Source: Streptomyces sp. V1I1
GTDB taxonomy: Bacteria > Actinomycetota > Actinomycetes > Streptomycetales > Streptomycetaceae
Length of the DNA: 64,000 nucleotides
Assembly (NCBI RefSeq): GCF_030817355.1
Contig: NZ_JAUSZH010000001.1
Coordinates: forward strand, 434,001-498,000
Reading direction: 5' to 3'
Shown: piece after piece, positions 1-64,000 of the stretch
Layout of the letters: each line of letters opens with the position of its first letter
How positions within the stretch are numbered: the stretch's first letter is position 1
Translations under genes and position numbers: made by a program
The notes under the pieces: generated by a model
What the model was told of the DNA's origin: nothing
Databases searched by the model: none
What the model saw: the letters and a program-made list of their open reading frames with translations, nothing else

Positions 1-1
1 G

Positions 2-274
2 TGTGCCTGCGGGGACCGGAGGATCGGGTACGTCCTGGAGACGCTGCACGACGCGGGCACGGATCCGGCCAAGCTCTCCGCCGAACAGCTCCGGGAGGCC
101 CTCGCCGCGCACGGCCTCGACCACCGCCGCTATCTACGGCGGCTGGATCCGTACGAGCCGGTCCCCTGGGACGTGGTCAACGATGTCGACCGAGACCAGG
201 AGAGCCGGCTGATGGCCGAGCTCGAGCGCCGAGCCGCCGAAGCCGCGGGCCCGGGCGGGCTGCTGGTCACCTGA
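2..274 (+). CDS. C-terminal fragment of an unidentified protein, possibly radical SAM
   Basis: The window opens inside a gene read in frame 2, which gives about 90 residues before a TGA stop. It starts with Cys-Ala-Cys-Gly-Asp-Arg-Arg and has a conserved-looking PYEPVPWDVVND stretch near the end, followed by a charged helical tail. Coding in this frame is supported by the G/C third positions and by the protein-like composition; the two ATG-initiated frames over the same DNA are arginine- and proline-rich shadows. The paired cysteines and overall look suggest the C-terminus of a radical SAM or other metal-binding enzyme, but I cannot name the family with confidence. Its last eight bases overlap the end of the convergent LAL regulator gene, so the two genes meet tail to tail. 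Confidence 0.4.
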   Translation, partial: CACGDRRIGYVLETLHDAGTDPAKLSAEQLREALAAHGLDHRRYLRRLDPYEPVPWDVVNDVDRDQESRLMAELERRAAEAAGPGGLLVT

Positions 275-3171
275 CGTCTCCGTCCTGAGCAGCGCCGCTG
301 TCGCCGAAGAGTCGGGTCAGGGCCCACCGGTTATCGACCCCGAGCTTGCGGAAGGCACGCGTCAGGTGGGCCTCGACCGTCTTGACCGACAGGAACATCG
401 CCTGCGCGATGTCCCTGTTGGACAGGCCCTGGCCCGCCATCTCGGCGATCGCGCGCTCACGCGGGGAAAGTGCGGACGGTGCCGCGTCACGCGCCCGCGG
501 CCCAAGCGCCCCGATCCGGCGCTGCGCGTTGACCGCCTGCGTATGCAGGTGACGCGCGCCGTACGCCATCGCGGTCTGCTTGGCCCGGCGGACGTTCTCC
601 ACCGCGTCGTCCAGCCGCCCCGCCTCGGACAGCACTTGGGCGAGCGACAGCCAGGCCCGGCATTCGTCGAATACCTGCCCGGTGGACGCGAAGTCCACCG
701 CCGCCGAGGCCAGTGACTCGACGGCGGCGTCCGTGTCTCCATCCACGGCGCAGGCCCGCGCGACGGCCGCGTATCCGTGCTGGCCTCGCAGCCCCACGGC
801 TGCGGCCGCTTCCGCCGCGCGCTCCGCCCAGGCGCGTGCCGCCTTTGGCCGGCCACGCGCCGCCTCGGCCTGTGCGGCGGTGCTGTACCAGGCCGCCTTG
901 ACGGAGTGCGTCGGCCCGGAGTGCTCCGGCCGGGCCATGACTTCCTGCACGAGCGTGACGCAGTCTTCCAGCCGCCCCTGCTCGAGACGTATGGCAGCGA
1001 GCACTCCGGCCGTCAGCCCCCACAGTCGGCCGCGGGCCCGGACGGTCCGCATGGCGCGCTCGGCGAGGGGCGCGGCGGTCATCGGATCGTCGCGCAGCAC
1101 GACCGCCTTCGCGTGCAGCGCCAGCGCATAGCCGAGCAGATCGGACTGGTCCAGCAGATACGCCATCTCCTCGGCGTCCTCCGCCGATCCGACCGCGTCC
1201 GCGAGCTGTCCCACCTCACGCACAGCCCACGCGTGGCCGAGGAGGAGGTAGGGCAGGACATGGCTCTGCCCGGTGCGCCGGGCGATGCGGATGCCGCGGC
1301 TGGCATGGCGGACGGTGTCGTCATAGCGCTCGGCGAGCAGTTCGGCCCAGCCCAGCTGGCTCAACGGATCGAGGAAGGCAGTCAGTTCCTCGTCCTCCAT
1401 GGCGTCCACGACCGTCGCGGCCCGCGTGGCATGCGCCAGCAGTGCCTCGGTCTCGCCGTTGTAGGCGGCGCCCAGGGCCCGGCACGCGGCGGCGGCGGTC
1501 CGCGTTCCCCGGTCTCCGGTACGCGTGGCGTGACCAAGTGCCGTGTCCAGGTACGCCGCCGACTCGTCGTACGCCCGCTGGACCATCCGTACGGTCGCCA
1601 GCTCCAGGCGTAACGGGTTGGCGACGGCGCTGGTCTCGGGCCAGGCGGCCAGCTCCGCCTCCAGCACGGCCTGTGCCTCGCCGAGGCTGCCCAGGATGCG
1701 CTCGACCTGCGCCTGCAGGGTCACCACCTGGACCCGCCGGTCGCGCCGGTCGGGCGGGAGCAGCTCCAGCGCCTCCCCCAGTGATTCCCGGAAACCCGCG
1801 AGGTCGCCGGTGAGCCCCAGGGCACGCGACAGCGCGAGCAGCACGCCGAACCTCGCCTCGTCCGGTCCGTCGGCGGGTTTCAGCAGCCGTAGCGCGGCCC
1901 TCAGCCAGGACGCGGCGGTCGCCGGCACGGAGTACATGGTGCGCTCGGACGCCTCGCACAGCAGCTGAACCGCGTCCAAGTCGCCGGGCTCGGCCGACCG
2001 TGCGACATAGGGAGCCCGCTCGACCGGGCCGGCTCCGGCGTCGCGCAGCGCCCGGTCGGCTCTGCCGTGTGCCGCCAGCCACCAGCCGGGCGGCGACTCA
2101 CTGGAGATCAGCTCCCGCAGCAGCGGGTGCCGGAACTCCAGCATCCGCCCGGGCGCGCCGGAGGGCCCGCCAGGACGGACCAGGTCCATCCGGGCCAGGA
2201 TGTCCAGTGTCTCCAGGGCTGTTCTGCGCGGAAAGTCCGCGACGGCCGCGAGGAGTTCCGGATCGAAGGGGTCACCGAGCACGGCGGCTGCCCTCAGTAC
2301 GGTGAGCTGCGACGGGTCGAGCAGCGCCACTTCCCTGACCAGGGCGGCCCGCAGCGAACGGGGCAGGTCGGCGAAGCGCCCCGCGCCCACCTCCTGCGGC
2401 CGCTCCGCCAGCCGCGCAAGCACTTCCAGATAGAGGGGATTGCCGCCGCCGGCGTCGTACAGCGCGTCACGCTGTTCCTGTGGCAGCGCCGCGCCGAACA
2501 GGAGTTCCGCGGCCTCACGGCCCAGCGGCGCGAGCCGCAGCCGCTCTGCGCGGTAGGCGTCGGCGGTCTCCGACAGGCATGTGAGCAGCCTCGGCCGGGC
2601 CTGGCGCGGCCGGTAGGCGCAGGCGAGGACCACGGGCGCCTGAGGGGGGTGCCGTAGCAGGTAATTCAGCAGCTCCAGCGAGCCGTCGTCGGCCCAGTGG
2701 AGATCATCGAGGCACAGCAGGACACCTCTGTCCCGGCCTGTTCTCTCCAGTAGCCGCGCCACCGCTCCGAACAGTCGGAACCGTTCGACGACGAGCGGCG
2801 GCGTGCCGGAGGGAGCGGGCTTGGACGGATGGGTCAACGCCATGTCGACCAATTCCCGCGTCCCATCGTCCACGGCCGCTTCCGCGAGGCGCTCCGTGTC
2901 CTCCAGGCAGGCACGCAGTGATTCGGCGACCACCCCGAAGGGGCGCTCCCGCTCATACTCCGAGGCCCGGCCGGACAGCACGGCCAGCCCGCTCTCCCGT
3001 GCCCCGCGTGGCGAGTTCCGTCAGGAGCCTGGTCTTGCCCAGTCCGGGGTCGCCGGTGACTTCGACGACCGTCGACCGGCCTTCGGCACAGGCGTCGACC
3101 GCGAGACGCAGGCGTGCCTCCTCTCGCTCCCGGTCCGCCAGGGGCGTCGCCGAACGAGGCGTGGGGGACAT
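267..3171 (-). pseudogene. LAL-type LuxR transcriptional regulator, frameshifted near the N-terminus
   Basis: This is a large ATP-binding LuxR regulator of about 968 codons. Reading from ATG 3171 (preceded by AAGGAA), the first segment carries Walker A GDPGLGKTR. The frame is then lost at the C run 3002-3005. The other frame continues with RGARESGLAVLSGRASE, Walker B LLCLDDLHWAD, a long tetratricopeptide-like helical region, and a C-terminal LuxR helix-turn-helix containing LSPRERAIAEMAGQGL and VKTVEAHLTRAFRKLGV. Adding one G to the coding-strand GGGG run rejoins both parts into one ordinary LAL protein. Either the gene is broken or the base is a sequencing error. The 904-codon C-terminal frame could in principle be translated from GTG 2981, giving a regulator without the P-loop. 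LAL proteins usually activate antibiotic or sugar-use genes. Confidence 0.8.
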
Positions 3172-3188
3172 GTTGTTCCTTCCGCCTC

Positions 3189-3335
3189 TCACCGCGGCCC
3201 GCCGGCCATATCCCGGATGCCGCGTATCGCGTAGGCGGCCCGCTCCGCTGCCGATGGCTCGCGGTTGAACAGGACTTGTATTTCAGCCCGCTCGAAGTAA
3301 GCGGCGTCACCTGCCCCGATGAACGGGAAGCTCAT
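3189..3335 (-). CDS. Small 48-residue hypothetical protein upstream of the LAL gene
   Basis: A short open frame starting MSFPFIGAGDAAYFERAEIQ ends 17 bp before the ATG of the LAL regulator and is read in the same direction. Its composition (mixed acidic, basic and hydrophobic residues, a helix containing PSAAERAAYAIRGIRD) looks protein-like, unlike the shadow frames around it. The ribosome site is weak (GAAAGAG about ten bases upstream). The ORF can be extended to 3491, but the extra 52 residues look non-coding. No family is recognised. It could be a small co-transcribed protein or a leader peptide of the regulator. The existence of the protein is an inference from composition and position only. 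Confidence 0.35.
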   Translation of the reverse strand: MSFPFIGAGDAAYFERAEIQVLFNREPSAAERAAYAIRGIRDMAGGPR

Positions 3336-3417
3336 GAGGAGTGCTCTTTCGGAGAGGCAGCGCCATCGCGATCGGCTGTGAAGCCCAGGCTCGCAGCCTC
3401 CTGTGCATGACACATCC

Positions 3418-3430
3418 GTAGAACTACGTA
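3418..3430. promoter_or_regulatory. GTAGAACTACGTA motif upstream of the first LAL operon
   Basis: This 13-base sequence contains an internal inverted GTA/TAC pair. The identical 13-mer occurs in the opposite orientation at 20257-20269, upstream of the kinase gene. It lies about 85 bases upstream of the small ORF that precedes the LAL gene, where a promoter or operator would be expected. The function is inferred only from recurrence and location. Confidence 0.3.
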
Positions 3431-3487
3431 AACCTGGTGCGCGGCTCTCCGGTGGGTTGCGAGTACGGCCGGACCAGCGCAGCCCGC

Positions 3488-6484
3488 TCACCGGTCGTCG
3501 GCGTCGGGCATCCGCTGAAGGGCCCGGTACAGGGCCATGCGGGAGGAGATACCGAGCTTGCGGTAGATCCGGCTGAGGTGGGTTTCCACGGTTCTGGTGC
3601 TGACGAAGAGCTGATCGGCGATCTCTCGTGAACGCTTGCCGGCTGCCGCCAGTTCGGCGATTTCGCGCTCACGCGTCGTGAGCACGTCCGGAGCCTCCTG
3701 ATCCGTCGCGCTCTCACCCGGAACGGCCGACTCCCGTGTCGCCTGGACCTGTGCCCGGACCCGTGCCGCCTCCTCGCGTATGCGCAGGGCGCCACAGCCG
3801 AGGGATATCTCCAGGGCCGAATCGAGCCAGGTCAGGGCCGCGTCCTGGCCTTGTGCAGCCTGGGCCGAGCGCGCTCCGGTCACCAGCGTCCAGGCTTGCT
3901 GGACCGGCATGCCTGCACGGCGGAAACCCTCCGCCGACTGGTGGAAGAGCTCTGTCGCGGCGTCGTGCTCGCCGTCGGTGGCGTGGAGTGCGGCTCTCGA
4001 CCGTCGGACGTACTCCAGCTGGATCGGCAGTTCCAGCTGCTGCGCGGCGGTCTCAGCAGCCTGGGCCCAGCGGCGGGCCGCACCGATGTCGCCGCACCGC
4101 AGCGCCGCCGTTGACAGCATGCCCAGCAGCGACGGGCGGAACGGAGGCTGCACCAGCCGCAGTTCCTCGCCGCCGCCTTTCTCAAGGAGGGTACGCAGGC
4201 ACCCGGCCGGGTCTCCACCGACGAACTGGGTGTGAGCGAGCAGCCCGACCGCGGAACTGGCCCACCAGCCGGTCCCGCGGGAGGTCTTGCGAACGCCCTT
4301 CTGGGCGAGCGCGACCAGCCCGGCGGTGTCCCGCCGCCCGCGTGTCCATATCAGGGCTGCGGCGCGCATCGTCATGGCCAGTCCCTCGCCGTCGTCCGCG
4401 CCGAGAGCACGGGCGAGCATTTCCGCCTCCCGAGCCCGGCGCCGGGCGTCCTCCAGCCGGCCGGTCCACTGGTCGAGGATGGACAGGCCCATCAGCTGGT
4501 TCATCAGGACGTGCTTCTGGCTGCCGCCGCTGGTGGCTTCGAGCCCCCGGCTCAGATGCCGGTAGGAATCCACGAACCGCTCCAGGTACATCTCGGCGCA
4601 GCCGAGCAACGCCAGTGTCTCGGGCATGTCCGCGGCCACTGTGTCCGGCAGGCCGTCCACAAGCCGGGCGCACCGTGTGACCTCGGGCGCGGCCTTCACC
4701 AGGTCTCCGAGGTAGGTCTCGCCGAAAGCGGCGAGGACGCGCACCGCCGTCCCCCATGCCTGGTCGGCCTCGCCTGCCGTCCGCGCCGCCTCCCGGACCA
4801 GGGCGCGTGCCTGCCCGTAGGTGCCGCGCCACACCTGCACCTGCCCGTACGCCAGGATCAGCCGGCCGGGTGCGTCGGGCATCGGCTCCGGCAGCGGGTG
4901 CGGCAGCAGATCCAGGGCTGCGTGCACGACCGCATCGGCCTCCTGGTACCGGCCGAGCAGCCGCTCGACATCGGCGCACACCGCGTAGGCCTTCAGCCGC
5001 AGCTCATCGGGAAGGTCCGAGTGATGGCCGAGCACGTCGTGAGCGAGGGTACGGGCCTCCCGGAGGCGTCCGGCGGCGGTCAGTGCGCGGCAGCAGTCCA
5101 GTGCCAGGTTGGCCCGTGACGCGCTGATCCGTTCGCCGCCCGGCAGGGTGTCAAGTGCCAGGCGGAACCAGCGGGCTGCGGTAGCGGGCGTTTCGGTTGC
5201 GGCCTCCGTCGCGCCCTCGATCAGGACCTGGAGGGCTGCGTCGCCGTCCGCGCCCAGCAGGTGCTCGGCGTGCCGCGCGCGTGCGGCGGCAGGGGCCCGG
5301 CGCTCGGTCAGCAGGTCGAGGGCACGTCTGCGGGCGGGCAGCCGCAGCGAGGGGTTCGCGTGTTCCAGGGCGACATGGCCGAGTACGAGGTGGCGGAACG
5401 CGAACCGGCCGCCCCAGTGCGACGGCCGTATCAGGTCTCCGCGTGCGAGTTCGCCGAAGGCACCCAGGGTGCGCTCCAGGCCGAGTCCGGAGACCTCGGC
5501 GACGTCCCCGGCAAGGAAGGGGTCGCCGAGCACGGCTGCCACGCCGACTGCCGTCGTGGCGTCCGGGCTGAGAGCGTTGAGTTCGGCCGTCAGCGCCACG
5601 GCCTCACGGAGCAGGCCGTCAGGATTCACTCCGGGGCGCTCCGGCCAGTTGTCGGGATGCCAGCCCGCGGCAGCCAGGATCCGCAGGTTGCGAGGGTTGC
5701 CACCGGAAGCGGCATGCAACTGCTCGGCGTACGTTTCAGGACCGAGGTGCTCCCAGGAACCGGCCCACGAGATGGACTCCTGGCCTGGCAAGGAGGCGTG
5801 GGGTGAACGCTCGGTGGCGGCACTGCCATTGGTGCGCCAGTGGTCCAGCAGCGCCGCCACCTCGCCGACATCCAGTGGGTCCGGTTCCACGCGCAGCACG
5901 GTTCCGGTATGCACACCGTGCTCCAGCGCCTCCAGCAGCAGCGAGCCGGTCTGCCGGGGGCGATGGGCCAGGGCAAGAACGAAGGGGCCGGGCACGGGAG
6001 TACGCACGAGCTGAGCGGCGAGCGCTGCGGACTGCCGGCCGCAATGGTGCAGGTCGTCCAGCACCAGCACGCCGCCGCGCGGGGACGCCCACTGCCCCAA
6101 AGCGCTCCGCACCTCTGTGCCCAGTTGGAAGTCGGAGTGTGCCGGTGCGGGAGCGGGTGGTGCCGGGAACGGCGGCAGCCCCGGGGCGCCCCGGTTTCCG
6201 CCGGGCCCGCCAACGGCGTGACCGTCCCATGCGTCCCTGAATACCTGGTAGGGGATTCTCGTGTCGCGTACGGCGTGCGCTCGCAGCACTCGTGCACCGG
6301 TTGCCGCGGCGCGAGAGGCCAGCAGGCCCAGAAGGCTGGTCTTACCGATCCCTGGATCCCCGGCGATCTCCACGACGATCCCCTGTCCTGCCGCTAGAGC
6401 CTCCAGGACGCCGGTTACACGCGCGGCTTCCGTTGCCCTCCCGACCATGGGGAAGTCCGTCTCCTGCGATGGCACCACGAACAC
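3488..6484 (-). CDS. LAL-type LuxR family transcriptional regulator
   Basis: This 998-residue regulator has an N-terminal P-loop ATPase, a long helical repeat region and a C-terminal LuxR DNA-binding domain. Walker A is GDPGIGKTS at about residue 42 and Walker B is GVLVLDDLHH. The terminal domain reads TTREREIAELAAAGKRS and then VSTRTVETHLSRIYRKLGI, a full GerE-type helix-turn-helix. I chose GTG 6484 because AGGAGG sits six bases upstream and the resulting N-terminus (VFVVPSQETDFPMVGR) aligns with that of the third LAL protein here (MFAVPSLGTDGPLVGR); an ORF extension to 6535 lacks such support. It is more similar to the LAL gene ending at 24452 than to its damaged neighbour, sharing PYQVFRDAW after the P-loop. 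Targets are unknown; the adjacent 7-20 kb operon is divergently oriented and is a candidate. Confidence 0.9.
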   Translation of the reverse strand: MFVVPSQETDFPMVGRATEAARVTGVLEALAAGQGIVVEIAGDPGIGKTSLLGLLASRAAATGARVLRAHAVRDTRIPYQVFRDAWDGHAVGGPGGNRGAPGLPPFPAPPAPAPAHSDFQLGTEVRSALGQWASPRGGVLVLDDLHHCGRQSAALAAQLVRTPVPGPFVLALAHRPRQTGSLLLEALEHGVHTGTVLRVEPDPLDVGEVAALLDHWRTNGSAATERSPHASLPGQESISWAGSWEHLGPETYAEQLHAASGGNPRNLRILAAAGWHPDNWPERPGVNPDGLLREAVALTAELNALSPDATTAVGVAAVLGDPFLAGDVAEVSGLGLERTLGAFGELARGDLIRPSHWGGRFAFRHLVLGHVALEHANPSLRLPARRRALDLLTERRAPAAARARHAEHLLGADGDAALQVLIEGATEAATETPATAARWFRLALDTLPGGERISASRANLALDCCRALTAAGRLREARTLAHDVLGHHSDLPDELRLKAYAVCADVERLLGRYQEADAVVHAALDLLPHPLPEPMPDAPGRLILAYGQVQVWRGTYGQARALVREAARTAGEADQAWGTAVRVLAAFGETYLGDLVKAAPEVTRCARLVDGLPDTVAADMPETLALLGCAEMYLERFVDSYRHLSRGLEATSGGSQKHVLMNQLMGLSILDQWTGRLEDARRRAREAEMLARALGADDGEGLAMTMRAAALIWTRGRRDTAGLVALAQKGVRKTSRGTGWWASSAVGLLAHTQFVGGDPAGCLRTLLEKGGGEELRLVQPPFRPSLLGMLSTAALRCGDIGAARRWAQAAETAAQQLELPIQLEYVRRSRAALHATDGEHDAATELFHQSAEGFRRAGMPVQQAWTLVTGARSAQAAQGQDAALTWLDSALEISLGCGALRIREEAARVRAQVQATRESAVPGESATDQEAPDVLTTREREIAELAAAGKRSREIADQLFVSTRTVETHLSRIYRKLGISSRMALYRALQRMPDADDR

Positions 6485-7075
6485 CTGCGCTCCTCCTCGC
6501 CTCGCCCTGACCCCAGCAGCAGAATGTCTCTGCATCCCGCCTCGGCCGGGTGAGCCGTGTCGGAGAAGCGAACGGTGGGCTGCCCCCTACAAGCTTCAGC
6601 CTGAGCATAAGTTGGGGCACTGACACACCCTCCACCCTCCGCGCGGGCACCGTGAACACCCACCACAGCCCGGCGCCCACGGCGGCCAGACAGCGTGTCT
6701 ACGTAACGAATTACGCAGTTTCGCTGATGCCGCCGGCATGGGGGTCCGGGAAAGTCGGCCTCTCGACAGCCTGGTGCGTCACGATACCGACGGCGTCGAT
6801 GCGCTCGGCGGCTGACCGGCGCCGCCGCGATGGCACATGGGGTCCGCTGATGCCCCGTAGTCGCAGCAGCGGACATCATTCGTCCGTACAACGCCGCCCG
6901 CCACCGGCCGTTGGTCCCCGTGTACACACACGAGTACGGGTGCCGGTGCCCCAATGCGCTGTCGGTGCCATGAGTTCGCTTGTCAGTGGCTGTGGCTAGG
7001 GTTCCGCACACTACCGAGGGGTCCGGTTCCCCCTGCGTATTTCGATGATTCCTTGATGGCAAGAGGTGAGGACCG
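6485..7075. other. Divergent intergenic region between LAL regulator and DUF4132 operon
   Basis: About 590 bases contain no convincing gene; overlapping ORFs in all frames have shadow-like composition. An imperfect inverted repeat, TACGTAA-CGAA-TTACGCA, lies at 6700-6717 with one mismatch between arms. This spacer must hold the promoters of both the LAL regulator and the five-gene operon. I see no clear consensus promoter. Confidence 0.5.
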
Positions 7076-7948
7076 ATGGGTTGGTTGTCCGCCGGCGACG
7101 GCTATGAAATCGCCTTGGTGGAGGGCCGGGTGGCCGCGAGGGCCACAGCGGGCCGGGCTGCGGGGCGGCAGTTGAAGTCGCTGCCGAAGGCATTGCGGGA
7201 GCACCCCGAGGTGGACCGGCTGCGCCGGTTCTCCGAGTGGCTGGACCGGCATGCCACCACCTGCCTGGCGCAGGTGGACACCTGGATGGTGTCGTCGCTG
7301 CCCGTTCCGACCGGGCTGCTGGCCAGAGTATGGGCGGACGAGGCCTGGCAGTCGGCGCTGCGCGACCTGGTCGTGGTCGGCGACGACCCGGACGAGGTGG
7401 GCTTCCTGCGGGACGCCACCGACTCCGGCGAGCTGCGAGTGGTGAACCTGGACGGCGAGACGGTTCGGCTCTCGCCGAGGACGGTGACTCTGCCTCATCC
7501 GGTGCTGCTGGAAGACCTGGACGACCTGCGGGAGTTCGCCGCCGAACTGGGCGTGGTGCAGGGGGTGGAGCAGATCCACCGGGCCACCTGGGCCAAGCCG
7601 GCCGACGCCGACCTCACGGAGAAGGCCACCGAGGTACGGGAGTTCGCCGGCGGGAAGTTCGCCTCGCGGTTCGGTCTCGCCGCTCGGGCCACCTCGCTCG
7701 GCTACCGGGTCTCCGGGGGGTACGCCACGCACCGGGTGCGGGACGCCGGGGGGACCTCGGAGGCCGCCGTGTGGATCGGGGAGCCCTACTGGGACGGCGA
7801 GTCGGAGACCGGCGGCCTGACCTGGCACGACCTGGACGGCCGGTCGCTCCCCCTGCGGGAGGTCAGCCCGGTGGCCTGGTCCGAGGGAATGCGCATGGCC
7901 GCGGCGCTGTACGCCGGCCGCTCGGTCGAGGAGGGGAAGGACGCATGA
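7076..7948 (+). CDS. DUF4132 domain-containing protein
   Basis: A 290-residue stand-alone DUF4132 protein. The family signature is seen from about residue 85 onward: a VWADEAWQSALRDLVV helix, a strand-rich segment with ELRVVNLDGETVRLSPRTV, then LPHPVLLEDLDDLREFAAEL and GVVQGVEQIHR, and a terminal domain with AARATSLGYRVSGG. DUF4132 also forms the C-terminal part of E. coli YehI (formerly called MolR), whose biochemical function is unknown. The start ATG follows GAGGTGAGG and begins MGWLSAGDGYEIALVEGR. It is the first gene of the five-gene operon and its stop overlaps the next start (ATGA). No catalytic motif is evident, so it may be a binding or scaffold component. Family assignment is from remembered consensus, not a search. 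Confidence 0.75.
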   Translation: MGWLSAGDGYEIALVEGRVAARATAGRAAGRQLKSLPKALREHPEVDRLRRFSEWLDRHATTCLAQVDTWMVSSLPVPTGLLARVWADEAWQSALRDLVVVGDDPDEVGFLRDATDSGELRVVNLDGETVRLSPRTVTLPHPVLLEDLDDLREFAAELGVVQGVEQIHRATWAKPADADLTEKATEVREFAGGKFASRFGLAARATSLGYRVSGGYATHRVRDAGGTSEAAVWIGEPYWDGESETGGLTWHDLDGRSLPLREVSPVAWSEGMRMAAALYAGRSVEEGKDA

Positions 7949-10900
7949 GTAACACGGTTGAGGTATCGCAGAGGGAGGCCGTGGAGTTGCTGACGGCCGG
8001 GGCGGTACTGCCGCCGGGTACGGAGGGTGCGGGCGAGCGGGCGGTGCCGCTGACGGCGCGTACGTACCGGCATCCAGGGCTGGACGACCGGGTGGTGGTG
8101 CGCCTGGTCGCGGGTGAACTGGGCGCGGCGGAGGATCTGGCGGCCGGCTTCCTGGGCCTGGAGCAGGACGCCGAGCCGTCAGAGGTCGGTCTGGGGCTGC
8201 GGCAGTCGCTGGGCTTCCCGGAGTGGGTGCTGGTGCACCACCCGGAGGACGGCCACCACGCGCTGGCCGTGGTCCCGGAGCTGGAGCGGGCGGCCCGGCA
8301 GGCGAAGTCGAAGCCGAAGGTGGCCCTGGACGCATACCAGCAGCTCGCCGGTCAACTGGCCGCCGCCGTGCCGCACTTCCTGCCGACCTTCTACGAGCAG
8401 GCCGGGCGAGTCTTCCTGGCGGTGGAGAACGCAACATACGCCGCGCAGATGTTCACCCAGGCCCGCAAGGCCGAGGCCGGGCACGGCCTGCAGGTCGACG
8501 AGGACCGGCTGGACGAGGTGTTCCTGGAGTTCGCACTGGCCGGCGCACTGCCGGTGAAGGTGCTGTCGGGGTACGCGAAGGAACTGGCCGCGCGGGTGCC
8601 CGCGGAGGAGGCATTCCGACGGTTCCGCAGGCTGTGCGTGCGGCGTACCGCGGGAGGTCTGCAGCCGTCGGCGCAGATGGCGGGCGACCTGCGCCGACTG
8701 GCGCGGGCGGCGGGTACGGACGCGGACGCCGAGGAGCGGGCCTACCTGGCCGAGCTGCTGCTCCTGCCCGCCACGCTGCGGGCAGCGACGGGCTGGTGGA
8801 AGGCCCATCGTCCAGCATTGGTGGCCCTGGCCCGGCAGGAACCCGCGACGCGCGGAACGCTGTTGAGCCTGATTCCCTCCAGTGGCGACGGTGAAATGCC
8901 TGGGCTGTGGCTGGAGTTGCTGGAGGAGTCCGGCGCCACCGCCGGGCTCTGCGACGCCACGCTGCCCGGGGAAGAGCGCCCCGGGGACGGCACCGCGGGC
9001 TGGTTCGAGCGGTTCTTGGCGTTCCGGAGGTCCGGCTGGCGGCAATGTACCCGCCTGCCGGTGCTCTACCCGCTGGTGGAGCGGATGGCCGACCAGCTGC
9101 GCGCCGAACTCGCCGGGTCGGGCCGGGCGCTGCCGACCACGAACCACGACGTAGACCTGCTGGACCTGCTGCTGTCGCTGGGCGTGCCGGTCGCCGACCC
9201 CGAAGAGAACACCGGGCTGAGCCTGGAGCAGTGGGCGATGGACGAGGGGCAGCGCGATCTGGTCGCGCTGGAGGCCGACCCCCGGTTCCGGCCCGCATTC
9301 CACCGCGGGGCGAACAGGTTGAGCAACGACCAGGACGGGCTGCGGGCGCTTCGAGTGCTGGCCCAGTCCCCCGGCGGGCGCCCGATGCTGGCCGAGTGGA
9401 CGCGCGAGGTGGCCCAGCAGTCGTCTGCCGCCGGCCTGCCGCAACTGCCCGACGCTTTGCGACGCCTGGCCTGGCTGCCGGGCGAGGCCCTGGTGCTCGC
9501 CGAGGACGAGGTGCGCGAGGCTGCCGGAACCGACCTCGCCCCCGTACTCGCCCGGGCGCTGAGGGCCGGACTCTTCGACGAACTGAGCTGGCCCGCGTGG
9601 GAGGAGGCGGCAGCCGCCCTCGTAGCCCCGAAGGACGTCGACGACCTCATCATCGCGGACGCCTGGCCCCATCTGATCGTCGCACGCCCATCGCAGGCCA
9701 GGGTGATCGGTGCCGAAGGCACCGTACTCACCCACGACCTGCGGATACCGGCCGGGGACGGCTGGGGCGACCCGGGTTTCCACCACGTGGACGGTGAACT
9801 GCTCGTCTACTGGAACTCCCGGGCACTGGGCAACGGGCTGCGCGGATACTGGCACACCTCCGCCGACCGCCTGAAGCCGATGGATGGCGGCAGCAGTACC
9901 CGAGGCACGCGTATGAACTGGTATCGCAGCACCGGGGCGACCACCCTGCCGCTGCCCAGCGGCGGGCGGACCACCGGCACCGGAGTGCTGCACCGCGGGG
10001 ACACCGCACTGCCCGAGGAGCGGTCAGTGATCACCGACGGAACCTCGTACTGGGTGTGGACGTGGGACGGGTCGGATCACGACACCGCAGGGTGGTACGA
10101 GTACGACCCGGCCACCGGGGAGCACGGACGTAAGGGCATGCCCGGCTTCCTCGCCGACGCGCTGCGCAACGCCCCGGCGGGCAGCACCTTCCACTCCGGC
10201 TGGCTGCTGCCCGCCCCGTCGGCCGAAGCAACTCCCGCCGGGTTCCCGGTGAACGGACTGCTCGGCTGGCGGGTGGTGCGGCTGCCCGACGGCTCACTGC
10301 GCGGCGAGGATCTGGCCGGACACACCGTCACCATGGCGAACGGTTCCGAACGGCCGTCCCGTGCAGTGGTCTTTCCCGGGGACGACCGGCCCCGGGCGGT
10401 CGTCCAGGGCAGCTACAAGGTCAGCCTGGTCGACCCGGACGGCGTCGTCACGGCGGTGGCGAAGACGGACGATCCCCCGGGAACGTTCGCAGAAGGCACT
10501 CTGATCCTGCCGCCACTGCGCTATTGGCACTGCCTTCAGCCCCGGGACCCGCAGGGCTCCGTGGCCCTGCGCCGGATCGACCGCGACACCACGGCAGCGC
10601 TGCTGAAGGCCGCCAACGCCGGGGAGAAGGAGGAACTGCCCGCCCTGATCCGTACGTTGCTGCCCCAGGTCAGCCATGACGCGCTGGTTACGGGCATCGC
10701 CGGGGTGGTGCGGTTCGCCGCCGCGCAGCAGGCCTCGCTCGACTCGGTGGCGGCCCGGCTCACCCAGGCCCTCGAGGGCGGGCACCTGGAGGCTTCGCCG
10801 GCCGGCCCCGCCGACGAGCTGCTCGAGGAAGCGATCAGCGGCCTCGGTGGCTCCAGCGGCTACCGGTGGTACCGCAGTGGGGAGTCCGACAGCGCCTTCC

Positions 10901-12864
10901 GCCAGCTACGTACGATCGGCCAGGCGCTGCGCGACGCTCCTGAGCCCGCCCCGGCAGTCCGCCTGCACTTCGACGGGCCGGAACTCCCGCAAGCCGTCCT
11001 GAACTGGGAAACCCTGCTAGACACCTGCGCTGCTATGGCATTCCGGGCCGCATCGGTGGTCGCCGAGCAGGAGCACCGGGAGGCACTGCACGAACTGCTC
11101 CGCGAACTGGACTCACTCGGGCTGTCCACGGCCGACGAGCCCGCCCGCTGGCGCCGTTTCCGGCTGCACCTCGACGACAACCTGCTCACCAAGGCGGATG
11201 GTGCACGGCGGGACGGCACCTGGCGCGGGCTGCTTCAGCTGAACGGCGGCGCCTTCCTGGCCTTCGTGGACACGGGGAGCTCGGACAGTAACGGCTGCGA
11301 GTTCACGGCGCTCTTCCACGATCCGTCCGGGCGTTTCGACGTTCCCGCGCCCTACACCGTGCTGTCCGCGTCCCGCGTCGGTGAGACCCGGGAAGCGGGC
11401 TGGCTGGGGGCGTTCCTGACCGAGTCGGCCGGGTGCGGCCCGGCGCCCTGGTTCCCGGAGGCGGCCGAGGAGTTCGCGCGGCTCACCGGGGTCACGGAGA
11501 CGATGGCCCGGCTGGTCGTGGCCGGGATGCCGCAGGTGGACACGTACGAGCGCAGCTTCCTGCCGACCGAGGCACGGACGACGCTCGGGGTGAAGGTGGC
11601 CGAATCGGCCGTGGCCAGAGATGAGCTGCGCCAGCTGGGCGCCGACATCCGGCGTGCGGTCGTCGCGGCTCTGCTGCCCGCGGAACCCGCCCGGCTGTGG
11701 AAGGACGGCCCGGACGTGGCCGCGGCGGCGGACATCTGGAACAGCAAGGTGGGCAGGCGGGTCGCCGTCCCCGAAGGGCTGCTCGCGGAGGCGGTTCGCG
11801 CCGTGAAGCCCGCATGGTGGCAGTCGGCCCGCGCGCTGCCCGCCCTGCTCGACCCGGCCGCCGCGCCGGAGCTGAACCGGGACCTGGCCTGGGCGGTCAG
11901 CGGCGACCGCGTCCGCCCCGCCGACAAGGACAAGGACGCCAACGGGTTCACCGCGAACACGCTGATCGGTTCGGTCGCCCTGGCCGCCTGGCTCGCCCAT
12001 CGGCTGCCCGCGGGCCACCGGATACGCGCTGCCCTGCCCACCGCGCTGACCGCTGTACGGGACCGACTGGCCAACCCCGAGCTGATGCTCGACCTGGGCC
12101 GGTACGTCGGCCTTCCCGACTTCCGGAAGGTGGCGGGTGCCCCGACTGAGGTCGGCGAGGGCTACGAGCGCTACGGCGCCGTCATCATGGCCACCCACGA
12201 CGACCAGCCCGCGCCGGGAATCCGTACGGCACTGCTGGACGCGACCGGCGAAGACCCCTACCTGTCCGCCCTGCGCGGCGACGACCAACAGCCGTTCCCT
12301 GCCGAGGTGGCTCTGCGTCTCGCCCGCGACCCGCGCTTCGAAGCGTTCCTCGCCGACCCGGGCGACCCGGCCGCGGGAGAGCGGGGCAAGGACGGCACCT
12401 GGTGGGCGCAGGACCCCACCCTGTCGGTGCCCGAACTGGTCACCGAGGCAGCCAAGGAGTACGGCATCAGCGAGGACACCGCCGCGCTCTACCTGACTCT
12501 GCTCGCCATGCCCGACCCCACCGACCGCAACACCGCGAGGTGGACGGGCTGGAAGCCCGCCCGCCTCAAGGCCGCCCGCGCCGAACTGGCCGCCACCGAC
12601 CTGGTGGTCGAAGCCAGCCGCACCCGCGCCGCGCGCTCGCTCTTCCTGCCGGGAGGCTGGGTCGACCTCAAGGCCCCGCGGCTGCCGCTGGAGCAGTGGA
12701 AGCTGCCGCTGTACGACCTGGTCAGCGGTGAGAGTGCGCCACTGGGTGTGCTCGTCCCGACCGAACCCGCCGCCGACCTCTACCGCAGGGCCTGGCAGCG
12801 TATCCGGGAAGGCGACGCTCCCCGCTTCGCGGAACTCAAGGTCCGGCGCGGCAGGCGCCGCTGA
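7945..12864 (+). CDS. Large 1639-residue protein of the DUF4132/MoxR/VWA operon, function unknown
   Basis: The start is ATG 7945, overlapping the stop of the DUF4132 gene by four bases; the open frame extends farther upstream, but that part only shadows the first gene. The protein is soluble-looking, without signal peptide or membrane segments. Residues 1 to about 560 are mostly helical. A middle region near residues 570-900 is strand-rich with repeated aromatic and glycine motifs (GYWHTSADRLKP, GTSYWVWTWDG, GTLILPPLRYWH), resembling a beta-propeller or repeat module. The rest is again helical and ends in a basic tail, KVRRGRRR. Such proteins are often database-labelled DNA-binding or YehI-like, but I see no helix-turn-helix. 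The size and position suggest it is the main substrate or scaffold for the ATPase module encoded downstream. Confidence 0.8.
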   Translation: MSNTVEVSQREAVELLTAGAVLPPGTEGAGERAVPLTARTYRHPGLDDRVVVRLVAGELGAAEDLAAGFLGLEQDAEPSEVGLGLRQSLGFPEWVLVHHPEDGHHALAVVPELERAARQAKSKPKVALDAYQQLAGQLAAAVPHFLPTFYEQAGRVFLAVENATYAAQMFTQARKAEAGHGLQVDEDRLDEVFLEFALAGALPVKVLSGYAKELAARVPAEEAFRRFRRLCVRRTAGGLQPSAQMAGDLRRLARAAGTDADAEERAYLAELLLLPATLRAATGWWKAHRPALVALARQEPATRGTLLSLIPSSGDGEMPGLWLELLEESGATAGLCDATLPGEERPGDGTAGWFERFLAFRRSGWRQCTRLPVLYPLVERMADQLRAELAGSGRALPTTNHDVDLLDLLLSLGVPVADPEENTGLSLEQWAMDEGQRDLVALEADPRFRPAFHRGANRLSNDQDGLRALRVLAQSPGGRPMLAEWTREVAQQSSAAGLPQLPDALRRLAWLPGEALVLAEDEVREAAGTDLAPVLARALRAGLFDELSWPAWEEAAAALVAPKDVDDLIIADAWPHLIVARPSQARVIGAEGTVLTHDLRIPAGDGWGDPGFHHVDGELLVYWNSRALGNGLRGYWHTSADRLKPMDGGSSTRGTRMNWYRSTGATTLPLPSGGRTTGTGVLHRGDTALPEERSVITDGTSYWVWTWDGSDHDTAGWYEYDPATGEHGRKGMPGFLADALRNAPAGSTFHSGWLLPAPSAEATPAGFPVNGLLGWRVVRLPDGSLRGEDLAGHTVTMANGSERPSRAVVFPGDDRPRAVVQGSYKVSLVDPDGVVTAVAKTDDPPGTFAEGTLILPPLRYWHCLQPRDPQGSVALRRIDRDTTAALLKAANAGEKEELPALIRTLLPQVSHDALVTGIAGVVRFAAAQQASLDSVAARLTQALEGGHLEASPAGPADELLEEAISGLGGSSGYRWYRSGESDSAFRQLRTIGQALRDAPEPAPAVRLHFDGPELPQAVLNWETLLDTCAAMAFRAASVVAEQEHREALHELLRELDSLGLSTADEPARWRRFRLHLDDNLLTKADGARRDGTWRGLLQLNGGAFLAFVDTGSSDSNGCEFTALFHDPSGRFDVPAPYTVLSASRVGETREAGWLGAFLTESAGCGPAPWFPEAAEEFARLTGVTETMARLVVAGMPQVDTYERSFLPTEARTTLGVKVAESAVARDELRQLGADIRRAVVAALLPAEPARLWKDGPDVAAAADIWNSKVGRRVAVPEGLLAEAVRAVKPAWWQSARALPALLDPAAAPELNRDLAWAVSGDRVRPADKDKDANGFTANTLIGSVALAAWLAHRLPAGHRIRAALPTALTAVRDRLANPELMLDLGRYVGLPDFRKVAGAPTEVGEGYERYGAVIMATHDDQPAPGIRTALLDATGEDPYLSALRGDDQQPFPAEVALRLARDPRFEAFLADPGDPAAGERGKDGTWWAQDPTLSVPELVTEAAKEYGISEDTAALYLTLLAMPDPTDRNTARWTGWKPARLKAARAELAATDLVVEASRTRAARSLFLPGGWVDLKAPRLPLEQWKLPLYDLVSGESAPLGVLVPTEPAADLYRRAWQRIREGDAPRFAELKVRRGRRR

Positions 12865-12874
12865 CCCTGTGAGA

Positions 12875-12909
12875 GTGGTGCGGCGACGAACCCGTCGTCG
12901 CCGCACCAC
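12875..12909 (+). terminator. Strong intercistronic hairpin inside the operon
   Basis: Ten bases after the stop of the large gene lies a perfect 15-bp inverted repeat, GTGGTGCGGCGACGA and its complement, with a five-base loop ACCCG. No T tract follows. It may be a partial terminator, an RNA-processing site or a transcript stabiliser that separates the first two genes from the ATPase, VWA and SWIM genes and sets their relative amounts. Confidence 0.7.
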
Positions 12910-12959
12910 CTCCTGACACCACCACGACGTAAGACAGCCCGTACCACAGAGGACTTCAC

Positions 12960-14132
12960 ATGACCCTGACCGCCGACCAGGCCACGGCCCCAACCGCCCG
13001 GCAGGTGCTGCCTGCCGAAGAGCGGTACGCCGCCGAGCTCGCGTTCCTCGCCGCTCATGACGACGGACCCCGCCCGCCCTGCTGGGCGTTGACCCCACGC
13101 GCCGTGGTCACCTTCATATGCGGCAGTGGCGACGAGACCCTGGAGTTGCCGAAATCGCGCCGTGCCGACGGCGAGCTGCCTGCCCGGCTGGCGATCGCCC
13201 CCAAGTTCGTCGGCGAACGCGCCCTGGTGGAACGGTGCGTGGTCACCCTCGCCGGTGAGCGCGGCCTGCTGCTCGTCGGCGAGCCCGGCACCGCCAAGTC
13301 GATGCTCTCCGAGCTGCTGGCCGCCGGAGTCTGCGGCACCAGCGCCCTCACTGTCCAGGGCACCGCCGGCACCACGGAGGACGCCTTCCGTTACGGCTGG
13401 AACTACGCCCTGCTGCTCGCCCAGGGGCCGACGCCGCAGGCGCTGGTCGCCTCGCCCGTACTCACCGCGATGCGGACCGGGCGGGTCGCCCGGGTCGAGG
13501 AGATCACACGCTGCCTGCCCGAGGTGCAGGACGCCTTGGTGTCGATCCTGTCCGACCGGCGGCTCAGCGTGCCCGAACTCGCGGGTACCGCCGACGCGTT
13601 GGTCGCGGCCACCCCCGGTTTCACCGTCATCGCCACCGCCAACCTGCGCGACCGGGGCGTCTCGGAGATGTCGGCAGCTCTCAAGCGACGCTTCAACTTC
13701 GAGACCGTCGACCCTATCGCCGACGCCGACGCCGAGACCTCCCTGGTACGCGGTCAGGCAACGGCCGCCGTGAAGCGGGCCGGTGCCGCCTTCGGCGTGG
13801 ACGACGCCGTGCTGGAGGCGCTGGTCACCGTCTTCCGCGATCTGCGCTCAGGCCGGTCCGCCGAGGGCTGGGACGTGGAGCGGCCGGGCACGGTGATGTC
13901 CACCGCCGAGGCGGTGCAGGTCGCCGCCTCGCTCGCCGTGGCCACGGCTTACCTGCCCGGTGGCGATGTCCTCGACCTGGTGCCGGGACACCTCCTCGGG
14001 GTCGTCCGCAAGGACGACCCGGCCGACCACGGCCGACTGCTCGGCTACTGGGACGGCCCGGTGCGGCGCCGCGCCGAGGACGGCTCCGCCCTGTGGCGCC
14101 GCCTCTGGGACCTCCGGGAGAACCTGCGTTGA
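12960..14132 (+). CDS. MoxR-type AAA+ ATPase (YehL-like)
   Basis: A 390-residue AAA+ ATPase of the MoxR group. Walker A is GEPGTAKS at about residues 107-114, preceded by the usual FVGERALVERCVVTLAGERGLLLVG strand-helix unit. The Walker B region reads RVARVEEITR near residue 180, sensor 1 is FTVIATAN near 224, and KRRFNFE near 242 supplies the arginine-finger region. MoxR ATPases work with VWA-domain proteins as remodelling chaperones that activate or assemble protein complexes, often with metal insertion. The downstream gene encodes such a VWA partner and overlaps this stop (TTGA). The start ATG lies after GAGGACTTCAC. E. coli YehL is the closest named counterpart I recall. The ATPase activity is well supported by motifs; the client is not known. 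Confidence 0.88.
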   Translation: MTLTADQATAPTARQVLPAEERYAAELAFLAAHDDGPRPPCWALTPRAVVTFICGSGDETLELPKSRRADGELPARLAIAPKFVGERALVERCVVTLAGERGLLLVGEPGTAKSMLSELLAAGVCGTSALTVQGTAGTTEDAFRYGWNYALLLAQGPTPQALVASPVLTAMRTGRVARVEEITRCLPEVQDALVSILSDRRLSVPELAGTADALVAATPGFTVIATANLRDRGVSEMSAALKRRFNFETVDPIADADAETSLVRGQATAAVKRAGAAFGVDDAVLEALVTVFRDLRSGRSAEGWDVERPGTVMSTAEAVQVAASLAVATAYLPGGDVLDLVPGHLLGVVRKDDPADHGRLLGYWDGPVRRRAEDGSALWRRLWDLRENLR

Positions 14133-17100
14133 CGATCCATCAGTCCACAATCACCGCCGTGGCCCAGGAGCCCGGTGCCGCGACCACCGGTGCCACCGAC
14201 CCCCGGGACGCCGTGGCCGCCCTCGCGGGCTCCGCAGATCCGTACCTCCTCGGCGTGCGCCACCACAGCCCCGCACTGGCCGCCGCGGTCCCAGCCCTGC
14301 TGGACGCCGCAGGCGCCGAGGTGGTCTGCGTCGAGCTGCCGGCGGACTTCCAGCCGTGGCTGCCGTATCTCGCCGATCCGGGCACGGTCGCCCCGGTGGC
14401 GCTTGCCGGGATCGGCGAGGGCGGGCGGCTGGGCTTCTACCCGTTCGCCGACTTCTCGCCGGAGCTGGCCGCCATCCGCTGGGCCCGCGAGCACCGGGTA
14501 GAGGTTCTCTGCTGCGACCTCCCGCTGTCGGACCCCGGCTGGTCCGCGACCGATGCGGCACAGCAGGACACGGCGGTGCCGGACCAGGCGGCCCGCTCCG
14601 GGACCGCCTTCGCCGACGGGCTCGCCACAGCCGGAACCGGCCGCGACGGGGACGACCTCTGGGACCGCGCGGTGGAGGTGCTGGCCCCCGGCTGCGGGCC
14701 CGAGTCGCTGCGGCGGGCGGCGCTCGGCGTGGGCTGGGCGCTGCGCCAGGACGCGCGGGCCCGCGGCGGCGTACCGGCCACAGACCTGGCCCGCGAGGCA
14801 CACATGCGCCATGTGATCGCGCGAGCCGGCGCCGCGGGGCGGCGGCTCGCCGCGGTGGTCGGTGCCTTCCACGCCCCGGCACTGGCTGGACCTGCCGCGG
14901 TCCGGCTCGACGCGGACGGTGCCAACTGTCCGGCGTCCAACGGAGGCGGTCGGCGCGGCGATCCGGGAGATGTTGGAGGGTCCACAGCGGGCCTCGCGGT
15001 GCCGCGCGGGACCGCGCCGGATCCGGCCGGGTCCGATGCGGTGCCCGGCGGCACCGCGCCCGGCCACGCCGTTGCCGAGGGCGGTACTCCCGCCGCGCCC
15101 GGAACCGGCGGGGCCACAGAGCCCGGACCGGACAACGGGCGGGCGCAGGCAGTGGGTTCGGCCGCGGCGGTGGCGGACGCGACCCCTGCGCCCGTCACCT
15201 CGCTGGTCCCGTACTCCTTCGACCTGCTCGACTCCCGCTCGGGCTACCCCGCCGGCATCCGGGACCCGCGCTGGCAGCAGGCCGTGTTCACCGCCGGCGG
15301 AGATCCCGACCGGGTGAAGACTGCCGCCGCCCGCGCGATCACCGGCCTGTGCCGGGAACTGCGCGCGGCCGGGCACACCGCGGGCACCGGCGAGGCCGCC
15401 GAGGCCCTGCGGCTGGCCTGTGACCTGGCACGGCTGCGCTCCCTGCCCGCGCCGGGCCGCGGCGAGTTGCTGGAAGCCGTGACGACTGTGCTCAGCCAGG
15501 GCGAACCGCTCGGCCGGGGCCGGGCACTGGCTCGTGCCCTGGAGACGGTCCTGGTCGGCACCGACCGCGGCAGGACCGCTCCCGGCACGCCGCGTTCCGG
15601 GCTCGGCCCGTCCGTGGAGGCTGAACTCTCCGCGCTGCGCCTGCCCTGTCCGGACAGCCCCGAGCCCCGGGAGGTCCGACTCGACCCGCTCCGCTCCGAC
15701 CTCGACCGCCGCCGCGAGATCCTGCTCCAGCAACTGCTGGCCTGCGGCGCCGGATACGGCGAGCAGATCGAGGTGGCCGGTACCGGGGACTCGACCGCGC
15801 TCACCACCCGGTGGCGGCTCTCCTGGACGCCGGCCGTGCCCGCACGGCTGGACCTGGCGGGAGTCCGCGGCGTCACCGCCGCCCAGGCCGCCGCCGGAAC
15901 ACTGCGCGACGCCTTCCGCCGCGACTGCGCCGACGGCGGAGCCACCTGCGCGCTGATCATCCACGGCCTGCGCGCGGCGGCCCAGTGCGACCTTCCCGAC
16001 CTTGTCGCCGACCGTCTCGAAGATGCCGCCGACGTCCTGCCCTCCAGCGCCACACTCCCTGAACTGCTGCAAGCATTGGACCTGCTGGAGACGCTGCGCC
16101 GTCAGCACCTGCCCGGCACCACTCCGACGGGGCGGGAGCGGGCCGTCGCACTGGCCGACACTCTGCTGGAGGCCGCCGTCCGCGCGCTGCCCGGTCTGGC
16201 CGGCAGCGACGAGCCGGACGATGCCGCCGCCCTCGTCGCCCTCGTCACCCGGGCCGGCGAGCACCGTCTGGGCCTGCGGCTGGACGGCGCTCTGGGCACG
16301 CTCGCGCGTACCGGCTCCCCGCTCGTCCAGGGAACCGCCCTGGCGGCCAGGGTCCTGCTGGACCTGGACGGTCCCGACACTCTTGGCGCCCGTGCAGCCG
16401 GGTGGGTCGACGCCGCAACCGGCCCCGACGGGCGCCACCGAATGTCCCGTCTGCTCACCGGCCTCCTCACCGCGGCGGGCCCACTGCTCCAGTCGGCCCC
16501 GGCCGCCCTCGGCCCGCTGCTGGACCGGATCGACGATCTCACCGACCAGGGCTTCCTCGATCGACTGCCGGCGTTGCGCGGCGGATTCGACACCCTTGCC
16601 CCGGCCGCCCGCGACCGGCTGCTGCACACCGTCACCGAACGCCTCGGCGACCGGCTCGATTTGACACTGACCGCAGCCCCGGAACTGCTCGCCCTGTGGA
16701 CTGCTGCGGACACCGCCGGGCTCGCCGCCCTGCGCGCCCTGCGGATCCCCCTTCCGGACTCCCTCGCGGACTCCCCCGCGTCGTCCCTCGCGGACTCCCC
16801 CACGGACACGGCGTCCGGCCAGCCGGTGTCCGGCGTCGTGGGGGACGCCTGCGCCGTACCCCCGCCGCACCACGGTTCGGCCGCCGGGACGGGAGCGGAC
16901 CCGGGAACGGGGGACACGGCAGCGCCCCCCATTCCAGCGGGCCCGGCCACCGAGAAGGCGACAGCACCCCCGGCGGCCCCGCGCCGCCTCGCCCCGGCCG
17001 ACCGGTGGCGGCTGCTCCTCGGACGGCAGACCGAGCGGCTGCCCGACGGCGCACGCCGCTATGCGCACGCCCTCGACGAGCTGTACGGCGCAGGCCGAGG

Positions 17101-18106
17101 GGAGGGCGCCGCCGACATCGGGCGCGGACCCGACGGCAACGCCGGCGGGCAGGAAGGCTCCTTCCCCACCGCCCGGGAGTGGGCCGAGGAACTCGACGCC
17201 CTGTTCGGCGCGGAGGTCCGCGAGGAGGTCCTCGGCCGGGCCGCCGACACCGGCCGCACCGACGTCCTCGCCGAACTCGACCCTGCCTCGGTGCGCCCCT
17301 CAGTCGAACTGCTGACGTCCGTCCTCTCCCTGGCCGGAGGCATGCCGGAACAGCAACTGGCCCGGCTCCGGCCGCTGGTCCGCCGCCTGGTCGACGAGCT
17401 TGCAAGGGAGTTGGCAACCCGCCTGCGTCCCGCCCTGACCGGGCTCGCCACACCACGCCCGACCCGCCGCCCCGGCGGCCGGCTCGACCTCCCCCGCACC
17501 CTGCGGGCCAACCTCGCCCACACCCGCCGCCTCGACGACGGCCGGACCGTCGTCGTGCCGGAGCGGCCGGTGTTCAGCACCCGTTCCCGCCGCGAGGCCG
17601 ACTGGCGGCTGATCCTCGTGGTCGACGTGTCCGGCTCCATGGAGGCATCCGTTGTCTGGTCCGCGCTGACCGCCGCCGTGCTGGGCGGGGTACCCACCCT
17701 CTCCACGCACTTCCTCGCCTTCTCAACCCAGGTGATCGACCTGACGGACCGGGTCACCGACCCGCTGTCGCTGCTGCTGGAGGTGCGCGTGGGCGGGGGA
17801 ACCCACATCGCCGCCGGACTGGCGCATGCCCGCTCGCTGGTGACCGTACCGAGCCGCACCCTTGTGGTGGTCGTCAGCGACTTCGAGGAGGGCTACCCAC
17901 TCGGCGGTCTGCTCGGCGAGGTCCGCGCCCTGGCCACGTCCGGCGTCCACCTCATGGGCTGCGCCGCCCTGGACGACACCGGGACCCCCCGGTACTCGGT
18001 GCCCGTCGCCCAGCAACTCGTCGCGGCCGGTATGCCCGTGGCCGCCCTCAGCCCTCTCGCCCTCGCCCGCTGGGTGGGCGACCGCCTGCGCGGAGAACCC
18101 CGATGA
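14129..18106 (+). CDS. DUF5682 and VWA domain fusion protein (YehM-YehP-like)
   Basis: A 1325-residue protein. The N-terminal DUF5682 region contains GVRHHSPAL (residues 42-50), VCVELPADF, YPFADFSPELAAI, CCDLPL, REAHMRHVIA and VVGAFHAPAL (near 245). A proline/glycine-rich linker of about 90 residues follows, then a long helical region. The C-terminal VWA domain starts near residue 1158 with a complete metal-ion-dependent adhesion site: DVSGSM, GGGTHI and SDFEEG. VWA domains of this kind pair with MoxR ATPases. In E. coli the two parts are, as I recall, separate genes (yehM, yehP); here they are fused. I chose TTG 14129 because it overlaps the ATPase stop as TTGA; the ORF opens 36 bases earlier. 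The stop overlaps the next ATG. Two internal low-complexity linkers flank the helical middle. Confidence 0.82.
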   Translation: MTIHQSTITAVAQEPGAATTGATDPRDAVAALAGSADPYLLGVRHHSPALAAAVPALLDAAGAEVVCVELPADFQPWLPYLADPGTVAPVALAGIGEGGRLGFYPFADFSPELAAIRWAREHRVEVLCCDLPLSDPGWSATDAAQQDTAVPDQAARSGTAFADGLATAGTGRDGDDLWDRAVEVLAPGCGPESLRRAALGVGWALRQDARARGGVPATDLAREAHMRHVIARAGAAGRRLAAVVGAFHAPALAGPAAVRLDADGANCPASNGGGRRGDPGDVGGSTAGLAVPRGTAPDPAGSDAVPGGTAPGHAVAEGGTPAAPGTGGATEPGPDNGRAQAVGSAAAVADATPAPVTSLVPYSFDLLDSRSGYPAGIRDPRWQQAVFTAGGDPDRVKTAAARAITGLCRELRAAGHTAGTGEAAEALRLACDLARLRSLPAPGRGELLEAVTTVLSQGEPLGRGRALARALETVLVGTDRGRTAPGTPRSGLGPSVEAELSALRLPCPDSPEPREVRLDPLRSDLDRRREILLQQLLACGAGYGEQIEVAGTGDSTALTTRWRLSWTPAVPARLDLAGVRGVTAAQAAAGTLRDAFRRDCADGGATCALIIHGLRAAAQCDLPDLVADRLEDAADVLPSSATLPELLQALDLLETLRRQHLPGTTPTGRERAVALADTLLEAAVRALPGLAGSDEPDDAAALVALVTRAGEHRLGLRLDGALGTLARTGSPLVQGTALAARVLLDLDGPDTLGARAAGWVDAATGPDGRHRMSRLLTGLLTAAGPLLQSAPAALGPLLDRIDDLTDQGFLDRLPALRGGFDTLAPAARDRLLHTVTERLGDRLDLTLTAAPELLALWTAADTAGLAALRALRIPLPDSLADSPASSLADSPTDTASGQPVSGVVGDACAVPPPHHGSAAGTGADPGTGDTAAPPIPAGPATEKATAPPAAPRRLAPADRWRLLLGRQTERLPDGARRYAHALDELYGAGRGEGAADIGRGPDGNAGGQEGSFPTAREWAEELDALFGAEVREEVLGRAADTGRTDVLAELDPASVRPSVELLTSVLSLAGGMPEQQLARLRPLVRRLVDELARELATRLRPALTGLATPRPTRRPGGRLDLPRTLRANLAHTRRLDDGRTVVVPERPVFSTRSRREADWRLILVVDVSGSMEASVVWSALTAAVLGGVPTLSTHFLAFSTQVIDLTDRVTDPLSLLLEVRVGGGTHIAAGLAHARSLVTVPSRTLVVVVSDFEEGYPLGGLLGEVRALATSGVHLMGCAALDDTGTPRYSVPVAQQLVAAGMPVAALSPLALARWVGDRLRGEPR

Positions 18107-20076
18107 CACCTCCCACCATGACCACTCCGCTCCCTCCGGTGGCCGCTGACGTGTCCGCCGCCGCCGTGGAGAACCTCAGTGCCAGGCTGCGCAAGAAGCT
18201 GGACGCGGCGATTGAGCAGTACGCCGCTGCCCCCGCCACCGCCGACGGCGACACGGTCAGCATCAGCTGCGGCGAGGACGCCGTGGTCACCCTGGCGCCG
18301 GGACGGTCCGGCACAGTCACCGATGCGGACCAGGCACGCTGCACCTGCCTGCTCGCCCCCCGCTGCTTGCATCGCGCGGCCGTCCTCGGCGCTTGCCCAG
18401 TCGCCGACCCCGACACCACACCGGCGCCGACCGCTCCTCCGGATGACGGTTCATCAGACCAAGGCGTGGCATCAGACCGAGGCGTGGCATCAGGCCACAC
18501 CCCGGCTCCGTACGCATCGGCGGGCAGCCCGTCCGCGTCCCCGGCGGGCATCGGCACCCTCCCCGCCGACCCTGGGAGCGCAGGGCCCACCGCGGCCCAA
18601 GTGGCCGCCGCAGCCGGGCTGTGGTCGGCCGCGGCGGCCGCGCTCGCGGCCGGGGTCCCCGCCGCGGGTGCGGTGCCGCAGGCCGATCTGCTGCGCGCCG
18701 CCCACACCGCCCGGCTGGCCGGACTGCACCGGGCCGAGGCCGCCGCGCTGCGCGTCGTCCGCGGGCTGCGCAGCGCCCGCGCCCGGCACGACAGCCACCG
18801 CCTGGACGACCTGGTCTCCGCACTGCGCGAACTGCTGCTCACCACGGGGCTGCTGGCAGCGTCCGAGCCCGACCCGGCTCTGATCGGCACGGCCCGCCGC
18901 GGCTACCAGCCGGGCGGCAGTCTCCGGGTCCACGGGGTCTGTCGCGAACCGGTGATCAGCGCCACCGGATACGGCGGCGTCGTTACCCACCTCCTCGCTG
19001 AGGACGGCCGGTGGTTCTCGGTCGCCGACGTCAAGCCGGGCGGCCCCGCCCGCGCCCGCGGAGCAGCCACCGCCACCGTCGCCCTCGGCGCGGCCACCCT
19101 CGATCACGCCCAACTCGCCCGCGGCGGCCTGCTGGTCACCGGGGCAACCGTCTCGCCGGACGGCCGCCTGGGTTCCGGCCGCGGCGTACGGGCCACCCCG
19201 CTTGCGGGCCTGCCCTGGTCCTCCGGGCCGATGGCCGCCCTGTTCGCCCGCCCGCTGGCCGAAGCAGTCGCCACGCTGCTGTCCACAACACCCGGCGACG
19301 ACCCGGAGCGGGCGGAGGCGGTCGGGCAACTCGTCGGCTGCGACATGGTGGTGGCCGGAGCCGCAGGCGATCACCTCCTCGCGCACGAGCTGCGACCTGG
19401 TCAGGAGCAGGCGCCCTCCGTGGACGGCTCACCGGCCGCGCCGACCGGTCCCCTGATCCGGCTGGTGCCCGCCAGCGGGCACCCCGATCTCGCCCACACG
19501 GCCAACCTCCAGCAGCTCGCCTCCCGCCCCGGCCTCCGGATACGCGTGCTCGGACGGCTCGACCCGGACCGGGCCACGACCCTGCGCCCGCTCGCCGTCG
19601 GCCCGGTGCCGTACGCCGAGGCGACCCTGCGCCTGCCCGCAGGCTGGCTGGACCGGGCCGATCTCGGATACGACCGCCTCCAGGGCTCGCATCTCCCGCC
19701 GCGCGAGGCGTGTCCCGCCATGCCCGCACTCGCGCATACTTTGCCCGACCCGATGGCCGACGCCCCTCTGTGGCAGTTTCGCCACCTGGTGGAACTGGCC
19801 GTCGCCGGAGGCCGCCGGTCGGTCGGCGAGTTCGCACGCACCGGTGGCACCGTGGGGGGTGACGGCTTCGCGCCGCTGCGCCGCGCGGGCTTCCAGGCCG
19901 CCGCCGAGTTGGCCGCCCAGCTCGCCGCCGAGGCGGACCGCCGTGGCCGGGACGCCTTCGGCCGGCTCACCGACCCCGACACCGACCGCTACGCCTGGGC
20001 GTGGCTCGGCACGGCCGTACACCTCGCGGCGACCGAACGCGCGCTGGTGCGGGCCTCCTGGCACACCGTCGGCTGA
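18103..20076 (+). CDS. SWIM zinc-finger protein (YehQ-like)
   Basis: A 657-residue protein with a SWIM-type zinc-binding motif, CTCLLAPRCLH, at residues 80-90 (CxC-x5-CxH). SWIM domains bind DNA or proteins. After an 80-residue low-complexity linker comes an alpha-helical region and then strand-rich segments (RGYQPGGSLRVHGVCREPV, RWFSVADVKPGG). ATG 18103 overlaps the preceding stop (ATGA), so it is translationally coupled to the VWA gene; the longer open frame upstream only shadows that gene. It is the last gene of the operon. Its constant association with MoxR and VWA partners points to a substrate-recognition or complex-assembly role, which is inference. Confidence 0.8.
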   Translation: MTPPTMTTPLPPVAADVSAAAVENLSARLRKKLDAAIEQYAAAPATADGDTVSISCGEDAVVTLAPGRSGTVTDADQARCTCLLAPRCLHRAAVLGACPVADPDTTPAPTAPPDDGSSDQGVASDRGVASGHTPAPYASAGSPSASPAGIGTLPADPGSAGPTAAQVAAAAGLWSAAAAALAAGVPAAGAVPQADLLRAAHTARLAGLHRAEAAALRVVRGLRSARARHDSHRLDDLVSALRELLLTTGLLAASEPDPALIGTARRGYQPGGSLRVHGVCREPVISATGYGGVVTHLLAEDGRWFSVADVKPGGPARARGAATATVALGAATLDHAQLARGGLLVTGATVSPDGRLGSGRGVRATPLAGLPWSSGPMAALFARPLAEAVATLLSTTPGDDPERAEAVGQLVGCDMVVAGAAGDHLLAHELRPGQEQAPSVDGSPAAPTGPLIRLVPASGHPDLAHTANLQQLASRPGLRIRVLGRLDPDRATTLRPLAVGPVPYAEATLRLPAGWLDRADLGYDRLQGSHLPPREACPAMPALAHTLPDPMADAPLWQFRHLVELAVAGGRRSVGEFARTGGTVGGDGFAPLRRAGFQAAAELAAQLAAEADRRGRDAFGRLTDPDTDRYAWAWLGTAVHLAATERALVRASWHTVG

Positions 20077-20408
20077 CCGGGCCCAGCCGCACCGGCCCGC
20101 GTCACCCCGAGTGGGCCACGCCAGCAACACCCCCGAACACCCCGGCGCAGTGCCCGGCCGCCCCCAAGCGGGTGGCCGGGCGCCGGCGATGCCTCGCAAA
20201 GGTCGGCCGAAAAGGACAGTTCGCCCGTGGCCGGTCGGAGAACCTCCGTACCCGGCTACGTAGTTCTACCGATGCTTCCGACAAGGGCCGATTGGGAGGC
20301 TCAGCCCGGAATGGATGCCCGGTCGGCGGCGTGGGTTACAGTCTCGCTCTACCCCCTGATACACGGCACGTCCACACAGCTGGGGGAGCCTTCTTGGGGG
20401 ATACGAAG
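20077..20408. other. Intergenic region upstream of the kinase gene
   Basis: About 330 bases without a credible gene separate the SWIM gene from the kinase. The region contains, at 20257-20269, the reverse complement of the 13-mer found at 3418-3430 (TACGTAGTTCTAC here). No T-tailed terminator or clear consensus promoter is visible. Confidence 0.4.
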
Positions 20409-21992
20409 ATGCGGACCGAACACGTGGACCTGCCCGGATACGAGGTCGTCGAAGTCCTCGGTCAGGGCGGGTTCGCCACCGTGTACCGCGCGCGCCAGCT
20501 CGCCGTGGGCCGGGAGGTCGCGCTCAAGATAGACGGCCGTGTGCTGTCCTCCGCCCGCGACCGTCAGCGGTTCATGCGCGAGGTCACCGCGGCCGGACAG
20601 TTGTCGGGCCACCCGCATGTGGTCGCGGTGTACGACGCCGGTGTACTCGCCGACGGCCGCCCGTACATGGTGCTGGAACTGTGCCCGGGCGGTTCTCTGG
20701 GCGACCGGCTCCACCGACACGGTCCGTTTCCTCTGCAGGAGGCGCGAGATGTTGGCGTGCGCATCGCCGACGCGTTGGCCGCGGCGCACGCCGCCGGAGT
20801 GCTGCACCGGGACATCAAGCCGGGCAACATCATGATCAACCAGTACGGCGGGGTCGCTCTTGCTGACTTCGGGCTCGCCGCCATGCCGCGACCGGGGCAC
20901 GAACTGTCGGTGACGAGGGAAGCGCTGACCCCGGCGTACGCCCCGCCGGAGGCATTCCTCCTGACCGATCCAACGCCGGCTGGGGACGTGTACTCGCTCA
21001 GCGCGACCATCTACGCCCTTGTACTCGGCCGCCCGCCCCACTTCCCCGAAGAGGGCAGCCTCAGCATCGCGGAACTCATCACGCGGCACGGCCTGCCCAT
21101 ACCCGACCTGCCGGGCGCACCCCCTGCGCTGACCGAGGTCCTCAGGCAGGCCATGGCCCCGGACCCCGCCCACCGCCTGCCGAGCGCCGAGGCATTGCGG
21201 GACGCCCTTGCCGGCCTCGACCTCCACAACACCACAGCGCCCGCCGCCCCGTACGTCCAGTCCACCCCGGCGAGCGGGAATCCCCCGCTGCCGCAGGCGA
21301 CACAGGGCTTTCCGTCTCTGCGTTCAGGAAGTGGCGCGGAGACGCAGCCCGTCGTGACAGCGGGCCGGGGGAGGAAGGGTCTCCGCCTGCGGTTGGTCGT
21401 CCCGGTCCTGACACTGGCCGCGGCCGTCCTCGGCACGGCCGGAGTGCTGGCCTACCAGAACCAACAGTCGGCCAATGAGTCTGCCTCGCCCTCTCGCACA
21501 TCCACAGGAGGCACGACTCCCGAAGGCGAGAAATCGTCCGCCAAGACTGTTTTCAAGGTGCCGACGACCACCAAGGACTGCCCGGCGGCATCGGTGGACG
21601 GTGTGAACGGCCGCTGCACCACAACCGCCGAGTGCTGGGGCGGCATGGTCGTCATAACCGGAATCGTCAGCGTCAACCGCTCGGACTGCACGGTTGAGCA
21701 CCCGTGGGAAACCTTTGCCATCGCCCCGCTGCCCACGGACGGGATGACCATCAACCAGCAGGAACTGGCGAACCACCCGGACGTGCGCAAGCTCTGCTCA
21801 CGCGACGTCATGACGAAGTCCCGGCTGGGTAAAGCACTGAAGATCGCCCCCACCGGGTGGACTGTCGATGTGCTCCCGCCCTCGCAGACCGAATACACCA
21901 ACGGTCTGCGCGTATTCCGCTGTGTCGCCACGGTCACCGGAGAACAGTCGTCCGGCACCTACTTCCGGCCCCGATCCAGCACGATGCCTTAA
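20409..21992 (+). CDS. Transmembrane Ser/Thr protein kinase with cysteine-containing ectodomain
   Basis: A 527-residue kinase. The cytoplasmic catalytic domain (about residues 10-275) shows the glycine loop GQGGFATVY, VALKI, the catalytic loop HRDIKPGN and DFG. A proline/serine linker leads to one membrane segment, VVPVLTLAAAVLGTAGVLAY, near residues 325-345. The extracellular part of about 150 residues has several cysteines (CPAASVDG, GRCTTTAECWGG, SDCTVEHPWE, LCSRD, FRCVATVTG), a pattern like the Septum_form-type domain found after other actinobacterial kinases. ATG 20409 is preceded by GGGGGA. The gene lies just downstream of the MoxR/VWA/SWIM operon in the same direction, so it could regulate that system, but the 330-bp gap argues for its own promoter. 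Confidence 0.88.
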   Translation: MRTEHVDLPGYEVVEVLGQGGFATVYRARQLAVGREVALKIDGRVLSSARDRQRFMREVTAAGQLSGHPHVVAVYDAGVLADGRPYMVLELCPGGSLGDRLHRHGPFPLQEARDVGVRIADALAAAHAAGVLHRDIKPGNIMINQYGGVALADFGLAAMPRPGHELSVTREALTPAYAPPEAFLLTDPTPAGDVYSLSATIYALVLGRPPHFPEEGSLSIAELITRHGLPIPDLPGAPPALTEVLRQAMAPDPAHRLPSAEALRDALAGLDLHNTTAPAAPYVQSTPASGNPPLPQATQGFPSLRSGSGAETQPVVTAGRGRKGLRLRLVVPVLTLAAAVLGTAGVLAYQNQQSANESASPSRTSTGGTTPEGEKSSAKTVFKVPTTTKDCPAASVDGVNGRCTTTAECWGGMVVITGIVSVNRSDCTVEHPWETFAIAPLPTDGMTINQQELANHPDVRKLCSRDVMTKSRLGKALKIAPTGWTVDVLPPSQTEYTNGLRVFRCVATVTGEQSSGTYFRPRSSTMP

Positions 21993-22081
21993 CAGACCAG
22001 TCGACGGCCGCCTCCTCCGCACGGGCGGTGTCCTGCAACTCCCGCAGGGCAATGGCCAGATTGACGATCGCCTGCGTGTCG

Positions 22082-22117
22082 GCGCGGATCGCGCGTACTT
22101 TCACACGCGATCCGCGC
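22082..22117. terminator. Hairpin between convergent kinase and esterase genes
   Basis: A perfect 12-bp inverted repeat (GCGCGGATCGCG and its complement, loop of 12 bases) lies between the convergently transcribed kinase and SGNH esterase genes, about 90 bases after the kinase stop. It is symmetrical enough to act in both directions. No T tract is present, which is usual for high-GC actinobacterial terminators. Confidence 0.6.
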
Positions 22118-22182
22118 ACGGCTGCAGCGCAGGGTATTCAGCTCACGCCCCTCAGCCGGATGGCACACGGGCCGTGATCGGG

Positions 22183-23913
22183 TCAGAACGCTGGGACGTC
22201 TGCTCCTGGGTCAGAAGCCCGCGTCGGAGAAGCCGACGTCCGTGAAGCCGGGGTCGGAGAAACCGGGGTCGGAAAAGCCCGGGTCGGAGAAACCGGGGTC
22301 CGTGAAGCCGGGGTCGGAGAAACCGGGGTCCGTGAAGCCGGGTCGGAGAAACCGGGGTCCGTGAAGCCGGGGTCGGAGAAACCGGGGTCCGTGAAGCCGG
22401 GGTCGGAGAAACCGGGGTCCGTGAAGCCGGGGTCGGAGAAACCGGGGTCCGTGAAGCCCGGATCCGTGATGGGGCCCGTGAAGCCCGGGTCGGAGAAGCC
22501 CGGGTCGGAGAAGCCCGGATCCGTGATGGGGTCGGGCACCACAGGATCCGGCACCACAGGATCCGGCACCACCGGGTCCGTGATGGGGTCCGTGATCGGA
22601 TCCGGCACCACCGGGTCCGCGATCGGATCCGTGATCGGATCCGGCACCACCGGGTCCGCGATCGGATCCGTGATCGGATCCGGCACCACCGGGTCCGCGA
22701 TCGGATCCGTGATCGGATCCGGCACCACCGGGTCCGCGATCGGATCCGTGATCGGATCCGGCACCACCGGGTCCGTGATCGGATCCGTGATCGGATCCGG
22801 CACCACCGGGTCAGCCGGCGCCGGAGGGTTCTCCGGCGCCGGGTCGACGGGTGGCAGCGGGTCCGGCTCCGGGGCCGGCGGGCCGACGAGTCCCTGGTTG
22901 CCCAGCTCGTGAATGACCGCCCCGTTCACTGCCGGAGTCAGAGTGTTGGCGATGAGTGCCTGGCCGAGGTCATTGGGGTGGTACGAACCCTGCACGTTGA
23001 GGAAGTCGAGGCCGTTCAGGCCCTCCTGCGGTGAGAACAGCTCGTGCCCGGACAGCGCCTGTGACACATCCGCGTACGTGACGTTGGCACCGGTCTGCTG
23101 CGCCGCCAGTTGGGTCGCTTGCTGGTTCAGCGAGTTGATGGTCGACCCGAACTCATTGACCAGCTGGGCCTCGCGGTTGCTGATCAGCAACTCGCTCACG
23201 GGCGAGGGAGAGCCGCCGGGGATGGTGTCGGGCATGACCTTCGGGTAGCCGAGGGTGACGATCGTGGCGCCCGGAGCGGCCCGGGAGGCGATGTCCTGGT
23301 ACACCGCCGCCTGCGCGTCGAGGTACGTCCCGTCCTGCAGCGGTCCCATCAGGCCGGGAAACTTCTGCTCCGTGGTCGACTCCCTGGAAGTGACCACGGT
23401 CTGCGCCAGGTTGCCGAACCCCGCGTCGTTGCCGCCGACGCCGACGATCACGATGTTGGCGCCGTTGACCGCGTCTATCTGAGGCGAATGCTCGAACTCC
23501 GTCCCCGGCCGTACCGTCTCGTACAACGAGGCGCGGGTCGCCCCCGAGACCGGGACGAACGTCACGTCAAACGTCACATTGGGATTCTCCTGCGCGATCT
23601 TGTCGATGGCCCGGAGAGTCGGGGCGGACGCGGACTGATGGGCAGGGTCGATCTGGTTCAGGACCGAGCCTTCGGCTCCAGTCACCTGCACGGTCTTGTA
23701 CGTACCCGCCGAAGCACCCTCGCCACTGGTGTACGAGTCGCCGACCACGGTGATGCGGACGTGCCCCGGGTCGCCGGCCGCCGCATTGGCTGTACCGGCG
23801 AGCGACCCGAGCAGGGCGGAGACTCCGATCGCCTGGCCGCTGACGATCGCTGCGCGACGCACGACCGGGTTCTGGCGTTTCGGTCGGGCATGACGCCCAT
23901 GACGTTTGGTCAC
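22183..23913 (-). CDS. Secreted SGNH/GDSL hydrolase with tandem-repeat tail, frame broken in the repeats
   Basis: A 576-residue exported esterase. The start is GTG 23913, with AGGAGAGG eight bases upstream. A signal peptide with RR followed by a hydrophobic stretch ends near AGTANAA; the arginines may indicate Tat export. Catalytic blocks are GDSYTSGEG (nucleophile serine), GVGGNDAGF and the terminal SYHPNDLGQ histidine block, placing it in the SGNH lipase/esterase superfamily. After about residue 385 the protein becomes a repeat tail of 13-residue DPVVPDPITDPIA units, then DPGFS/DPGFT units. The final 50 residues switch to SRTPVSPTPAS because one copy of the DNA repeat has GGG instead of GGGG at 22340-22342. 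Restoring the base continues DPGF repeats and stops at 22211 after DVGFSDAGF. The tail probably spans the cell wall. Confidence 0.82.
   Translation of the reverse strand: MTKRHGRHARPKRQNPVVRRAAIVSGQAIGVSALLGSLAGTANAAAGDPGHVRITVVGDSYTSGEGASAGTYKTVQVTGAEGSVLNQIDPAHQSASAPTLRAIDKIAQENPNVTFDVTFVPVSGATRASLYETVRPGTEFEHSPQIDAVNGANIVIVGVGGNDAGFGNLAQTVVTSRESTTEQKFPGLMGPLQDGTYLDAQAAVYQDIASRAAPGATIVTLGYPKVMPDTIPGGSPSPVSELLISNREAQLVNEFGSTINSLNQQATQLAAQQTGANVTYADVSQALSGHELFSPQEGLNGLDFLNVQGSYHPNDLGQALIANTLTPAVNGAVIHELGNQGLVGPPAPEPDPLPPVDPAPENPPAPADPVVPDPITDPITDPVVPDPITDPIADPVVPDPITDPIADPVVPDPITDPIADPVVPDPITDPIADPVVPDPITDPITDPVVPDPVVPDPVVPDPITDPGFSDPGFSDPGFTGPITDPGFTDPGFSDPGFTDPGFSDPGFTDPGFSDPGFTDPGFSDPASRTPVSPTPASRTPVSPTRAFPTPVSPTPASRTSASPTRASDPGADVPAF
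22214..22809. repeat. Coding minisatellite in the esterase gene
   Basis: Two adjoining tandem arrays encode the C-terminal tail. From about 22220 to 22500 the unit is 15/30 bp, alternating codons for DPGFS and DPGFT. From about 22540 to 22809 the unit is 39 bp, encoding 13 residues (DPVVPDPITDPIA), in five or six copies. The copies are nearly identical in DNA, including third positions, which points to recent expansion by slippage or unequal recombination. One copy lacks a single G at 22340-22342. Confidence 0.9.
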
Positions 23914-24451
23914 AGAACAGACCTCTCCTGGGGGGTTGGCATGAATTGGGAGCCTCGGGGAAAACGGGTCCGGCCCCGGGCTCACGCTGAGTCTCTTCTG
24001 CCAACCAGGCCCGTAGCATTGGGGAAGACCCCACAACTTCGGCCGCCGCCGACGCCGTCCGGCTCGTCGTCATCCACTCGCGGTCACAGGCCACTCGGGG
24101 CCTGGAAGCCTGCCGATGTCCAGCTGGTCCGTGGGACCCTCGGCCCGTTGGAAGGCGGCGTTCCCGAAGCGCCCGAGCTCGCGCCGACCGCGCCTCGGCG
24201 ACATTGGGGATTGCCAGTGGCAAAGCCCCGCAGAGGCTCCAGGCCGCGTTCACACCCTTGTTGACCCAGCTGGCCGCCCTGGCTCACCCGGAACGACTCG
24301 AAGACCGAGCGCCTGGTCGTAGCAGCCCGCAGGACTCGACTGAGAGCCTGCAAGCTGGGCCACACCTAAGGTGAGGCGGGCACGCCCGGGCGGCCTCCAC
24401 AGGTGGCATACATATGCGGCTGTTCCGCGAGGAGACGGAGCCGTCGCGGAA
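23914..24451. other. Intergenic region with no recognised gene
   Basis: About 540 bases between the esterase start and the end of the third LAL gene. All frames give shadow-like composition and no family is recognised. It presumably contains the esterase promoter and the 3' end of the LAL transcript, but I cannot point to either. Confidence 0.4.
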
Positions 24452-27415
24452 TCAGTGGTCGACGGAGGCATGGTGGAGGATGCGGGCCAGGGCAGCGCGG
24501 GAGGAGACGTCGAGTTTGCGGTAGATCCGGGACAGGTGGGTCTCCACCGTCCTGGGGCTGAGGAAGAGCTGCTCCCCGATCTCCCGCGAGCGTTTGCCCG
24601 CAGCCGCTAGTTGGGCGATCTCGCGCTCCCGCTCGGTGAGCAGGCCCAGCTCCGCCGGCCCCACGGCGGCCGCTGAGGAGCGAGCGGACCCGCGCGTCCC
24701 AAGCTTGCCCCGTACCCGTATCACCTGCTCCCGGACGCGCAGTGCCCCGCAAGTCCGGGACACGAACATCGCCGTGTCCAGCCACTGCAGTGCGATCGCC
24801 GGGCCGTGCGCCGCCTCGACCGAGCGGGCTCCGGTCACCAGAGTCCAGGCGTGCTGCACCGGCATCCCGGCGAGCCGGAAAGCCTCCGCCGACTGCTCGA
24901 ACAGCTTGGCCGCCGCGTCGTACTCGCCGTCCGAAACATGGAGCAGGGCCCGCGCCTGGTGGACGTACGCCTGCTGGACGGGCAGTCCCAGCTGCTCCGC
25001 CGCCGCGTCCGCGTGCCGGGCCCAGCGGCGGGCGGCGCCTACGTCACAGCATTGGAGCGCCGCCGTGGACAGCATGGCCAGCAGCGAGGGGCGGAACGGC
25101 CGCTGGAGCAGCGGAAGGTTCTCACCGCCCCCTTGCTCGAGCAAGGTCCGCAGGCAGCCGGAGGGGTCCCCGTTCATCAGCTGTATCTGGGCCAGCAGTC
25201 CGGCCGCGGAGCTCACACACCAGTTCCGGCCGGGCAAGGTATTGCGGGCGCCCTGCTCGGCGAGTGCGACGATCTCGGCTGCTTCCCGTCGTCCTCGGGC
25301 CCACATCAGTGCAGAGGCACGCATGGTCATGGCCAGCCCCACCGCGTCGTCCGCCCCGATGGCGCGGGCGAGGCCTTCCGCCTCCCGTGCCCGGTGCTCG
25401 GCCCCGTCCAGTCGCCCGGTCCACTGGTCGAGAGTGGAGAGCCACAGTTGATGATGCATCATGATGCGCTGCTGCGGGCCGCCACTGGCGATCGTCAGTC
25501 CCCGGCGCAGATGCCGGGACGCGTCCGAGAAGCGCTCCATGTAGAGCTCGGAGCAACCGAGCATGGCGAGCAGTTCGGGGGGACGTGCCACCCTGGCGTC
25601 CGGCAGGGCGTCGACCAGCCTTGCCAACTGTGTGGCTTCGGGTGCGGCTGTGGTCAGGTCTCCGCGGTAGGCGTCGCCGCATGCCGCGAGGACCCGAAGC
25701 TCCATGTGTGCCGCATCGTCGGCCTTCGCCGTCGCCCGCGCGGCCTCGCGGACCGTCGGGCGTGCCCGCTGGTAGGTTCCGCGCAGCAGGTGCACCAGTC
25801 CGTACTGGAAGGCCAGTTCGGCGGCCTGGGCGGGCAGGGGCCGCGGCAGCCGATCGAGAGCGGTACGTGCCAAGGCCTCGGCTTCTTCGTACCGGCCGAG
25901 CAGCCGCTCGATCCCGGCGCAGACAGCGTATGTACTCAACCGCAGGTCCGCAGGGAGGTTCGAGGGGTCGCGCAGCAACTCATGGGCGAGGGCGCGGGCT
26001 TCCTCGAGACGTCCGGCGGCGGACAGGGCGCGACAGCGGGCGAGCATCAGTGTGGTGCGGGGCGGGCTGTCGCGGTCGTGGCCCGGCAGGGCGTGCAGCG
26101 CCAGGCGCAGCCACCGGGCCGCGGTACCGGGGTTTTCGGCAATGACCTCTGCTGCGCCCTCGGCCAGTACACTCAGGGCCGCGGTGCTGTCCGCGCCCAG
26201 GACATGTTCGGCGTGCCGGGCCCGCGCTGCGGCGGAGGCACCGCGTCGGGTGAACAACTCCAGCGCCCGGCGGTGGACCGAAAGCCGGACGCAAGGCTCC
26301 GTACGCTCATGGGCGACATGGCGCAGCACGCGGTCACGGAAGGCGAACCGCCCGCCACACGCCAGCGGTCGCACCACGTCGCCACGGCTGAGCTCGGCCA
26401 GGGCACCCAATGTGCGGCCCAGACCGAGTCCGGAAACCTCCGCCACGTCCGCAGGGCAGAACAGGTCACCAAGAACGGCCGCCGCGTCTGCGGCCGTAGA
26501 AGCGTCCGGAGTGAGCGCATCCAGCTCTGCGGTCAGCCCCGCCACCTCACGCAGCAGCCCGTCCCGGTCGGCACCAGGGCGTTCCGGGTACCCGTCGGGC
26601 CGCCACCCCGCGGCCACGAGAATCCGGACACTGCGAGGGGTGCCCCCGGAAGCGTCATACAACGGCCCGGCGTACGCACTGGAGTCGAGCCGCCCATTCG
26701 AGCCGCCGCCACCAGCCAAAGCCTCACCGCTGGACGCCATACCCGCCAAGGCGGAAGAGCCCACACCCACCCGCCAGCTTTCGAGCAGCGTGGCCACCGC
26801 GCCGGGGTCCAGCGGAGCCAGTTCGATGCGCACCACGGATCCGGTCTGCACACCGCAGTCCAGTGCCTCAAGGAGCGCGGCGGGGGTCTGCCGGGGGCGG
26901 TGTGCCATGGCGAGAAGGAAGGGACCGGACATGGGGGTGCGGATGAGCTGGGCGGCGAGAGCCGCCGACTCCTGGTCGCACAGGTGGAAGTCGTCCAGCA
27001 GCAGCAGGCCTCCTCCCCCCTCTACTGCCCAGTCCGCAAGAAGGGTTCGAATGGCGCGGAACAGCGATCCGTCGACAGTCAACGGCCGCTGAGGTGCCGG
27101 CGTCGCGCCGAGACCGTCGGCGGTGGCCGGAAACCGGCAGAAGCCTGACCGGTCCCCCCAAGCGTCCCGGAACACCTGGTACGGGGCAGTGCCCCGGCGC
27201 GTGGCATGGGCTCGCGCCACCCGAACCCCGCGCCTCTCGGCCAGCTCCGCCAGAACACCCAACAGCCGGGTCTTGCCGATGCCCGGATCTCCCGCGATCT
27301 CCAGCACAGCGCCCCGCGTGGACCCGAGGGCCTCCACCATCCCCGCGAGCCGGGCCGTCTCCGTTTCCCGCCCGACCAGGGGGCCGTCGGTCCCCAGTGA
27401 CGGCACGGCGAACAT
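24452..27415 (-). CDS. LAL-type LuxR family transcriptional regulator
   Basis: A 987-residue LAL regulator. Walker A is GDPGIGKTR near residue 41, Walker B is LLLLDDFHLCD, and the C-terminal LuxR domain contains LLTEREREIAQLAAAGKRS and LSPRTVETHLSRIYRKLDV. ATG 27415 was chosen because AAGGAG lies four bases upstream; the open frame runs 276 bases further without support. The whole protein is a clear paralogue of the LAL gene at 3488-6484, sharing PYQVFRDAW after the P-loop, PMSGPFLLAMAHRPRQ against PVPGPFVLALAHRPRQ, and the helix-turn-helix. The two probably arose by duplication and now bracket the DUF4132/MoxR operon and kinase. No obvious target operon adjoins it. Confidence 0.9.
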   Translation of the reverse strand: MFAVPSLGTDGPLVGRETETARLAGMVEALGSTRGAVLEIAGDPGIGKTRLLGVLAELAERRGVRVARAHATRRGTAPYQVFRDAWGDRSGFCRFPATADGLGATPAPQRPLTVDGSLFRAIRTLLADWAVEGGGGLLLLDDFHLCDQESAALAAQLIRTPMSGPFLLAMAHRPRQTPAALLEALDCGVQTGSVVRIELAPLDPGAVATLLESWRVGVGSSALAGMASSGEALAGGGGSNGRLDSSAYAGPLYDASGGTPRSVRILVAAGWRPDGYPERPGADRDGLLREVAGLTAELDALTPDASTAADAAAVLGDLFCPADVAEVSGLGLGRTLGALAELSRGDVVRPLACGGRFAFRDRVLRHVAHERTEPCVRLSVHRRALELFTRRGASAAARARHAEHVLGADSTAALSVLAEGAAEVIAENPGTAARWLRLALHALPGHDRDSPPRTTLMLARCRALSAAGRLEEARALAHELLRDPSNLPADLRLSTYAVCAGIERLLGRYEEAEALARTALDRLPRPLPAQAAELAFQYGLVHLLRGTYQRARPTVREAARATAKADDAAHMELRVLAACGDAYRGDLTTAAPEATQLARLVDALPDARVARPPELLAMLGCSELYMERFSDASRHLRRGLTIASGGPQQRIMMHHQLWLSTLDQWTGRLDGAEHRAREAEGLARAIGADDAVGLAMTMRASALMWARGRREAAEIVALAEQGARNTLPGRNWCVSSAAGLLAQIQLMNGDPSGCLRTLLEQGGGENLPLLQRPFRPSLLAMLSTAALQCCDVGAARRWARHADAAAEQLGLPVQQAYVHQARALLHVSDGEYDAAAKLFEQSAEAFRLAGMPVQHAWTLVTGARSVEAAHGPAIALQWLDTAMFVSRTCGALRVREQVIRVRGKLGTRGSARSSAAAVGPAELGLLTEREREIAQLAAAGKRSREIGEQLFLSPRTVETHLSRIYRKLDVSSRAALARILHHASVDH

Positions 27416-28049
27416 TGATCTCCTTCCGAGTTCTCCACTGCGGGACGAATTACGTGCAACGGGCTGTCTTCCGGCGGCACCCTGGGAACGCCGCAGGCAG
27501 GCACGCATACGCCCCCTGTAAGCGCATACATATCCTTGACGGCGGTTCACTCGGATCGCAAGGGTGCAGGTCTCAAGCTTTAGCAAAGGAGGCATATCTG
27601 GAATTTCAGATTCCACTGAGTGCCCGCACGCCAGAATGACCCTCTGAGGCAAAGGGCGAGAGATGTGGCTCACGCCGCGTCGTAGCCGCACTGTCGCGCC
27701 GAGCCACCGTCACGATCACCGCCACCGACGGCATCACCAACGCGGGCGGGCGGTGCGCAGATGGCCACCGGCGCCACGGCTCTGCTCTCCCTGGACCCGG
27801 AACTCGCCACCACCAACGCTTCCTTGGAGCAGCTGGTCCGCGACGCCTACGGCAAACGCAATGCGGAAATCCACGGAGACCACCAACCCGACCCAGGCAC
27901 CCTCCACCTCCCCAAGGACACGCCAGGAGGGTCCTCGAACAGCGCTCCCGCGTCTGGGCACGGACCACGAGATCGCTGCCTGGGCGCCACGGGGCGCCCG
28001 GCGCCGCAGCCTGGCGGAAACTGAAAGCACGGGGCCGTAAGGAGGAGAC
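27416..28049. other. Intergenic region, mostly without recognised coding
   Basis: About 630 bases lie between the divergent LAL and DUF5709 genes. The only protein-like piece is the short frame at 27761-28024 described separately. A TTGACG at 27536-27541 has no good -10 partner at the expected distance. Confidence 0.4.
27761..28024 (+). pseudogene. Possible remnant of an Apea/HEPN-like domain
   Basis: The first 40 residues of this frame (SLDPELATTNASLEQLVRDA, then YGKRNAEIHG) resemble the end of an Apea-like HEPN domain, where a helix carries R-x4-6-H with a HG pair. After that the frame becomes arginine/proline-rich and unlike protein. No ribosome site is visible and the frame upstream contains stops. 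If real, it is the decayed end of a larger gene. HEPN proteins are commonly RNases of conflict systems, but this fragment is too short to be sure. Confidence 0.22.
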
Positions 28050-28508
28050 ATGAGCGAGAGCTCCATGGGCGACGAGGTCTACCAGCCGGACGGGTCCGAG
28101 GTGCAGGACGACGCCGGACTGCTGGACGCCGAGGACACGCTCGAGAATCCCGCGCTGCAGATCCTCTCCGACGGGTACTCCCCGCCGGAGAGGCCGTGGG
28201 CCGTGGAGCGGGTGGGCACCACTGCAGCGGAGCAGCGCCGGGGCGAGAGCCTTGATGAGCGGCTGGCCGAGGAGGCACCGGACGTCACTGTTTCCGCGGG
28301 CGACGGGCTGGGGGACGCCTGGGACACCGACGGCGAGCTGATCGACGACGAGGTCGGGGCGGACCGCGCCGGCCGTCTTGTGGCCCCTGACGAGGGGGCC
28401 CACTCCGACGAGGAGAAGGATCTGATCGCTACCGACATCGGCATTGACGGCGCCGCCTCGGCGGAGGAGGCGGCGATGCATCTGATCCCGGAATCCGAGC
28501 AGTCCTGA
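28050..28508 (+). CDS. DUF5709 family protein
   Basis: A 152-residue acidic protein beginning MSESSMGDEVYQPDGSEVQD. The family pattern is clear: DAGLLDAEDTLEN, DGYSPPERPWAVERVGTTAAEQ and a C-terminal acidic region. DUF5709 proteins occur widely in Streptomyces and other actinobacteria; their function is unknown. The start is well supported by GGAGGAG five bases upstream of ATG. There is no signal peptide or membrane segment. A GC-rich hairpin follows the stop, so this is probably a single-gene transcript. Confidence 0.88.
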   Translation: MSESSMGDEVYQPDGSEVQDDAGLLDAEDTLENPALQILSDGYSPPERPWAVERVGTTAAEQRRGESLDERLAEEAPDVTVSAGDGLGDAWDTDGELIDDEVGADRAGRLVAPDEGAHSDEEKDLIATDIGIDGAASAEEAAMHLIPESEQS

Positions 28509-28524
28509 TCCGCCCAAGGCTGCG

Positions 28525-28548
28525 GGGGCCGCGCCGCTCGGCGGCCCC
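28525..28548 (+). terminator. Terminator hairpin after the DUF5709 gene
   Basis: GGGGCCGC and its complement form an 8-bp stem with an eight-base loop, 16 bases after the stop codon. It is GC-rich without a T tract. Confidence 0.6.
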
Positions 28549-28651
28549 ATCAGGACATCCGGCGGTCAGTCCCCGGAGGCCGGGGACGCGTAGCGGCGCT
28601 GGAACCGCTCGATGCGGTCGGCGATGTCCGTCACTCGTAGCTTTCTGCTGT

Positions 28652-28684
28652 CCGCACACTCCACGCGCTGCGCGGAGTGTGCGG
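28652..28684. terminator. Second hairpin downstream of the DUF5709 gene
   Basis: CCGCACACTCC and its exact complement form an 11-bp stem around an 11-base loop that can itself pair (GCG with CGC). It could be a backup terminator or a structured RNA element; no gene adjoins it closely. Confidence 0.5.
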
Positions 28685-29163
28685 TCGAGTGCCTCAGGAA
28701 CGCAGCACCCCCGGCGCGGGCACGGAAGGCGACCGGGCGGGAGACGGGGTGGGATGCGAGGCTTCAGGCGGGGTCCTTCGCATGAGACGGGAAGATCCTG
28801 GCCCTGTGCACAGACCCACACGATCAGTGACCTGATCCTGGTTGACGGTGTCGGGCAGGACTTCACGGCCGCCGGCTACGCGCAGTAAATCCGTGCAGCG
28901 ATCGCGGCGGCCACCGACAACGGCAGCTGACCTTGCCGCTCGACTTCACGCGGGGTGCCGGACCAGCTGCTCAGCGACGCGTCGCCGGCACTCGCCTGCT
29001 GCCCGGCCCGAGCCTCGGCACTCGCCAGGCTTGCCGCCTGTACCTCGCGGCAAGGACAGGTTCAACCCTGGGAATGCCGTGTCCCTCACTGGCAGTCGTG
29101 GTCACCACGAGCGACAATCGCCGAGGCAGGCTGGTTGCTGATGCCCCTGACGTGGAGCCATTC
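28685..29163. other. Intergenic region before the GPP34 gene
   Basis: About 480 bases without a recognised gene. A short frame ending at 28888 closes with ISDLILVDGVGQDFTAAGYAQ, which looks slightly protein-like, but has no supported start and matches nothing I know. It may be a gene remnant. Confidence 0.35.
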
Positions 29164-29772
29164 ATGACCACACCGCGAGACCTGTTGATCGTCACCATGG
29201 ACATGGCGTCCGGTAGCCCTCCGGAGCGAGGCGATCTGTCGCTTGCGCTCGCGGGAGCCGAAGCGATCGACCTCCTGGGTGCTCAAGCCATCAGACTGGA
29301 TGGCGGTCACATCGTGCCGAGCAACGGGCAAGCAGTAACTGATCACCTGTTGGATGAGGCCGCGTCGTCGCTTGCCCGACAAGCGCCGTACGAGTCGGTC
29401 GGCGACTGGCTGTGGCGCAGAGGCCGCGGCCTGTCCGCGGCCTATCTGGCCGCGCTCGAGGCGGAAGGGCAGCTCACTCGGAAACGACGCCACCGCTGGA
29501 TGCCGTTCGGGACCAGCCGGATGGTGTTGACCGATTCGCCGGCTCGCCGCCTGGCGGTGGACCGCTGGACATCGGATGAGCCCATCCTCGCCGCCCTTGC
29601 GGCGTCCGTCGGGATCGGCGACGAGCGGGCTGGAGACTCCCCCGGCGTGGCCGACGACGCGGTGGCGACAGTGCTCGCCGCCGTCAATGATGCATTGAGG
29701 GAACTGGCGGTCGAACGGCAACGGCGAGCCATCGAGGGGGCGGCCTTCGACAACATTTGGCGAGGCGAATAA
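29164..29772 (+). CDS. GPP34 (GOLPH3) family phosphoprotein
   Basis: A 202-residue protein of the GPP34 family, related to eukaryotic Golgi phosphoprotein 3, which binds phosphatidylinositol-4-phosphate. It starts MTTPRDLLIVTMDMASGSP and keeps the family order: LSLALAGAEAIDLL, a polar DGG strand, a tryptophan-rich GDWLWRRGRGLS helix, LEAEGQLTRKRRHRW, and the R-R-L-A helix leading to ILAALAASVGIGD. Actinobacterial members are numerous and of uncertain function, thought to act at membranes. The start at ATG 29164 fits the conserved N-terminus; the frame opens 231 bases earlier without family similarity. It stands alone in its direction. Confidence 0.85.
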   Translation: MTTPRDLLIVTMDMASGSPPERGDLSLALAGAEAIDLLGAQAIRLDGGHIVPSNGQAVTDHLLDEAASSLARQAPYESVGDWLWRRGRGLSAAYLAALEAEGQLTRKRRHRWMPFGTSRMVLTDSPARRLAVDRWTSDEPILAALAASVGIGDERAGDSPGVADDAVATVLAAVNDALRELAVERQRRAIEGAAFDNIWRGE

Positions 29773-29859
29773 CGACCGCACGCGCGAGGGGGGTGCCCCT
29801 ATGTTCTTGGTCAGGTGGCGGGGTGGCGTCCATGGCCGAAGGGTGGGCGAGAATGCGGC

Positions 29860-30177
29860 ATGACCAGTTGGTTCCGCACCTATTACGAGGACGAAGACCT
29901 GTGGCTGTACTTCGAGGCAGATGACGAAAGCTGGGCGGTTCGTCAGGTCGAGGTCCGCGGGGCGGACTCGAAGCCCGTGACAGCGGCTTCCCTTGAGGAG
30001 GTGCTGCATCTGCGCGACCACGCCGATCTCGCGGCGATGGGCCGGTATGAGCGGCAGTACGGCGTTCTCGCCGAGGGCAGCCTCGACGGCTGGCAGGACC
30101 AGCCGCATGCCAGTGAGGTCCCCGCAGAGGAGTTCGAGCGGCTGTGGGCTGAGGCCAGGCAGACTCTCGGCGCGTGA
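29860..30177 (+). CDS. Small acidic hypothetical protein
   Basis: A 105-residue protein beginning MTSWFRTYYEDEDLWLYFEA. It is acidic and tryptophan/tyrosine-rich, with a central WAVRQVEVRGADSKPVTAAS strand pair and a C-terminal helix EEFERLWAEARQTL. The pattern of a wet strand with R-Q-V-E-V followed by a short helix recalls DUF6881-like immunity-type proteins, but this is only a resemblance. The start at ATG 29860 is preferred over the open frame from 29815 because the protein-like sequence begins there. It ends two bases before the convergent kinase gene, and a shared hairpin covers both ends. Confidence 0.65.
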   Translation: MTSWFRTYYEDEDLWLYFEADDESWAVRQVEVRGADSKPVTAASLEEVLHLRDHADLAAMGRYERQYGVLAEGSLDGWQDQPHASEVPAEEFERLWAEARQTLGA

Positions 30178-30178
30178 A

Positions 30179-30200
30179 GTCAGGAGCCCGCGCTCCTGAC
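30179..30200. terminator. Bidirectional hairpin at convergent gene ends
   Basis: GTCAGGAGC and its complement GCTCCTGAC form a perfect 9-bp stem with a four-base loop. It overlaps the stop codon of the minus-strand kinase fusion and lies directly after the stop of the plus-strand hypothetical gene, so one element probably serves both transcripts. Confidence 0.6.
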
Positions 30201-32342
30201 CTTTGCGTAGTGCCCCAGAAAACGCACCCGGCCACCCTCCACGCGGTACAGGAACTGGCCGCTCTCCGGCGGCATCACCCGGGTGAGCGGTTCAAAGGCG
30301 ATCGTCTTCGCCAGTCCCTTGTACGAGAGCTCCCGCAGTCTGCGCACCATCGCACCGCGCTCCACACCGCCCTTGCCCAGCGCGCTCATACCCTGGGCGA
30401 CGAGGAACAGCGCGTCGTACGCCTCAACTGCGTACCGATCCACCTGCCTCACCCCGAAGCGCTTCTTGAATTCCGCGACGAAATGTTCGGCTCCCGGCTG
30501 CTCAGCCGCGTCGACAAAGGCCGTGGAGAAGAGCCAGCCCTCGGCCGCCGTACCGGCCTCGGACAAAAACGCCGGCTCCAGCACGGCTCCGGTTGCCATC
30601 GGGGCGCCCTTGAATCCCGCCTCATGGAGCGCTCGGGCGCAGAGCGCGGCCCGGCGCGGGGAGGTACCGGCGAAGACGACGCCCTGGGCGCGGGCGGCCA
30701 TCACAGCAGCCACGGCCGGCCCGAAGTCGTCGCTCGTCGCCGCCACTTGATGCACCGTGGTGACGCCCTCGGACGGGGGCGTCGCCTGGATGCTGTTGGC
30801 CAGCTCCCAGCCCGCCTTCCCGGCCGCCAGATCCTCGACTATCGCCGTGCGGTCCGCCTTCGTCACCACGGTGAAGTAGTGGACCATGGCCAGGGTGAGA
30901 ACGCTGCTGTCCGGACTCAGCTGGAAGAAAGCGCGATTGGTGGCGCTCGAGACACGGTCTGTGCTGACGGAGACTGTCAGCACGGGCAGCAGCGCCTTCT
31001 GGTACTGAGCCGCAACGGCCTCCGCGGCGGCGACCGAGGAGGGGCCGATGACCGCCTGCACCGCGCGGTCCGCGACGAGTTGGGCAGCGGCTGCCCGGGC
31101 CCGGGTCGGCTCTCCGCCGTCGTCGAGGACCTTGAGGGTCAGCTCGAAAGGCCGGTCCTTACGGGCGTTGAACTCCTCGACCGCAAGACGCGCGCCTCGT
31201 TCCTGGGCCCGGCCCACCGCCTTGCCACCGCCGCTCAGATCCGTCTGGAGGCCGACGGTGTGACGCGGCAGCGGCCCGGAGGAGACCTGTCCACCGTCTC
31301 CGCCCCGGTCGGGGCGGCTCGCCAGATAGGCCGCGATGCCTCCGCCGATCGCGGCCGTTGTCGCCGCCGAGCCGCCCAGCGCAAGGAAGCGGCGGCGATT
31401 GGGAGCCGCCGCGACGCGGTTATGAGTCCGCGTCGTCTCCTGCGGCTCGGGGTCGGGCAGTTCGAGGACCTGTGCCGAGCGTTCCGCAATCAGCCGGGGC
31501 AGCTCGGACGGCAGCCACTCGCCGGGCCGGCTGACGGAACCGGCCAGCTCGGCCCGTATGCCGTCAGCGGTGGGCCGTGTGTCCGGGGCCTTGGCCAGAC
31601 AGGCGGTCACGAGCGACAGCAACGGGCCGGGTAGGTCGTCGAGTTCGGGCTCCTCATGCACCGTGCGGAACAACACGGCCGCCGGAGTGCCGGTGCCGAA
31701 GGGGCGGCGGCCGCTCGCCGCGTATGCCAGGACGCAACCCAGCGAGAAGATGTCGCTGGGCGGGCCGATCTCACCTGCCCGGCCGGCCTGCGCCTGCTCC
31801 GGCGAAAGGTAGCCGGGCGAGCCGATCACCAAGTCGGTGGCGGTCAGCGCGGTCGCGCCGACCGCCCGTGCGATGCCGAAGTCGATCAGCCGGGGTCCGT
31901 CCAGCGCGAGCAGTACATTGCCCGGCTTCACATCACGGTGCACCAGGCCCGCGGCATGCACCTCGATGAGCGCCTCGGCCAGCCGCTCGCCCAGGACGCG
32001 CACACTCGGCTCCGGCAGCGGCCCGTACCGGGACACCGCCTCCGAAAGCGAGGGCCCGGGGACGAACGCTGTGGCCAGCCAGGGCTCATCGGCCTGCGGG
32101 TCGGCGGCGGCGACCGTGGTCGTCCAGCGGCCCGAGATTCGGCTCGCCGCCCGCGCCTCCCGTTCGAAACGGGCCCGGAAGACGGGGTCGGCCGCGTGCT
32201 CGGCACGGATCACCTTCAACGCGACCAGCGCGCCGCCCGGCGAGCGCGCGAGATACACCACTCCCATGCCGCCCGCGCCGAGCCGGCCGAGCAGCCGATG
32301 GCCCCCGATACCGGGCGGATCGCCCGCAGTGAGTGACTGCAT
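30180..32342 (-). CDS. Ser/Thr kinase fused to an ABC-type substrate-binding domain (second copy)
   Basis: A 720-residue fusion. The N-terminal kinase has the glycine loop GAGGMGVVY, VALKVIRAEH, HRDVKPGNVLL and DFGIARA. A single membrane segment near residues 320-345 begins NRRRFLALGGSAATTAAIGG, which carries a twin-arginine-like RRxFL motif. The rest (about 365-720) is a branched-chain-amino-acid-type periplasmic binding domain with VGLQTDLSGGGKAVGRAQE and IGPSSVAAAEAVAAQYQ. The kinase would be inside and the sensor outside, so ligand binding could control phosphorylation. It begins six bases after the stop of its paralogue, with GGTGA as a probable ribosome site, and ends the three-gene operon. 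Confidence 0.9.
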   Translation of the reverse strand: MQSLTAGDPPGIGGHRLLGRLGAGGMGVVYLARSPGGALVALKVIRAEHAADPVFRARFEREARAASRISGRWTTTVAAADPQADEPWLATAFVPGPSLSEAVSRYGPLPEPSVRVLGERLAEALIEVHAAGLVHRDVKPGNVLLALDGPRLIDFGIARAVGATALTATDLVIGSPGYLSPEQAQAGRAGEIGPPSDIFSLGCVLAYAASGRRPFGTGTPAAVLFRTVHEEPELDDLPGPLLSLVTACLAKAPDTRPTADGIRAELAGSVSRPGEWLPSELPRLIAERSAQVLELPDPEPQETTRTHNRVAAAPNRRRFLALGGSAATTAAIGGGIAAYLASRPDRGGDGGQVSSGPLPRHTVGLQTDLSGGGKAVGRAQERGARLAVEEFNARKDRPFELTLKVLDDGGEPTRARAAAAQLVADRAVQAVIGPSSVAAAEAVAAQYQKALLPVLTVSVSTDRVSSATNRAFFQLSPDSSVLTLAMVHYFTVVTKADRTAIVEDLAAGKAGWELANSIQATPPSEGVTTVHQVAATSDDFGPAVAAVMAARAQGVVFAGTSPRRAALCARALHEAGFKGAPMATGAVLEPAFLSEAGTAAEGWLFSTAFVDAAEQPGAEHFVAEFKKRFGVRQVDRYAVEAYDALFLVAQGMSALGKGGVERGAMVRRLRELSYKGLAKTIAFEPLTRVMPPESGQFLYRVEGGRVRFLGHYAKVRSAGS

Positions 32343-32348
32343 TAACAG

Positions 32349-34517
32349 TCACCAGGTCGAGGGCGCGGGGCCGACATGGCGGAAGGCGCCGTCCTCCACC
32401 CGGTGGTAGAAGACGCCCCCTGCCTTGAAGCGCCCGTCCTCGGGCCGGAAGGCGTACGGCTTGGTGATGCCCCGGTAGCTGCTCCTGCGCAGCAACCCGA
32501 CGAGAGTCCTGCGGTCCGGCACGCTCCGCTGCTGCTTGTGGTGTGCGACCAGTTGCTGAATGACGAGGTTGACGACGTCGTACGCCTCGGCCGCGAAGTA
32601 GCCGGGGGCGGCTTTGTACCGCTTGCGGAAGGCGGAGGTGAACGTCTTCGCCGCGGGCACGGCGGCGGGGTCGACGAACGACGCGGCGAGCATCCAGCCT
32701 TCTGCGGCCTCCCCCGCCGATTCCACGAACTGCGAGTCCAGCACCGCTTGCGGGGCGATGCGCGGTCCGGTGAAGCCAGCCGCCGCCAGATCGCGGGCGA
32801 ACCGGCCCGCCCCCTCCGCGTAGCCGCAGTAACTGAAGGAGTCCACACCGGCCTTGAGCATGTCGGCGATCACGGGTTTGAAGTCCTCGAGGTTCGCGGG
32901 CACGACCCGGGGATAGGGGACGCGCCCGAAGGCGCGCATGCCGTAGTTGGCGATGGTGACCGATTCCCAGCCGTACTGGCCCGCTGTCCGGTCCTGGAGC
33001 AGGCCCGGGCGGGCCGACTTGTGTTCGGCCGCCGGATAGAGGCCGAGGGGCACCGAGACCATCGCGTCTCCGGGCCGGGCCGCCAGAAAGGAACGGTTGT
33101 CCGCCTTCGGCAGATCCATCGCGCCGGGCGAGACGGCGATCAGCGGCAGCAGCGCCTCGTCGTAGGTGGGCAGTACAGCCCGGGCCGTCTCATCACCGGT
33201 CGGGCCGAGCACGGCGAGCACCCTGCGGTCTGCGGTGAACTGCTTGGCGACGGCCGGCGCGCGCGCGGGGCTGCCACCGTCGTCGAGCGCCTTGAGGCCC
33301 AGGTTGAAGGGCTTGTCCCGGCGGGAGTTGAACTGCTCGACGGCGAGGCGGGCGCCCTGTTCCTGGGCGCGGCCGGCGGCCTTGTTCTCGCCGCTGAGAT
33401 CGGCCTGTACGCCGATGGTCCAGCCGCGGGCCTGCGCGGCGTTGTCCGCGGCAGGTGAGGAGTCGTCGCGCAGCGCTGCCCAGGCGCCCACACCGCCACC
33501 CGCGAGGATGACGGCCCCTCCGGCGGCGAGCAGGAACTTTCGCCGGGAGGCAGACGCCTGACGTTCCGCAGCTTCCGCGGCCGGTGTCTCGTCGCTCGCG
33601 GCATCGGCCCGGGTCGGCTCGATGTCGGGCAGCGCGAGCATCTCGGTGGAGCGCTCGGCGATCATCCGTACGACGTCGTCGGGCAGCCAGTCGACACTGT
33701 CCTCGGGTGCGTCGTCGACCAGGCCCTCGTCGAGTTCCGCGGCAGTGGGGCGCTCGGCCGGGTCCTTGGCCAGGCACCGGGCCAGCAGCCCGGCTGTCTC
33801 CTCGTCCACGCCGTCGAGATCGGGCTCGTCATGGACCGTGCGATACAGCAGCGCGTCGACCGCGCCCGCGCCGAACGGCGGCCGCCCGGTCGCCGCGTAC
33901 GCCAACAGGCAGCCCAGCGAGAAAATGTCGCTCGGCCCTCCCGTCTCCGCGCCGCGTGCCTCCGCCTGCTCGGGCGAGAGAAAGCCGGGCGTGCCGACGA
34001 TCATGTCCGCCGAAGTGATCGCCGTGTCGTCGGCGGAACGCGCGATGCCGAAATCGATGAGCCTCGGGCCGTCCAGGGCGAGCAGCACATTGCCGGGCTT
34101 CACATCGCGGTGCACCAGGCCCGCGGCGTGCACCGCGTCGAGTGCCCCGGCGAGCATCTTGCCCAGCACCCGTACGCACCGCGGAGGCAGCGGGCCGCAG
34201 GCCGCGACCGCCTCGGCGAGCGAGGGCCCGGGCACGAAGGCGGTGGCGAGCCAGGGTGAATCCGCGTCAGGGTCGGCACCGGTGACGGGCACCGCCCAGG
34301 GGCTGGTGACCCGCCGGGCGGCCTCGACCTCGCGGCGAAATCGGGCGCGGAAGTCGGGCTCGGCGGCGTACTCGGCCTGGATGACCTTCACAGCCGCGAG
34401 CGCGCCCTGGTCCGTACGGCCAAGGTAGACGACGCCCATGCCGCCCTCGCCGAGCCGGGCGAGGAGACGATAGCCCGCGATGCGCGAAGGATCGGAAGGC
34501 AGCAGCTCACTTGTCAT
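32349..34517 (-). CDS. Ser/Thr kinase fused to an ABC-type substrate-binding domain (first copy)
   Basis: A 722-residue paralogue of the following gene. Kinase motifs are GEGGMGVVY, AVKVIQAEY, HRDVKPGNVLL and DFGIARS. The membrane segment begins ASRRKFLLAAGGAVILAGG, again a twin-arginine-like SRRxFL followed by a hydrophobic stretch. The extracytoplasmic part has IGVQADLSGENKAAGRAQEQ and VLGPTGDETARAVLPTYDEA, typical of Leu/Ile/Val-binding-protein folds. No other transporter component lies nearby, so the binding domain probably serves sensing, not import. ATG 34517 overlaps the lipoprotein stop by four bases (ATGA), indicating coupled translation. The two copies differ enough in the binding domain to recognise different ligands. 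Confidence 0.9.
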   Translation of the reverse strand: MTSELLPSDPSRIAGYRLLARLGEGGMGVVYLGRTDQGALAAVKVIQAEYAAEPDFRARFRREVEAARRVTSPWAVPVTGADPDADSPWLATAFVPGPSLAEAVAACGPLPPRCVRVLGKMLAGALDAVHAAGLVHRDVKPGNVLLALDGPRLIDFGIARSADDTAITSADMIVGTPGFLSPEQAEARGAETGGPSDIFSLGCLLAYAATGRPPFGAGAVDALLYRTVHDEPDLDGVDEETAGLLARCLAKDPAERPTAAELDEGLVDDAPEDSVDWLPDDVVRMIAERSTEMLALPDIEPTRADAASDETPAAEAAERQASASRRKFLLAAGGAVILAGGGVGAWAALRDDSSPAADNAAQARGWTIGVQADLSGENKAAGRAQEQGARLAVEQFNSRRDKPFNLGLKALDDGGSPARAPAVAKQFTADRRVLAVLGPTGDETARAVLPTYDEALLPLIAVSPGAMDLPKADNRSFLAARPGDAMVSVPLGLYPAAEHKSARPGLLQDRTAGQYGWESVTIANYGMRAFGRVPYPRVVPANLEDFKPVIADMLKAGVDSFSYCGYAEGAGRFARDLAAAGFTGPRIAPQAVLDSQFVESAGEAAEGWMLAASFVDPAAVPAAKTFTSAFRKRYKAAPGYFAAEAYDVVNLVIQQLVAHHKQQRSVPDRRTLVGLLRRSSYRGITKPYAFRPEDGRFKAGGVFYHRVEDGAFRHVGPAPSTW

Positions 34518-35320
34518 TGAGCGGCCTCCAGTTCCTTCTGAAGGCGGATCAGCATGGAGCTGACGGCGGCGCTCGTAGCCGCGTCCAGCTCCTCCTTGGT
34601 ACGGCCCTTCGATCCCTTGCTCACGACCGCGACCGTCACCTGGCCGATGCGCGCCTGGTCCCAGTAGTAGGGGTGAGGGCCGCCGAGATCGTCGCTGTAG
34701 TACTCGCCCAACTCGCCGAGCGCGTCGTCGGCGTAGCGGTTGCCGCCGGCACCGAACACCGTGCCCTGGGAAAGCAGACCGGTGATCTTCTCACTCCGGC
34801 TCAGCTGCTGCTGGGGGCAGCGCAGCACCTCCTCGAGGGTGCGGGCCAACTCCCAGTCGGCGCCCCTGACATCGCGGTGAACCGTCACGACGGCGGAGAC
34901 GCTTAGGGGGCCTTTGCCGCCCTGGGCAGGGAGTTCGCTGTGGCGGGTGAGGCTGGCGAGCACGCCGGAAGGCAGCGGGGACTGCTGCCAGAGGCAGTCC
35001 CCGTCAAGGACGGCCCACACGGCCGGATCGCTTTCGTACGGCGCGCGTCTGACGAAGCCGGGGCCGAAGTGCTCGGGTCCGGCGGCCACAGTGCGGGCGA
35101 GACGCACACCGTCCGCGGCGGTCTTGGGGGCACGCTCGGGGCCGGGGGTGAAGTCCATCCCGGTGGGACTCGGCGTCGCGGTGGGGCTCGGTTTCTGCTG
35201 CGCGGTCGTCGTCGGACTTGCCCTTTTGGCCGCTGGTTCCGGTTCGGAGGAGCAGCCGCTCCAGATCAGTCCGCCCGCCAGCACCGCACAGCAGGTCCGT
35301 AACGTTCGCGCATAGGGCAC
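34514..35320 (-). CDS. Putative lipoprotein in the kinase operon
   Basis: A 268-residue exported protein. GTG 35320 follows GGGGGAGG, and the N-terminus VPYARTLRTCCAVLAGG, then IWSGCSS, is a lipoprotein-type signal with the cysteine at residue 23, although tryptophan at -3 makes the lipobox atypical. A Ser/Thr/Pro linker follows, then a globular domain with FGPGFVRRAPYESDPAVWAV and LDGDCLWQQSPLPSGVLASL. No family is recognised. The longer open frame to 35824 lacks support. Being first in an operon with two sensor kinases, it could be an accessory ligand-binding or cell-surface subunit; that is inference. Confidence 0.75.
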   Translation of the reverse strand: MPYARTLRTCCAVLAGGLIWSGCSSEPEPAAKRASPTTTAQQKPSPTATPSPTGMDFTPGPERAPKTAADGVRLARTVAAGPEHFGPGFVRRAPYESDPAVWAVLDGDCLWQQSPLPSGVLASLTRHSELPAQGGKGPLSVSAVVTVHRDVRGADWELARTLEEVLRCPQQQLSRSEKITGLLSQGTVFGAGGNRYADDALGELGEYYSDDLGGPHPYYWDQARIGQVTVAVVSKGSKGRTKEELDAATSAAVSSMLIRLQKELEAAQ

Positions 35321-35674
35321 GAAACCTCCCCCAGGTCGTGCGCCGATCCTACGACCTGAGCGGGTGACCCAACAGGCCTTCTTTATACGGCTGTTGATCT
35401 CTTCGAACCCGTCACGCCGCCCGCCCGTTGCTGCGCGGCCGATCCGGATAGCAGATTGTTCCGCAGCTCGTACGCCGTGATCTCGGAGCGGTACTCCACC
35501 CACTGCTGCTTCTAGAATTGTCTGCAGTTGAGAATACGGACGCTGCTGCTTCTGCTTTGTGGGGTGGTGCATGACACGCACAAGCATTGCAGCCCGCCTC
35601 AGGCTGCTTCCGCCGGTTAGAGTTCGATGCCTGACGGAAACTCGCGCGGAACCGGCGAATGAGAGGGAGAGATA
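35321..35674. other. Divergent intergenic region, no recognised element
   Basis: About 350 bases between the lipoprotein operon and the GYD gene. No gene is evident. It is somewhat less GC-rich around 35510-35550, as expected of a promoter region, but no clear -35/-10 pair stands out. Confidence 0.4.
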
Positions 35675-36001
35675 ATGCCGCTCTATCTGACGAGGTTCAG
35701 CTACACGCCGGAGACCTGGGCCAGGCTGATTGGCAACCCAGAGGACCGTGGAAAGGCCGCTCAATCGTATGTCGAGTCGGTCGGTGGCAAGCTCCATGGG
35801 TTCTGGTACGCCTTCGGCAGACACGACGGCTACACCCTGTGGGAAGCCCCCGACAACGTTTCCATGGCCGCCGTTGCGCTGGCGATTACTGGCGGCCGTG
35901 CGCTTAGCTCGTTGGAAACGACAGTCCTTCTGACCGTTGGCGAAACAATGGACGCCCTGCGCAAGGCCGAGGAAATCCAGTACCGAGCTCCTGGCGCGTA
36001 G
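35675..36001 (+). CDS. GYD domain-containing protein
   Basis: A 108-residue protein of the GYD family (a dimeric alpha/beta barrel-like fold). It begins MPLYLTRFSYTPETWARLIG, with the characteristic VESVGGKLHGFWYAFGRHDG and GYTLWEAPDN segments, the latter containing the Gly-Tyr region that names the family. The C-terminus MDALRKAEEIQYRAPG is typical. The function of these small proteins is unknown; they are often called stress or antibiotic-biosynthesis-monooxygenase-like. ATG 35675 is preceded by GAGGGAGAG. It is a single gene. Confidence 0.85.
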   Translation: MPLYLTRFSYTPETWARLIGNPEDRGKAAQSYVESVGGKLHGFWYAFGRHDGYTLWEAPDNVSMAAVALAITGGRALSSLETTVLLTVGETMDALRKAEEIQYRAPGA

Positions 36002-36047
36002 CGGCTCGCGCTTAACCCGCTGACGACCGCGACCTCGCGCAGGGGAA

Positions 36048-36719
36048 TCACCCGCGGCCCCCGGCCCGTCCGGCGGGCGCAGGCGCCAGGACGTGCTTTT
36101 TCAGCGGTTCCCACCAGGGCCGGTTGTCCCGGTACCAGACGACGGTCTCGGCGAGTCCGCTCGCGAACTCCTTGCGCGGCACATAGCCGAGTTCGTCGTG
36201 GATCCTGCTCCAGTCCACGAAGTAGCGCCGGTCGTGGCCCTTGCGGTCCTCGACGTACTCCACCATCTCCCAGCCGGCACCACATGCCTTCAGCAGAAGG
36301 GCCGTCAGCTCCTTGTTGCTCAACTCGGTGCCCCCGCCAATGTTGTAGACCTCGCCGGGAACGCCCTTGGTGCGGACGAGATCGACACCGCGCACGTGGT
36401 CGTCGATGTGCAGCCAGTCGCGGACGTTGAGCCCGTCCCCGTACAGCGGCACTGTCAGGCCGTCCAGCAGGTTGGTGATGAACAGCGGGATGTAGGTGAC
36501 CTTGAGTCCGAAGTCGGAGGCGTCGCCGACGGCTTGCTCGGTCTCCTTGGCCGTCTCCCCGACGATCATGCCGACTTCGACGATGTCCGCTGCCGCGATC
36601 GCTTCCAGACCGTAGAAGAGGATCGGCTTGTTGGCGACGGGCACCAGTTGTTTCGCGGACGTATGGGTGATCGGCCGCAGGCGCGTACCCGCGCCCCCGG
36701 ACAACACGAGAGCCTTCAC
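36048..36719 (-). pseudogene. RmlA-RmlB deletion chimera (dTDP-sugar biosynthesis relic)
   Basis: A 223-residue frame made of two unrelated halves. From GTG 36719 the first 75 or so residues are a StrD/RmlA-type glucose-1-phosphate thymidylyltransferase: VKALVLSGGAGTRLRPITHT, KQLVPVANKPILFYGLEAIA, ending VTYIP. The sequence then jumps to the last 140 residues of an RmlB/StrE dTDP-glucose 4,6-dehydratase: GDGLNVRDWLHIDDHVRGVD, VYNIGGGTELSNKELT, and YFVDWSRIHDELGYVPRKEF. The dehydratase half lacks the NAD-binding glycine motif and the Tyr-x3-Lys pair, and the transferase half lacks most of its sugar-binding fold. Both activities should be lost. The simplest explanation is an in-frame deletion across adjacent rmlA and rmlB genes of a former deoxysugar or antibiotic cluster. 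Confidence 0.85.
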
Positions 36720-37048
36720 GTTTCCATCCCGGTGGCGAGTGTGGTCAAGGTGCGGTGGAGTCCACCGTGATGGCCAGGGAGGGACACACTGCTCCGCCTC
36801 TTCCACCGCTTCCGTCAGGTGCTCTGGTGGCTCGCTCACGCGCAACACGACGCAGCCGTCGTCCTCGCGCTGCTCGAAGACATCGCCTACGGTCATCGCA
36901 CACAGACCGGCTCGGGGTCTCCGGGCGCCGGGGTCTCGGTACGTTCTTCGACGCCGGAAGGGCGGCGCAGTAACGCCCCGACCGCAAGAACGCGTCGCCG
37001 CGGCTTCGCCACGTGGGCCGTCGGCGTCGGCGTCGGGTGTGCAGACTG
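36720..37048. other. Intergenic region between relic genes
   Basis: About 330 bases without a recognised gene; all frames are arginine- or serine-rich and overlap in several directions. Possibly further decayed cluster DNA. Confidence 0.4.
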
Positions 37049-37756
37049 TCAGCGCCGTGCCCCCATCGCAATCCCGGCTCCGTGCGCCGTGCGTGAGCGA
37101 TCGGAGGGTACGGCGATTGCCGTCATGACCAGGCCCGCCCGCACGGCCCAGCGCCCCTCGAATCCGGTCAGCACGGAGTCACCGAGCCGCCATCCGGGCA
37201 CCAGCAGCTCTGCGGTGAAGGTCCCGCCGTCCGGGTCGAAGGTGATGAACGCGTCCTCGAACTCCAGCGGACGCCCGGTCATCGGGAACCACGCCTTGTA
37301 CACGGCCTCCTTGGCACTGAACAGGAGCCGGTCCCAGGGCAGCGACGGTTCGCGGCGACGGCACCGGAGAAGCCCGGCACGCTCCCCGGGCAGCGCCACG
37401 GCCTCCAGGATCCCGTCCGGCAGCGGACTTGCGGGCTCGGCGTCGGCGCCCAGAGCGAGCACGTCCCCCTGCCGCGCCACGACGGCGGCGGCGTACCCGT
37501 CACAGTGGGTGATGGCCCCCAAGACCCCGGACGGCCATCGCGGTTCCCCGCGCGGTCCCGGCAGGATCGGTGCGGGCGGCGCGCCGATCCCGGCCATTGC
37601 CCGGCGGGCGCACCAGCGGCCTGCCGCGAACTCCCGTTTGCGCTTGTCAACCGCGCGCGAGACGAAGGGCTCCTCTTCGCTCAGAAGCGCCCCGGCCGGC
37701 GGGTCGCCGAAGATCTCCGCCACGGAGGCCGAGTCCGGCAGCAACTCGTCGATCAT
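37049..37756 (-). CDS. 4'-phosphopantetheinyl transferase (Sfp/EntD type)
   Basis: A 235-residue enzyme that moves the phosphopantetheine arm of coenzyme A onto acyl or peptidyl carrier proteins. Family motifs are present: RKREFAAGRWCARRAM, LGAITHCDGYAAAVVA, the magnesium-binding ALGADAEP, and LLFSAKEAVYKAW with the FSxKEAxYK core. ATG 37756 (MIDELLPDSASVAEIF) follows GGAGACTGCG. It appears intact. It is the only gene of the 36-38.5 kb relic zone with all its motifs, and may have been kept because it serves carrier proteins encoded elsewhere. Confidence 0.9.
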   Translation of the reverse strand: MIDELLPDSASVAEIFGDPPAGALLSEEEPFVSRAVDKRKREFAAGRWCARRAMAGIGAPPAPILPGPRGEPRWPSGVLGAITHCDGYAAAVVARQGDVLALGADAEPASPLPDGILEAVALPGERAGLLRCRRREPSLPWDRLLFSAKEAVYKAWFPMTGRPLEFEDAFITFDPDGGTFTAELLVPGWRLGDSVLTGFEGRWAVRAGLVMTAIAVPSDRSRTAHGAGIAMGARR

Positions 37757-38077
37757 CGCAGTCTCCCGTCGGTGCACCTGTGGTGGTTGACCTCGCGAGA
37801 CTTCGGCGCAGAGCAGCCACTCGCCACGCTTGGCCAGGGTGAGACTACGTCGCGCTCACGAAGCGGACCAATCGAAGTCGCAGGTCGCGCCGTGAAGTAC
37901 CGGGGAAATGACCAGACTTCCCCAGCATCCTGCGGTCAGCCCTTGCGCAGCGGAGCCCGTACTGCCTGGATACGTCCAGGGCAGCAGCCCGCATCTCCCG
38001 AATCGGCTCGAACCACCGTCGCCCGCTTCGCACCGACTCCCGAGGCGCCGGTCTACTGGAAAGGACGGATCAGCCCC
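37757..38077. other. Intergenic region between PPTase and thioesterase relic
   Basis: About 320 bases between divergent genes, with no recognised gene or clear promoter. Confidence 0.35.
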
Positions 38078-38422
38078 ATGAGTTCATCCTCTGTGGACGA
38101 GGGTCTGTGGTGCCGGCGCTTCCATCCGGCTCCTGACGGGGGTGACCGTCTGGTCTGCTTTCCACACGCCGGGGGCTCGGCGAGCTTCCACTTCCCGGTG
38201 GCCGGGGGCGGTGCTGAGCTCCCCCGTGACCGCGATCGTGGGGACGAGGACCCGAAGACCTCCCTCGAGGAGGCCCTGGCCTGGGAGGATCACACCAGGG
38301 GCGGATTCGACCTCCAGGTGCTGCCGGGAGGGCACTTCTATCTCACCGATCAGCAAACCGAGGTCATGAGGCTGCTCAGCGATCACTTGGCCTCCACCGC
38401 CGTGTCCGGCCGTCCGTCGTGA
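38078..38422 (+). pseudogene. Type II thioesterase with an internal deletion
   Basis: A 114-residue frame joins the two ends of a type II (editing) thioesterase. The start has RRFHPAPDGGDRLVCFPHAG and SASFHFPVA, the usual N-terminal oxyanion region. The end has DEDPKTSLEEALAWEDHTRG and QVLPGGHFYLTDQ, including the catalytic histidine. The middle of roughly 130 residues with the GHSMG nucleophile is missing, so the protein cannot be an active hydrolase. At the junction a short segment, LSSPVTAIVG, is recognisable only in another frame; the frame returns at a GGGG run (38240-38243) where one more G would be expected. Such enzymes belong to PKS/NRPS clusters, which fits the neighbouring PPTase and sugar-gene relic. 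Confidence 0.82.
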
Positions 38423-38678
38423 TCACCTGCCTGAACTCCAACGCCGACGAGGCGGCAGCCACCGCACCCTGGCCCTGGGCACTCCCGGGACTGAGGTGAC
38501 GGGTCCCCGCTGAGCAGGCCGGCGCCGCCCTCCGCGGTCACCGCTCCCGCCCGGGCAGCCTGCCGTCGAATTTTCGTGCCCGCCACAAGCGGAACACACG
38601 CTGCAACTAGGGTGGTCGCCACCTGCCCGGCGCGCGGCGTGGCGTTCCGAGGGGGACGATGCAGAAACGGCGGCGACG

Positions 38679-39026
38679 ATGGCAGACCCGACTCAGCCCT
38701 CCCCGGGACTCGCCTGTCGCATCCACGCCAACCTCAGACGCCGCCCACCACTGCCCGCACCATCCCCATCAACGGCAGGAACCGCCAGCCAGCGCCTCCT
38801 CTTCGACGTCATCATCAGAGCGCAGGCCCCCATCTGCTGCCACCACCTCAGACTGCTCCTGGGAACACCCTGCCTCCCCATGACACTTCGGGCGCTCAAG
38901 GCACGGATCCAACGACTTCTGCCCGTCTTCACCCACCACGGACTGACCCTCATCGTCGATCACCAGTGGGGGCTGGCGACTTACCGCACCCGCAGCACAA
39001 AAACCCCGGGCAGCACAGGACCGTGA
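38679..39026 (+). CDS. Small hypothetical protein
   Basis: A 115-residue frame, MADPTQPSPGLACRIHANLR onward, with a C-terminal half (SLRALKARIQ-like helix, PVFTHHGLTLIVDHQWGLAT) that looks like a small winged-helix or strand-containing domain. Third codon positions are mostly G or C in this frame. There is no clear ribosome site and I know no family. It is convergent with the coiled-coil regulator gene. Coding is plausible but unproven. Confidence 0.35.
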   Translation: MADPTQPSPGLACRIHANLRRRPPLPAPSPSTAGTASQRLLFDVIIRAQAPICCHHLRLLLGTPCLPMTLRALKARIQRLLPVFTHHGLTLIVDHQWGLATYRTRSTKTPGSTGP

Positions 39027-39126
39027 ACGTGTCCGCTCGGACCATGCCGCACCGCACGGCTGCCGCGACGCAGGACCGTGTCTGCGAACTCTGACGGGAC
39101 CACAAGCCCAAAACACAACCCAGGTC

Positions 39127-39693
39127 TCACCCAGCCGAAGGAGCCGGTTGTTCGGCGGAGGGATTGCCGGTGAGAGCGCTGTAATAGACGGACTTCTGCT
39201 GCTTTGTGCGCTCGCTTTGGTTCTTTGCGACCGATGCTTCCAGGGCGTTGCGCACCAGTGTGACGTTCACCGTGCGCTTCGGGTGTGCCTGCGCCAGCTC
39301 TTTGGTGACTTCGGCCGCTGACCGCGGTTCCTGGTGCTCGGCGAGCAGGGCGACGACGAGTTCGCGCAGCGGCGGACCGGCAGGTTGTGCCTTCGCATCT
39401 GCCTTCGGCTTTAGCGCATTCTTGGGGCGCTTGCCCTTGCCGGCAACCGTGCCGGCGCGACGTGCGCCGGGAACCACTGAGGCCGTTGCCGCCGTGGTCT
39501 CCTTTGCGGGGACGGCCCCCAGGGCCGCCTGCATGCTCACCAACAGCTCGTGATCCTGCTGTAGCGCCTCGAGTTGGTCCTGCAGTGCGGCAGCCTCGGA
39601 CTCGAGGCGTTCTTGTTCCCTCGCGTTGGCCTCGATGTCGGCAGCGACTTGCTGCGCGTATTGGGATTTCAGGGTGGGGTTGTCCTGGGGCAC
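39127..39693 (-). CDS. Coiled-coil winged-helix regulatory protein (copy 1)
   Basis: A 188-residue protein with three parts. Residues 1-65 form a coiled coil (QYAQQVAADIEANAREQERL and following). A basic Ala/Lys linker of about 50 residues follows. The C-terminus is a winged-helix domain: PPLRELVVALLAEHQEPRSA, AEVTKELAQAHPKRTVNVT, LVRNALEASVAKNQ and QQKSVYYSAL. The layout suggests a dimeric DNA-binding protein. It is a close paralogue of the gene at 41978-42562, on the other side of the sulfatase-like gene. GTG 39693 follows GGAAAGAGAG. Both copies share a 16-base promoter-region sequence. Confidence 0.8.
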   Translation of the reverse strand: MPQDNPTLKSQYAQQVAADIEANAREQERLESEAAALQDQLEALQQDHELLVSMQAALGAVPAKETTAATASVVPGARRAGTVAGKGKRPKNALKPKADAKAQPAGPPLRELVVALLAEHQEPRSAAEVTKELAQAHPKRTVNVTLVRNALEASVAKNQSERTKQQKSVYYSALTGNPSAEQPAPSAG

Positions 39694-39729
39694 GACAGCT
39701 CTCTTTCCTCGTGGGTGTGTTGATGCCGG

Positions 39730-39760
39730 ATGCTACCCACACTTACCGCGTTTATAGAAC
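39730..39760 (-). promoter_or_regulatory. Putative promoter of coiled-coil regulator copy 1
   Basis: Reading the minus strand, a -35-like GTTCTA and a -10-like TAGCAT are separated by 19 bases. The segment GTGTGGGTAGCATCCG is identical in the paralogous gene (42596-42611), and the -35-like element is at the same distance. Conservation between two otherwise diverged upstream regions supports a real promoter or operator. Confidence 0.5.
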
Positions 39761-40093
39761 GGCGAAGTAGCTGGTCAGTCTCGTACTGCCCGGCCGGCAC
39801 GAGTGAAGTGCCGCCGACGCCCAGTCCTCCGTCGCGTGTCCAGCGCGCCGAATTGCTCGTCGGCGAGCGGCAGATCGGGGCACCCGTCGTCGGTGTCGAC
39901 CCCGGCCCGCCACCCAGCGGTCGCGGGCACTCGCCGGTGGCCCGGTTCACCCTCACCGGCGTACGCTCCCCGCGCGGGCGACCCTGGTGATTGAACTGAA
40001 GCCGCCTGCAAGCCGTACTGATAACGGCGGCCCCGACCTCCAGAGCCTGGTCCGTCGTGCCACCACCGGGCTTCGCACGGAAGGACCTTCGGG
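39761..40093. other. Divergent intergenic region upstream of the sulfatase-like gene
   Basis: About 330 bases without a recognised gene. It should contain the promoter of the plus-strand membrane enzyme, but none is clear. Confidence 0.35.
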
Positions 40094-41953
40094 TTGTCGC
40101 TCTTCACGCGCTCTCGTCAGCTGCCGAATACGGACAAGGCACCCACGGGGGAGGACCTGCCGCCGGGGGACACCGCCGCTGGTCAGGACACCGCCGCGAG
40201 TGACGGCACCGGCGCTGGTGAGGACGCCACCGCAGGCGACGCCGCCAGTGACGACGCGGACGACGCGGACGAGGCTGTCGCAGGCGGCGGTTGGCGGGGC
40301 AAGCACCCCACCGCGGCTCGGAACGTGACCTGGGTGACCACTGCCCTGGCCGCCGTGCTTGTGCTCTTCGCCCTCCTCCTGCCGAACGAGCCCACCCGCC
40401 TCGCGCCCAGCGCGTTCGCGCGCATCCCGGTGGAGGGGATCTTCGGCGCCGCGTTGCTGCTCGTCCTGCCCCCGAAGGCGAAAAAGGTGGTGGCTGTGCT
40501 CGCCGGGGTGGGCCTCGGCCTGTTGACCATCCTGAAGTTCCTCGACATCGGCTTCTACTCGGCTCTCGACCGGCCTTTCGACCCGATGCTCGACTGGATC
40601 CTGTTCGACGACGCCGAGGCGTTCCTCGGGGACTCGGTCGGCCAGGCCGGCGCGATCGGTGCCGTCATCGGGGTCGTGGTCCTCGTCCTCGCCCTGCTCG
40701 TCCTCATGACGCTGGCGGTTGTCCGGCTGAGCCACCTCATGGTCCGGCTCAGAGCCGCTGCGATCCGTACCCTCCTGGTACTCGGGACCGTCTGGATCAC
40801 CTGCGCAGCGCTCGGCGTGCAGATAGCCGGCGCACCGCTCGCTTCCAGAAGCACGGCCGCGCTCCTTCACGACCGTGCGTACCAGGTGACTGCGGGCCTG
40901 AAGGACGAGCGGGAGTTCGCCAAGGAGGCCGCCACCGACGACTTCCGCGACACCCCGGCCGACCAGCTGCTGACCGGGCTGCGCGGCAAGGACGTCATCT
41001 TCGCCTTCATCGAGAGCTACGGCCGCAGCGCGGTCCAGGACCCGCGGATGGCACCGCAGGTCGGCGCGTTGCTGGCGGACGGGACCAGTCGGCTGCGCGC
41101 GGCCGGGTTCTCTTCCCAAAGCGCCTTCCTCACCTCGCCGACGGCGGGCGGCGGCAGCTGGCTGGCCCACTCCACCTTCATGTCCGGCCTGTGGATCAAG
41201 AACCAGAAGCGCTACGACAGCGTCACCTCAAGCGACCGCATGGCCCTCACCGGCGCCTTCCAGCGCGCGGGCACCTGGCGGACGGTCGGCATCATGCCGG
41301 GCGTCACCCGGTCCTGGCCGGAGGGGCAGTTCTACGGCCTCGACAGCATCTACGACTCCCGGTACCTCGGGTACAAAGGCCCGAACTTCAGTTGGGCACC
41401 CGTACCCGACCAGTACAGCCTGTCCGCCTTCGAACGCCTGGAGCACGGCAAGCCGGGCCGCGAGCCGATGATGGCGGAGATCATCCTCGTCTCCAGCCAC
41501 AACCCCTGGGCGCCCATCCCCAAGATGATCGGCTGGGACGAGGTCGGTGACGGCTCGGTCTACGACGCCATCAACAAGGCGGGCAAGGACCCCAAAGAGG
41601 TGTGGAAGGACCCCAAGAAGGTGCGCACCGAGTACCGGCGTTCCATCGAGTACTCGCTGAACAGCCTGATCTCCTACGTGGAGAAGTACGGCGACGACAA
41701 CACCGTGCTCGTCTTCCTCGGCGACCATCAGCCCGCCCCGATAGTCACCGGCGAGGACGCAAGCCGGGACGTACCGATCGCGATCGTCGCCCACGATCCG
41801 GCCGTTATGGACCAGATTTCCGGCTGGGGCTGGCAGGACGGCCTGAAGCCCGGCCCGAAGGCCCCGGTCTGGCGGATGGACACCTTCCGCGACCGCTTCC
41901 TGACCGCCTACGGCCCCCAGCCCGGCTCCAACTCGGCCCCGCCGAGGCGGTAA
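40094..41953 (+). CDS. Sulfatase / lipoteichoic-acid-synthase-like membrane phosphotransferase
   Basis: A 619-residue membrane enzyme. An acidic Ala/Asp-rich cytoplasmic tail (residues 1-70) precedes four or five membrane segments (for example TWVTTALAAVLVLFALLLP, and IGAVIGVVVLVLALLVLMT). The extracellular catalytic domain of the alkaline-phosphatase/sulfatase superfamily starts near residue 295: FAFIESYGRSAVQDP carries the metal-binding Glu and Ser/Tyr region, SPTAGGGSWLAHSTFMSGLW gives the nucleophile threonine area, and VLVFLGDHQPAP gives the metal-binding Asp-His. Homologues transfer glycerol- or other sugar-phosphate groups to cell-wall polymers. The start is TTG 40094 with GGAAGG upstream. 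The gene is flanked by paralogous regulators on both sides. Confidence 0.82.
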   Translation: MSLFTRSRQLPNTDKAPTGEDLPPGDTAAGQDTAASDGTGAGEDATAGDAASDDADDADEAVAGGGWRGKHPTAARNVTWVTTALAAVLVLFALLLPNEPTRLAPSAFARIPVEGIFGAALLLVLPPKAKKVVAVLAGVGLGLLTILKFLDIGFYSALDRPFDPMLDWILFDDAEAFLGDSVGQAGAIGAVIGVVVLVLALLVLMTLAVVRLSHLMVRLRAAAIRTLLVLGTVWITCAALGVQIAGAPLASRSTAALLHDRAYQVTAGLKDEREFAKEAATDDFRDTPADQLLTGLRGKDVIFAFIESYGRSAVQDPRMAPQVGALLADGTSRLRAAGFSSQSAFLTSPTAGGGSWLAHSTFMSGLWIKNQKRYDSVTSSDRMALTGAFQRAGTWRTVGIMPGVTRSWPEGQFYGLDSIYDSRYLGYKGPNFSWAPVPDQYSLSAFERLEHGKPGREPMMAEIILVSSHNPWAPIPKMIGWDEVGDGSVYDAINKAGKDPKEVWKDPKKVRTEYRRSIEYSLNSLISYVEKYGDDNTVLVFLGDHQPAPIVTGEDASRDVPIAIVAHDPAVMDQISGWGWQDGLKPGPKAPVWRMDTFRDRFLTAYGPQPGSNSAPPRR

Positions 41954-41977
41954 CCGCGGGCACACACCAGGGGGCGG

Positions 41978-42562
41978 CTATGCGTCCACTGTGCTCCGGG
42001 CGGCAGTCGGCTCTTCCGCTGCAGACTCCTTCTTGATGGTGCTGTAGTAGACGGACTTCTGCTGCTTGGTTCGCACGCTTTGGTTCTTGGCTACTGATGC
42101 CTCGAGGGCGTTGCGAACTACCGTGACGCTCAGCGTGCGTTCGGGGTGTGTCTGTGCCAGCTCTTGGGCGACTTCGGCTGCCGACCTTGGCTCCTGGTGC
42201 CCGGCAAGGACGGCGACGACGAGTTCCCGCAGTGGAGGCGCAGCCTTGTTCGCCTTCCCCTTCGCTTCGGTCTTCGGCTTTGCCGTCTTCCTGGGGCGCT
42301 TGTCGGTGTCGGTGCTTGTCTTTGTGCGCCGTGCCCTGGGAACCGTTGCCGTCTTGGCCGCCTTGGCCTGCTCCACGGGTGGAGTGCCCAGGGTCGCCTG
42401 CAAACTCACCAGCAGCTCGTGGTCTTTCTGGAGTTCCTCAAGCTGGGCCTGCAGGGCGGCAGCCTCGGACCTGATGTGTTCTTGTTCTCTGGTGTTGCGC
42501 TCCAGATCGGCGTCGACCTGCTTGGCGTATTGGGACTGCAGAGTGGGATTGCCCTCGGGCAT
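41978..42562 (-). CDS. Coiled-coil winged-helix regulatory protein (copy 2)
   Basis: A 194-residue paralogue of the gene at 39127-39693 with the same plan: coiled coil (QYAKQVDADLERNTREQEHI), basic Lys/Thr/Ala linker and winged helix (PPLRELVVAVLAGHQEPRSA, VVRNALEASVAKNQSVRTKQ, QQKSVYYST). The terminal helix-turn-helix is nearly identical, so both probably read the same DNA sequence, while the linkers have diverged. ATG 42562 follows GGAAGGTGAG. It converges with the sulfatase-like gene, 24 bases from its stop. Confidence 0.8.
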   Translation of the reverse strand: MPEGNPTLQSQYAKQVDADLERNTREQEHIRSEAAALQAQLEELQKDHELLVSLQATLGTPPVEQAKAAKTATVPRARRTKTSTDTDKRPRKTAKPKTEAKGKANKAAPPLRELVVAVLAGHQEPRSAAEVAQELAQTHPERTLSVTVVRNALEASVAKNQSVRTKQQKSVYYSTIKKESAAEEPTAARSTVDA

Positions 42563-42598
42563 GACAGCTCACCTTCCTTGTACAACTGTTGAGGGCGG

Positions 42599-42629
42599 AT
42601 GCTACCCACACCTGTCGCACTTGAAGAAC
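42599..42629 (-). promoter_or_regulatory. Putative promoter of coiled-coil regulator copy 2
   Basis: On the minus strand, GTTCTT and TAGCAT are separated by 19 bases, the same arrangement as at 39730-39760. Sixteen bases covering the -10-like element (42596-42611) are identical in both. Confidence 0.5.
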
Positions 42630-43392
42630 ACTGTGGAACTGGCTGACCTGCCCAGCGGGGGGCGGATGTGCCGTCCAGCCTCCGCTGCGGCACAGACGAG
42701 AAGACCTCAACTCGCTACGCGGACTCAGCACGCTTCCACGACAGTTCCGCGGACTGCCGAGCGTGCTGTGCCGCGGCCCCCTCTTCGGCCTTGCCATCGG
42801 CCTGCTCGGGGGGCTCCTCCTCGGTCCGCCGCTGCGGGCGGCGGTGCGAGGACTGCGCTCGCGTCGCCCCGAGCGCAGTCACAATCTGACTGCCTTTGCG
42901 GGGCTGAGCAGGTAGGCGATCACCACGATGTAGTCGATGGCCGCGCGATCCTCCGATCCGCCGCGCCGCTGCACGGGCCGTGGTGGTGTGTTAGTCGTGG
43001 TGTGTTTGTGGGCCGCGTCGTCGCAGCAGTGCGGCAAACGCGGTGGAGCGTGTTCGAGGGGTACGCCAGTAGGCGGAGCCGGGTCCGTGTGACGTCGGAC
43101 CCAGGTTTGGGCGGGAGTGCCGGGTGCGGGGCGGAACCGCACGGCCTGCGTGGGGGTCGCCCGGGGCCGCGAACGGTCGACTGCCGTCTCGCGGTACGAA
43201 CCTAAGTCGGCCACCAGCGGGCCGGAAGTGTACGTTCCATCCACTGGTCGGCTGTTCAGTGGATGTCCTGCACATACGGAAAGGGTGCATCATCGGGCCG
43301 GACCGCCTGAAAAGGCGCACCCGTTCGGCCTCAGCCAACGGATCCCGGTTCCGCCTCGCCTCATCCGACTCTGCATGCTGGAAAAACAGTCG
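42630..43392. other. Long intergenic region with no recognised gene
   Basis: About 760 bases. Overlapping ORFs in several frames have shadow composition and no ribosome sites. The only clear element is the promoter at its right edge. Confidence 0.45.
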
Positions 43393-43421
43393 TTGACGGC
43401 CAGACAACCGGACCCTATGGT
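43393..43421 (+). promoter_or_regulatory. Putative housekeeping-type promoter of the ABC transporter operon
   Basis: TTGACG and TATGGT are separated by exactly 17 bases, close to the main vegetative sigma-factor consensus of Streptomyces. The predicted transcript start near 43428 would leave a leader of about 240 bases before the substrate-binding-protein gene, long enough for a regulatory RNA structure, though I recognise no riboswitch. Confidence 0.5.
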
Positions 43422-43670
43422 TTGCGGCACGCGGTCGGCGGTGTGACGCAGCCACCGTGACGAATCATGGATCGTTCAAGATCCAAAGGTTCGCGACGCG
43501 CCATGGCATAAGCGGAACCCGCAAAGCCACAGCGATTCGTCGACGGCCCCAGCGGTGCGGCCGCACTCCCCACTCCGCCATGAGATGGCGTAGATCCCCC
43601 TTTGCTCAGCCTGAAGTTGTCATCGCCCTATTCCCGCATGCGTGGAATTTCCCAGAGAGGCCGTGCCGAA

Positions 43671-44777
43671 ATGACGCAGCCAACCACACCCATCAGCCGG
43701 CGGTCGATTCTGAGGACGGGAGCCGGTGCGGCGCTGGCGGTCCCGTTCGCGGGGAGCCTGCTCACCTCCTGCAGCATCAAGTCCTCCAATGCCGCACCGG
43801 CGAACAAGGCCGTGACGGTCACCTCGTACGGCGGCTCCTACAACGACCAGTTGACGAAGACCATCCTGAAGCCGTTCGAGAAGAAGACGGGCATCCGCTC
43901 GACGCTGCTCGCCAACACCAGCCTGGCGGCCCTGAAGACGCAGGTGCAGTCCGGCGACGTGCAGTGGGACCTGGTGGAGCTGACGGCTCCGGAGTACGTC
44001 CAGGCCGTCAAGGAAGGCCTGCTCGAGAAATTCGACTACGGCATCATCAGCGACAAGGGGCTGCCTTCCTACGCGAAGGCGGAGTACGGCATCAAGTACC
44101 TGAGCTTCCTGTTCGTGATGGCCTGGGACCAAAAGCACATCCCCGACGCGCAGGCACCGAAGAACTGGGCTCAATTCTTCGATCAGGGCAGATATCCCAC
44201 CAAGCGTTCGGTGTACGGGCAGTTGTCGGACAGCTCGGTGCTGGAAGCGGCGCGGCTGGCCGAGGGTGTTCCGTTCGACAAGATCTATCCGCTGGATGTG
44301 GACGCGGCGCTGCGTTACCTGGCGCAGCACCCCGGACGCGACAAGCTGATCTACCACACGGCCAACCAGGAGCCGGTCCAGCAGTTGACCTCGGGTGAGG
44401 TCACGCTGTCGACCAGCTTCAACAACCGGATCAACGCCGCCCGCAAGGACGGGGCCCGGCTGAACTTCACTTCCTCCAACGCCGTCCTTGCCGGCGACTA
44501 CTTCGTGGTCCCCAAGGGCGCGAGGAACAAGGAGGCAGCGTTCCGGCTGATGAACTTCATGAGCAACGATGCGGACGCCGGGGCCGACTTCGACCAGACG
44601 ACGAACCTGACGCTGGCCAACACCCCCGCGCTCGCGAAGTTGCCCGCCGCGGTCGCCGACACTCTTCCCACCAGCCCGAAGATGGCGGACAGCATTCTCG
44701 TACGCGACGACACATGGTGGGCGGAGAACCTCAAGGCGACGGAGCAGAGGTTCAAGCTGTGGCAGGCGGGAAGCTGA
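43671..44777 (+). CDS. ABC transporter substrate-binding lipoprotein, PotD/PotF type
   Basis: A 368-residue extracytoplasmic binding protein. Its N-terminus, SRRSILRTGAGAALAVPFAG followed by LLTSCS, combines a twin-arginine Tat motif and a lipobox with lipid-modified cysteine near residue 33. The mature part has VTVTSYGGSYNDQLTKTI, WDLVELTAPEYVQAV and a long PotD-like fold, typical of polyamine or related small-cation importers. I chose ATG 43671 (MTQPTTPISRRS) because the Tat region sits correctly; the frame opens at 43602. It is the first of four genes that together form a complete importer: binding protein, two permeases and ATPase. Confidence 0.88.
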   Translation: MTQPTTPISRRSILRTGAGAALAVPFAGSLLTSCSIKSSNAAPANKAVTVTSYGGSYNDQLTKTILKPFEKKTGIRSTLLANTSLAALKTQVQSGDVQWDLVELTAPEYVQAVKEGLLEKFDYGIISDKGLPSYAKAEYGIKYLSFLFVMAWDQKHIPDAQAPKNWAQFFDQGRYPTKRSVYGQLSDSSVLEAARLAEGVPFDKIYPLDVDAALRYLAQHPGRDKLIYHTANQEPVQQLTSGEVTLSTSFNNRINAARKDGARLNFTSSNAVLAGDYFVVPKGARNKEAAFRLMNFMSNDADAGADFDQTTNLTLANTPALAKLPAAVADTLPTSPKMADSILVRDDTWWAENLKATEQRFKLWQAGS

Positions 44778-44779
44778 CG

Positions 44780-45652
44780 ATGCCCCTCGCCGCCGCAGCG
44801 CCTGTGCAGGCCTGCGCCACGCCCCGCGGACGCGCCTTCCGCGTCCGCGGGGCGTGGTTGCTGCTCCTCGCGCCGATCGCCGCATTCGACGCCATCTTGT
44901 TTCTGACCCCGCTGGGGACACTCGTCTCCTCCAGCACGCACAACCAGGCCTACGAGCGGGTGCTGGGCGACCCGCTGGTGATCAGGTCGTTGATCAACAC
45001 GCTCGAAATCAGCGCGGTCTCCACGCTCGTGACCATCGTGATCGGCTACCTGCTGGCCTGGGTGATCTGGCGCAGTAGCGCGCTCATGCGGGTCGTCCTG
45101 TTCGCCCTGGTGCTGCTGCCCTTCTGGACCGGTGTCCTGGTGAAGAACTTCGCCTGGGCGGTCCTTCTGCAGGACAACGGTCTGGTGAACGGAGCCCTGC
45201 AGGGGCTCGGACTCACCGACCATCCGCTGACGCTGCTGCACAACCGGTTCGCGGTCGTGCTCGGCATGGTCCACTACCTCCTTCCCTACGCCGTGTTCCC
45301 GATCTTCGCCGCGCTGGCCGCGATCGATAACCGGCTGGAGCTGGCCGCGCGTTCCCTCGGCGCGGGCGAGCTGTCGGTCTTCCGCCGGGTCATCCTTCCG
45401 CTCACCGTGCCGGGCGTTTCGGCCGCGGGGCTGCTGGTGTTCATCATCAGCACCGGCTTCTTCATCACTCCGGTCGTGCTCGGTGGCCCTGGGGATATGA
45501 TGATTGCCAATCAGATCGACTTCTACGCCATGGAGTTGACCGACTTTGCCGGCGCCTCCGCGCTCGCGCTCGCGCTGACCGCCATCGTGAGCGTGCTCGT
45601 GGCGGTGTACCAGCGGATCCTCCGCGCAGGAGGTACCCATGAGGTCGGCTAA
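44780..45652 (+). CDS. ABC transporter permease, PotB type
   Basis: A 290-residue inner-membrane permease beginning MPLAAAAPVQACATPRGRAF, two bases after the binding-protein stop. It has about six membrane segments (AWLLLLAPIAAFDAILFLTP; TLVTIVIGYLLAWVIW; VVLFALVLLPFWTGVLVKNF) and the coupling loop ELAARSLGAGELSVFRRVIL, which contacts the ATPase. The type fits the PotB/PotH group of polyamine and 2-aminoethylphosphonate importers. Its end overlaps the second permease by 14 bases. Confidence 0.88.
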   Translation: MPLAAAAPVQACATPRGRAFRVRGAWLLLLAPIAAFDAILFLTPLGTLVSSSTHNQAYERVLGDPLVIRSLINTLEISAVSTLVTIVIGYLLAWVIWRSSALMRVVLFALVLLPFWTGVLVKNFAWAVLLQDNGLVNGALQGLGLTDHPLTLLHNRFAVVLGMVHYLLPYAVFPIFAALAAIDNRLELAARSLGAGELSVFRRVILPLTVPGVSAAGLLVFIISTGFFITPVVLGGPGDMMIANQIDFYAMELTDFAGASALALALTAIVSVLVAVYQRILRAGGTHEVG

Positions 45653-46475
45653 TTCTCGGTTCTCCCCGGCGCTGCTGGCCGCCGTACCGGTTTTCGTGTT
45701 CCTCGTCGTACCCACCGCGATCGTGGTGCCGATGGCCTTCAACCACAGCCGGTACATCACCTTCCCGCCGGATCGGTTCTCCACCGACGCGGTCACCGGG
45801 TTCCTTACCGACACGGCCTGGATGTCGGCCGTACTGGCGAGCCTGCAGACCGCGGGAATCGCCGTGGTACTCGCGGTGCTGCTGGGCGGCAGCGCAGCCG
45901 TAGCCCTGCACGGGCGGCAGTTCCCGGGGCGGTCCGCAGTGACCGCGGTGATCCTCGCCCCGATGATCGTCCCACCCGTTGTGCTGGCGCTGGCCTTCTA
46001 CCAGTTCTTCAACTCCGTCGCACTGGTCGGCACGATTCTTCCGATCGGCCTCGCCCACGCCGTGATCGCGACGCCGTACGCGTTCCTCACCGTCCGCGCC
46101 AGCCTTTCCGGCCTGAATCCGGCCCTGGTGCGCTCCGCGCAGAGCCTGGGAGCCGGCACACCGTCCGTGGCACGGTTCGTGTACCTCCCGGTCATCCGGC
46201 CCGGTCTCGTCGCAGGGGCGCTGTTCGCCTTCTCCGTCTCCATCGACGAGACGGTGATTGCGCTGTTCCTCCAGTCGCCGAGCGCGACCACGCTGCCGGT
46301 GAAGATGTTCACCGACATCCAGTACAACCTGACACCGAAGATCGCTGTCTCCTCGGCCATGTTGGTCACCGTCGCCACGGTCGGACTGCTGGTGCAGGTC
46401 TTCTTCATGCTCCGCCGCCGTTCCATCGCCCGGATGCTGCCGCTGACGGCGGCGGCCGCCGACCAGACAGGGTGA
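45639..46475 (+). CDS. ABC transporter permease, PotC type
   Basis: A 278-residue permease beginning MRSANSRFSPALLAAV, with AGGAGG just upstream inside the preceding gene. It has about six membrane segments and the coupling loop ALVRSAQSLGAGTPSVARFV followed by YLPVIRPGLVAGALFAFSVS and DETVIALFLQ, characteristic of PotC/PotI. The C-terminus is a membrane helix plus a basic tail. It forms the heterodimeric channel with the first permease. Confidence 0.88.
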   Translation: MRSANSRFSPALLAAVPVFVFLVVPTAIVVPMAFNHSRYITFPPDRFSTDAVTGFLTDTAWMSAVLASLQTAGIAVVLAVLLGGSAAVALHGRQFPGRSAVTAVILAPMIVPPVVLALAFYQFFNSVALVGTILPIGLAHAVIATPYAFLTVRASLSGLNPALVRSAQSLGAGTPSVARFVYLPVIRPGLVAGALFAFSVSIDETVIALFLQSPSATTLPVKMFTDIQYNLTPKIAVSSAMLVTVATVGLLVQVFFMLRRRSIARMLPLTAAAADQTG

Positions 46476-47605
46476 GTTCCATGACAACGTCCGCTACGCT
46501 CCCGACGGCTGCCTCGCCGGTGGTCGGGAATCAGGAAAACGGTTCCATCGAACTGCGCCGGGTGCGTAAGACCTACGGCGACGTCACCGCGGTCGACGAC
46601 CTCGATCTGACCGTGCAGCCCGGCGAGTTCGTGACCCTTCTCGGTCCCAGCGGGTCGGGCAAGACCACGACCATGATGATGGTCGCCGGCTTCGAGGAAC
46701 TCACCTCCGGCATGGTGCTGATCAACGGCGAAGGGGTCGACAAGCTCCCGCCGAAAGACCGCAACCTCGGTGTGGTGTTCCAGAGTTACGCCCTGTTCCC
46801 CCACATGAGCGCCCGGGAGAACGTCGAGTTCGCCCTGCGCATGCGCAAGGTCCGGCCGACAGAGCGGCGTCAGCGGGCCGAGGAGGCTCTCGAACGCGTC
46901 GGCCTGGCCAAGCTGGGCGACCGCCGCCCGCGCCAGCTGTCCGGAGGACAGCAGCAACGTGTCGCGCTGGCACGCGCCCTGGTCTTCAATCCGTCGGCAC
47001 TGCTCCTGGACGAGCCGATGGCAGCGCTGGACAAAAGGCTGCGCGAGCAGATGCAGGAGGAGGTCAAGACGATCCAGCGGTCGCTGGGCATCTCCGTGCT
47101 GTTCGTCACCCACGACCAGGACGAAGCCATGTCCATGTCGGACAGAATCGTCGTGATGCGCGACGGGAGGATCGTGCAACAGGGCGCTCCGGAGGACGTG
47201 TACGCGCATCCCGCGACCGACTGGGTGGCCAACTTCCTCGGCGACACCAATCTCCTGCCGTGCAGCATCGTGGAACGCTCGGGCGACACAGCCGTCGTCG
47301 ACCTCGGCCGGCTAGGGATCTGCCGAGTACGGGACCGCGGGGCCAAGGGCGATCGGTACGCGGTGTCCATCCGCCCGGAGCATCTGGCGTTCATTCCCGC
47401 CGAACGGGCGGAGAACAGCGCGAAGGGCCGAGTGGTGTCCTCCACCAATCTCGGCGCCACCATCCGCCACCGGCTGCGTGTGGGGGAACACGAGCTGCTG
47501 ATGCGTGAGATGTCCCCGACCTCGCGCACTGCCGCCGAACTAGACGCGGACGTGTGCATTGGCTGGGACCAGGACCCCGCCCAGCTGCTCGTCCTCGACG
47601 CCTGA
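46472..47605 (+). CDS. ABC transporter ATPase, PotA type
   Basis: A 377-residue ATP-binding subunit. Walker A is LGPSGSGKTTT, the signature is LSGGQQQRVALARAL, Walker B is LLLDEPMAALD, and the H-loop is VTHDQDEAMSMSD. A C-terminal TOBE-type regulatory domain follows (about residues 280-377). GTG 46472 overlaps the permease stop (GTGA); ATG 46481, with GGGTGAG upstream, is an equally good start three codons later. It energises uptake through the two permeases and closes the operon. Confidence 0.9.
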   Translation: MSSMTTSATLPTAASPVVGNQENGSIELRRVRKTYGDVTAVDDLDLTVQPGEFVTLLGPSGSGKTTTMMMVAGFEELTSGMVLINGEGVDKLPPKDRNLGVVFQSYALFPHMSARENVEFALRMRKVRPTERRQRAEEALERVGLAKLGDRRPRQLSGGQQQRVALARALVFNPSALLLDEPMAALDKRLREQMQEEVKTIQRSLGISVLFVTHDQDEAMSMSDRIVVMRDGRIVQQGAPEDVYAHPATDWVANFLGDTNLLPCSIVERSGDTAVVDLGRLGICRVRDRGAKGDRYAVSIRPEHLAFIPAERAENSAKGRVVSSTNLGATIRHRLRVGEHELLMREMSPTSRTAAELDADVCIGWDQDPAQLLVLDA

Positions 47606-47949
47606 CCCGGACACACCCGGTGGGATCGACATGCCTGCGGGCACGCGTCGCGCCGGGGCGAAATTTCTCTAGAAGGGTGGTACGACACGGCGCCAGCCTG
47701 ATCCGAACGGCGTGAGCCCGCTGATCGCTTGGAGCGCGCGGTGATCTCCGCGCGCTCCAAGGGCCTCGTGCTTTGACCGCGTCCGCACCGACTTCTTCAG
47801 TTTGGTGGCGGCGACCAGCCGCGTGGTCTGCAGGCCGGCCGGCCTGGCAGCTGCTCGTCCAGGGTGAACTCGCCGTTGTCGATGGCCGCTTCGAGCCAGT
47901 CGGTCCGCCGCGCGGACCTTCGCGATGCCGCGGCGCGAGAGGGGCAGTC
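47606..47949. other. Intergenic region with hairpin and possible remnant
   Basis: About 340 bases. It holds the hairpin at 47728-47761. On the minus strand near 47800-47910 a short stretch reads TDWLEAAIDNGEFTLDEQLPG, which looks protein-like but has no start and ends within 20 residues; it may be a gene remnant. Confidence 0.35.
47728..47761. terminator. Strong hairpin after the ABC transporter operon
   Basis: CTTGGAGCGCGCGG and its exact complement form a 14-bp stem with a six-base loop TGATCT, about 120 bases beyond the ATPase stop. It lies between convergent transcripts and can act in either direction. Confidence 0.65.
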
Positions 47950-48531
47950 TTAAGCCGCGCCACGCGACGGGGGCGTCCCGTGAGTCCTTCGCAACCACTC
48001 GTTGAGGGCGACCAAGTCCGCTTCGGTGAGGCCCTGGTGGGGGTCGACGCGATGGAGCAGGGCTTGTCCTCGATGGTGTGCGGATACCCAGGCCCGATCG
48101 ATATCAGTGATCTCATCGTCCACCCAGACGAATGAGCGTCCCGCTGCCCAGTCGACGAGGGCGCGGGTCTTCCAATGGAGTCCGTCCCGCCCATCCTGCT
48201 CATCCTGGTCGGACGGCTCCGGCCAGATCACCACTGCCAACTCCGGCAGGCCGATCCGCGGGGCGATGCACTCGTTCGCCTCGGCCATCCATGTTGTGGC
48301 CCAGACCAGATCGCACGGTAGCGCCGTCAATCGGGGCCCGAGCTTGGGATTGATCCTGGCCAGAAGGGGATTCGAGTCGGCCTCCCATGGTTCGGGACCC
48401 GCCGGACAGGTCGGATATCCGTCCGGATACTGCTGCGGCGCCGCGCCGAATGGAATGAGTGGTCCGTCGACATCGAGGAAGAGCAGTGGAGGCTCTGCAG
48501 AACCGGTCACAACTGCACGATAGCGGCTCAT
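47950..48531 (-). CDS. HAD domain-containing protein
   Basis: A 193-residue HAD-superfamily protein of the group that Pfam calls HAD in Swiss-army-knife RNA repair proteins. The nucleophile motif is PPLLFLDVDGPLIPFG (Asp-x-Asp-Gly). Further blocks are LTALPCDLVWATTWMAEANE, LHWKTRALVDWAAGRSFVWV and DDEITDIDRAW, the last holding the acidic pair for metal binding. It is probably a phosphatase of unknown substrate. I used ATG 48531; the frame opens at 48576 and a GTG at 48510 is also possible, as none has a good ribosome site. It is a single gene. Confidence 0.78.
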   Translation of the reverse strand: MSRYRAVVTGSAEPPLLFLDVDGPLIPFGAAPQQYPDGYPTCPAGPEPWEADSNPLLARINPKLGPRLTALPCDLVWATTWMAEANECIAPRIGLPELAVVIWPEPSDQDEQDGRDGLHWKTRALVDWAAGRSFVWVDDEITDIDRAWVSAHHRGQALLHRVDPHQGLTEADLVALNEWLRRTHGTPPSRGAA

Positions 48532-48654
48532 CCTGACAGGCTCGATGAGGAGGTCCGCCAAGGGCAGGAGGGACACCGCGCTTCGCGAGCCGAAGGTCGG
48601 GCGCCTATCGGCGAATGGCCCTCACCGCAACAGCGCCGCGAGCAGGTCACCGGG

Positions 48655-49911
48655 TCAGGACGGGCCGGACCGCACACGAGCCTCCTGCGCGCACGCGTCG
48701 GCCCCAGTCAGCCGCAGTTGCAGCCAGCAGGAGAGCCGGACGTCGGGGTGGTCAAGGTCGATCCCGAACAGCTCGCGGGCGCGGCGGAGCCGGTATTTGA
48801 GGGTGTTGGGGTGGATGGTCAGCCGTTTCGCGGCCTCGCCCACGTTGCCGACCGCGTCCAGCCAGATGGCGACTGACGCGGCGTAATCCGTGTCCCGGAC
48901 GCGGTCGTGTTCGAGCATGGCATCGATGCCGGGATGGCGGAGCCGCGGCCGGCGGGCGAGCTCGTCGGCGAAGTGGAGCAGCAGCACCTGGGCGTGCGTC
49001 TCGGCGAGTCCCGCGACGGCCGGCGTGTCCGGCGACGCGGTGGTCACTCGGAGGATGTCGTCCACTTCGGCACGCAGCTCCGGCAGTTCCGCCGGTCCGC
49101 CCGCAGCGCGGCTGACGGCGGCGCGCAGCGGTATCTCCAGGATGCGGCCGAGTGCGGCGATGGCCTGCTCCGCAAGGCGGCGGGCCTCGGCGGGACGGGA
49201 CTGCGGCAGCAGGGTGTAGACGGTACGGCCGACGGTGGCCACGGCCGCCTCGTCGTGCACGGCGGCCCAGTGCCGGGCGGCCGCGGCGCCCAGCCGGACG
49301 ACCGCCGGGCCCGTTCGGTCGGTTCCGTACGCGGCCGGTGCGAACCCAAGGAGCATCAGCTGCGGCCGCTCGGGCAGACCGAGGTGGAAGCGGATCTCCT
49401 GCTCGGTCTGGTCGCCTCGCAACGCGGCACGCAGCGCGTCCTCGCGCGCCCGCAGGTCGAGCTCGGCCGAGCTGCGGCGGCGCAGCATGTGCAACGCCGC
49501 GAGTCGCGCGCCGTCCAGCAGCGCCCGGTTGCCCGCCGCGTCGAGCGGGGACACCCCCTCGATCGCCCAGATGGTGCCCAGCGGCAGGTCCCCCGCCCGG
49601 ATGGCGGCGGCGGCACGCGGCAGTTCGTCGGGCGCGATGACCGGCAGCCGTACGGCTCCGGGCGCGGCCAGGACTTCCCGGTACTGGCGCACCTGCTCGG
49701 GATCGTCGGGGACGCGCCGCTCCAGGATTCCGCGTCGGCGCAGATCGTCGATCCGCTGGCCCGGGATCGACGAGTACGCGAGCACCCGGTGGTCGAGGTC
49801 CTCAATCGCCACGGAACCGCCGATGACCGCGGCGACGGCGTTGGCCAGAGCAAACAGCTCCTCGCTGGTGCCGCCGAGGCTCGGCAGGTTTGGCGAATCC
49901 GTCATCTCCAT
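48655..49911 (-). CDS. PucR family transcriptional regulator
   Basis: A 418-residue regulator of the PucR/CdaR type. The N-terminal half resembles a GAF-like sensory domain (ALANAVAAVIGGSVAIEDLD, HRVLAYSSIPGQRID). The C-terminus has the PucR helix-turn-helix: LDAVGNVGEAAKRLTIHPNT, LKYRLRRARELFGIDLDHPD. Such proteins activate catabolic or transport genes in response to amino acids, purines or related compounds. It is transcribed away from the decarboxylase-permease pair, and the 134-bp shared spacer suggests it controls them. The start ATG 49911 may instead be the ATG two codons later. Confidence 0.85.
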   Translation of the reverse strand: MEMTDSPNLPSLGGTSEELFALANAVAAVIGGSVAIEDLDHRVLAYSSIPGQRIDDLRRRGILERRVPDDPEQVRQYREVLAAPGAVRLPVIAPDELPRAAAAIRAGDLPLGTIWAIEGVSPLDAAGNRALLDGARLAALHMLRRRSSAELDLRAREDALRAALRGDQTEQEIRFHLGLPERPQLMLLGFAPAAYGTDRTGPAVVRLGAAAARHWAAVHDEAAVATVGRTVYTLLPQSRPAEARRLAEQAIAALGRILEIPLRAAVSRAAGGPAELPELRAEVDDILRVTTASPDTPAVAGLAETHAQVLLLHFADELARRPRLRHPGIDAMLEHDRVRDTDYAASVAIWLDAVGNVGEAAKRLTIHPNTLKYRLRRARELFGIDLDHPDVRLSCWLQLRLTGADACAQEARVRSGPS

Positions 49912-50045
49912 GGCCAGACCTTAGGCGATCGCGCCAACGACGGGGACCGGCGGCGGCCTCAGCATGGTGCGGAACCGATCCCCGTCCGGGAGCCGGCACG
50001 CGGCGGCCCGATGGCACGCAGCAACACCTATCAAGGAGAAGGCCC

Positions 50046-51359
50046 ATGGTCCCCGGGACCGCGACGCCCGTCCGCCTCCCGTACGACGAGCCCTCGTACA
50101 ACGATCTGCTCGGACTCTTCCCGCCCGGCACCGTCACCGCACCCGACGGGGGCCTACGCATCGGCGGATGCCATGTGGCCGAGCTGGCGGAGCGCTACGG
50201 CACCCCCGCCCTGCTCATCGACGAGGGCGCGCTGCGCGCCCGCGCCCGCCGCTACGCCGACGGGCTCGCCGCCCGTCGGCCGAACTCGGCGGTGGCCTTC
50301 GCCTCCAAGGCCTTTCCCTGCACGGCGGTCTACCGGCTGCTCGCCGAGGAGGGCCTCTCCATCGACGTCGCGAGCGACGGCGAGCTGGCCCTCGCCCTGG
50401 CCGGAGGCACCGACCCGGCGAAGGTCATCGTGCATGGCAACGCCAAGACCGACGACTACCTCCGCACGGCCGTCGAGACCGGGGCGGGCCTGGTCGTCAT
50501 CGACAACTTCGACGACATCGACCGCCTGGAACGCATCCTCGCCGGCACCCCCGGCCGCGAGCAGCCCGTCCTGGTCCGAGTCACACCCGACGTCCGCCCC
50601 GACACCCACGAGGCGATCTCCACCGGCCAGCGCGGGTCGAAGTTCGGTCTGCTGCTGCCCCAGGCCCGCGAGGCGATCGCCCGGCTGCGCGGCAGCGACC
50701 GGCTGAGGCTGGACGGGCTGCATGTGCACGTCGGCTCGCAGATCCTCGACAGCGAACCGTTCGTCCAGGCCGTGGAGGCGGTGGCGGAGCTCGGCGACTT
50801 CGACGTGTACGACCTCGGCGGCGGCCTCGGCTCCCGCTACACGTACGAAGACCGGCCTCCGAGCGTCGAGGACTACCTGGACACCCTGACGGCCGCGGCC
50901 GACGCGCTGCTGCCCGCCAGTGCCCGCGTCATCGTCGAGCCCGGCCGGTCGATGGTGGCCGAGGCGGGAGTCTCGCTCTACCGCGTCGTCACGGTCAAAC
51001 GTGGTGGTGGCGAGACCTTCGTCGCCGTGGACGGCGGCATGGGCGACAACCTCGAAGTCTCCCTGTACGGGCAGCGGTTCGAGGCCACGGTCGCCACGCG
51101 GGTGGGCGGCGGCGAACCGTGCCGGCTCGTCGGCAGGCACTGCGAATCCGGCGACACGCTGAGCGCCGGCGTACTGCTGGACGACCCGCGCCCGGGCGAC
51201 CTGATCGCCGTACCCGTCACGGGCGCCTACACCTACTCCCTCTCCAACAACTACAACGGCTCCTGCCGGCCGCCGGTGGTCTTCTGCCACGACGGGCAGT
51301 CCCGCGCGGTGGTGCGCCGGGAGACCCACGCAGACCTGATGCGCCGCGACCTCCCCTGA
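50046..51359 (+). CDS. Diaminopimelate-decarboxylase-like PLP enzyme
   Basis: A 437-residue alanine-racemase-fold decarboxylase (group IV). The PLP lysine lies in VAFASKAFPC. Other markers are HVHVGSQILD, YDLGGGLGSRY, IVEPGRSMVAEAG, the substrate-binding RHCESGD and the terminal tyrosine region GAYTYSLSNNYNG. ATG 50046 has AAGGAGAAGG upstream. LysA makes lysine from meso-diaminopimelate, but this gene lies next to an amino-acid permease and a PucR regulator, not a lysine operon, so it may be a second enzyme or act on another diamino acid. Substrate identity cannot be read from motifs. Confidence 0.85.
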   Translation: MVPGTATPVRLPYDEPSYNDLLGLFPPGTVTAPDGGLRIGGCHVAELAERYGTPALLIDEGALRARARRYADGLAARRPNSAVAFASKAFPCTAVYRLLAEEGLSIDVASDGELALALAGGTDPAKVIVHGNAKTDDYLRTAVETGAGLVVIDNFDDIDRLERILAGTPGREQPVLVRVTPDVRPDTHEAISTGQRGSKFGLLLPQAREAIARLRGSDRLRLDGLHVHVGSQILDSEPFVQAVEAVAELGDFDVYDLGGGLGSRYTYEDRPPSVEDYLDTLTAAADALLPASARVIVEPGRSMVAEAGVSLYRVVTVKRGGGETFVAVDGGMGDNLEVSLYGQRFEATVATRVGGGEPCRLVGRHCESGDTLSAGVLLDDPRPGDLIAVPVTGAYTYSLSNNYNGSCRPPVVFCHDGQSRAVVRRETHADLMRRDLP

Positions 51360-51394
51360 CGACGACTCCCCCCGCTCCCCGGAATGAGGCTGCT

Positions 51395-52858
51395 TTGAGA
51401 CTCGACGTGACACTCCGCCACCAACTCCTGCGACGCAAGCCGGTGGAAGCGTTCCTCGCGGACGCCGAAGCAGCCGACGGCGGCGGCCTGCGCCGCACCG
51501 TGGGCGTCTTCCAGCTCACGATGATCGGCATCGGCGCCACGATAGGCACCGGCATTTTCTTCGCCCTCAACGCGGCTGTCCCCGAGGCCGGTCCCGCGGT
51601 CATCCTCTCCTTCGCCATCGGCGCGGTCACGGCGGCCCTCACCGCCCTGTGCTACGCCGAACTCGCCTCCGCCGTACCGGTCTCCGGGTCGTCGTACTCG
51701 TATGCCTATGCCACGCTCGGCGAGTTCGCGGCCTACGCGGTCGGCTGGTGCCTGCTGCTGGAGTACGCCGTCTCCGGCGCGGCCATCGCGGTGAGCTGGG
51801 GCCAGTACCTCAACGACCTGACCCAGCGCCTCTTCGGCGTGCAGATGCCGGCAGCCATATCCGCACCACCCGGCGACGGTGGCTACCTCAATCTGCCGGG
51901 CGCCGTACTGGTGTTGCTGTGCTGCGTACTGCTGGTGCGCGGTGCCAAGGAGTCGGCGATGGTCAACACCGTGATGGTGCTGCTCAAGCTGGCGGTGCTG
52001 GCGCTCTTCGTGGTGCTGGGTGTCACCGGCTTCGACTCGGCGAACCTGCACCCCTTCGCCCCGATGGGCATGGCGGGCATAGGCGCCGCGGCCTCCACGG
52101 TCTTCTTCTCCTTCATCGGTCTCGACGCCGTCTCCACGGCCGGCGAAGAGGTACGCAACCCCCGCCGCACGCTTCCACTGGCGATCATCTGCGCACTCCT
52201 CGTGGTCACCACGGTGTACGTGCTGGTGGCCCTGGTGGGCGTCGGCGCCCAGCCGTGGACGGCGTTCGCGGGCCAGGAAGCGGGCCTTTCGGCGATCCTG
52301 GCGAAGGTCACCGGGGCCGGCTGGCCAGGGGTGGTCCTCTCGGCGGGCGCGGTGCTCTCCATCGTCAGCGTCACGCTCGTGGTGCTGTACGGACAGACCC
52401 GCATCCTGTACTCCATGGGCCGCGACGGAATGCTCCCCGCCGCCTTCCACCGGGTCGACCGCCGCACCGGCACCCCGGTGCTGGGCACGGTCATCGTGGG
52501 TGCGTTCGTGGCCCTGATGGCCGCGGTGTTCCCGCTGGACATCTTGGCGGACCTGACAAGCCTGGGCACGCTGGTGGCCTTCACCGTCGTCTCGGCCGGC
52601 GTGATCATCCTGCGCCGCAGGGCGCCCCATCTGGAACGCGGCTTCAAGGTCCCGGGCTACCCGGTGGTGCCGGTGCTGTCCATCGCCTTCTGCGGCTACC
52701 TGCTCTACGGACTACCGCTGCCGGCGTACGCCATGTTCGCCTGCTGGATTGCTGTGGCCCTGGCGGTGTATGTGCTGTACAGCCGCCACCACTCGCGGCT
52801 TCAGGCGCAGATGGCGAAGGACGAGGGCGAGCCTGAATCAGCGACCTTGACGCCCTGA
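51395..52858 (+). CDS. APC family amino acid permease
   Basis: A 487-residue transporter with about twelve membrane segments. The APC signature region is TMIGIGATIGTGIFFALNAA, followed by AVILSFAIGAVTAALTALCY and AELASAVPVSGSSYSYAYAT. FFSFIGLDAVSTAGEEVRNP is the conserved loop of cationic-amino-acid-type members. The start is TTG 51395 with GAGG five bases upstream; the frame opens long before, shadowing the previous gene. It follows the decarboxylase by 35 bases and is probably co-transcribed, so the pair may import an amino acid and decarboxylate it. Confidence 0.87.
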   Translation: MRLDVTLRHQLLRRKPVEAFLADAEAADGGGLRRTVGVFQLTMIGIGATIGTGIFFALNAAVPEAGPAVILSFAIGAVTAALTALCYAELASAVPVSGSSYSYAYATLGEFAAYAVGWCLLLEYAVSGAAIAVSWGQYLNDLTQRLFGVQMPAAISAPPGDGGYLNLPGAVLVLLCCVLLVRGAKESAMVNTVMVLLKLAVLALFVVLGVTGFDSANLHPFAPMGMAGIGAAASTVFFSFIGLDAVSTAGEEVRNPRRTLPLAIICALLVVTTVYVLVALVGVGAQPWTAFAGQEAGLSAILAKVTGAGWPGVVLSAGAVLSIVSVTLVVLYGQTRILYSMGRDGMLPAAFHRVDRRTGTPVLGTVIVGAFVALMAAVFPLDILADLTSLGTLVAFTVVSAGVIILRRRAPHLERGFKVPGYPVVPVLSIAFCGYLLYGLPLPAYAMFACWIAVALAVYVLYSRHHSRLQAQMAKDEGEPESATLTP

Positions 52859-52877
52859 CGGGCCATGCCGCCCGACT

Positions 52878-52916
52878 GCGGCCGACGGCTTCCCCTGGGC
52901 GGGGCCCGTCGGCCGC
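52878..52916. terminator. Bidirectional terminator between permease and lamin-tail gene
   Basis: GCGGCCGACGG and its complement form an 11-bp stem; the 17-base loop itself contains CCCC and GGGG that can pair. It sits exactly between the convergent stops at 52858 and 52936. Confidence 0.7.
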
Positions 52917-52935
52917 TGTGGCGCCCAGCCGCCGG

Positions 52936-53388
52936 TCAGCACATCTTGTAGTCGACCCTTGTCGAGTTGTAGGAGCAGGTGTCGACCTTGGTCCCGTTCG
53001 CCCTCTTCAGGGTGGCGGTGTCCTTGTCGTTGTTCCACACGTACCACGCGCGGCCCTGGTAGCGGTTGGCCGCGGTGTTGGTGCCCTTGCCGGTGCGCAC
53101 CGTAACCGTCTTGCCCCTGGCGAGCGTGAAGGTGCCGAAGGTGTACTTGTGGTTCTTCGCATCGACCAGCACCCAGCCCTTCAGACTGACCGCACCGCCG
53201 GTGGTGTTGCGGATCTGCACGTACTCCGCGTTCAGGCTCGAGTTGGCGCCACGGTCCGAGCCGGGGCTGTCGTAGTAGATCTTGTACAGATGGACCGAGC
53301 CGGCCGCCTGCGCGGGCGAAGGCAGGGCGATGAGGCCGGCGAAGGCCGCGATGGTCGAGGCAATTGCTATGGAGCGGGTACGGAGCAT
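52936..53388 (-). CDS. Secreted lamin-tail-domain protein
   Basis: A 150-residue exported protein. A Sec signal peptide (IAIASTIAAFAGLIALPSPA then QAA) is followed by one lamin tail domain of immunoglobulin-like fold: LYKIYYDSPGSDRGANSSLN, AEYVQIRNTTGGAVSLKGWV, LVDAKNHKYTFGTFTLARGK, and NDKDTATLKRANGTKVDTCS. Bacterial lamin-tail domains occur on secreted nucleases and surface proteins; here it stands alone. A cysteine pair (DTCSYN and the final KMC) could form a disulfide. ATG 53388 is preceded by GAGGGACG. A hairpin lies beyond the stop. Confidence 0.88.
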   Translation of the reverse strand: MLRTRSIAIASTIAAFAGLIALPSPAQAAGSVHLYKIYYDSPGSDRGANSSLNAEYVQIRNTTGGAVSLKGWVLVDAKNHKYTFGTFTLARGKTVTVRTGKGTNTAANRYQGRAWYVWNNDKDTATLKRANGTKVDTCSYNSTRVDYKMC

Positions 53389-53591
53389 GAACGTCCCTCG
53401 GGGTCAGGCCGGGCACCCCCCAAATTGGGCCCAGCAAGGCGCCAATAATAGGACTATCCAGCCCGTCTGTGGCAGGAGTTGAAAAACTGGGACAAGCCAC
53501 GGTCGCGTGCGGCGAGGCCGGGGAAGTCGCCGGGCAAGGCGAGCGCGGGGCCTGCGTGAAGAAGGCCCTGATCGCTGGCCATAATCACTCG

Positions 53592-54755
53592 ATGCAACAC
53601 AGGCCCCGCCCCCGCCGATCCTCCACCGAGCTGTCCGGCAGAGACAGGCTGGCCTCCCTGACCGGGCTGCGTTTCTGGGCGGCTCTACTGGTGGTGCTGT
53701 ACCACCTGTCGCGGCAGGTCGGCCGGATACCCGGGGCCAGCGAGGCCGTCTGGTACGGCCGCACCGGAGTGACCTTCTTCTTTGTACTGTCCGGATTCGT
53801 CCTGGCATGGACGTACGACGGCAAGCAGGTTCCCACGCAGGTCTTTCTCTGGCGGCGCTTCGCCCGTATCTGGCCGCTCCTCGCGGCCACGACTGTGCTG
53901 TCCGTCGGGGTCTGGGTCGCGCTGGGCAAGGCGGTGTCGGCCAAGGCCGTGGTCGCGTCGCTGCTCCTCATCCATGCCTGGATACCGGACAACGCCGTAC
54001 TGAAGGGCGGAAACCCGGCCGCATGGTCACTCAGCGACGAGGCATGGTTCTATCTCGTCTTCCCGCTGCTGATGGCCCTCCCGGCCCTGCGTTCAGCCCG
54101 CGGCCGCCGCCGGATCCGGGTCATGGCCTGTGTGGGCACCGTCCTCGTGTGGCTGAGCGGATCCCTGATCGTCGACCCGAGCCTGCGGGTCTGGGCCCTC
54201 GACTATCTGCCGTTGACCCGCACGCTGCAGTTCCTCCTCGGCGTCGTGGCCGGCCTCGCGGTGGCCCGCGGCCGGCGGCCGCCCATCGGTCTGTGGCCCG
54301 CCGTGGTACTGACCGTCGGCTGGCACCTCGCGCTGGTGCCCTGGTCTCAGGCCGTTCCCGACGCCCTCTGGTACAGCCCGTACCAGGCCTCGCAACTGCT
54401 CTCCGCGCCCGTCTTCGCGCTGCTTGTGGCAGCGGCCGCCCGCGCGGACCTGGACGGCCGGAGGACCGGTCTCGGCGGAGCATGGGCAGTGCGGCTGGGG
54501 CACTGGTCGTTCGCCTGGTACCTCATCCACGAGATCGTCATCCGGGTGTGGTTGGGGAGGTACGGACGCCCGGAGGACGTACTCGGCACAGCCCAGGTGT
54601 GGTTGGTGGTGATCGTGGCCAGTCTGGCCCTTTCCGCATGCGCCTATCACTGGGTGGAGCACCCGCTCGAGCGCATGCTCCGCAGTGCCGGCCCACGTGT
54701 TCCCACAGGTGACAGCCGCGTTCCCGAACCGCGGGCGGGCGCCGGGATGGCATGA
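53592..54755 (+). CDS. Acyltransferase family 3 membrane protein
   Basis: A 387-residue multi-span membrane acyltransferase. It opens with the family start SLTGLRFWAALLVVLYHLSR, which carries the Arg and His (L-R-F-x5-V-x3-H) used in catalysis, then FFFVLSGFVLAWTYDG and RFARIWPLL. About ten membrane segments follow, with the late GHWSFAWYLIHEIVIRVWLG and YHWVEHPLERMLRS typical of the OafA/NodX group. Such enzymes acetylate sugars of cell-surface polymers or antibiotics. I chose ATG 53592 (MQHRPRPRRSS); GTG 53557 and an earlier start at 53469 are possible because no site has a strong ribosome signal. Confidence 0.83.
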   Translation: MQHRPRPRRSSTELSGRDRLASLTGLRFWAALLVVLYHLSRQVGRIPGASEAVWYGRTGVTFFFVLSGFVLAWTYDGKQVPTQVFLWRRFARIWPLLAATTVLSVGVWVALGKAVSAKAVVASLLLIHAWIPDNAVLKGGNPAAWSLSDEAWFYLVFPLLMALPALRSARGRRRIRVMACVGTVLVWLSGSLIVDPSLRVWALDYLPLTRTLQFLLGVVAGLAVARGRRPPIGLWPAVVLTVGWHLALVPWSQAVPDALWYSPYQASQLLSAPVFALLVAAAARADLDGRRTGLGGAWAVRLGHWSFAWYLIHEIVIRVWLGRYGRPEDVLGTAQVWLVVIVASLALSACAYHWVEHPLERMLRSAGPRVPTGDSRVPEPRAGAGMA

Positions 54756-54800
54756 CGTGTTCTCGCCGCCATCAGAACCGGCGGACCGGAGCCCGAGGCG

Positions 54801-55256
54801 TCAGCCGTCCACCGGCAGACCGCGAGGCTCCTTGATCCGCTTCATGACGATCTGCGAGTTGACCTCTGTGACACCGGACAGCGCGGTCAGCTTCTCGATC
54901 CACAGCCGCTCGTACGCGCGCAGATCCGCGACCGCGATACGCAGCAGGCATCCCGGGCTCCCGAAAAGCCGGTACGCCTCGATGACGTCGGGGATGTCCT
55001 GGAGGCCGGCCTCGAAGGCCTCGACCACCTCGCGATCGCGCTTCACCTCGATGGAGACGAGGACTTCGAAGCTCCGGCCTACCGCCTCCGGGTCGATCAC
55101 CGCGCGATAGCCCTGGATCACCCCGTCCTGCTCCAGTTGCCGGACACGGCGCATGCACGGCGAGGGGGTCAGACCCACCCGCTGCGCCAGCTCCTGATTG
55201 CTCAACCGTCCATCGTTCTGAAGCTCACGCAAGATATCTCGGTCAATTCCATCCAT
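54801..55256 (-). CDS. Lrp/AsnC family transcriptional regulator
   Basis: A 151-residue regulator. The N-terminal helix-turn-helix is IDRDILRELQNDGRLSNQEL and VGLTPSPCMRRVRQLEQDGV. The C-terminal RAM domain, which binds amino-acid effectors and forms octamers, begins IQGYRAVIDPEAVGRSFEVL. ATG 55256 (MDGIDRDIL) is the family start. It is transcribed away from the asparaginase gene across a 208-bp spacer, so it probably senses an amino acid and controls that enzyme and itself. Confidence 0.88.
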   Translation of the reverse strand: MDGIDRDILRELQNDGRLSNQELAQRVGLTPSPCMRRVRQLEQDGVIQGYRAVIDPEAVGRSFEVLVSIEVKRDREVVEAFEAGLQDIPDVIEAYRLFGSPGCLLRIAVADLRAYERLWIEKLTALSGVTEVNSQIVMKRIKEPRGLPVDG

Positions 55257-55464
55257 GGCGCAATTATCCACCAGCTCGTGTTGCAATGAAGTCAAAATGA
55301 GCGATCATATTGCGGGGCAAGGCTCCTATCATTGCGTTCGACTGCTCCGGCATCCCCGGGTCAGCCATGGGGCGCAGCCCGGCCAGGGCCACGAGCGAGG
55401 CCGGGCAGCGTGCCTCGCCAAAATTCGCCGCCACACCTGCGGCACGAACAAGGAATGAGGCGCT

Positions 55465-56487
55465 GTGGGACGGGTCGTCGTCATCAGCACCGGCGGGACG
55501 ATAGCCAGCCGCTGGCAAGGTTCAGGGTTCGCCGCCGACGCGGGTGGCCAAGAGGTCATGGCGACCGCCCCGTTGCCCGAGGGCGTCACCGTCGAGGTCG
55601 TCGATCTGTTCAGCGTGAACAGTCCGCGCCTCACCACCGCTCACCAACTCACCCTGCTCCACACGGTGCACGAGGTGCTCGCCGACCCCGGCGTGCAAGG
55701 CATCGTCGTCACCCACGGCACCGACACCCTGGAGGAGTCGGCGTTCCTGGTCGACCTCCACCACGACGACCCGCGCCCGGTCGTCTTCACCGGCGCCCAG
55801 CTTCCGCTCGACGCGGCCGACGGCGACGGACCCGGCAACCTCCACGACGCGCTGCTGACCGCCGCGACGACGCGCGGTCTCGGGGTACTGGTCGCCTTCG
55901 ACGGCAAGGTGCACTCCGCCCGCGGCACCGTCAAGACGCAGACGCTCGCCGCCGACGCCTTCGGCGACCCGTCCGGCGCCCGCATCGGAAACGTCGGCTT
56001 CGGCCGGATCTCCGTACTGCGCCACCCCCAGCGCCCGGCCGCGCTGGCCCTGCCCGGCATGCCGGACACCCTGCCCCGCGTCGACATGGTGATGCACCAC
56101 GCCGACGCCGACCCGCTGCTGCTGAACGCGGCCGTGAACGCGGGGGCCCAAGGGATCGTCCTGGTCGCCACCGGCGCCGGCAACGCCACCCCCGAGATCG
56201 TCGACGCCGTCTCCGCCGCCACCTCCCGCGGTGTGCTCGTCGCCCTGACCACCCGGGTCCAGGCCGGGCCGGTCACCGAGATCTACACCCACGGCGGCGC
56301 GGTCGACCTCGTGGCCGCGGGTGCCGTGCCGACCGGCACACTGCGGGCCGGCCAGGCCCGGATCGCCGTGCTCACCGCACTGCTCGCCGCCACCGGTCCG
56401 CATGAGCGGGAACGGGTACTGCGCCACGCGCTCGGCGAGGCCATGTCCGCCGGCGCCAACCCGTCGGCCGAACTGGTCCAGGCATAG
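55465..56487 (+). CDS. Type II-like asparaginase
   Basis: A 340-residue asparaginase that hydrolyses L-asparagine to aspartate and ammonia. The first catalytic threonine lies in VISTGGTIASRWQG, and the second triad in VVTHGTDTLEESAFLVDL. Further conserved blocks are PVVFTGAQLPLDAADGDGPG, GKVHSARGTVKTQT, and TLPRVDMVMHHADADP. There is no signal peptide, so it acts in the cytoplasm. GTG 55465 (MGRVVVISTGG) follows GAGG. The divergent Lrp regulator is its likely controller. Confidence 0.9.
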   Translation: MGRVVVISTGGTIASRWQGSGFAADAGGQEVMATAPLPEGVTVEVVDLFSVNSPRLTTAHQLTLLHTVHEVLADPGVQGIVVTHGTDTLEESAFLVDLHHDDPRPVVFTGAQLPLDAADGDGPGNLHDALLTAATTRGLGVLVAFDGKVHSARGTVKTQTLAADAFGDPSGARIGNVGFGRISVLRHPQRPAALALPGMPDTLPRVDMVMHHADADPLLLNAAVNAGAQGIVLVATGAGNATPEIVDAVSAATSRGVLVALTTRVQAGPVTEIYTHGGAVDLVAAGAVPTGTLRAGQARIAVLTALLAATGPHERERVLRHALGEAMSAGANPSAELVQA

Positions 56488-56525
56488 ACGAGCGGGGCAC
56501 GGCGGCACAGATCTGCCCTGCCGCG

Positions 56526-57974
56526 CTACGGTTCCACCAGTCGCGGAAGGCACACCCGGAAGGCCGTGTGGCTGGGGCGGCTGGTCAGATCGACCCGCCC
56601 GCCGTGCGCGGTGGCCACCGCGTGGGTGATCGCCAGCCCCAGGCCCGTACCGCCGACGCTTCTCGCCCGGCCGTCATCGGTCCGTACGAACCGGTCGAAG
56701 ACCTCGGACTGCAGCCCCTCGGGCACACCTGGCCCGTCGTCCTGGACGAGGATTTCCACCTCGTCCTCCCGCTCCACGAGGCGGACGGTGACCTGGGTAC
56801 CCGCCGGTGTGTGCGTACGGGCGTTTGCGAGCAGATTGGTGAGCACCTGCTGCAACCCCCGCTCGTCGCCCCGCAGCACCACCGGTTCCTCCGGCAATTC
56901 CATGATCCAGCGGTGGTCCCGTCCGGCGGCGCGGGCGTCACTGACCGCGTCGAGCACCAGCCGGGTCAAGTCCACCGGTTCGCTGGCCAGCGGGCGGCCG
57001 GCGTCCAGCCGGGCCAGCAGCAGCAGGTCGTCCACCAGCTCGCCCATCCGCACCGACTCGCACTGGACCCGGCCGAGCCGCTGCCGTACCTCGTCCGGGA
57101 TCGGCGCCTGGCTGCGCAGCGCGAGCTCCGCGTGGCCGCGAATCGAAGCAACCGGGGTGCGCAGTTCATGGCTGGCGTCGGCGGCGAAGCGGCGCAGCCG
57201 CTGCTCGCTGGCATGCCTGCGCGCCAGCGAGTCCTCGACGTGCTGCAGCATCCTGTTGAACGCACTGCCGACCCGGCCCACCTCGGTCCGCGGATCGGTG
57301 TCCGGCACGCGCTGCGGCATGGCCACTTCGCCGCCACCGAGTGGAAGCTGGGCAACCCGGGAGGCGGTCGCGGCCACCCGCCGCAGCGGGCGCAGCGAGA
57401 GCCGCACCCAGAGAGCGCCGGCGACACCGGCAGCGAGCAGAGCCCCGCCGAACACCACTGCCTCGACCAGTTGCAGCCGGCGTACGGTCTCCTCCACCGG
57501 TCGCAGCGGCAACCCGGTGATCAGCACATCGCCCGCCGGGCCGCGGATTCCCATCACTCGGTACTCGTCCAGCGCGGAGAGGTGGACGCTGCGGCCCTGG
57601 CCGTCGGCGGGCACCCGCACCAGGTTCTCGCGGTCGGACGCGCTCAGCGGCACGGAGATCTCGGTCCGGTCGCGGACCACGGCGGCCTGGGTCACCGACC
57701 CGTCCAGAACGCAGGCGCCGAAGGTGCCCGTGGACTGCCCGCGAGTGTCGGGGCCGGACGCGGACGCCTTTGACGCCTTGGCAGGATCCAGGCTGGCCGG
57801 GAAATGGCCGCCGACCGCCGTCAGTTGCTGGTCGAGCCGACGTACGAGAAAGCCTTCCAGAGCAGCGGTCGTGGCGACGCCGACCGCCAGGCAGCTCAGA
57901 GCCAGCAGCACCACCAGGCCGAGGGTGAGCCGCACCCTGAGGCTTCGGGCGGACGGTATCGAGAGACGTTTCAT
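56526..57974 (-). CDS. Sensor histidine kinase of a two-component system
   Basis: A 482-residue membrane kinase. Two membrane segments (LTLGLVVLLALSCLAVGVAT near residue 17; VVFGGALLAAGVAGALWVRL near 185) bracket an external sensor domain of about 140 residues with one cysteine (FGACVLDG). A HAMP linker leads to FAADASHELRTPVASIRGH with the phosphorylated histidine, then the ATP-binding lid NLLANARTHT, DDGPGV and GGTGLGLAI. ATG 57974 overlaps the regulator stop (ATGA), so both are made together. It phosphorylates the adjacent response regulator in response to an unknown envelope signal. Confidence 0.9.
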   Translation of the reverse strand: MKRLSIPSARSLRVRLTLGLVVLLALSCLAVGVATTAALEGFLVRRLDQQLTAVGGHFPASLDPAKASKASASGPDTRGQSTGTFGACVLDGSVTQAAVVRDRTEISVPLSASDRENLVRVPADGQGRSVHLSALDEYRVMGIRGPAGDVLITGLPLRPVEETVRRLQLVEAVVFGGALLAAGVAGALWVRLSLRPLRRVAATASRVAQLPLGGGEVAMPQRVPDTDPRTEVGRVGSAFNRMLQHVEDSLARRHASEQRLRRFAADASHELRTPVASIRGHAELALRSQAPIPDEVRQRLGRVQCESVRMGELVDDLLLLARLDAGRPLASEPVDLTRLVLDAVSDARAAGRDHRWIMELPEEPVVLRGDERGLQQVLTNLLANARTHTPAGTQVTVRLVEREDEVEILVQDDGPGVPEGLQSEVFDRFVRTDDGRARSVGGTGLGLAITHAVATAHGGRVDLTSRPSHTAFRVCLPRLVEP

Positions 57975-58786
57975 CGCACGTCCGGCTTGAGTACGTAGCC
58001 GACTCCGCGCACCGTGTGGATCAAGGGGGTGCGTCCGGCGTCGATCTTCTTGCGCAGGTAACTGATGTAGAGCTCGACCACATGGGCCTGGCCGCCGAAG
58101 TCGTAACTCCACACGCGGTCCAGGATCTGTGCCTTGCTGAGCACCCGCCGCGGGTTGCGTATCAGGAAACGCAGCAGTTCGAACTCGGTGGGCGTCAGAT
58201 CCACCACCTGTCCGGCGCGCGACACCTCGCGGGCGTCCTCGTCCATCACCAGGTCGCCGACGGCCAGCAGTTTGCCGGTGTCCGGCGTACGCGTCATTCC
58301 CGCGCGGCGCAGCAGCCCGCGCAGCCGGGCGAGTACCTCCTCCAGGCTGAACGGTTTGGTGACGTAGTCGTCGCCGCCTGCGGTGATCCCGGCGATGCGG
58401 TCCTCCACGGCGTCCCGCGCGGTCAGGAACAGCACGCACACCCCCGGCGCCGCGGCGCGCAGCCTGCGCAGGACCTCCAGACCGTTGATGTCGGGCAGCA
58501 TCACGTCCAGCACCACCGCATCGGGATGGAACTGCGAGGCGGTGGCCAGCGCGTCCTCGCCGGTGCCGGCTGCTTTGACCTCCCAGCCCTCGGAACGCAG
58601 GACGTCGCAGAGGATGCCGGCCAGGTCGGGTTCGTCGTCCACCACAAGCACTCGCGCCGGCGTGCCGTCGGGACGACGCAGAGCGGCCGGTGCGGCGGCA
58701 GAGGCGTCGGCCATGGGCCTGTCGGTGAGGGCGGGCGCGGACGCTGTGGAGACGTCGTCGGTCGCGGGAGTGGCGTGCGTGTCCAT
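57971..58786 (-). CDS. OmpR-family response regulator
   Basis: A 271-residue regulator. The receiver domain starts ARVLVVDDEPDLAGILCDVL; the phosphorylated aspartate lies in AVVLDVMLPDINGLEVL and the lysine in DDYVTKPFSLEEVLARL. The C-terminal winged helix of the OmpR type reads DLTPTEFELLRFLIRNPRRV, LSKAQILDRVWSYDFGG and RKKIDAGRTPLIHTVRGVGY. An N-terminal extension of about 40 residues is Ala/Asp-rich; starting at the internal ATG 58714 would remove most of it. A paired site in the divergent promoter region (58813-58876) is its likely target. Confidence 0.9.
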   Translation of the reverse strand: MDTHATPATDDVSTASAPALTDRPMADASAAAPAALRRPDGTPARVLVVDDEPDLAGILCDVLRSEGWEVKAAGTGEDALATASQFHPDAVVLDVMLPDINGLEVLRRLRAAAPGVCVLFLTARDAVEDRIAGITAGGDDYVTKPFSLEEVLARLRGLLRRAGMTRTPDTGKLLAVGDLVMDEDAREVSRAGQVVDLTPTEFELLRFLIRNPRRVLSKAQILDRVWSYDFGGQAHVVELYISYLRKKIDAGRTPLIHTVRGVGYVLKPDVR

Positions 58787-58812
58787 GGTCCTCGCAGTAT
58801 CCCGCCCCAACC

Positions 58813-58876
58813 TCTGTGTTTCCTCTGAGTCCTCCGGTCGACCCCGGCGAGGGCCCGTCTTCAGAGGAAACACAGA
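58813..58876. promoter_or_regulatory. Inverted double binding site for the response regulator
   Basis: Two perfect 16-base copies in opposite orientation, TCTGTGTTTCCTCTGA (58813-58828) and TCAGAGGAAACACAGA (58861-58876), flank 32 bases. Each copy contains two CTCTG elements 11 bases apart, the spacing of direct repeats bound by OmpR/PhoB dimers (CTCTGTG-N4-CTCTGAG). The site is centred in the 187-bp spacer between the divergent regulator/kinase and ferric-reductase operons, so phosphorylated regulator probably controls both. Confidence 0.7.
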
Positions 58877-58973
58877 AATTCCGCTGCCAGGGTGAGCCAC
58901 CGGCCGGTTCCGGGGCCCTGGCGCCCACGGAATCCCAGGCCGACACCCGGAGTCCAGCTGAAGGGGAGCCTTG

Positions 58974-60347
58974 ATGACCACCGTCCAGCACACCGGCGCG
59001 GCCACGTCCGTGCCGCGACACGCGTCGCCGCCGACACGACGGCCGTGGCGGCCGCCTGCCACGGCCGTCCTGGTGGTGATCCACGCCGGTGCGGCGGCGG
59101 TACTCGCTCTGTGGTGGCGGAACACGCCCTCGGTCGTCGGCATCGACGGCTGGCTGACGGGCGCCGGCCGCATCACCGGACTCCTGGCCGGCTATGCCTG
59201 CGCCGTTCTGCTCGCGCTGATGGCGCGGATCCCGGCGCTCGACCGGGGCGTGGGCAGCGACCGGCTCGCCCGCTGGCATGCGATCGGCGGGCGGTACACC
59301 GTCTCCCTCGCCCTCGCTCATACGCTGCTGATCATCTGGGGGTACTCCATCACCTCCAGCACCAGCGTCGTGGACATGACGACGACCCTGGTGCTGCGGT
59401 ACCCGGACGTACTGAAGGGCACCATCGGCATGCTGCTGTTTGTCGTGGTCGGCGCTGTGTCAGCCAGGGCCGCGCGTCGCCGCCTCAGCTACGAGACGTG
59501 GCACTACCTGCACTTCTGCACCTATCTCGCGGTCTATCTGGCCTTCTTCCACCAGCTGTCGAACGGTGCCGACTTCATGGCGGACCGTCCTGCGCGGCTG
59601 GCCTGGTACACGCTGTACCTCACAGTTGCGGCGCTGCTGCTGCGGTACCGCTTCCTCAGCCCGCTGCTGCGGGCGCTGCGCCACCGCCTACGAGTGGCCG
59701 AGGTCCACCCCGAAGCGCCCGGAGTGGTGTCCGTGTACCTCACCGGCGAGAAGCTGGACCGCCTCGGCGCGGAGCCGGGACAGTTCTTCCGCTGGCGCTT
59801 CCTCGCCCCGGGAATGTGGTGGGCCGCCAACCCGTACTCGTTGTCCGCTCCGGCCGACTCCCGCTATCTGCGGATCACGGTCAAGGAGGCCGGCGGCCAC
59901 AGCCGTGCGGTGGCCCGGCTGCGGCCCGGTACCCGGGTGTGGGCCGAGGGGCCGTACGGAGGTTTCACAGCAGCGCGCCGCAGCCGGTCCAAGGTGCTGC
60001 TGCTCGCCGGCGGCGTCGGCATCACCCCGCTGCGCGCGCTGTTCGAGACTCTGCCCGGCGAAATGACCCTGCTCTACTACGCCCGCCGCGAGGAGGATCT
60101 GGCGCTGCGCGGGGAGTTGGACGAGATAGCCGCCGCGCGCGGTGCCCGGGTGCTCTACGCGATCGGTGAGGGCGCGGGGCATTCCCTGCCGCTGACGGCG
60201 GACGCGTTGCGCGACGCGATCGGGGACCTGGCGGACCACGAGGTCTACCTGTGCGGGCCGCCGGGGATGACCGCGGCCGCCAAGAGCGCCCTGCGGGACG
60301 CCGGGGTGCCGGGTCGCCACATCCACCACGAGTCGTTCGAGTTCTGA
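58974..60347 (+). CDS. Ferric-reductase-like membrane flavocytochrome
   Basis: A 457-residue oxidoreductase. About six membrane segments form a bis-heme ferric-reductase-like domain, with histidines in WHAIGGRYTVSLALAHTLLI and WHYLHFCTYLAVYLAFFHQL. From about residue 220 comes the FAD-binding domain (NPYSLSAPADSRYLRITVK) and then the NAD(P)H domain (LLLAGGVGITPLRALFETL, and EVYLCGPPGM). It carries electrons from NAD(P)H across the membrane. ATG 58974 has GGGGAG five bases upstream. It is the first of three genes, followed by an FMN-binding protein and its flavinylation enzyme, and faces the two-component system. Confidence 0.88.
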   Translation: MTTVQHTGAATSVPRHASPPTRRPWRPPATAVLVVIHAGAAAVLALWWRNTPSVVGIDGWLTGAGRITGLLAGYACAVLLALMARIPALDRGVGSDRLARWHAIGGRYTVSLALAHTLLIIWGYSITSSTSVVDMTTTLVLRYPDVLKGTIGMLLFVVVGAVSARAARRRLSYETWHYLHFCTYLAVYLAFFHQLSNGADFMADRPARLAWYTLYLTVAALLLRYRFLSPLLRALRHRLRVAEVHPEAPGVVSVYLTGEKLDRLGAEPGQFFRWRFLAPGMWWAANPYSLSAPADSRYLRITVKEAGGHSRAVARLRPGTRVWAEGPYGGFTAARRSRSKVLLLAGGVGITPLRALFETLPGEMTLLYYARREEDLALRGELDEIAAARGARVLYAIGEGAGHSLPLTADALRDAIGDLADHEVYLCGPPGMTAAAKSALRDAGVPGRHIHHESFEF

Positions 60348-60359
60348 GGAGGTACCGCT

Positions 60360-60818
60360 GTGAGCCGAGCCGTACTGGCAACCACGGCGACAGTCGCCGG
60401 CGTGGTGCTGATGCTGTCACTGAAACCGCACCAGAGTCCGACCGCCGCGTCCGCGCCGCCGGTCACACCGCCGGTCACGCCGTCCACCACCGGCACGCCC
60501 GACGACGGGCCGACGGGCGGCAGCCCCTCGGCCAACCGGGACCCCGGCCGCCTGTCAGGCACTTTCACCGGGGACACCGTCACCACCGCCCAGGGACCGG
60601 TGCAGGTCAGGATCACCATGGGCCAGGGCAGGCTGACCGCGGTGGACGTCCTGCAGGGAGTGCACGAGCGCGGCCCCAGCGCCGAGGCCGTGCCGCGACT
60701 GACCCAGCAGGCACTGGCCGCGCAGAACGCACAGATCGACGCCGTGTCGGGCGCCACCTTCACCAGCGAGGGCTACATCTCCTCCCTGCAAAGTGCGCTG
60801 GACCGGGCCCGTGGGTGA
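60360..60818 (+). CDS. FMN-binding domain protein
   Basis: A 152-residue exported or membrane-anchored electron carrier. An N-terminal hydrophobic helix (VLATTATVAGVVLMLSL) is followed by a Pro/Ser/Thr linker and one FMN-binding domain: GTFTGDTVTTAQGPVQVRIT and AQIDAVSGATFTSEGYISSL. The threonine in SGAT is the site where ApbE attaches FMN through a phosphoester bond. GTG 60360 follows GGAGG. It lies 12 bases after the flavocytochrome gene, which probably reduces it, and overlaps the ApbE gene. Confidence 0.88.
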   Translation: MSRAVLATTATVAGVVLMLSLKPHQSPTAASAPPVTPPVTPSTTGTPDDGPTGGSPSANRDPGRLSGTFTGDTVTTAQGPVQVRITMGQGRLTAVDVLQGVHERGPSAEAVPRLTQQALAAQNAQIDAVSGATFTSEGYISSLQSALDRARG

Positions 60819-61605
60819 GGACCGGGTCCTGCGCCATGTGGAGCATGCGATGGGCACCGTGTTCTCGTTCGCCGTCCGGAGCGAGCCGACCCGCGCAGTG
60901 ACCCGGGCGATGGCCGACGCGGTGGCCTGGCTGCACCGGGTCGACGCGGTGTTCTCCCCCTATCGCACTCACAGCCAGATCAGCCGCCTCGGGCGGGGTG
61001 AGCTGACCGTCGGCCAGTGCGACCAGGAGGTGGCCGAGGTGCTCGATCTGTGCCGGACCGCCACCCGCACCAGCGGCGGACGGTTCAGCTCGACGCCCGG
61101 CGGGCGCCTCGACCCGTCCGGCATGGTCAAGGGCTGGGCGGTGGAGCGAGCTTCACAGATCCTCTACGAGGCGGGCGCCCGGCACCACTGCCTCAACGGT
61201 GGTGGCGACATCCAGGCAAGAGGTGAGGCCGCGCCCGGCCGGCCCTGGAGTGTCGGTGTCGCCCATCCTCTGCACCCCGGCGACCTCACCACCGTGGTCC
61301 GCGGCCGTGACCTGGCGGTCGCAACATCCGGCACCGCCGAGCGGGGCCACCACATCGTGGACCCGCACAGCGGACGGCCGGCGACCGGGCTGGTCTCGAT
61401 CACCCTGGTCGGACGGCACCTCACCGAGGTGGACGCCATGGCCACCGCCGCGTTCGCGATGGGCGACGACGCCCGCGAATGGATCCAGTCGCTCGACGGC
61501 ATCGAGGCGTTCGCGGTCACCGCTGACGTCCGCGTCTGGTGGACGCCCGGCTTTGCGGAACACGGCCTGATTCCGGCCCGCGGCTCACAGTCAGAGGCGG
61601 CGTAG
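60811..61605 (+). CDS. apbE: FAD:protein FMN transferase
   Basis: A 264-residue ApbE enzyme that transfers FMN from FAD to a threonine of target proteins. Motifs: HAMGTVFSFAVRSE, FSPYRTHSQISRLGRGE, LDPSGMVKGWAVERAS, LNGGGDIQARGE, ATSGTAERGHHIVDPHSGRP and TLVGRHLTEVDAMATAAFAM, the last holding the metal-binding aspartate. It is shorter at the N-terminus than many homologues and has no lipobox, so it appears cytoplasmic or lightly anchored. GTG 60811 overlaps the FMN-protein gene by eight bases; a weaker GTG at 60838 is possible. Its obvious substrate is the SGAT motif encoded just before it. Confidence 0.9.
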   Translation: MGEDRVLRHVEHAMGTVFSFAVRSEPTRAVTRAMADAVAWLHRVDAVFSPYRTHSQISRLGRGELTVGQCDQEVAEVLDLCRTATRTSGGRFSSTPGGRLDPSGMVKGWAVERASQILYEAGARHHCLNGGGDIQARGEAAPGRPWSVGVAHPLHPGDLTTVVRGRDLAVATSGTAERGHHIVDPHSGRPATGLVSITLVGRHLTEVDAMATAAFAMGDDAREWIQSLDGIEAFAVTADVRVWWTPGFAEHGLIPARGSQSEAA

Positions 61606-61983
61606 CCGCGCGGCGATTCCGTGCCCGACCAGCAGGTAAATTGCGGCGGGCAGGCCGTAATTAAGGAGGACGCGAAGGCCATCTGTGTCCATTGTGAAAA
61701 TGTCCTGTGACCACCAGGCCAACCAGTCCGCCATTCCCTCCACAAACTCGACAAAGACGTTCGCCTGGTTGGCTTCGAGCAGGTAGAGCAGGATCCACAT
61801 GCCCAGGAATACGGCGGCGATGTCCGCGATTGTGTGGATGACCAGGGCCGCCCGTCGCGCGGCGGAGCCGTCCCCGCCGCGTGCGTAGCGGTGGTTGGCG
61901 CCCTGGTTGAGGTCGTATCGCTGGTTGCCGCCCTGGTTGAGGTCGTATCGCTGGTTTTCCGGCAGGGGTTCGGTATTACTCAC
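61591..61983 (-). CDS. Small membrane protein with N-terminal repeat
   Basis: A 130-residue protein. GTG 61983 gives the start SNTEPLPENQRYDLNQGG after the initiator; the cytoplasmic head has two 10-residue NQRYDLNQGG/A copies and a degenerate third (NHRYARGG). Two membrane segments follow, IADIAAVFLGMWILLYLLEA and LNYGLPAAIYLLVGHGIAAR, separated by an aromatic external loop with FVEGMADWLAWWSQDIFTMD. It resembles actinobacterial YggT-like small membrane proteins, but no family is certain. Its final 15 bases overlap the end of apbE in the opposite direction. Confidence 0.75.
   Translation of the reverse strand: MSNTEPLPENQRYDLNQGGNQRYDLNQGANHRYARGGDGSAARRAALVIHTIADIAAVFLGMWILLYLLEANQANVFVEFVEGMADWLAWWSQDIFTMDTDGLRVLLNYGLPAAIYLLVGHGIAARLRRL
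61891..61950. repeat. Tandem 30-bp coding repeat
   Basis: Two adjacent 30-base units, identical except for two positions, encode NQRYDLNQGG and NQRYDLNQGA in the small membrane protein. Third positions are identical too, so the duplication is recent. Confidence 0.85.
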
Positions 61984-62316
61984 TGGAGTCCCAATCTCAC
62001 GCGTACACCGCCTCGACGGCACGGAAGAGCGGCCACCGCACGGCGCTACCTCCCCCACAGGAGAAATCCCGGCCGTGGCCGCATAAGGGTCGCTGTCCGC
62101 TTCCCTATTTGGAACTGCGTCGCACGCGGATGACGCGTTACACGGTCACCGCGATACGTCCGATATCGACGGCTACGAGAATTCCTCAACACCACCATCG
62201 ACTTGGAACGGCTGACACCATGTGCCAGTCCAGAGCTCGCGCCGGACCCGGGTCCGGCCCAACCTGGAATCAGCCCCTCGATCTACAAGGCCTCGTGTAC
62301 GAAGGAGCTGACAGCC
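61984..62316. other. Intergenic region before the DUF4389 gene
   Basis: About 330 bases between divergent genes, with no recognised gene. Somewhat AT-richer patches near 62130-62210 may hold promoters, but no clear pair is seen. Confidence 0.4.
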
Positions 62317-62998
62317 ATGACGACGCCTCCAGCGGCGTACGACCCGGTGAGAGTGGATGCGGCGCTGGAAGCACCGCTGTCGCGCTGGTTGTGGCTGGTG
62401 AAATGGCTGCTCCTGATCCCCCACTACGTTGTGCTGATCTTCCTGTGGATCGCCTTCATGCTGGTCAGCGTGGTCGCGTTCTTCGCCATCCTGATCACGG
62501 AGCGCTATCCGCGGCCGCTGTTCGACTTCAATGTCGGCGTGCTGCGCTGGACCTGGAGGGTCTCTTACTACGGGGTACGGAGCGCTGGCCACCGACCGCT
62601 ACCCGCCGTTCAGTCTGGGCGCGGAGCCCGACTACCCGGCCCGGCTGGACATCGCCTACCCGGAGCGGCTGTCGCGCGGCCTTGTCCTGGTGAAGTGGTG
62701 GCTGCTCGCCATCCCTCACTACATCGTGATCGGCTTCTTCGTCGGCGGGTACGGCTCCGGCTCGTGCGGCGGTGGGCTTGTCTTCGTGCTGGCCATCATC
62801 GCCGCCGTCATCCTCGCCTTCACCGAGAAGTACCCCAAGGACCTGTTCGACCTCATCATCGGGCTCAACCGCTGGGTGCTTCGGGTTGCTGCCTACGCGG
62901 GCCTCATGACCGACACGTACCCGCCCTTCAGACTGGACATGGGCGGTTCTGAACCGGCTGCCGGCCATGACCGCGGCGCTGGTGGGCGGTTTTTCTGA
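62317..62998 (+). pseudogene. DUF4389 membrane protein, frameshifted in a G run
   Basis: Two successive frames together encode one DUF4389 protein of about 226 residues. The first, from ATG 62317 (MTTPPAAYDPVRVDAALEAP; AAGGAG upstream), gives WLVKWLLLIPHYVVLIFLWI and ILITERYPRPLFDFNVGVLR up to VSYYG. The second continues YGALATDRYPPFSLGAEPDY, VLVKWWLLAIPHYIVIGFFV and FTEKYPKDLFDLIIGLNRWV, a duplicate of the same unit. The shift lies at GGGG 62572-62575; removing one G joins the two frames as TAC TAC GGG TAC. The family contains four membrane segments and has unknown function. Either the gene is inactive or the extra base is an error. Confidence 0.8.
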
Positions 62999-63108
62999 CC
63001 GGCCTTTCTGATCGTCCATAAGCTGCTGCACCTGACACCTGTTCGGATGGGCGTTCGAGGGTGTATGAAGGTGCCACCCATTCGTAGTGCTCCCCGAGGG
63101 CGTCGGCC

Positions 63109-64000
63109 ATGCCCGCGAAAACGAAGATGAGATCAGCTACAGCCATACTCGCGATGCTGACGGCCGCACTCACCCTTGCCGTGTCGGGGTGCCAGGGCGG
63201 CGAGGGTACGCAGACGCCGGACGGCCGGTCCCCGTCCGCCGGCGAATCCGCTCCCGGCTCCCACATCCTCGCGGTCAAAATCGACAACGTCGCGCCGGCC
63301 CGGCCCCAGACAGGGCTCGAAAAGGCGGACATCGTCTACGTAGAGCAAGTTGAGGCGGGGCTCAGCCGGATACTCGCCGTCTACTCCTCCCAGCTGCCGC
63401 CCGTCGTCGGCCCGGTGCGCAGCGCCCGTGAAAGCGACCTGGAGCTGCTCCGGCAGTTCGACCGGCCGACCCTCGCCTTCTCCGGGGCACAGACCAAGCT
63501 CTTGCCGCTCATCGAGGCAGCTCCTGTGGACGCACTTCCACCGGAGAAGGCACCGGACGCGTACTTTCGCAGCCGGGACAGAGCCGCCCCGCACAACCTC
63601 TATCTACGACCCGAGCGCGCCCTGCACGACCCGCCCGGTGTGAACGCCGCCAAGTACGCCGGCTTCGGCTTCGGTCCCCCGCCGCCGGGCGGCAGACCGG
63701 TGACCGAGTACAGCGTCCGCTATCCAGCCGCACGCTTCGGCTTCACCTGGTCGGCAGCCCGGCAACAGTGGCTGGTGGCGATGGACGGGGCCCCCTCCCG
63801 CACACCGGCAGGGCGGCAGTTGGGAGCGGCCACCGTGGTCGTGCAGTATGTGACCGTGCGCCCGTCGCGCTTCCACGACCGAGGGGGAAACACGTCTCCG
63901 TACACCGAGACCGTGGGCTCCGGCACCGCGCTCGTCCTGCGCAACGGCAAAGCACACGAGGCCCAGTGGGAACGTGGCAATGCCGAGTCCGGGACAGCAT
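63109..64000 (+). CDS. DUF3048 domain-containing lipoprotein (partial)
   Basis: The frame is open from ATG 63109 to the window end, at least 297 residues. The N-terminus, SATAILAMLTAALTLAVSGC, is a lipoprotein signal with lipobox VSGC. The mature protein opens with the DUF3048 N-terminal domain: VKIDNVAPARPQTGLEKADI, YVEQVEAGLSRILAVYSSQL, PPVVGPVRSARESDLELLRQ. A C-terminal DUF3048 domain begins near residue 250 (QYVTVRPSRFHD, YTETVGSGTALVLRNGK). B. subtilis YerB is a family member of unknown function in the cell envelope. ATG 63109 follows GAGGG. The stop lies beyond the window. Confidence 0.88.
   Translation, partial: MPAKTKMRSATAILAMLTAALTLAVSGCQGGEGTQTPDGRSPSAGESAPGSHILAVKIDNVAPARPQTGLEKADIVYVEQVEAGLSRILAVYSSQLPPVVGPVRSARESDLELLRQFDRPTLAFSGAQTKLLPLIEAAPVDALPPEKAPDAYFRSRDRAAPHNLYLRPERALHDPPGVNAAKYAGFGFGPPPPGGRPVTEYSVRYPAARFGFTWSAARQQWLVAMDGAPSRTPAGRQLGAATVVVQYVTVRPSRFHDRGGNTSPYTETVGSGTALVLRNGKAHEAQWERGNAESGTA

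Follow-up and report, generated by a model that had tools for sequence, protein, structure and literature searches.

A MoxR–VWA gene quartet with a predicted Tiki-superfamily domain and exchangeable partner genes in an actinomycete genome

The window analysed here is a stretch of 64,000 bases, positions 434001–498000 of the larger contig of an 8.3-Mb actinomycete genome (window G+C 70%), and it holds five co-directional genes that we call A to E (Table 1). Gene calls and Pfam matches bear out what an earlier note had read from the letters, namely the run of five genes, their named domains and three 4-base overlaps (ATGA at A/B, TTGA at C/D and ATGA at D/E in the window sequence). They also agree with its claims that DUF4132 forms a separate small protein, here A, and that counterparts of E. 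coli YehM and YehP are fused, since D joins DUF5682 to VWA and matches both.

Table 1 Features of the cassette, in window coordinates
Feature	Start	End	Strand	Description
Gene A	7076	7948	+	290 aa; little beyond the DUF4132 domain (PF13569, E 2e-28)
Gene B	7945	12864	+	1639 aa; no Pfam family over cut-off
Beta-propeller of B	9550	10560	+	About residues 536–872; predicted model
Hairpin	12875	12909	+	Perfect 15-bp stem in the B/C gap, without U-tract; region z -4.8
Gene C	12960	14132	+	390 aa; MoxR-type AAA+ ATPase of the YehL kind; AAA_5 E 3e-35
Gene D	14129	18106	+	1325 aa, TTG start; DUF5682 (E 7e-208), then VWA_CoxE (E 4e-66)
Predicted Tiki-superfamily domain of D	14216	14914	+	N-terminal; GxRHH (His45), Glu69, REaxM, GxFH (His248)
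VWA (CoxE-like) domain of D	17411	18076	+	VWA_CoxE match; ends at residue 1316 of 1325
Gene E	18103	20076	+	657 aa; SWIM zinc-finger protein in the YehQ position
SWIM motif of E	18340	18372	+	CTCLLAPRCLH (CxCx5CxH); motif search

Nine flanking frames were picked by length, some of which are perhaps not genes, and eight of the nine were unmatched in the other 74 loci, a kinase being matched in two. Because the flanking frames are hardly shared with other loci, we take A–E to be the cassette. The flanking kinase and LuxR regulators were considered as extra members and rejected, being scarcely common to other loci.

Within the genus, a match to B is found in 75 of 150 genomes, to DUF5682 in 146 and to DUF4132 in 88. 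By our own sorting of the 75, 59 genomes carry B of group I or II (57–74% and about 41–44% identity to the window B, respectively), three carry group III and 13 have distant or partial matches only. For the study of B loci, 60 regions of up to 20 kb were chosen from the genus matches and joined to two fetched earlier; G280, G275, G175, G258, G164, G265, G170, G197 and most group IV places were left out. All 58 fetched loci of groups I–III have A upstream of B, 52 have C, 52 have D and 49 have E, and with the complete A–E order kept in 46 of the 58, the association is more than chance. The twelve exceptions comprise four loci cut by a contig end (L086, L100, L102 and L113), two without a recognisable E (L096 and L110), two without C (L078 and L093), one without C and D (L092) and three that carry A–B only (L094, L128 and L129); the four fetched group IV loci hold B alone. 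Ranked from highest to lowest identity to the window, the products run C, A, D, E, B, with means over group I (17 loci) and group II (29 loci), respectively, of 86 and 76% for C, 79 and 54% for A, 74 and 57% for D, 64 and 41% for E, and 63 and 37% for B. The simplest reading of this gradient in sequence identity would be a slowly changing motor with fast-changing recognition parts.

The B/C junction is a 95-base gap without overlap, and it is here that the hairpin of Table 1 lies. A stem of at least 9 bp is present in this gap in 14 of 19 group I loci, mostly with differing sequence, and in one of 34 group II loci, most of which have shorter gaps; among the six group II gaps of at least 100 bases, one has a stem, of 9 bp. 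A search for sigma-70 promoters and U-tract terminators found none. The hairpin resembles a terminator or attenuator whose position is preserved in group I, so A–E may form two transcription units. The single operon that the earlier note described is thus uncertain.

The products differ in how readily they can be placed. C is 46% identical to E. coli YehL over 374 residues and has the same P-loop, GEPGTAKS, and a PDB sequence search with it returned Midasin (E 2e-11). YehL is one of seven MoxR subfamilies, and E. coli K-12 has two MoxR ATPases, of which YehL is one (PMC3893208). The SWIM Pfam score of E, 18.0 bits, is just short of the cut-off of 19.6, with the CxCxnCxH ligands present; the motif can match by chance, for example at window position 1286. 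PDB sequence searches with A, with E and with the VWA part of D gave no match, and those with the B and DUF5682 profiles gave nothing convincing; Foldseek alone, run with models of B and of the D N terminus, returned none at E 1e-3 or better. The model of B (mean pLDDT 87.1, residues 440–1639) predicts helical parts around an irregular β-propeller; the third component of the MoxR–vWA β-propeller ternary systems has a TPR, a propeller and a membrane segment. Many B homologues carry the source name 'DNA-binding protein', and the family was seen only in Actinomycetota, with no detectable counterpart in E. coli. The idea that B is a split-off N terminus of YehI was rejected, as hhalign gave a probability of 1.9% for 19 B rows against 50 of 66 YehI-like rows.

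The four families of C, D and E are spread far more widely than the genus. When species genomes were scanned with a MoxR alignment, 586 loci came up, of which we analysed the best 80, drawn from Spirochaetota, Planctomycetota, Verrucomicrobiota, Pseudomonadota, Bacillota (the largest group), Bacteroidota, Myxococcota, Obscuribacterales and Actinomycetota; DUF4132, DUF5682 and VWA were called by purpose-built profiles and SWIM by motif. Among these best 80, DUF5682 follows MoxR in 77 of the 78 loci with room for it, MoxR, DUF5682, VWA and SWIM stand in order in 57 of 61 with room, and DUF4132 lies at most 10 kb away in 49 of 56, on the same strand in 48. The window cassette belongs with them, having DUF5682, VWA and SWIM directly downstream of C in that order. 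The wide phyletic spread proposed in the earlier note therefore stands, and the members of the quartet are not mostly scattered, although some homologues of DUF4132 and of B do occur apart.

In E. coli K-12 the order is yehI-yehK-yehL-yehM-yehP-yehQ, and yehLMPQ, counted where at least 80% of its length is covered, occurs in 5162 of 5426 E. coli genomes (about 95%) and yehI in 5177, at a median of one place per genome and nearly all chromosomal. The two loci share the order DUF4132, MoxR, DUF5682, VWA, SWIM, whereas the window has a fused DUF5682–VWA gene, a stand-alone DUF4132 of 290 aa, the extra gene B and no yehK. The description of the two as the same set holds for C and for D, which is 26–31% identical to YehM and 38% to YehP; it does not extend to B, which is of another family, and the likeness of E to YehQ is confined to the surroundings of the SWIM motif (E value about 1). 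As its DUF4132 protein is so short and B is unrelated to YehI by hhalign, we do not file the cassette under the E. coli yehI-Q type.

Across these loci the quartet is constant and its partner is exchangeable, being a YehI-like DUF4132 protein, a DUF5691 protein or A together with B. The window genome itself holds two partner types, for at a second DUF5682 locus, at 3.23 Mb, MoxR, DUF5682 and VWA are accompanied by DUF5691 and by a SWIM gene in divergent orientation. This DUF5691 type of actinobacteria has the same quartet as the window cassette, but with SWIM divergent or upstream, the P-loop GVPGTAKT and VWA as a separate gene; on a Rhizobium plasmid the order is SWIM-DUF5691-MoxR-DUF5682-VWA. 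In a phylum sample of 149 genomes, 15 DUF5682 loci were found in 10 genomes, with DUF5691 within 4 kb in nine, A and B in three, DUF4132 of the YehI kind in two (one cut by a contig end) and none of these in L041; all nine DUF5691 matches over cut-off in that sample lie beside DUF5682. Partners can also be multiplied, as in 19 of the 62 loci with DUF4132 (among the best 80 of 586) one core is accompanied by two to four frames that bear DUF4132, and an Arachnia locus (L212) has three B-like stretches, with no DUF4132 seen. A constant quartet with three exchangeable partners amounts to a natural experiment in aiming one chaperone core at different clients.

A quick MoxR tree of 87 rows needs 15 changes of phylum label, where the minimum would be 8 and shuffled labels need 38.9 on average, which means that most rows cluster by phylum. 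E. coli YehL, on a long branch, falls among actinobacterial rows, and a single clade (support 100) unites the six B-type rows, five of which have an unusual letter make-up. The tree is compatible with a measure of horizontal spread and with one origin of the B type, and proves neither. A MoxR 84% identical to C occurs on five Streptomyces megaplasmids, and all five genes are present on the one that was opened. Taken with the accessory distribution of the B type in the genus and the long-branched placement of YehL, these copies make the mobile module suggested in the earlier note plausible, though not proved.

By model, and on three lines of evidence, the DUF5682 N terminus of D is predicted to adopt a Tiki-superfamily fold, as found in ChaN, erythromycin esterase (Ere), TIKI/TraB and RRSP, with which it shares the fold of the model, the His-Glu pair and the second, GX2H histidine. 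The pair and this second histidine are invariant in 55 of 55 aligned sequences. ChaN gave both the highest Z (8.0) in the structure comparison, among matches with a function known to us, and the best sequence match as a profile. An erythromycin-esterase profile of 27 rows did not match DUF5682 by score, the best aligned stretch being the corresponding motif. RRSP has a 2His/2Glu set that includes Glu3900 (PMC6254334), and this first Glu is not conserved in the D family, where the position two before His45 is Val or Ile in the 33 aligned rows. Absence of a family from the VIA lists was not taken as exclusion. What sets D apart from the superfamily is that its Tiki domain is joined to a MoxR–VWA chaperone. 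The MIDAS residues DxSxS, T and D can be read in the translation of the VWA domain of D. Because the predicted Tiki fold carries the invariant His-Glu-His, the chaperone would be tied to a probable hydrolase. This placement of YehM would give an E. coli gene set of unknown function a first testable activity, namely ATPase-dependent hydrolysis or haem binding.

We propose, with moderate confidence, that the cassette encodes a machine that uses ATP to remodel proteins, carries a tethered Tiki-type hydrolase and is aimed by partner proteins. C would form the AAA+ ring, and the C-terminal VWA domain of D would serve as its co-chaperone and hold a peptide or client. Binding between C and D is suggested by other MoxR–VWA pairs, in which the VWA is considered to bind a peptide of the client and ATP to be used to change and release it (PMC7159879). 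Movements of the ring would then present the substrate to the active site tethered to the VWA, the Tiki domain being a probable peptidase or esterase. E with its SWIM motif, A and B may act as adaptors that choose or deliver the client, or that sense a signal. In the cell the machine probably has a housekeeping or stress role that depends on conditions, the B partner type being an accessory specialisation in actinomycetes. A bolder version, which we hold rather unlikely, is that the quartet represents a new kind of AAA+ protease across bacteria including E. coli, in which a Tiki-type peptidase is fused to or neighbours the VWA and exchangeable adaptors (DUF4132, DUF5691 or B) bring different substrates.

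The resemblance to ChaN, which binds haem, and the placing of the D VWA in a CoxE-like family are also what would be expected of a cofactor-insertion chaperone, in which the MoxR–VWA pair matures a metalloenzyme in the manner of CoxD–CoxE or the chelatases and the Tiki-fold domain, like ChaN, binds the cofactor, for example haem, and cuts nothing. One study suggests a link between DUF4132 and molybdopterin, and reports that the molybdate genes did not change (PMC8533742). The flanks of the window are not conserved, so no target enzyme is linked there, and the invariant His-Glu pair is that of the hydrolytic members; we regard cofactor insertion as unlikely.

Less probable is the suggestion of the earlier note that the genes act in conflict or defence, as an anti-phage system of the MoxR–vWA ternary type in which A, B and E sense or act and MoxR–VWA sets the threshold. 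The GEPGTAKS P-loop and a propeller-bearing partner do resemble the FtsH and β-propeller ternary systems (Kaur et al. 2020, PMC7159879). The B type is moreover accessory in the genus, a close MoxR lies on megaplasmids, and B and E are the most variable parts. However, no match to PADLOC-DB of 2023 was better than E 0.038, yehLMPQ and yehI are present in most E. coli genomes and nearly always chromosomal, and DUF5682 is found in nearly every genome of the genus. Only one of 50,697 phage records, itself unannotated, has a MoxR match at E 1e-10, and the main text of Kaur et al. contains none of DUF4132, DUF5682, SWIM, YehM, DUF5691, Tiki, TraB and EreA (PMC7159879). The β-propeller ternary systems share with the cassette a GXXXTAKS P-loop, a vWA partner and a further protein with a β-propeller, but their defining propeller C-terminal to the vWA is absent in D, C scores 20.4 bits for bpMoxR (PF20030) against a cut-off of 27, and the cassette has instead a predicted Tiki-fold domain, a SWIM protein and DUF4132. 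Defence thus finds little support. Most doubtful of all is that A–B is a separate system now standing beside a generic YehL-type quartet, as the hairpin of most group I loci and the loci with A–B or B alone might suggest, for most B loci retain the complete ordered set and 4 of the 12 exceptions are cut by contig ends, A–B occupies the place that YehI-like DUF4132 or DUF5691 has in other types, and the single clade of B-type MoxRs is what would be expected if B came once and stayed.

The remodelling machine proposed here can be compared with RavA–ViaA, in which the gene of a MoxR ATPase likewise has a VWA gene as its partner (PMC3893208). The MoxR of that pair belongs to another subfamily than YehL. 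We know of no DUF5682, SWIM or DUF4132 partner of RavA–ViaA. The widely conserved module is real, and no earlier description of the quartet or its Tiki domain was found in the open literature, even though the YehL gene set is present in the great majority of E. coli genomes. Searches of that literature, which leaves most subscription papers outside its scope, turned up no mention of DUF5682 and no co-mention of DUF4132 with MoxR and SWIM or of yehM with MoxR and VWA. The co-mentions of Tiki, TraB, EreA or erythromycin esterase that came up are without MoxR or vWA, and those of SWIM with MoxR and VWA concern other matters than this quartet. Two or more of the yeh and DUF names were found together only in a genome report and a strain collection.

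The five-gene cassette of the window is flanked by frames that related loci hardly share: upstream a pair of large frames for LuxR-type regulators, and downstream one for a Ser/Thr kinase.

Frames flanking the window cassette
Frame	Window position	Strand	Location and domains
Large LuxR-type regulator	267-2981	-	upstream of cassette
Large LuxR-type regulator	3488-6535	-	nearer to cassette; AAA_16 and GerE domains
Ser/Thr kinase	20001-21992	+	immediately downstream of E, the SWIM gene

Distant homologues of B, the 1639-residue protein, were found at four loci (L130-L133), with about 32-34% identity over long stretches, and none of A (DUF4132), C (MoxR), D (DUF5682-VWA) or E lies beside the B homologue in the fetched regions of up to 20 kb. 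In Arachnia propionica (L212), tandem B-like stretches precede MoxR, and DUF4132 was not detected there with the profile used in this analysis. Two further loci with a B homologue, L078 and L093, contain A, B, D and E with no MoxR match in the fetched 20 kb, and their genomes each carry another B-type locus that does have a MoxR match (L127 and L126, respectively).

The window's own genome (G000) holds a second DUF5682 locus, L031 (G000:C1:3229669-3236946), which comprises MoxR-DUF5682-VWA together with divergent SWIM and DUF5691 genes. The DUF5682 locus L041 of a relative, where the gene order is VWA-MoxR-DUF5682, lacks all three kinds of partner (YehI-like DUF4132, DUF5691, or A with B). Finally, a five-gene cassette is carried by a 912-kb linear plasmid of Streptomyces atratus (L214), where an IS110 transposase gene (4788-5822) lies immediately upstream of it.
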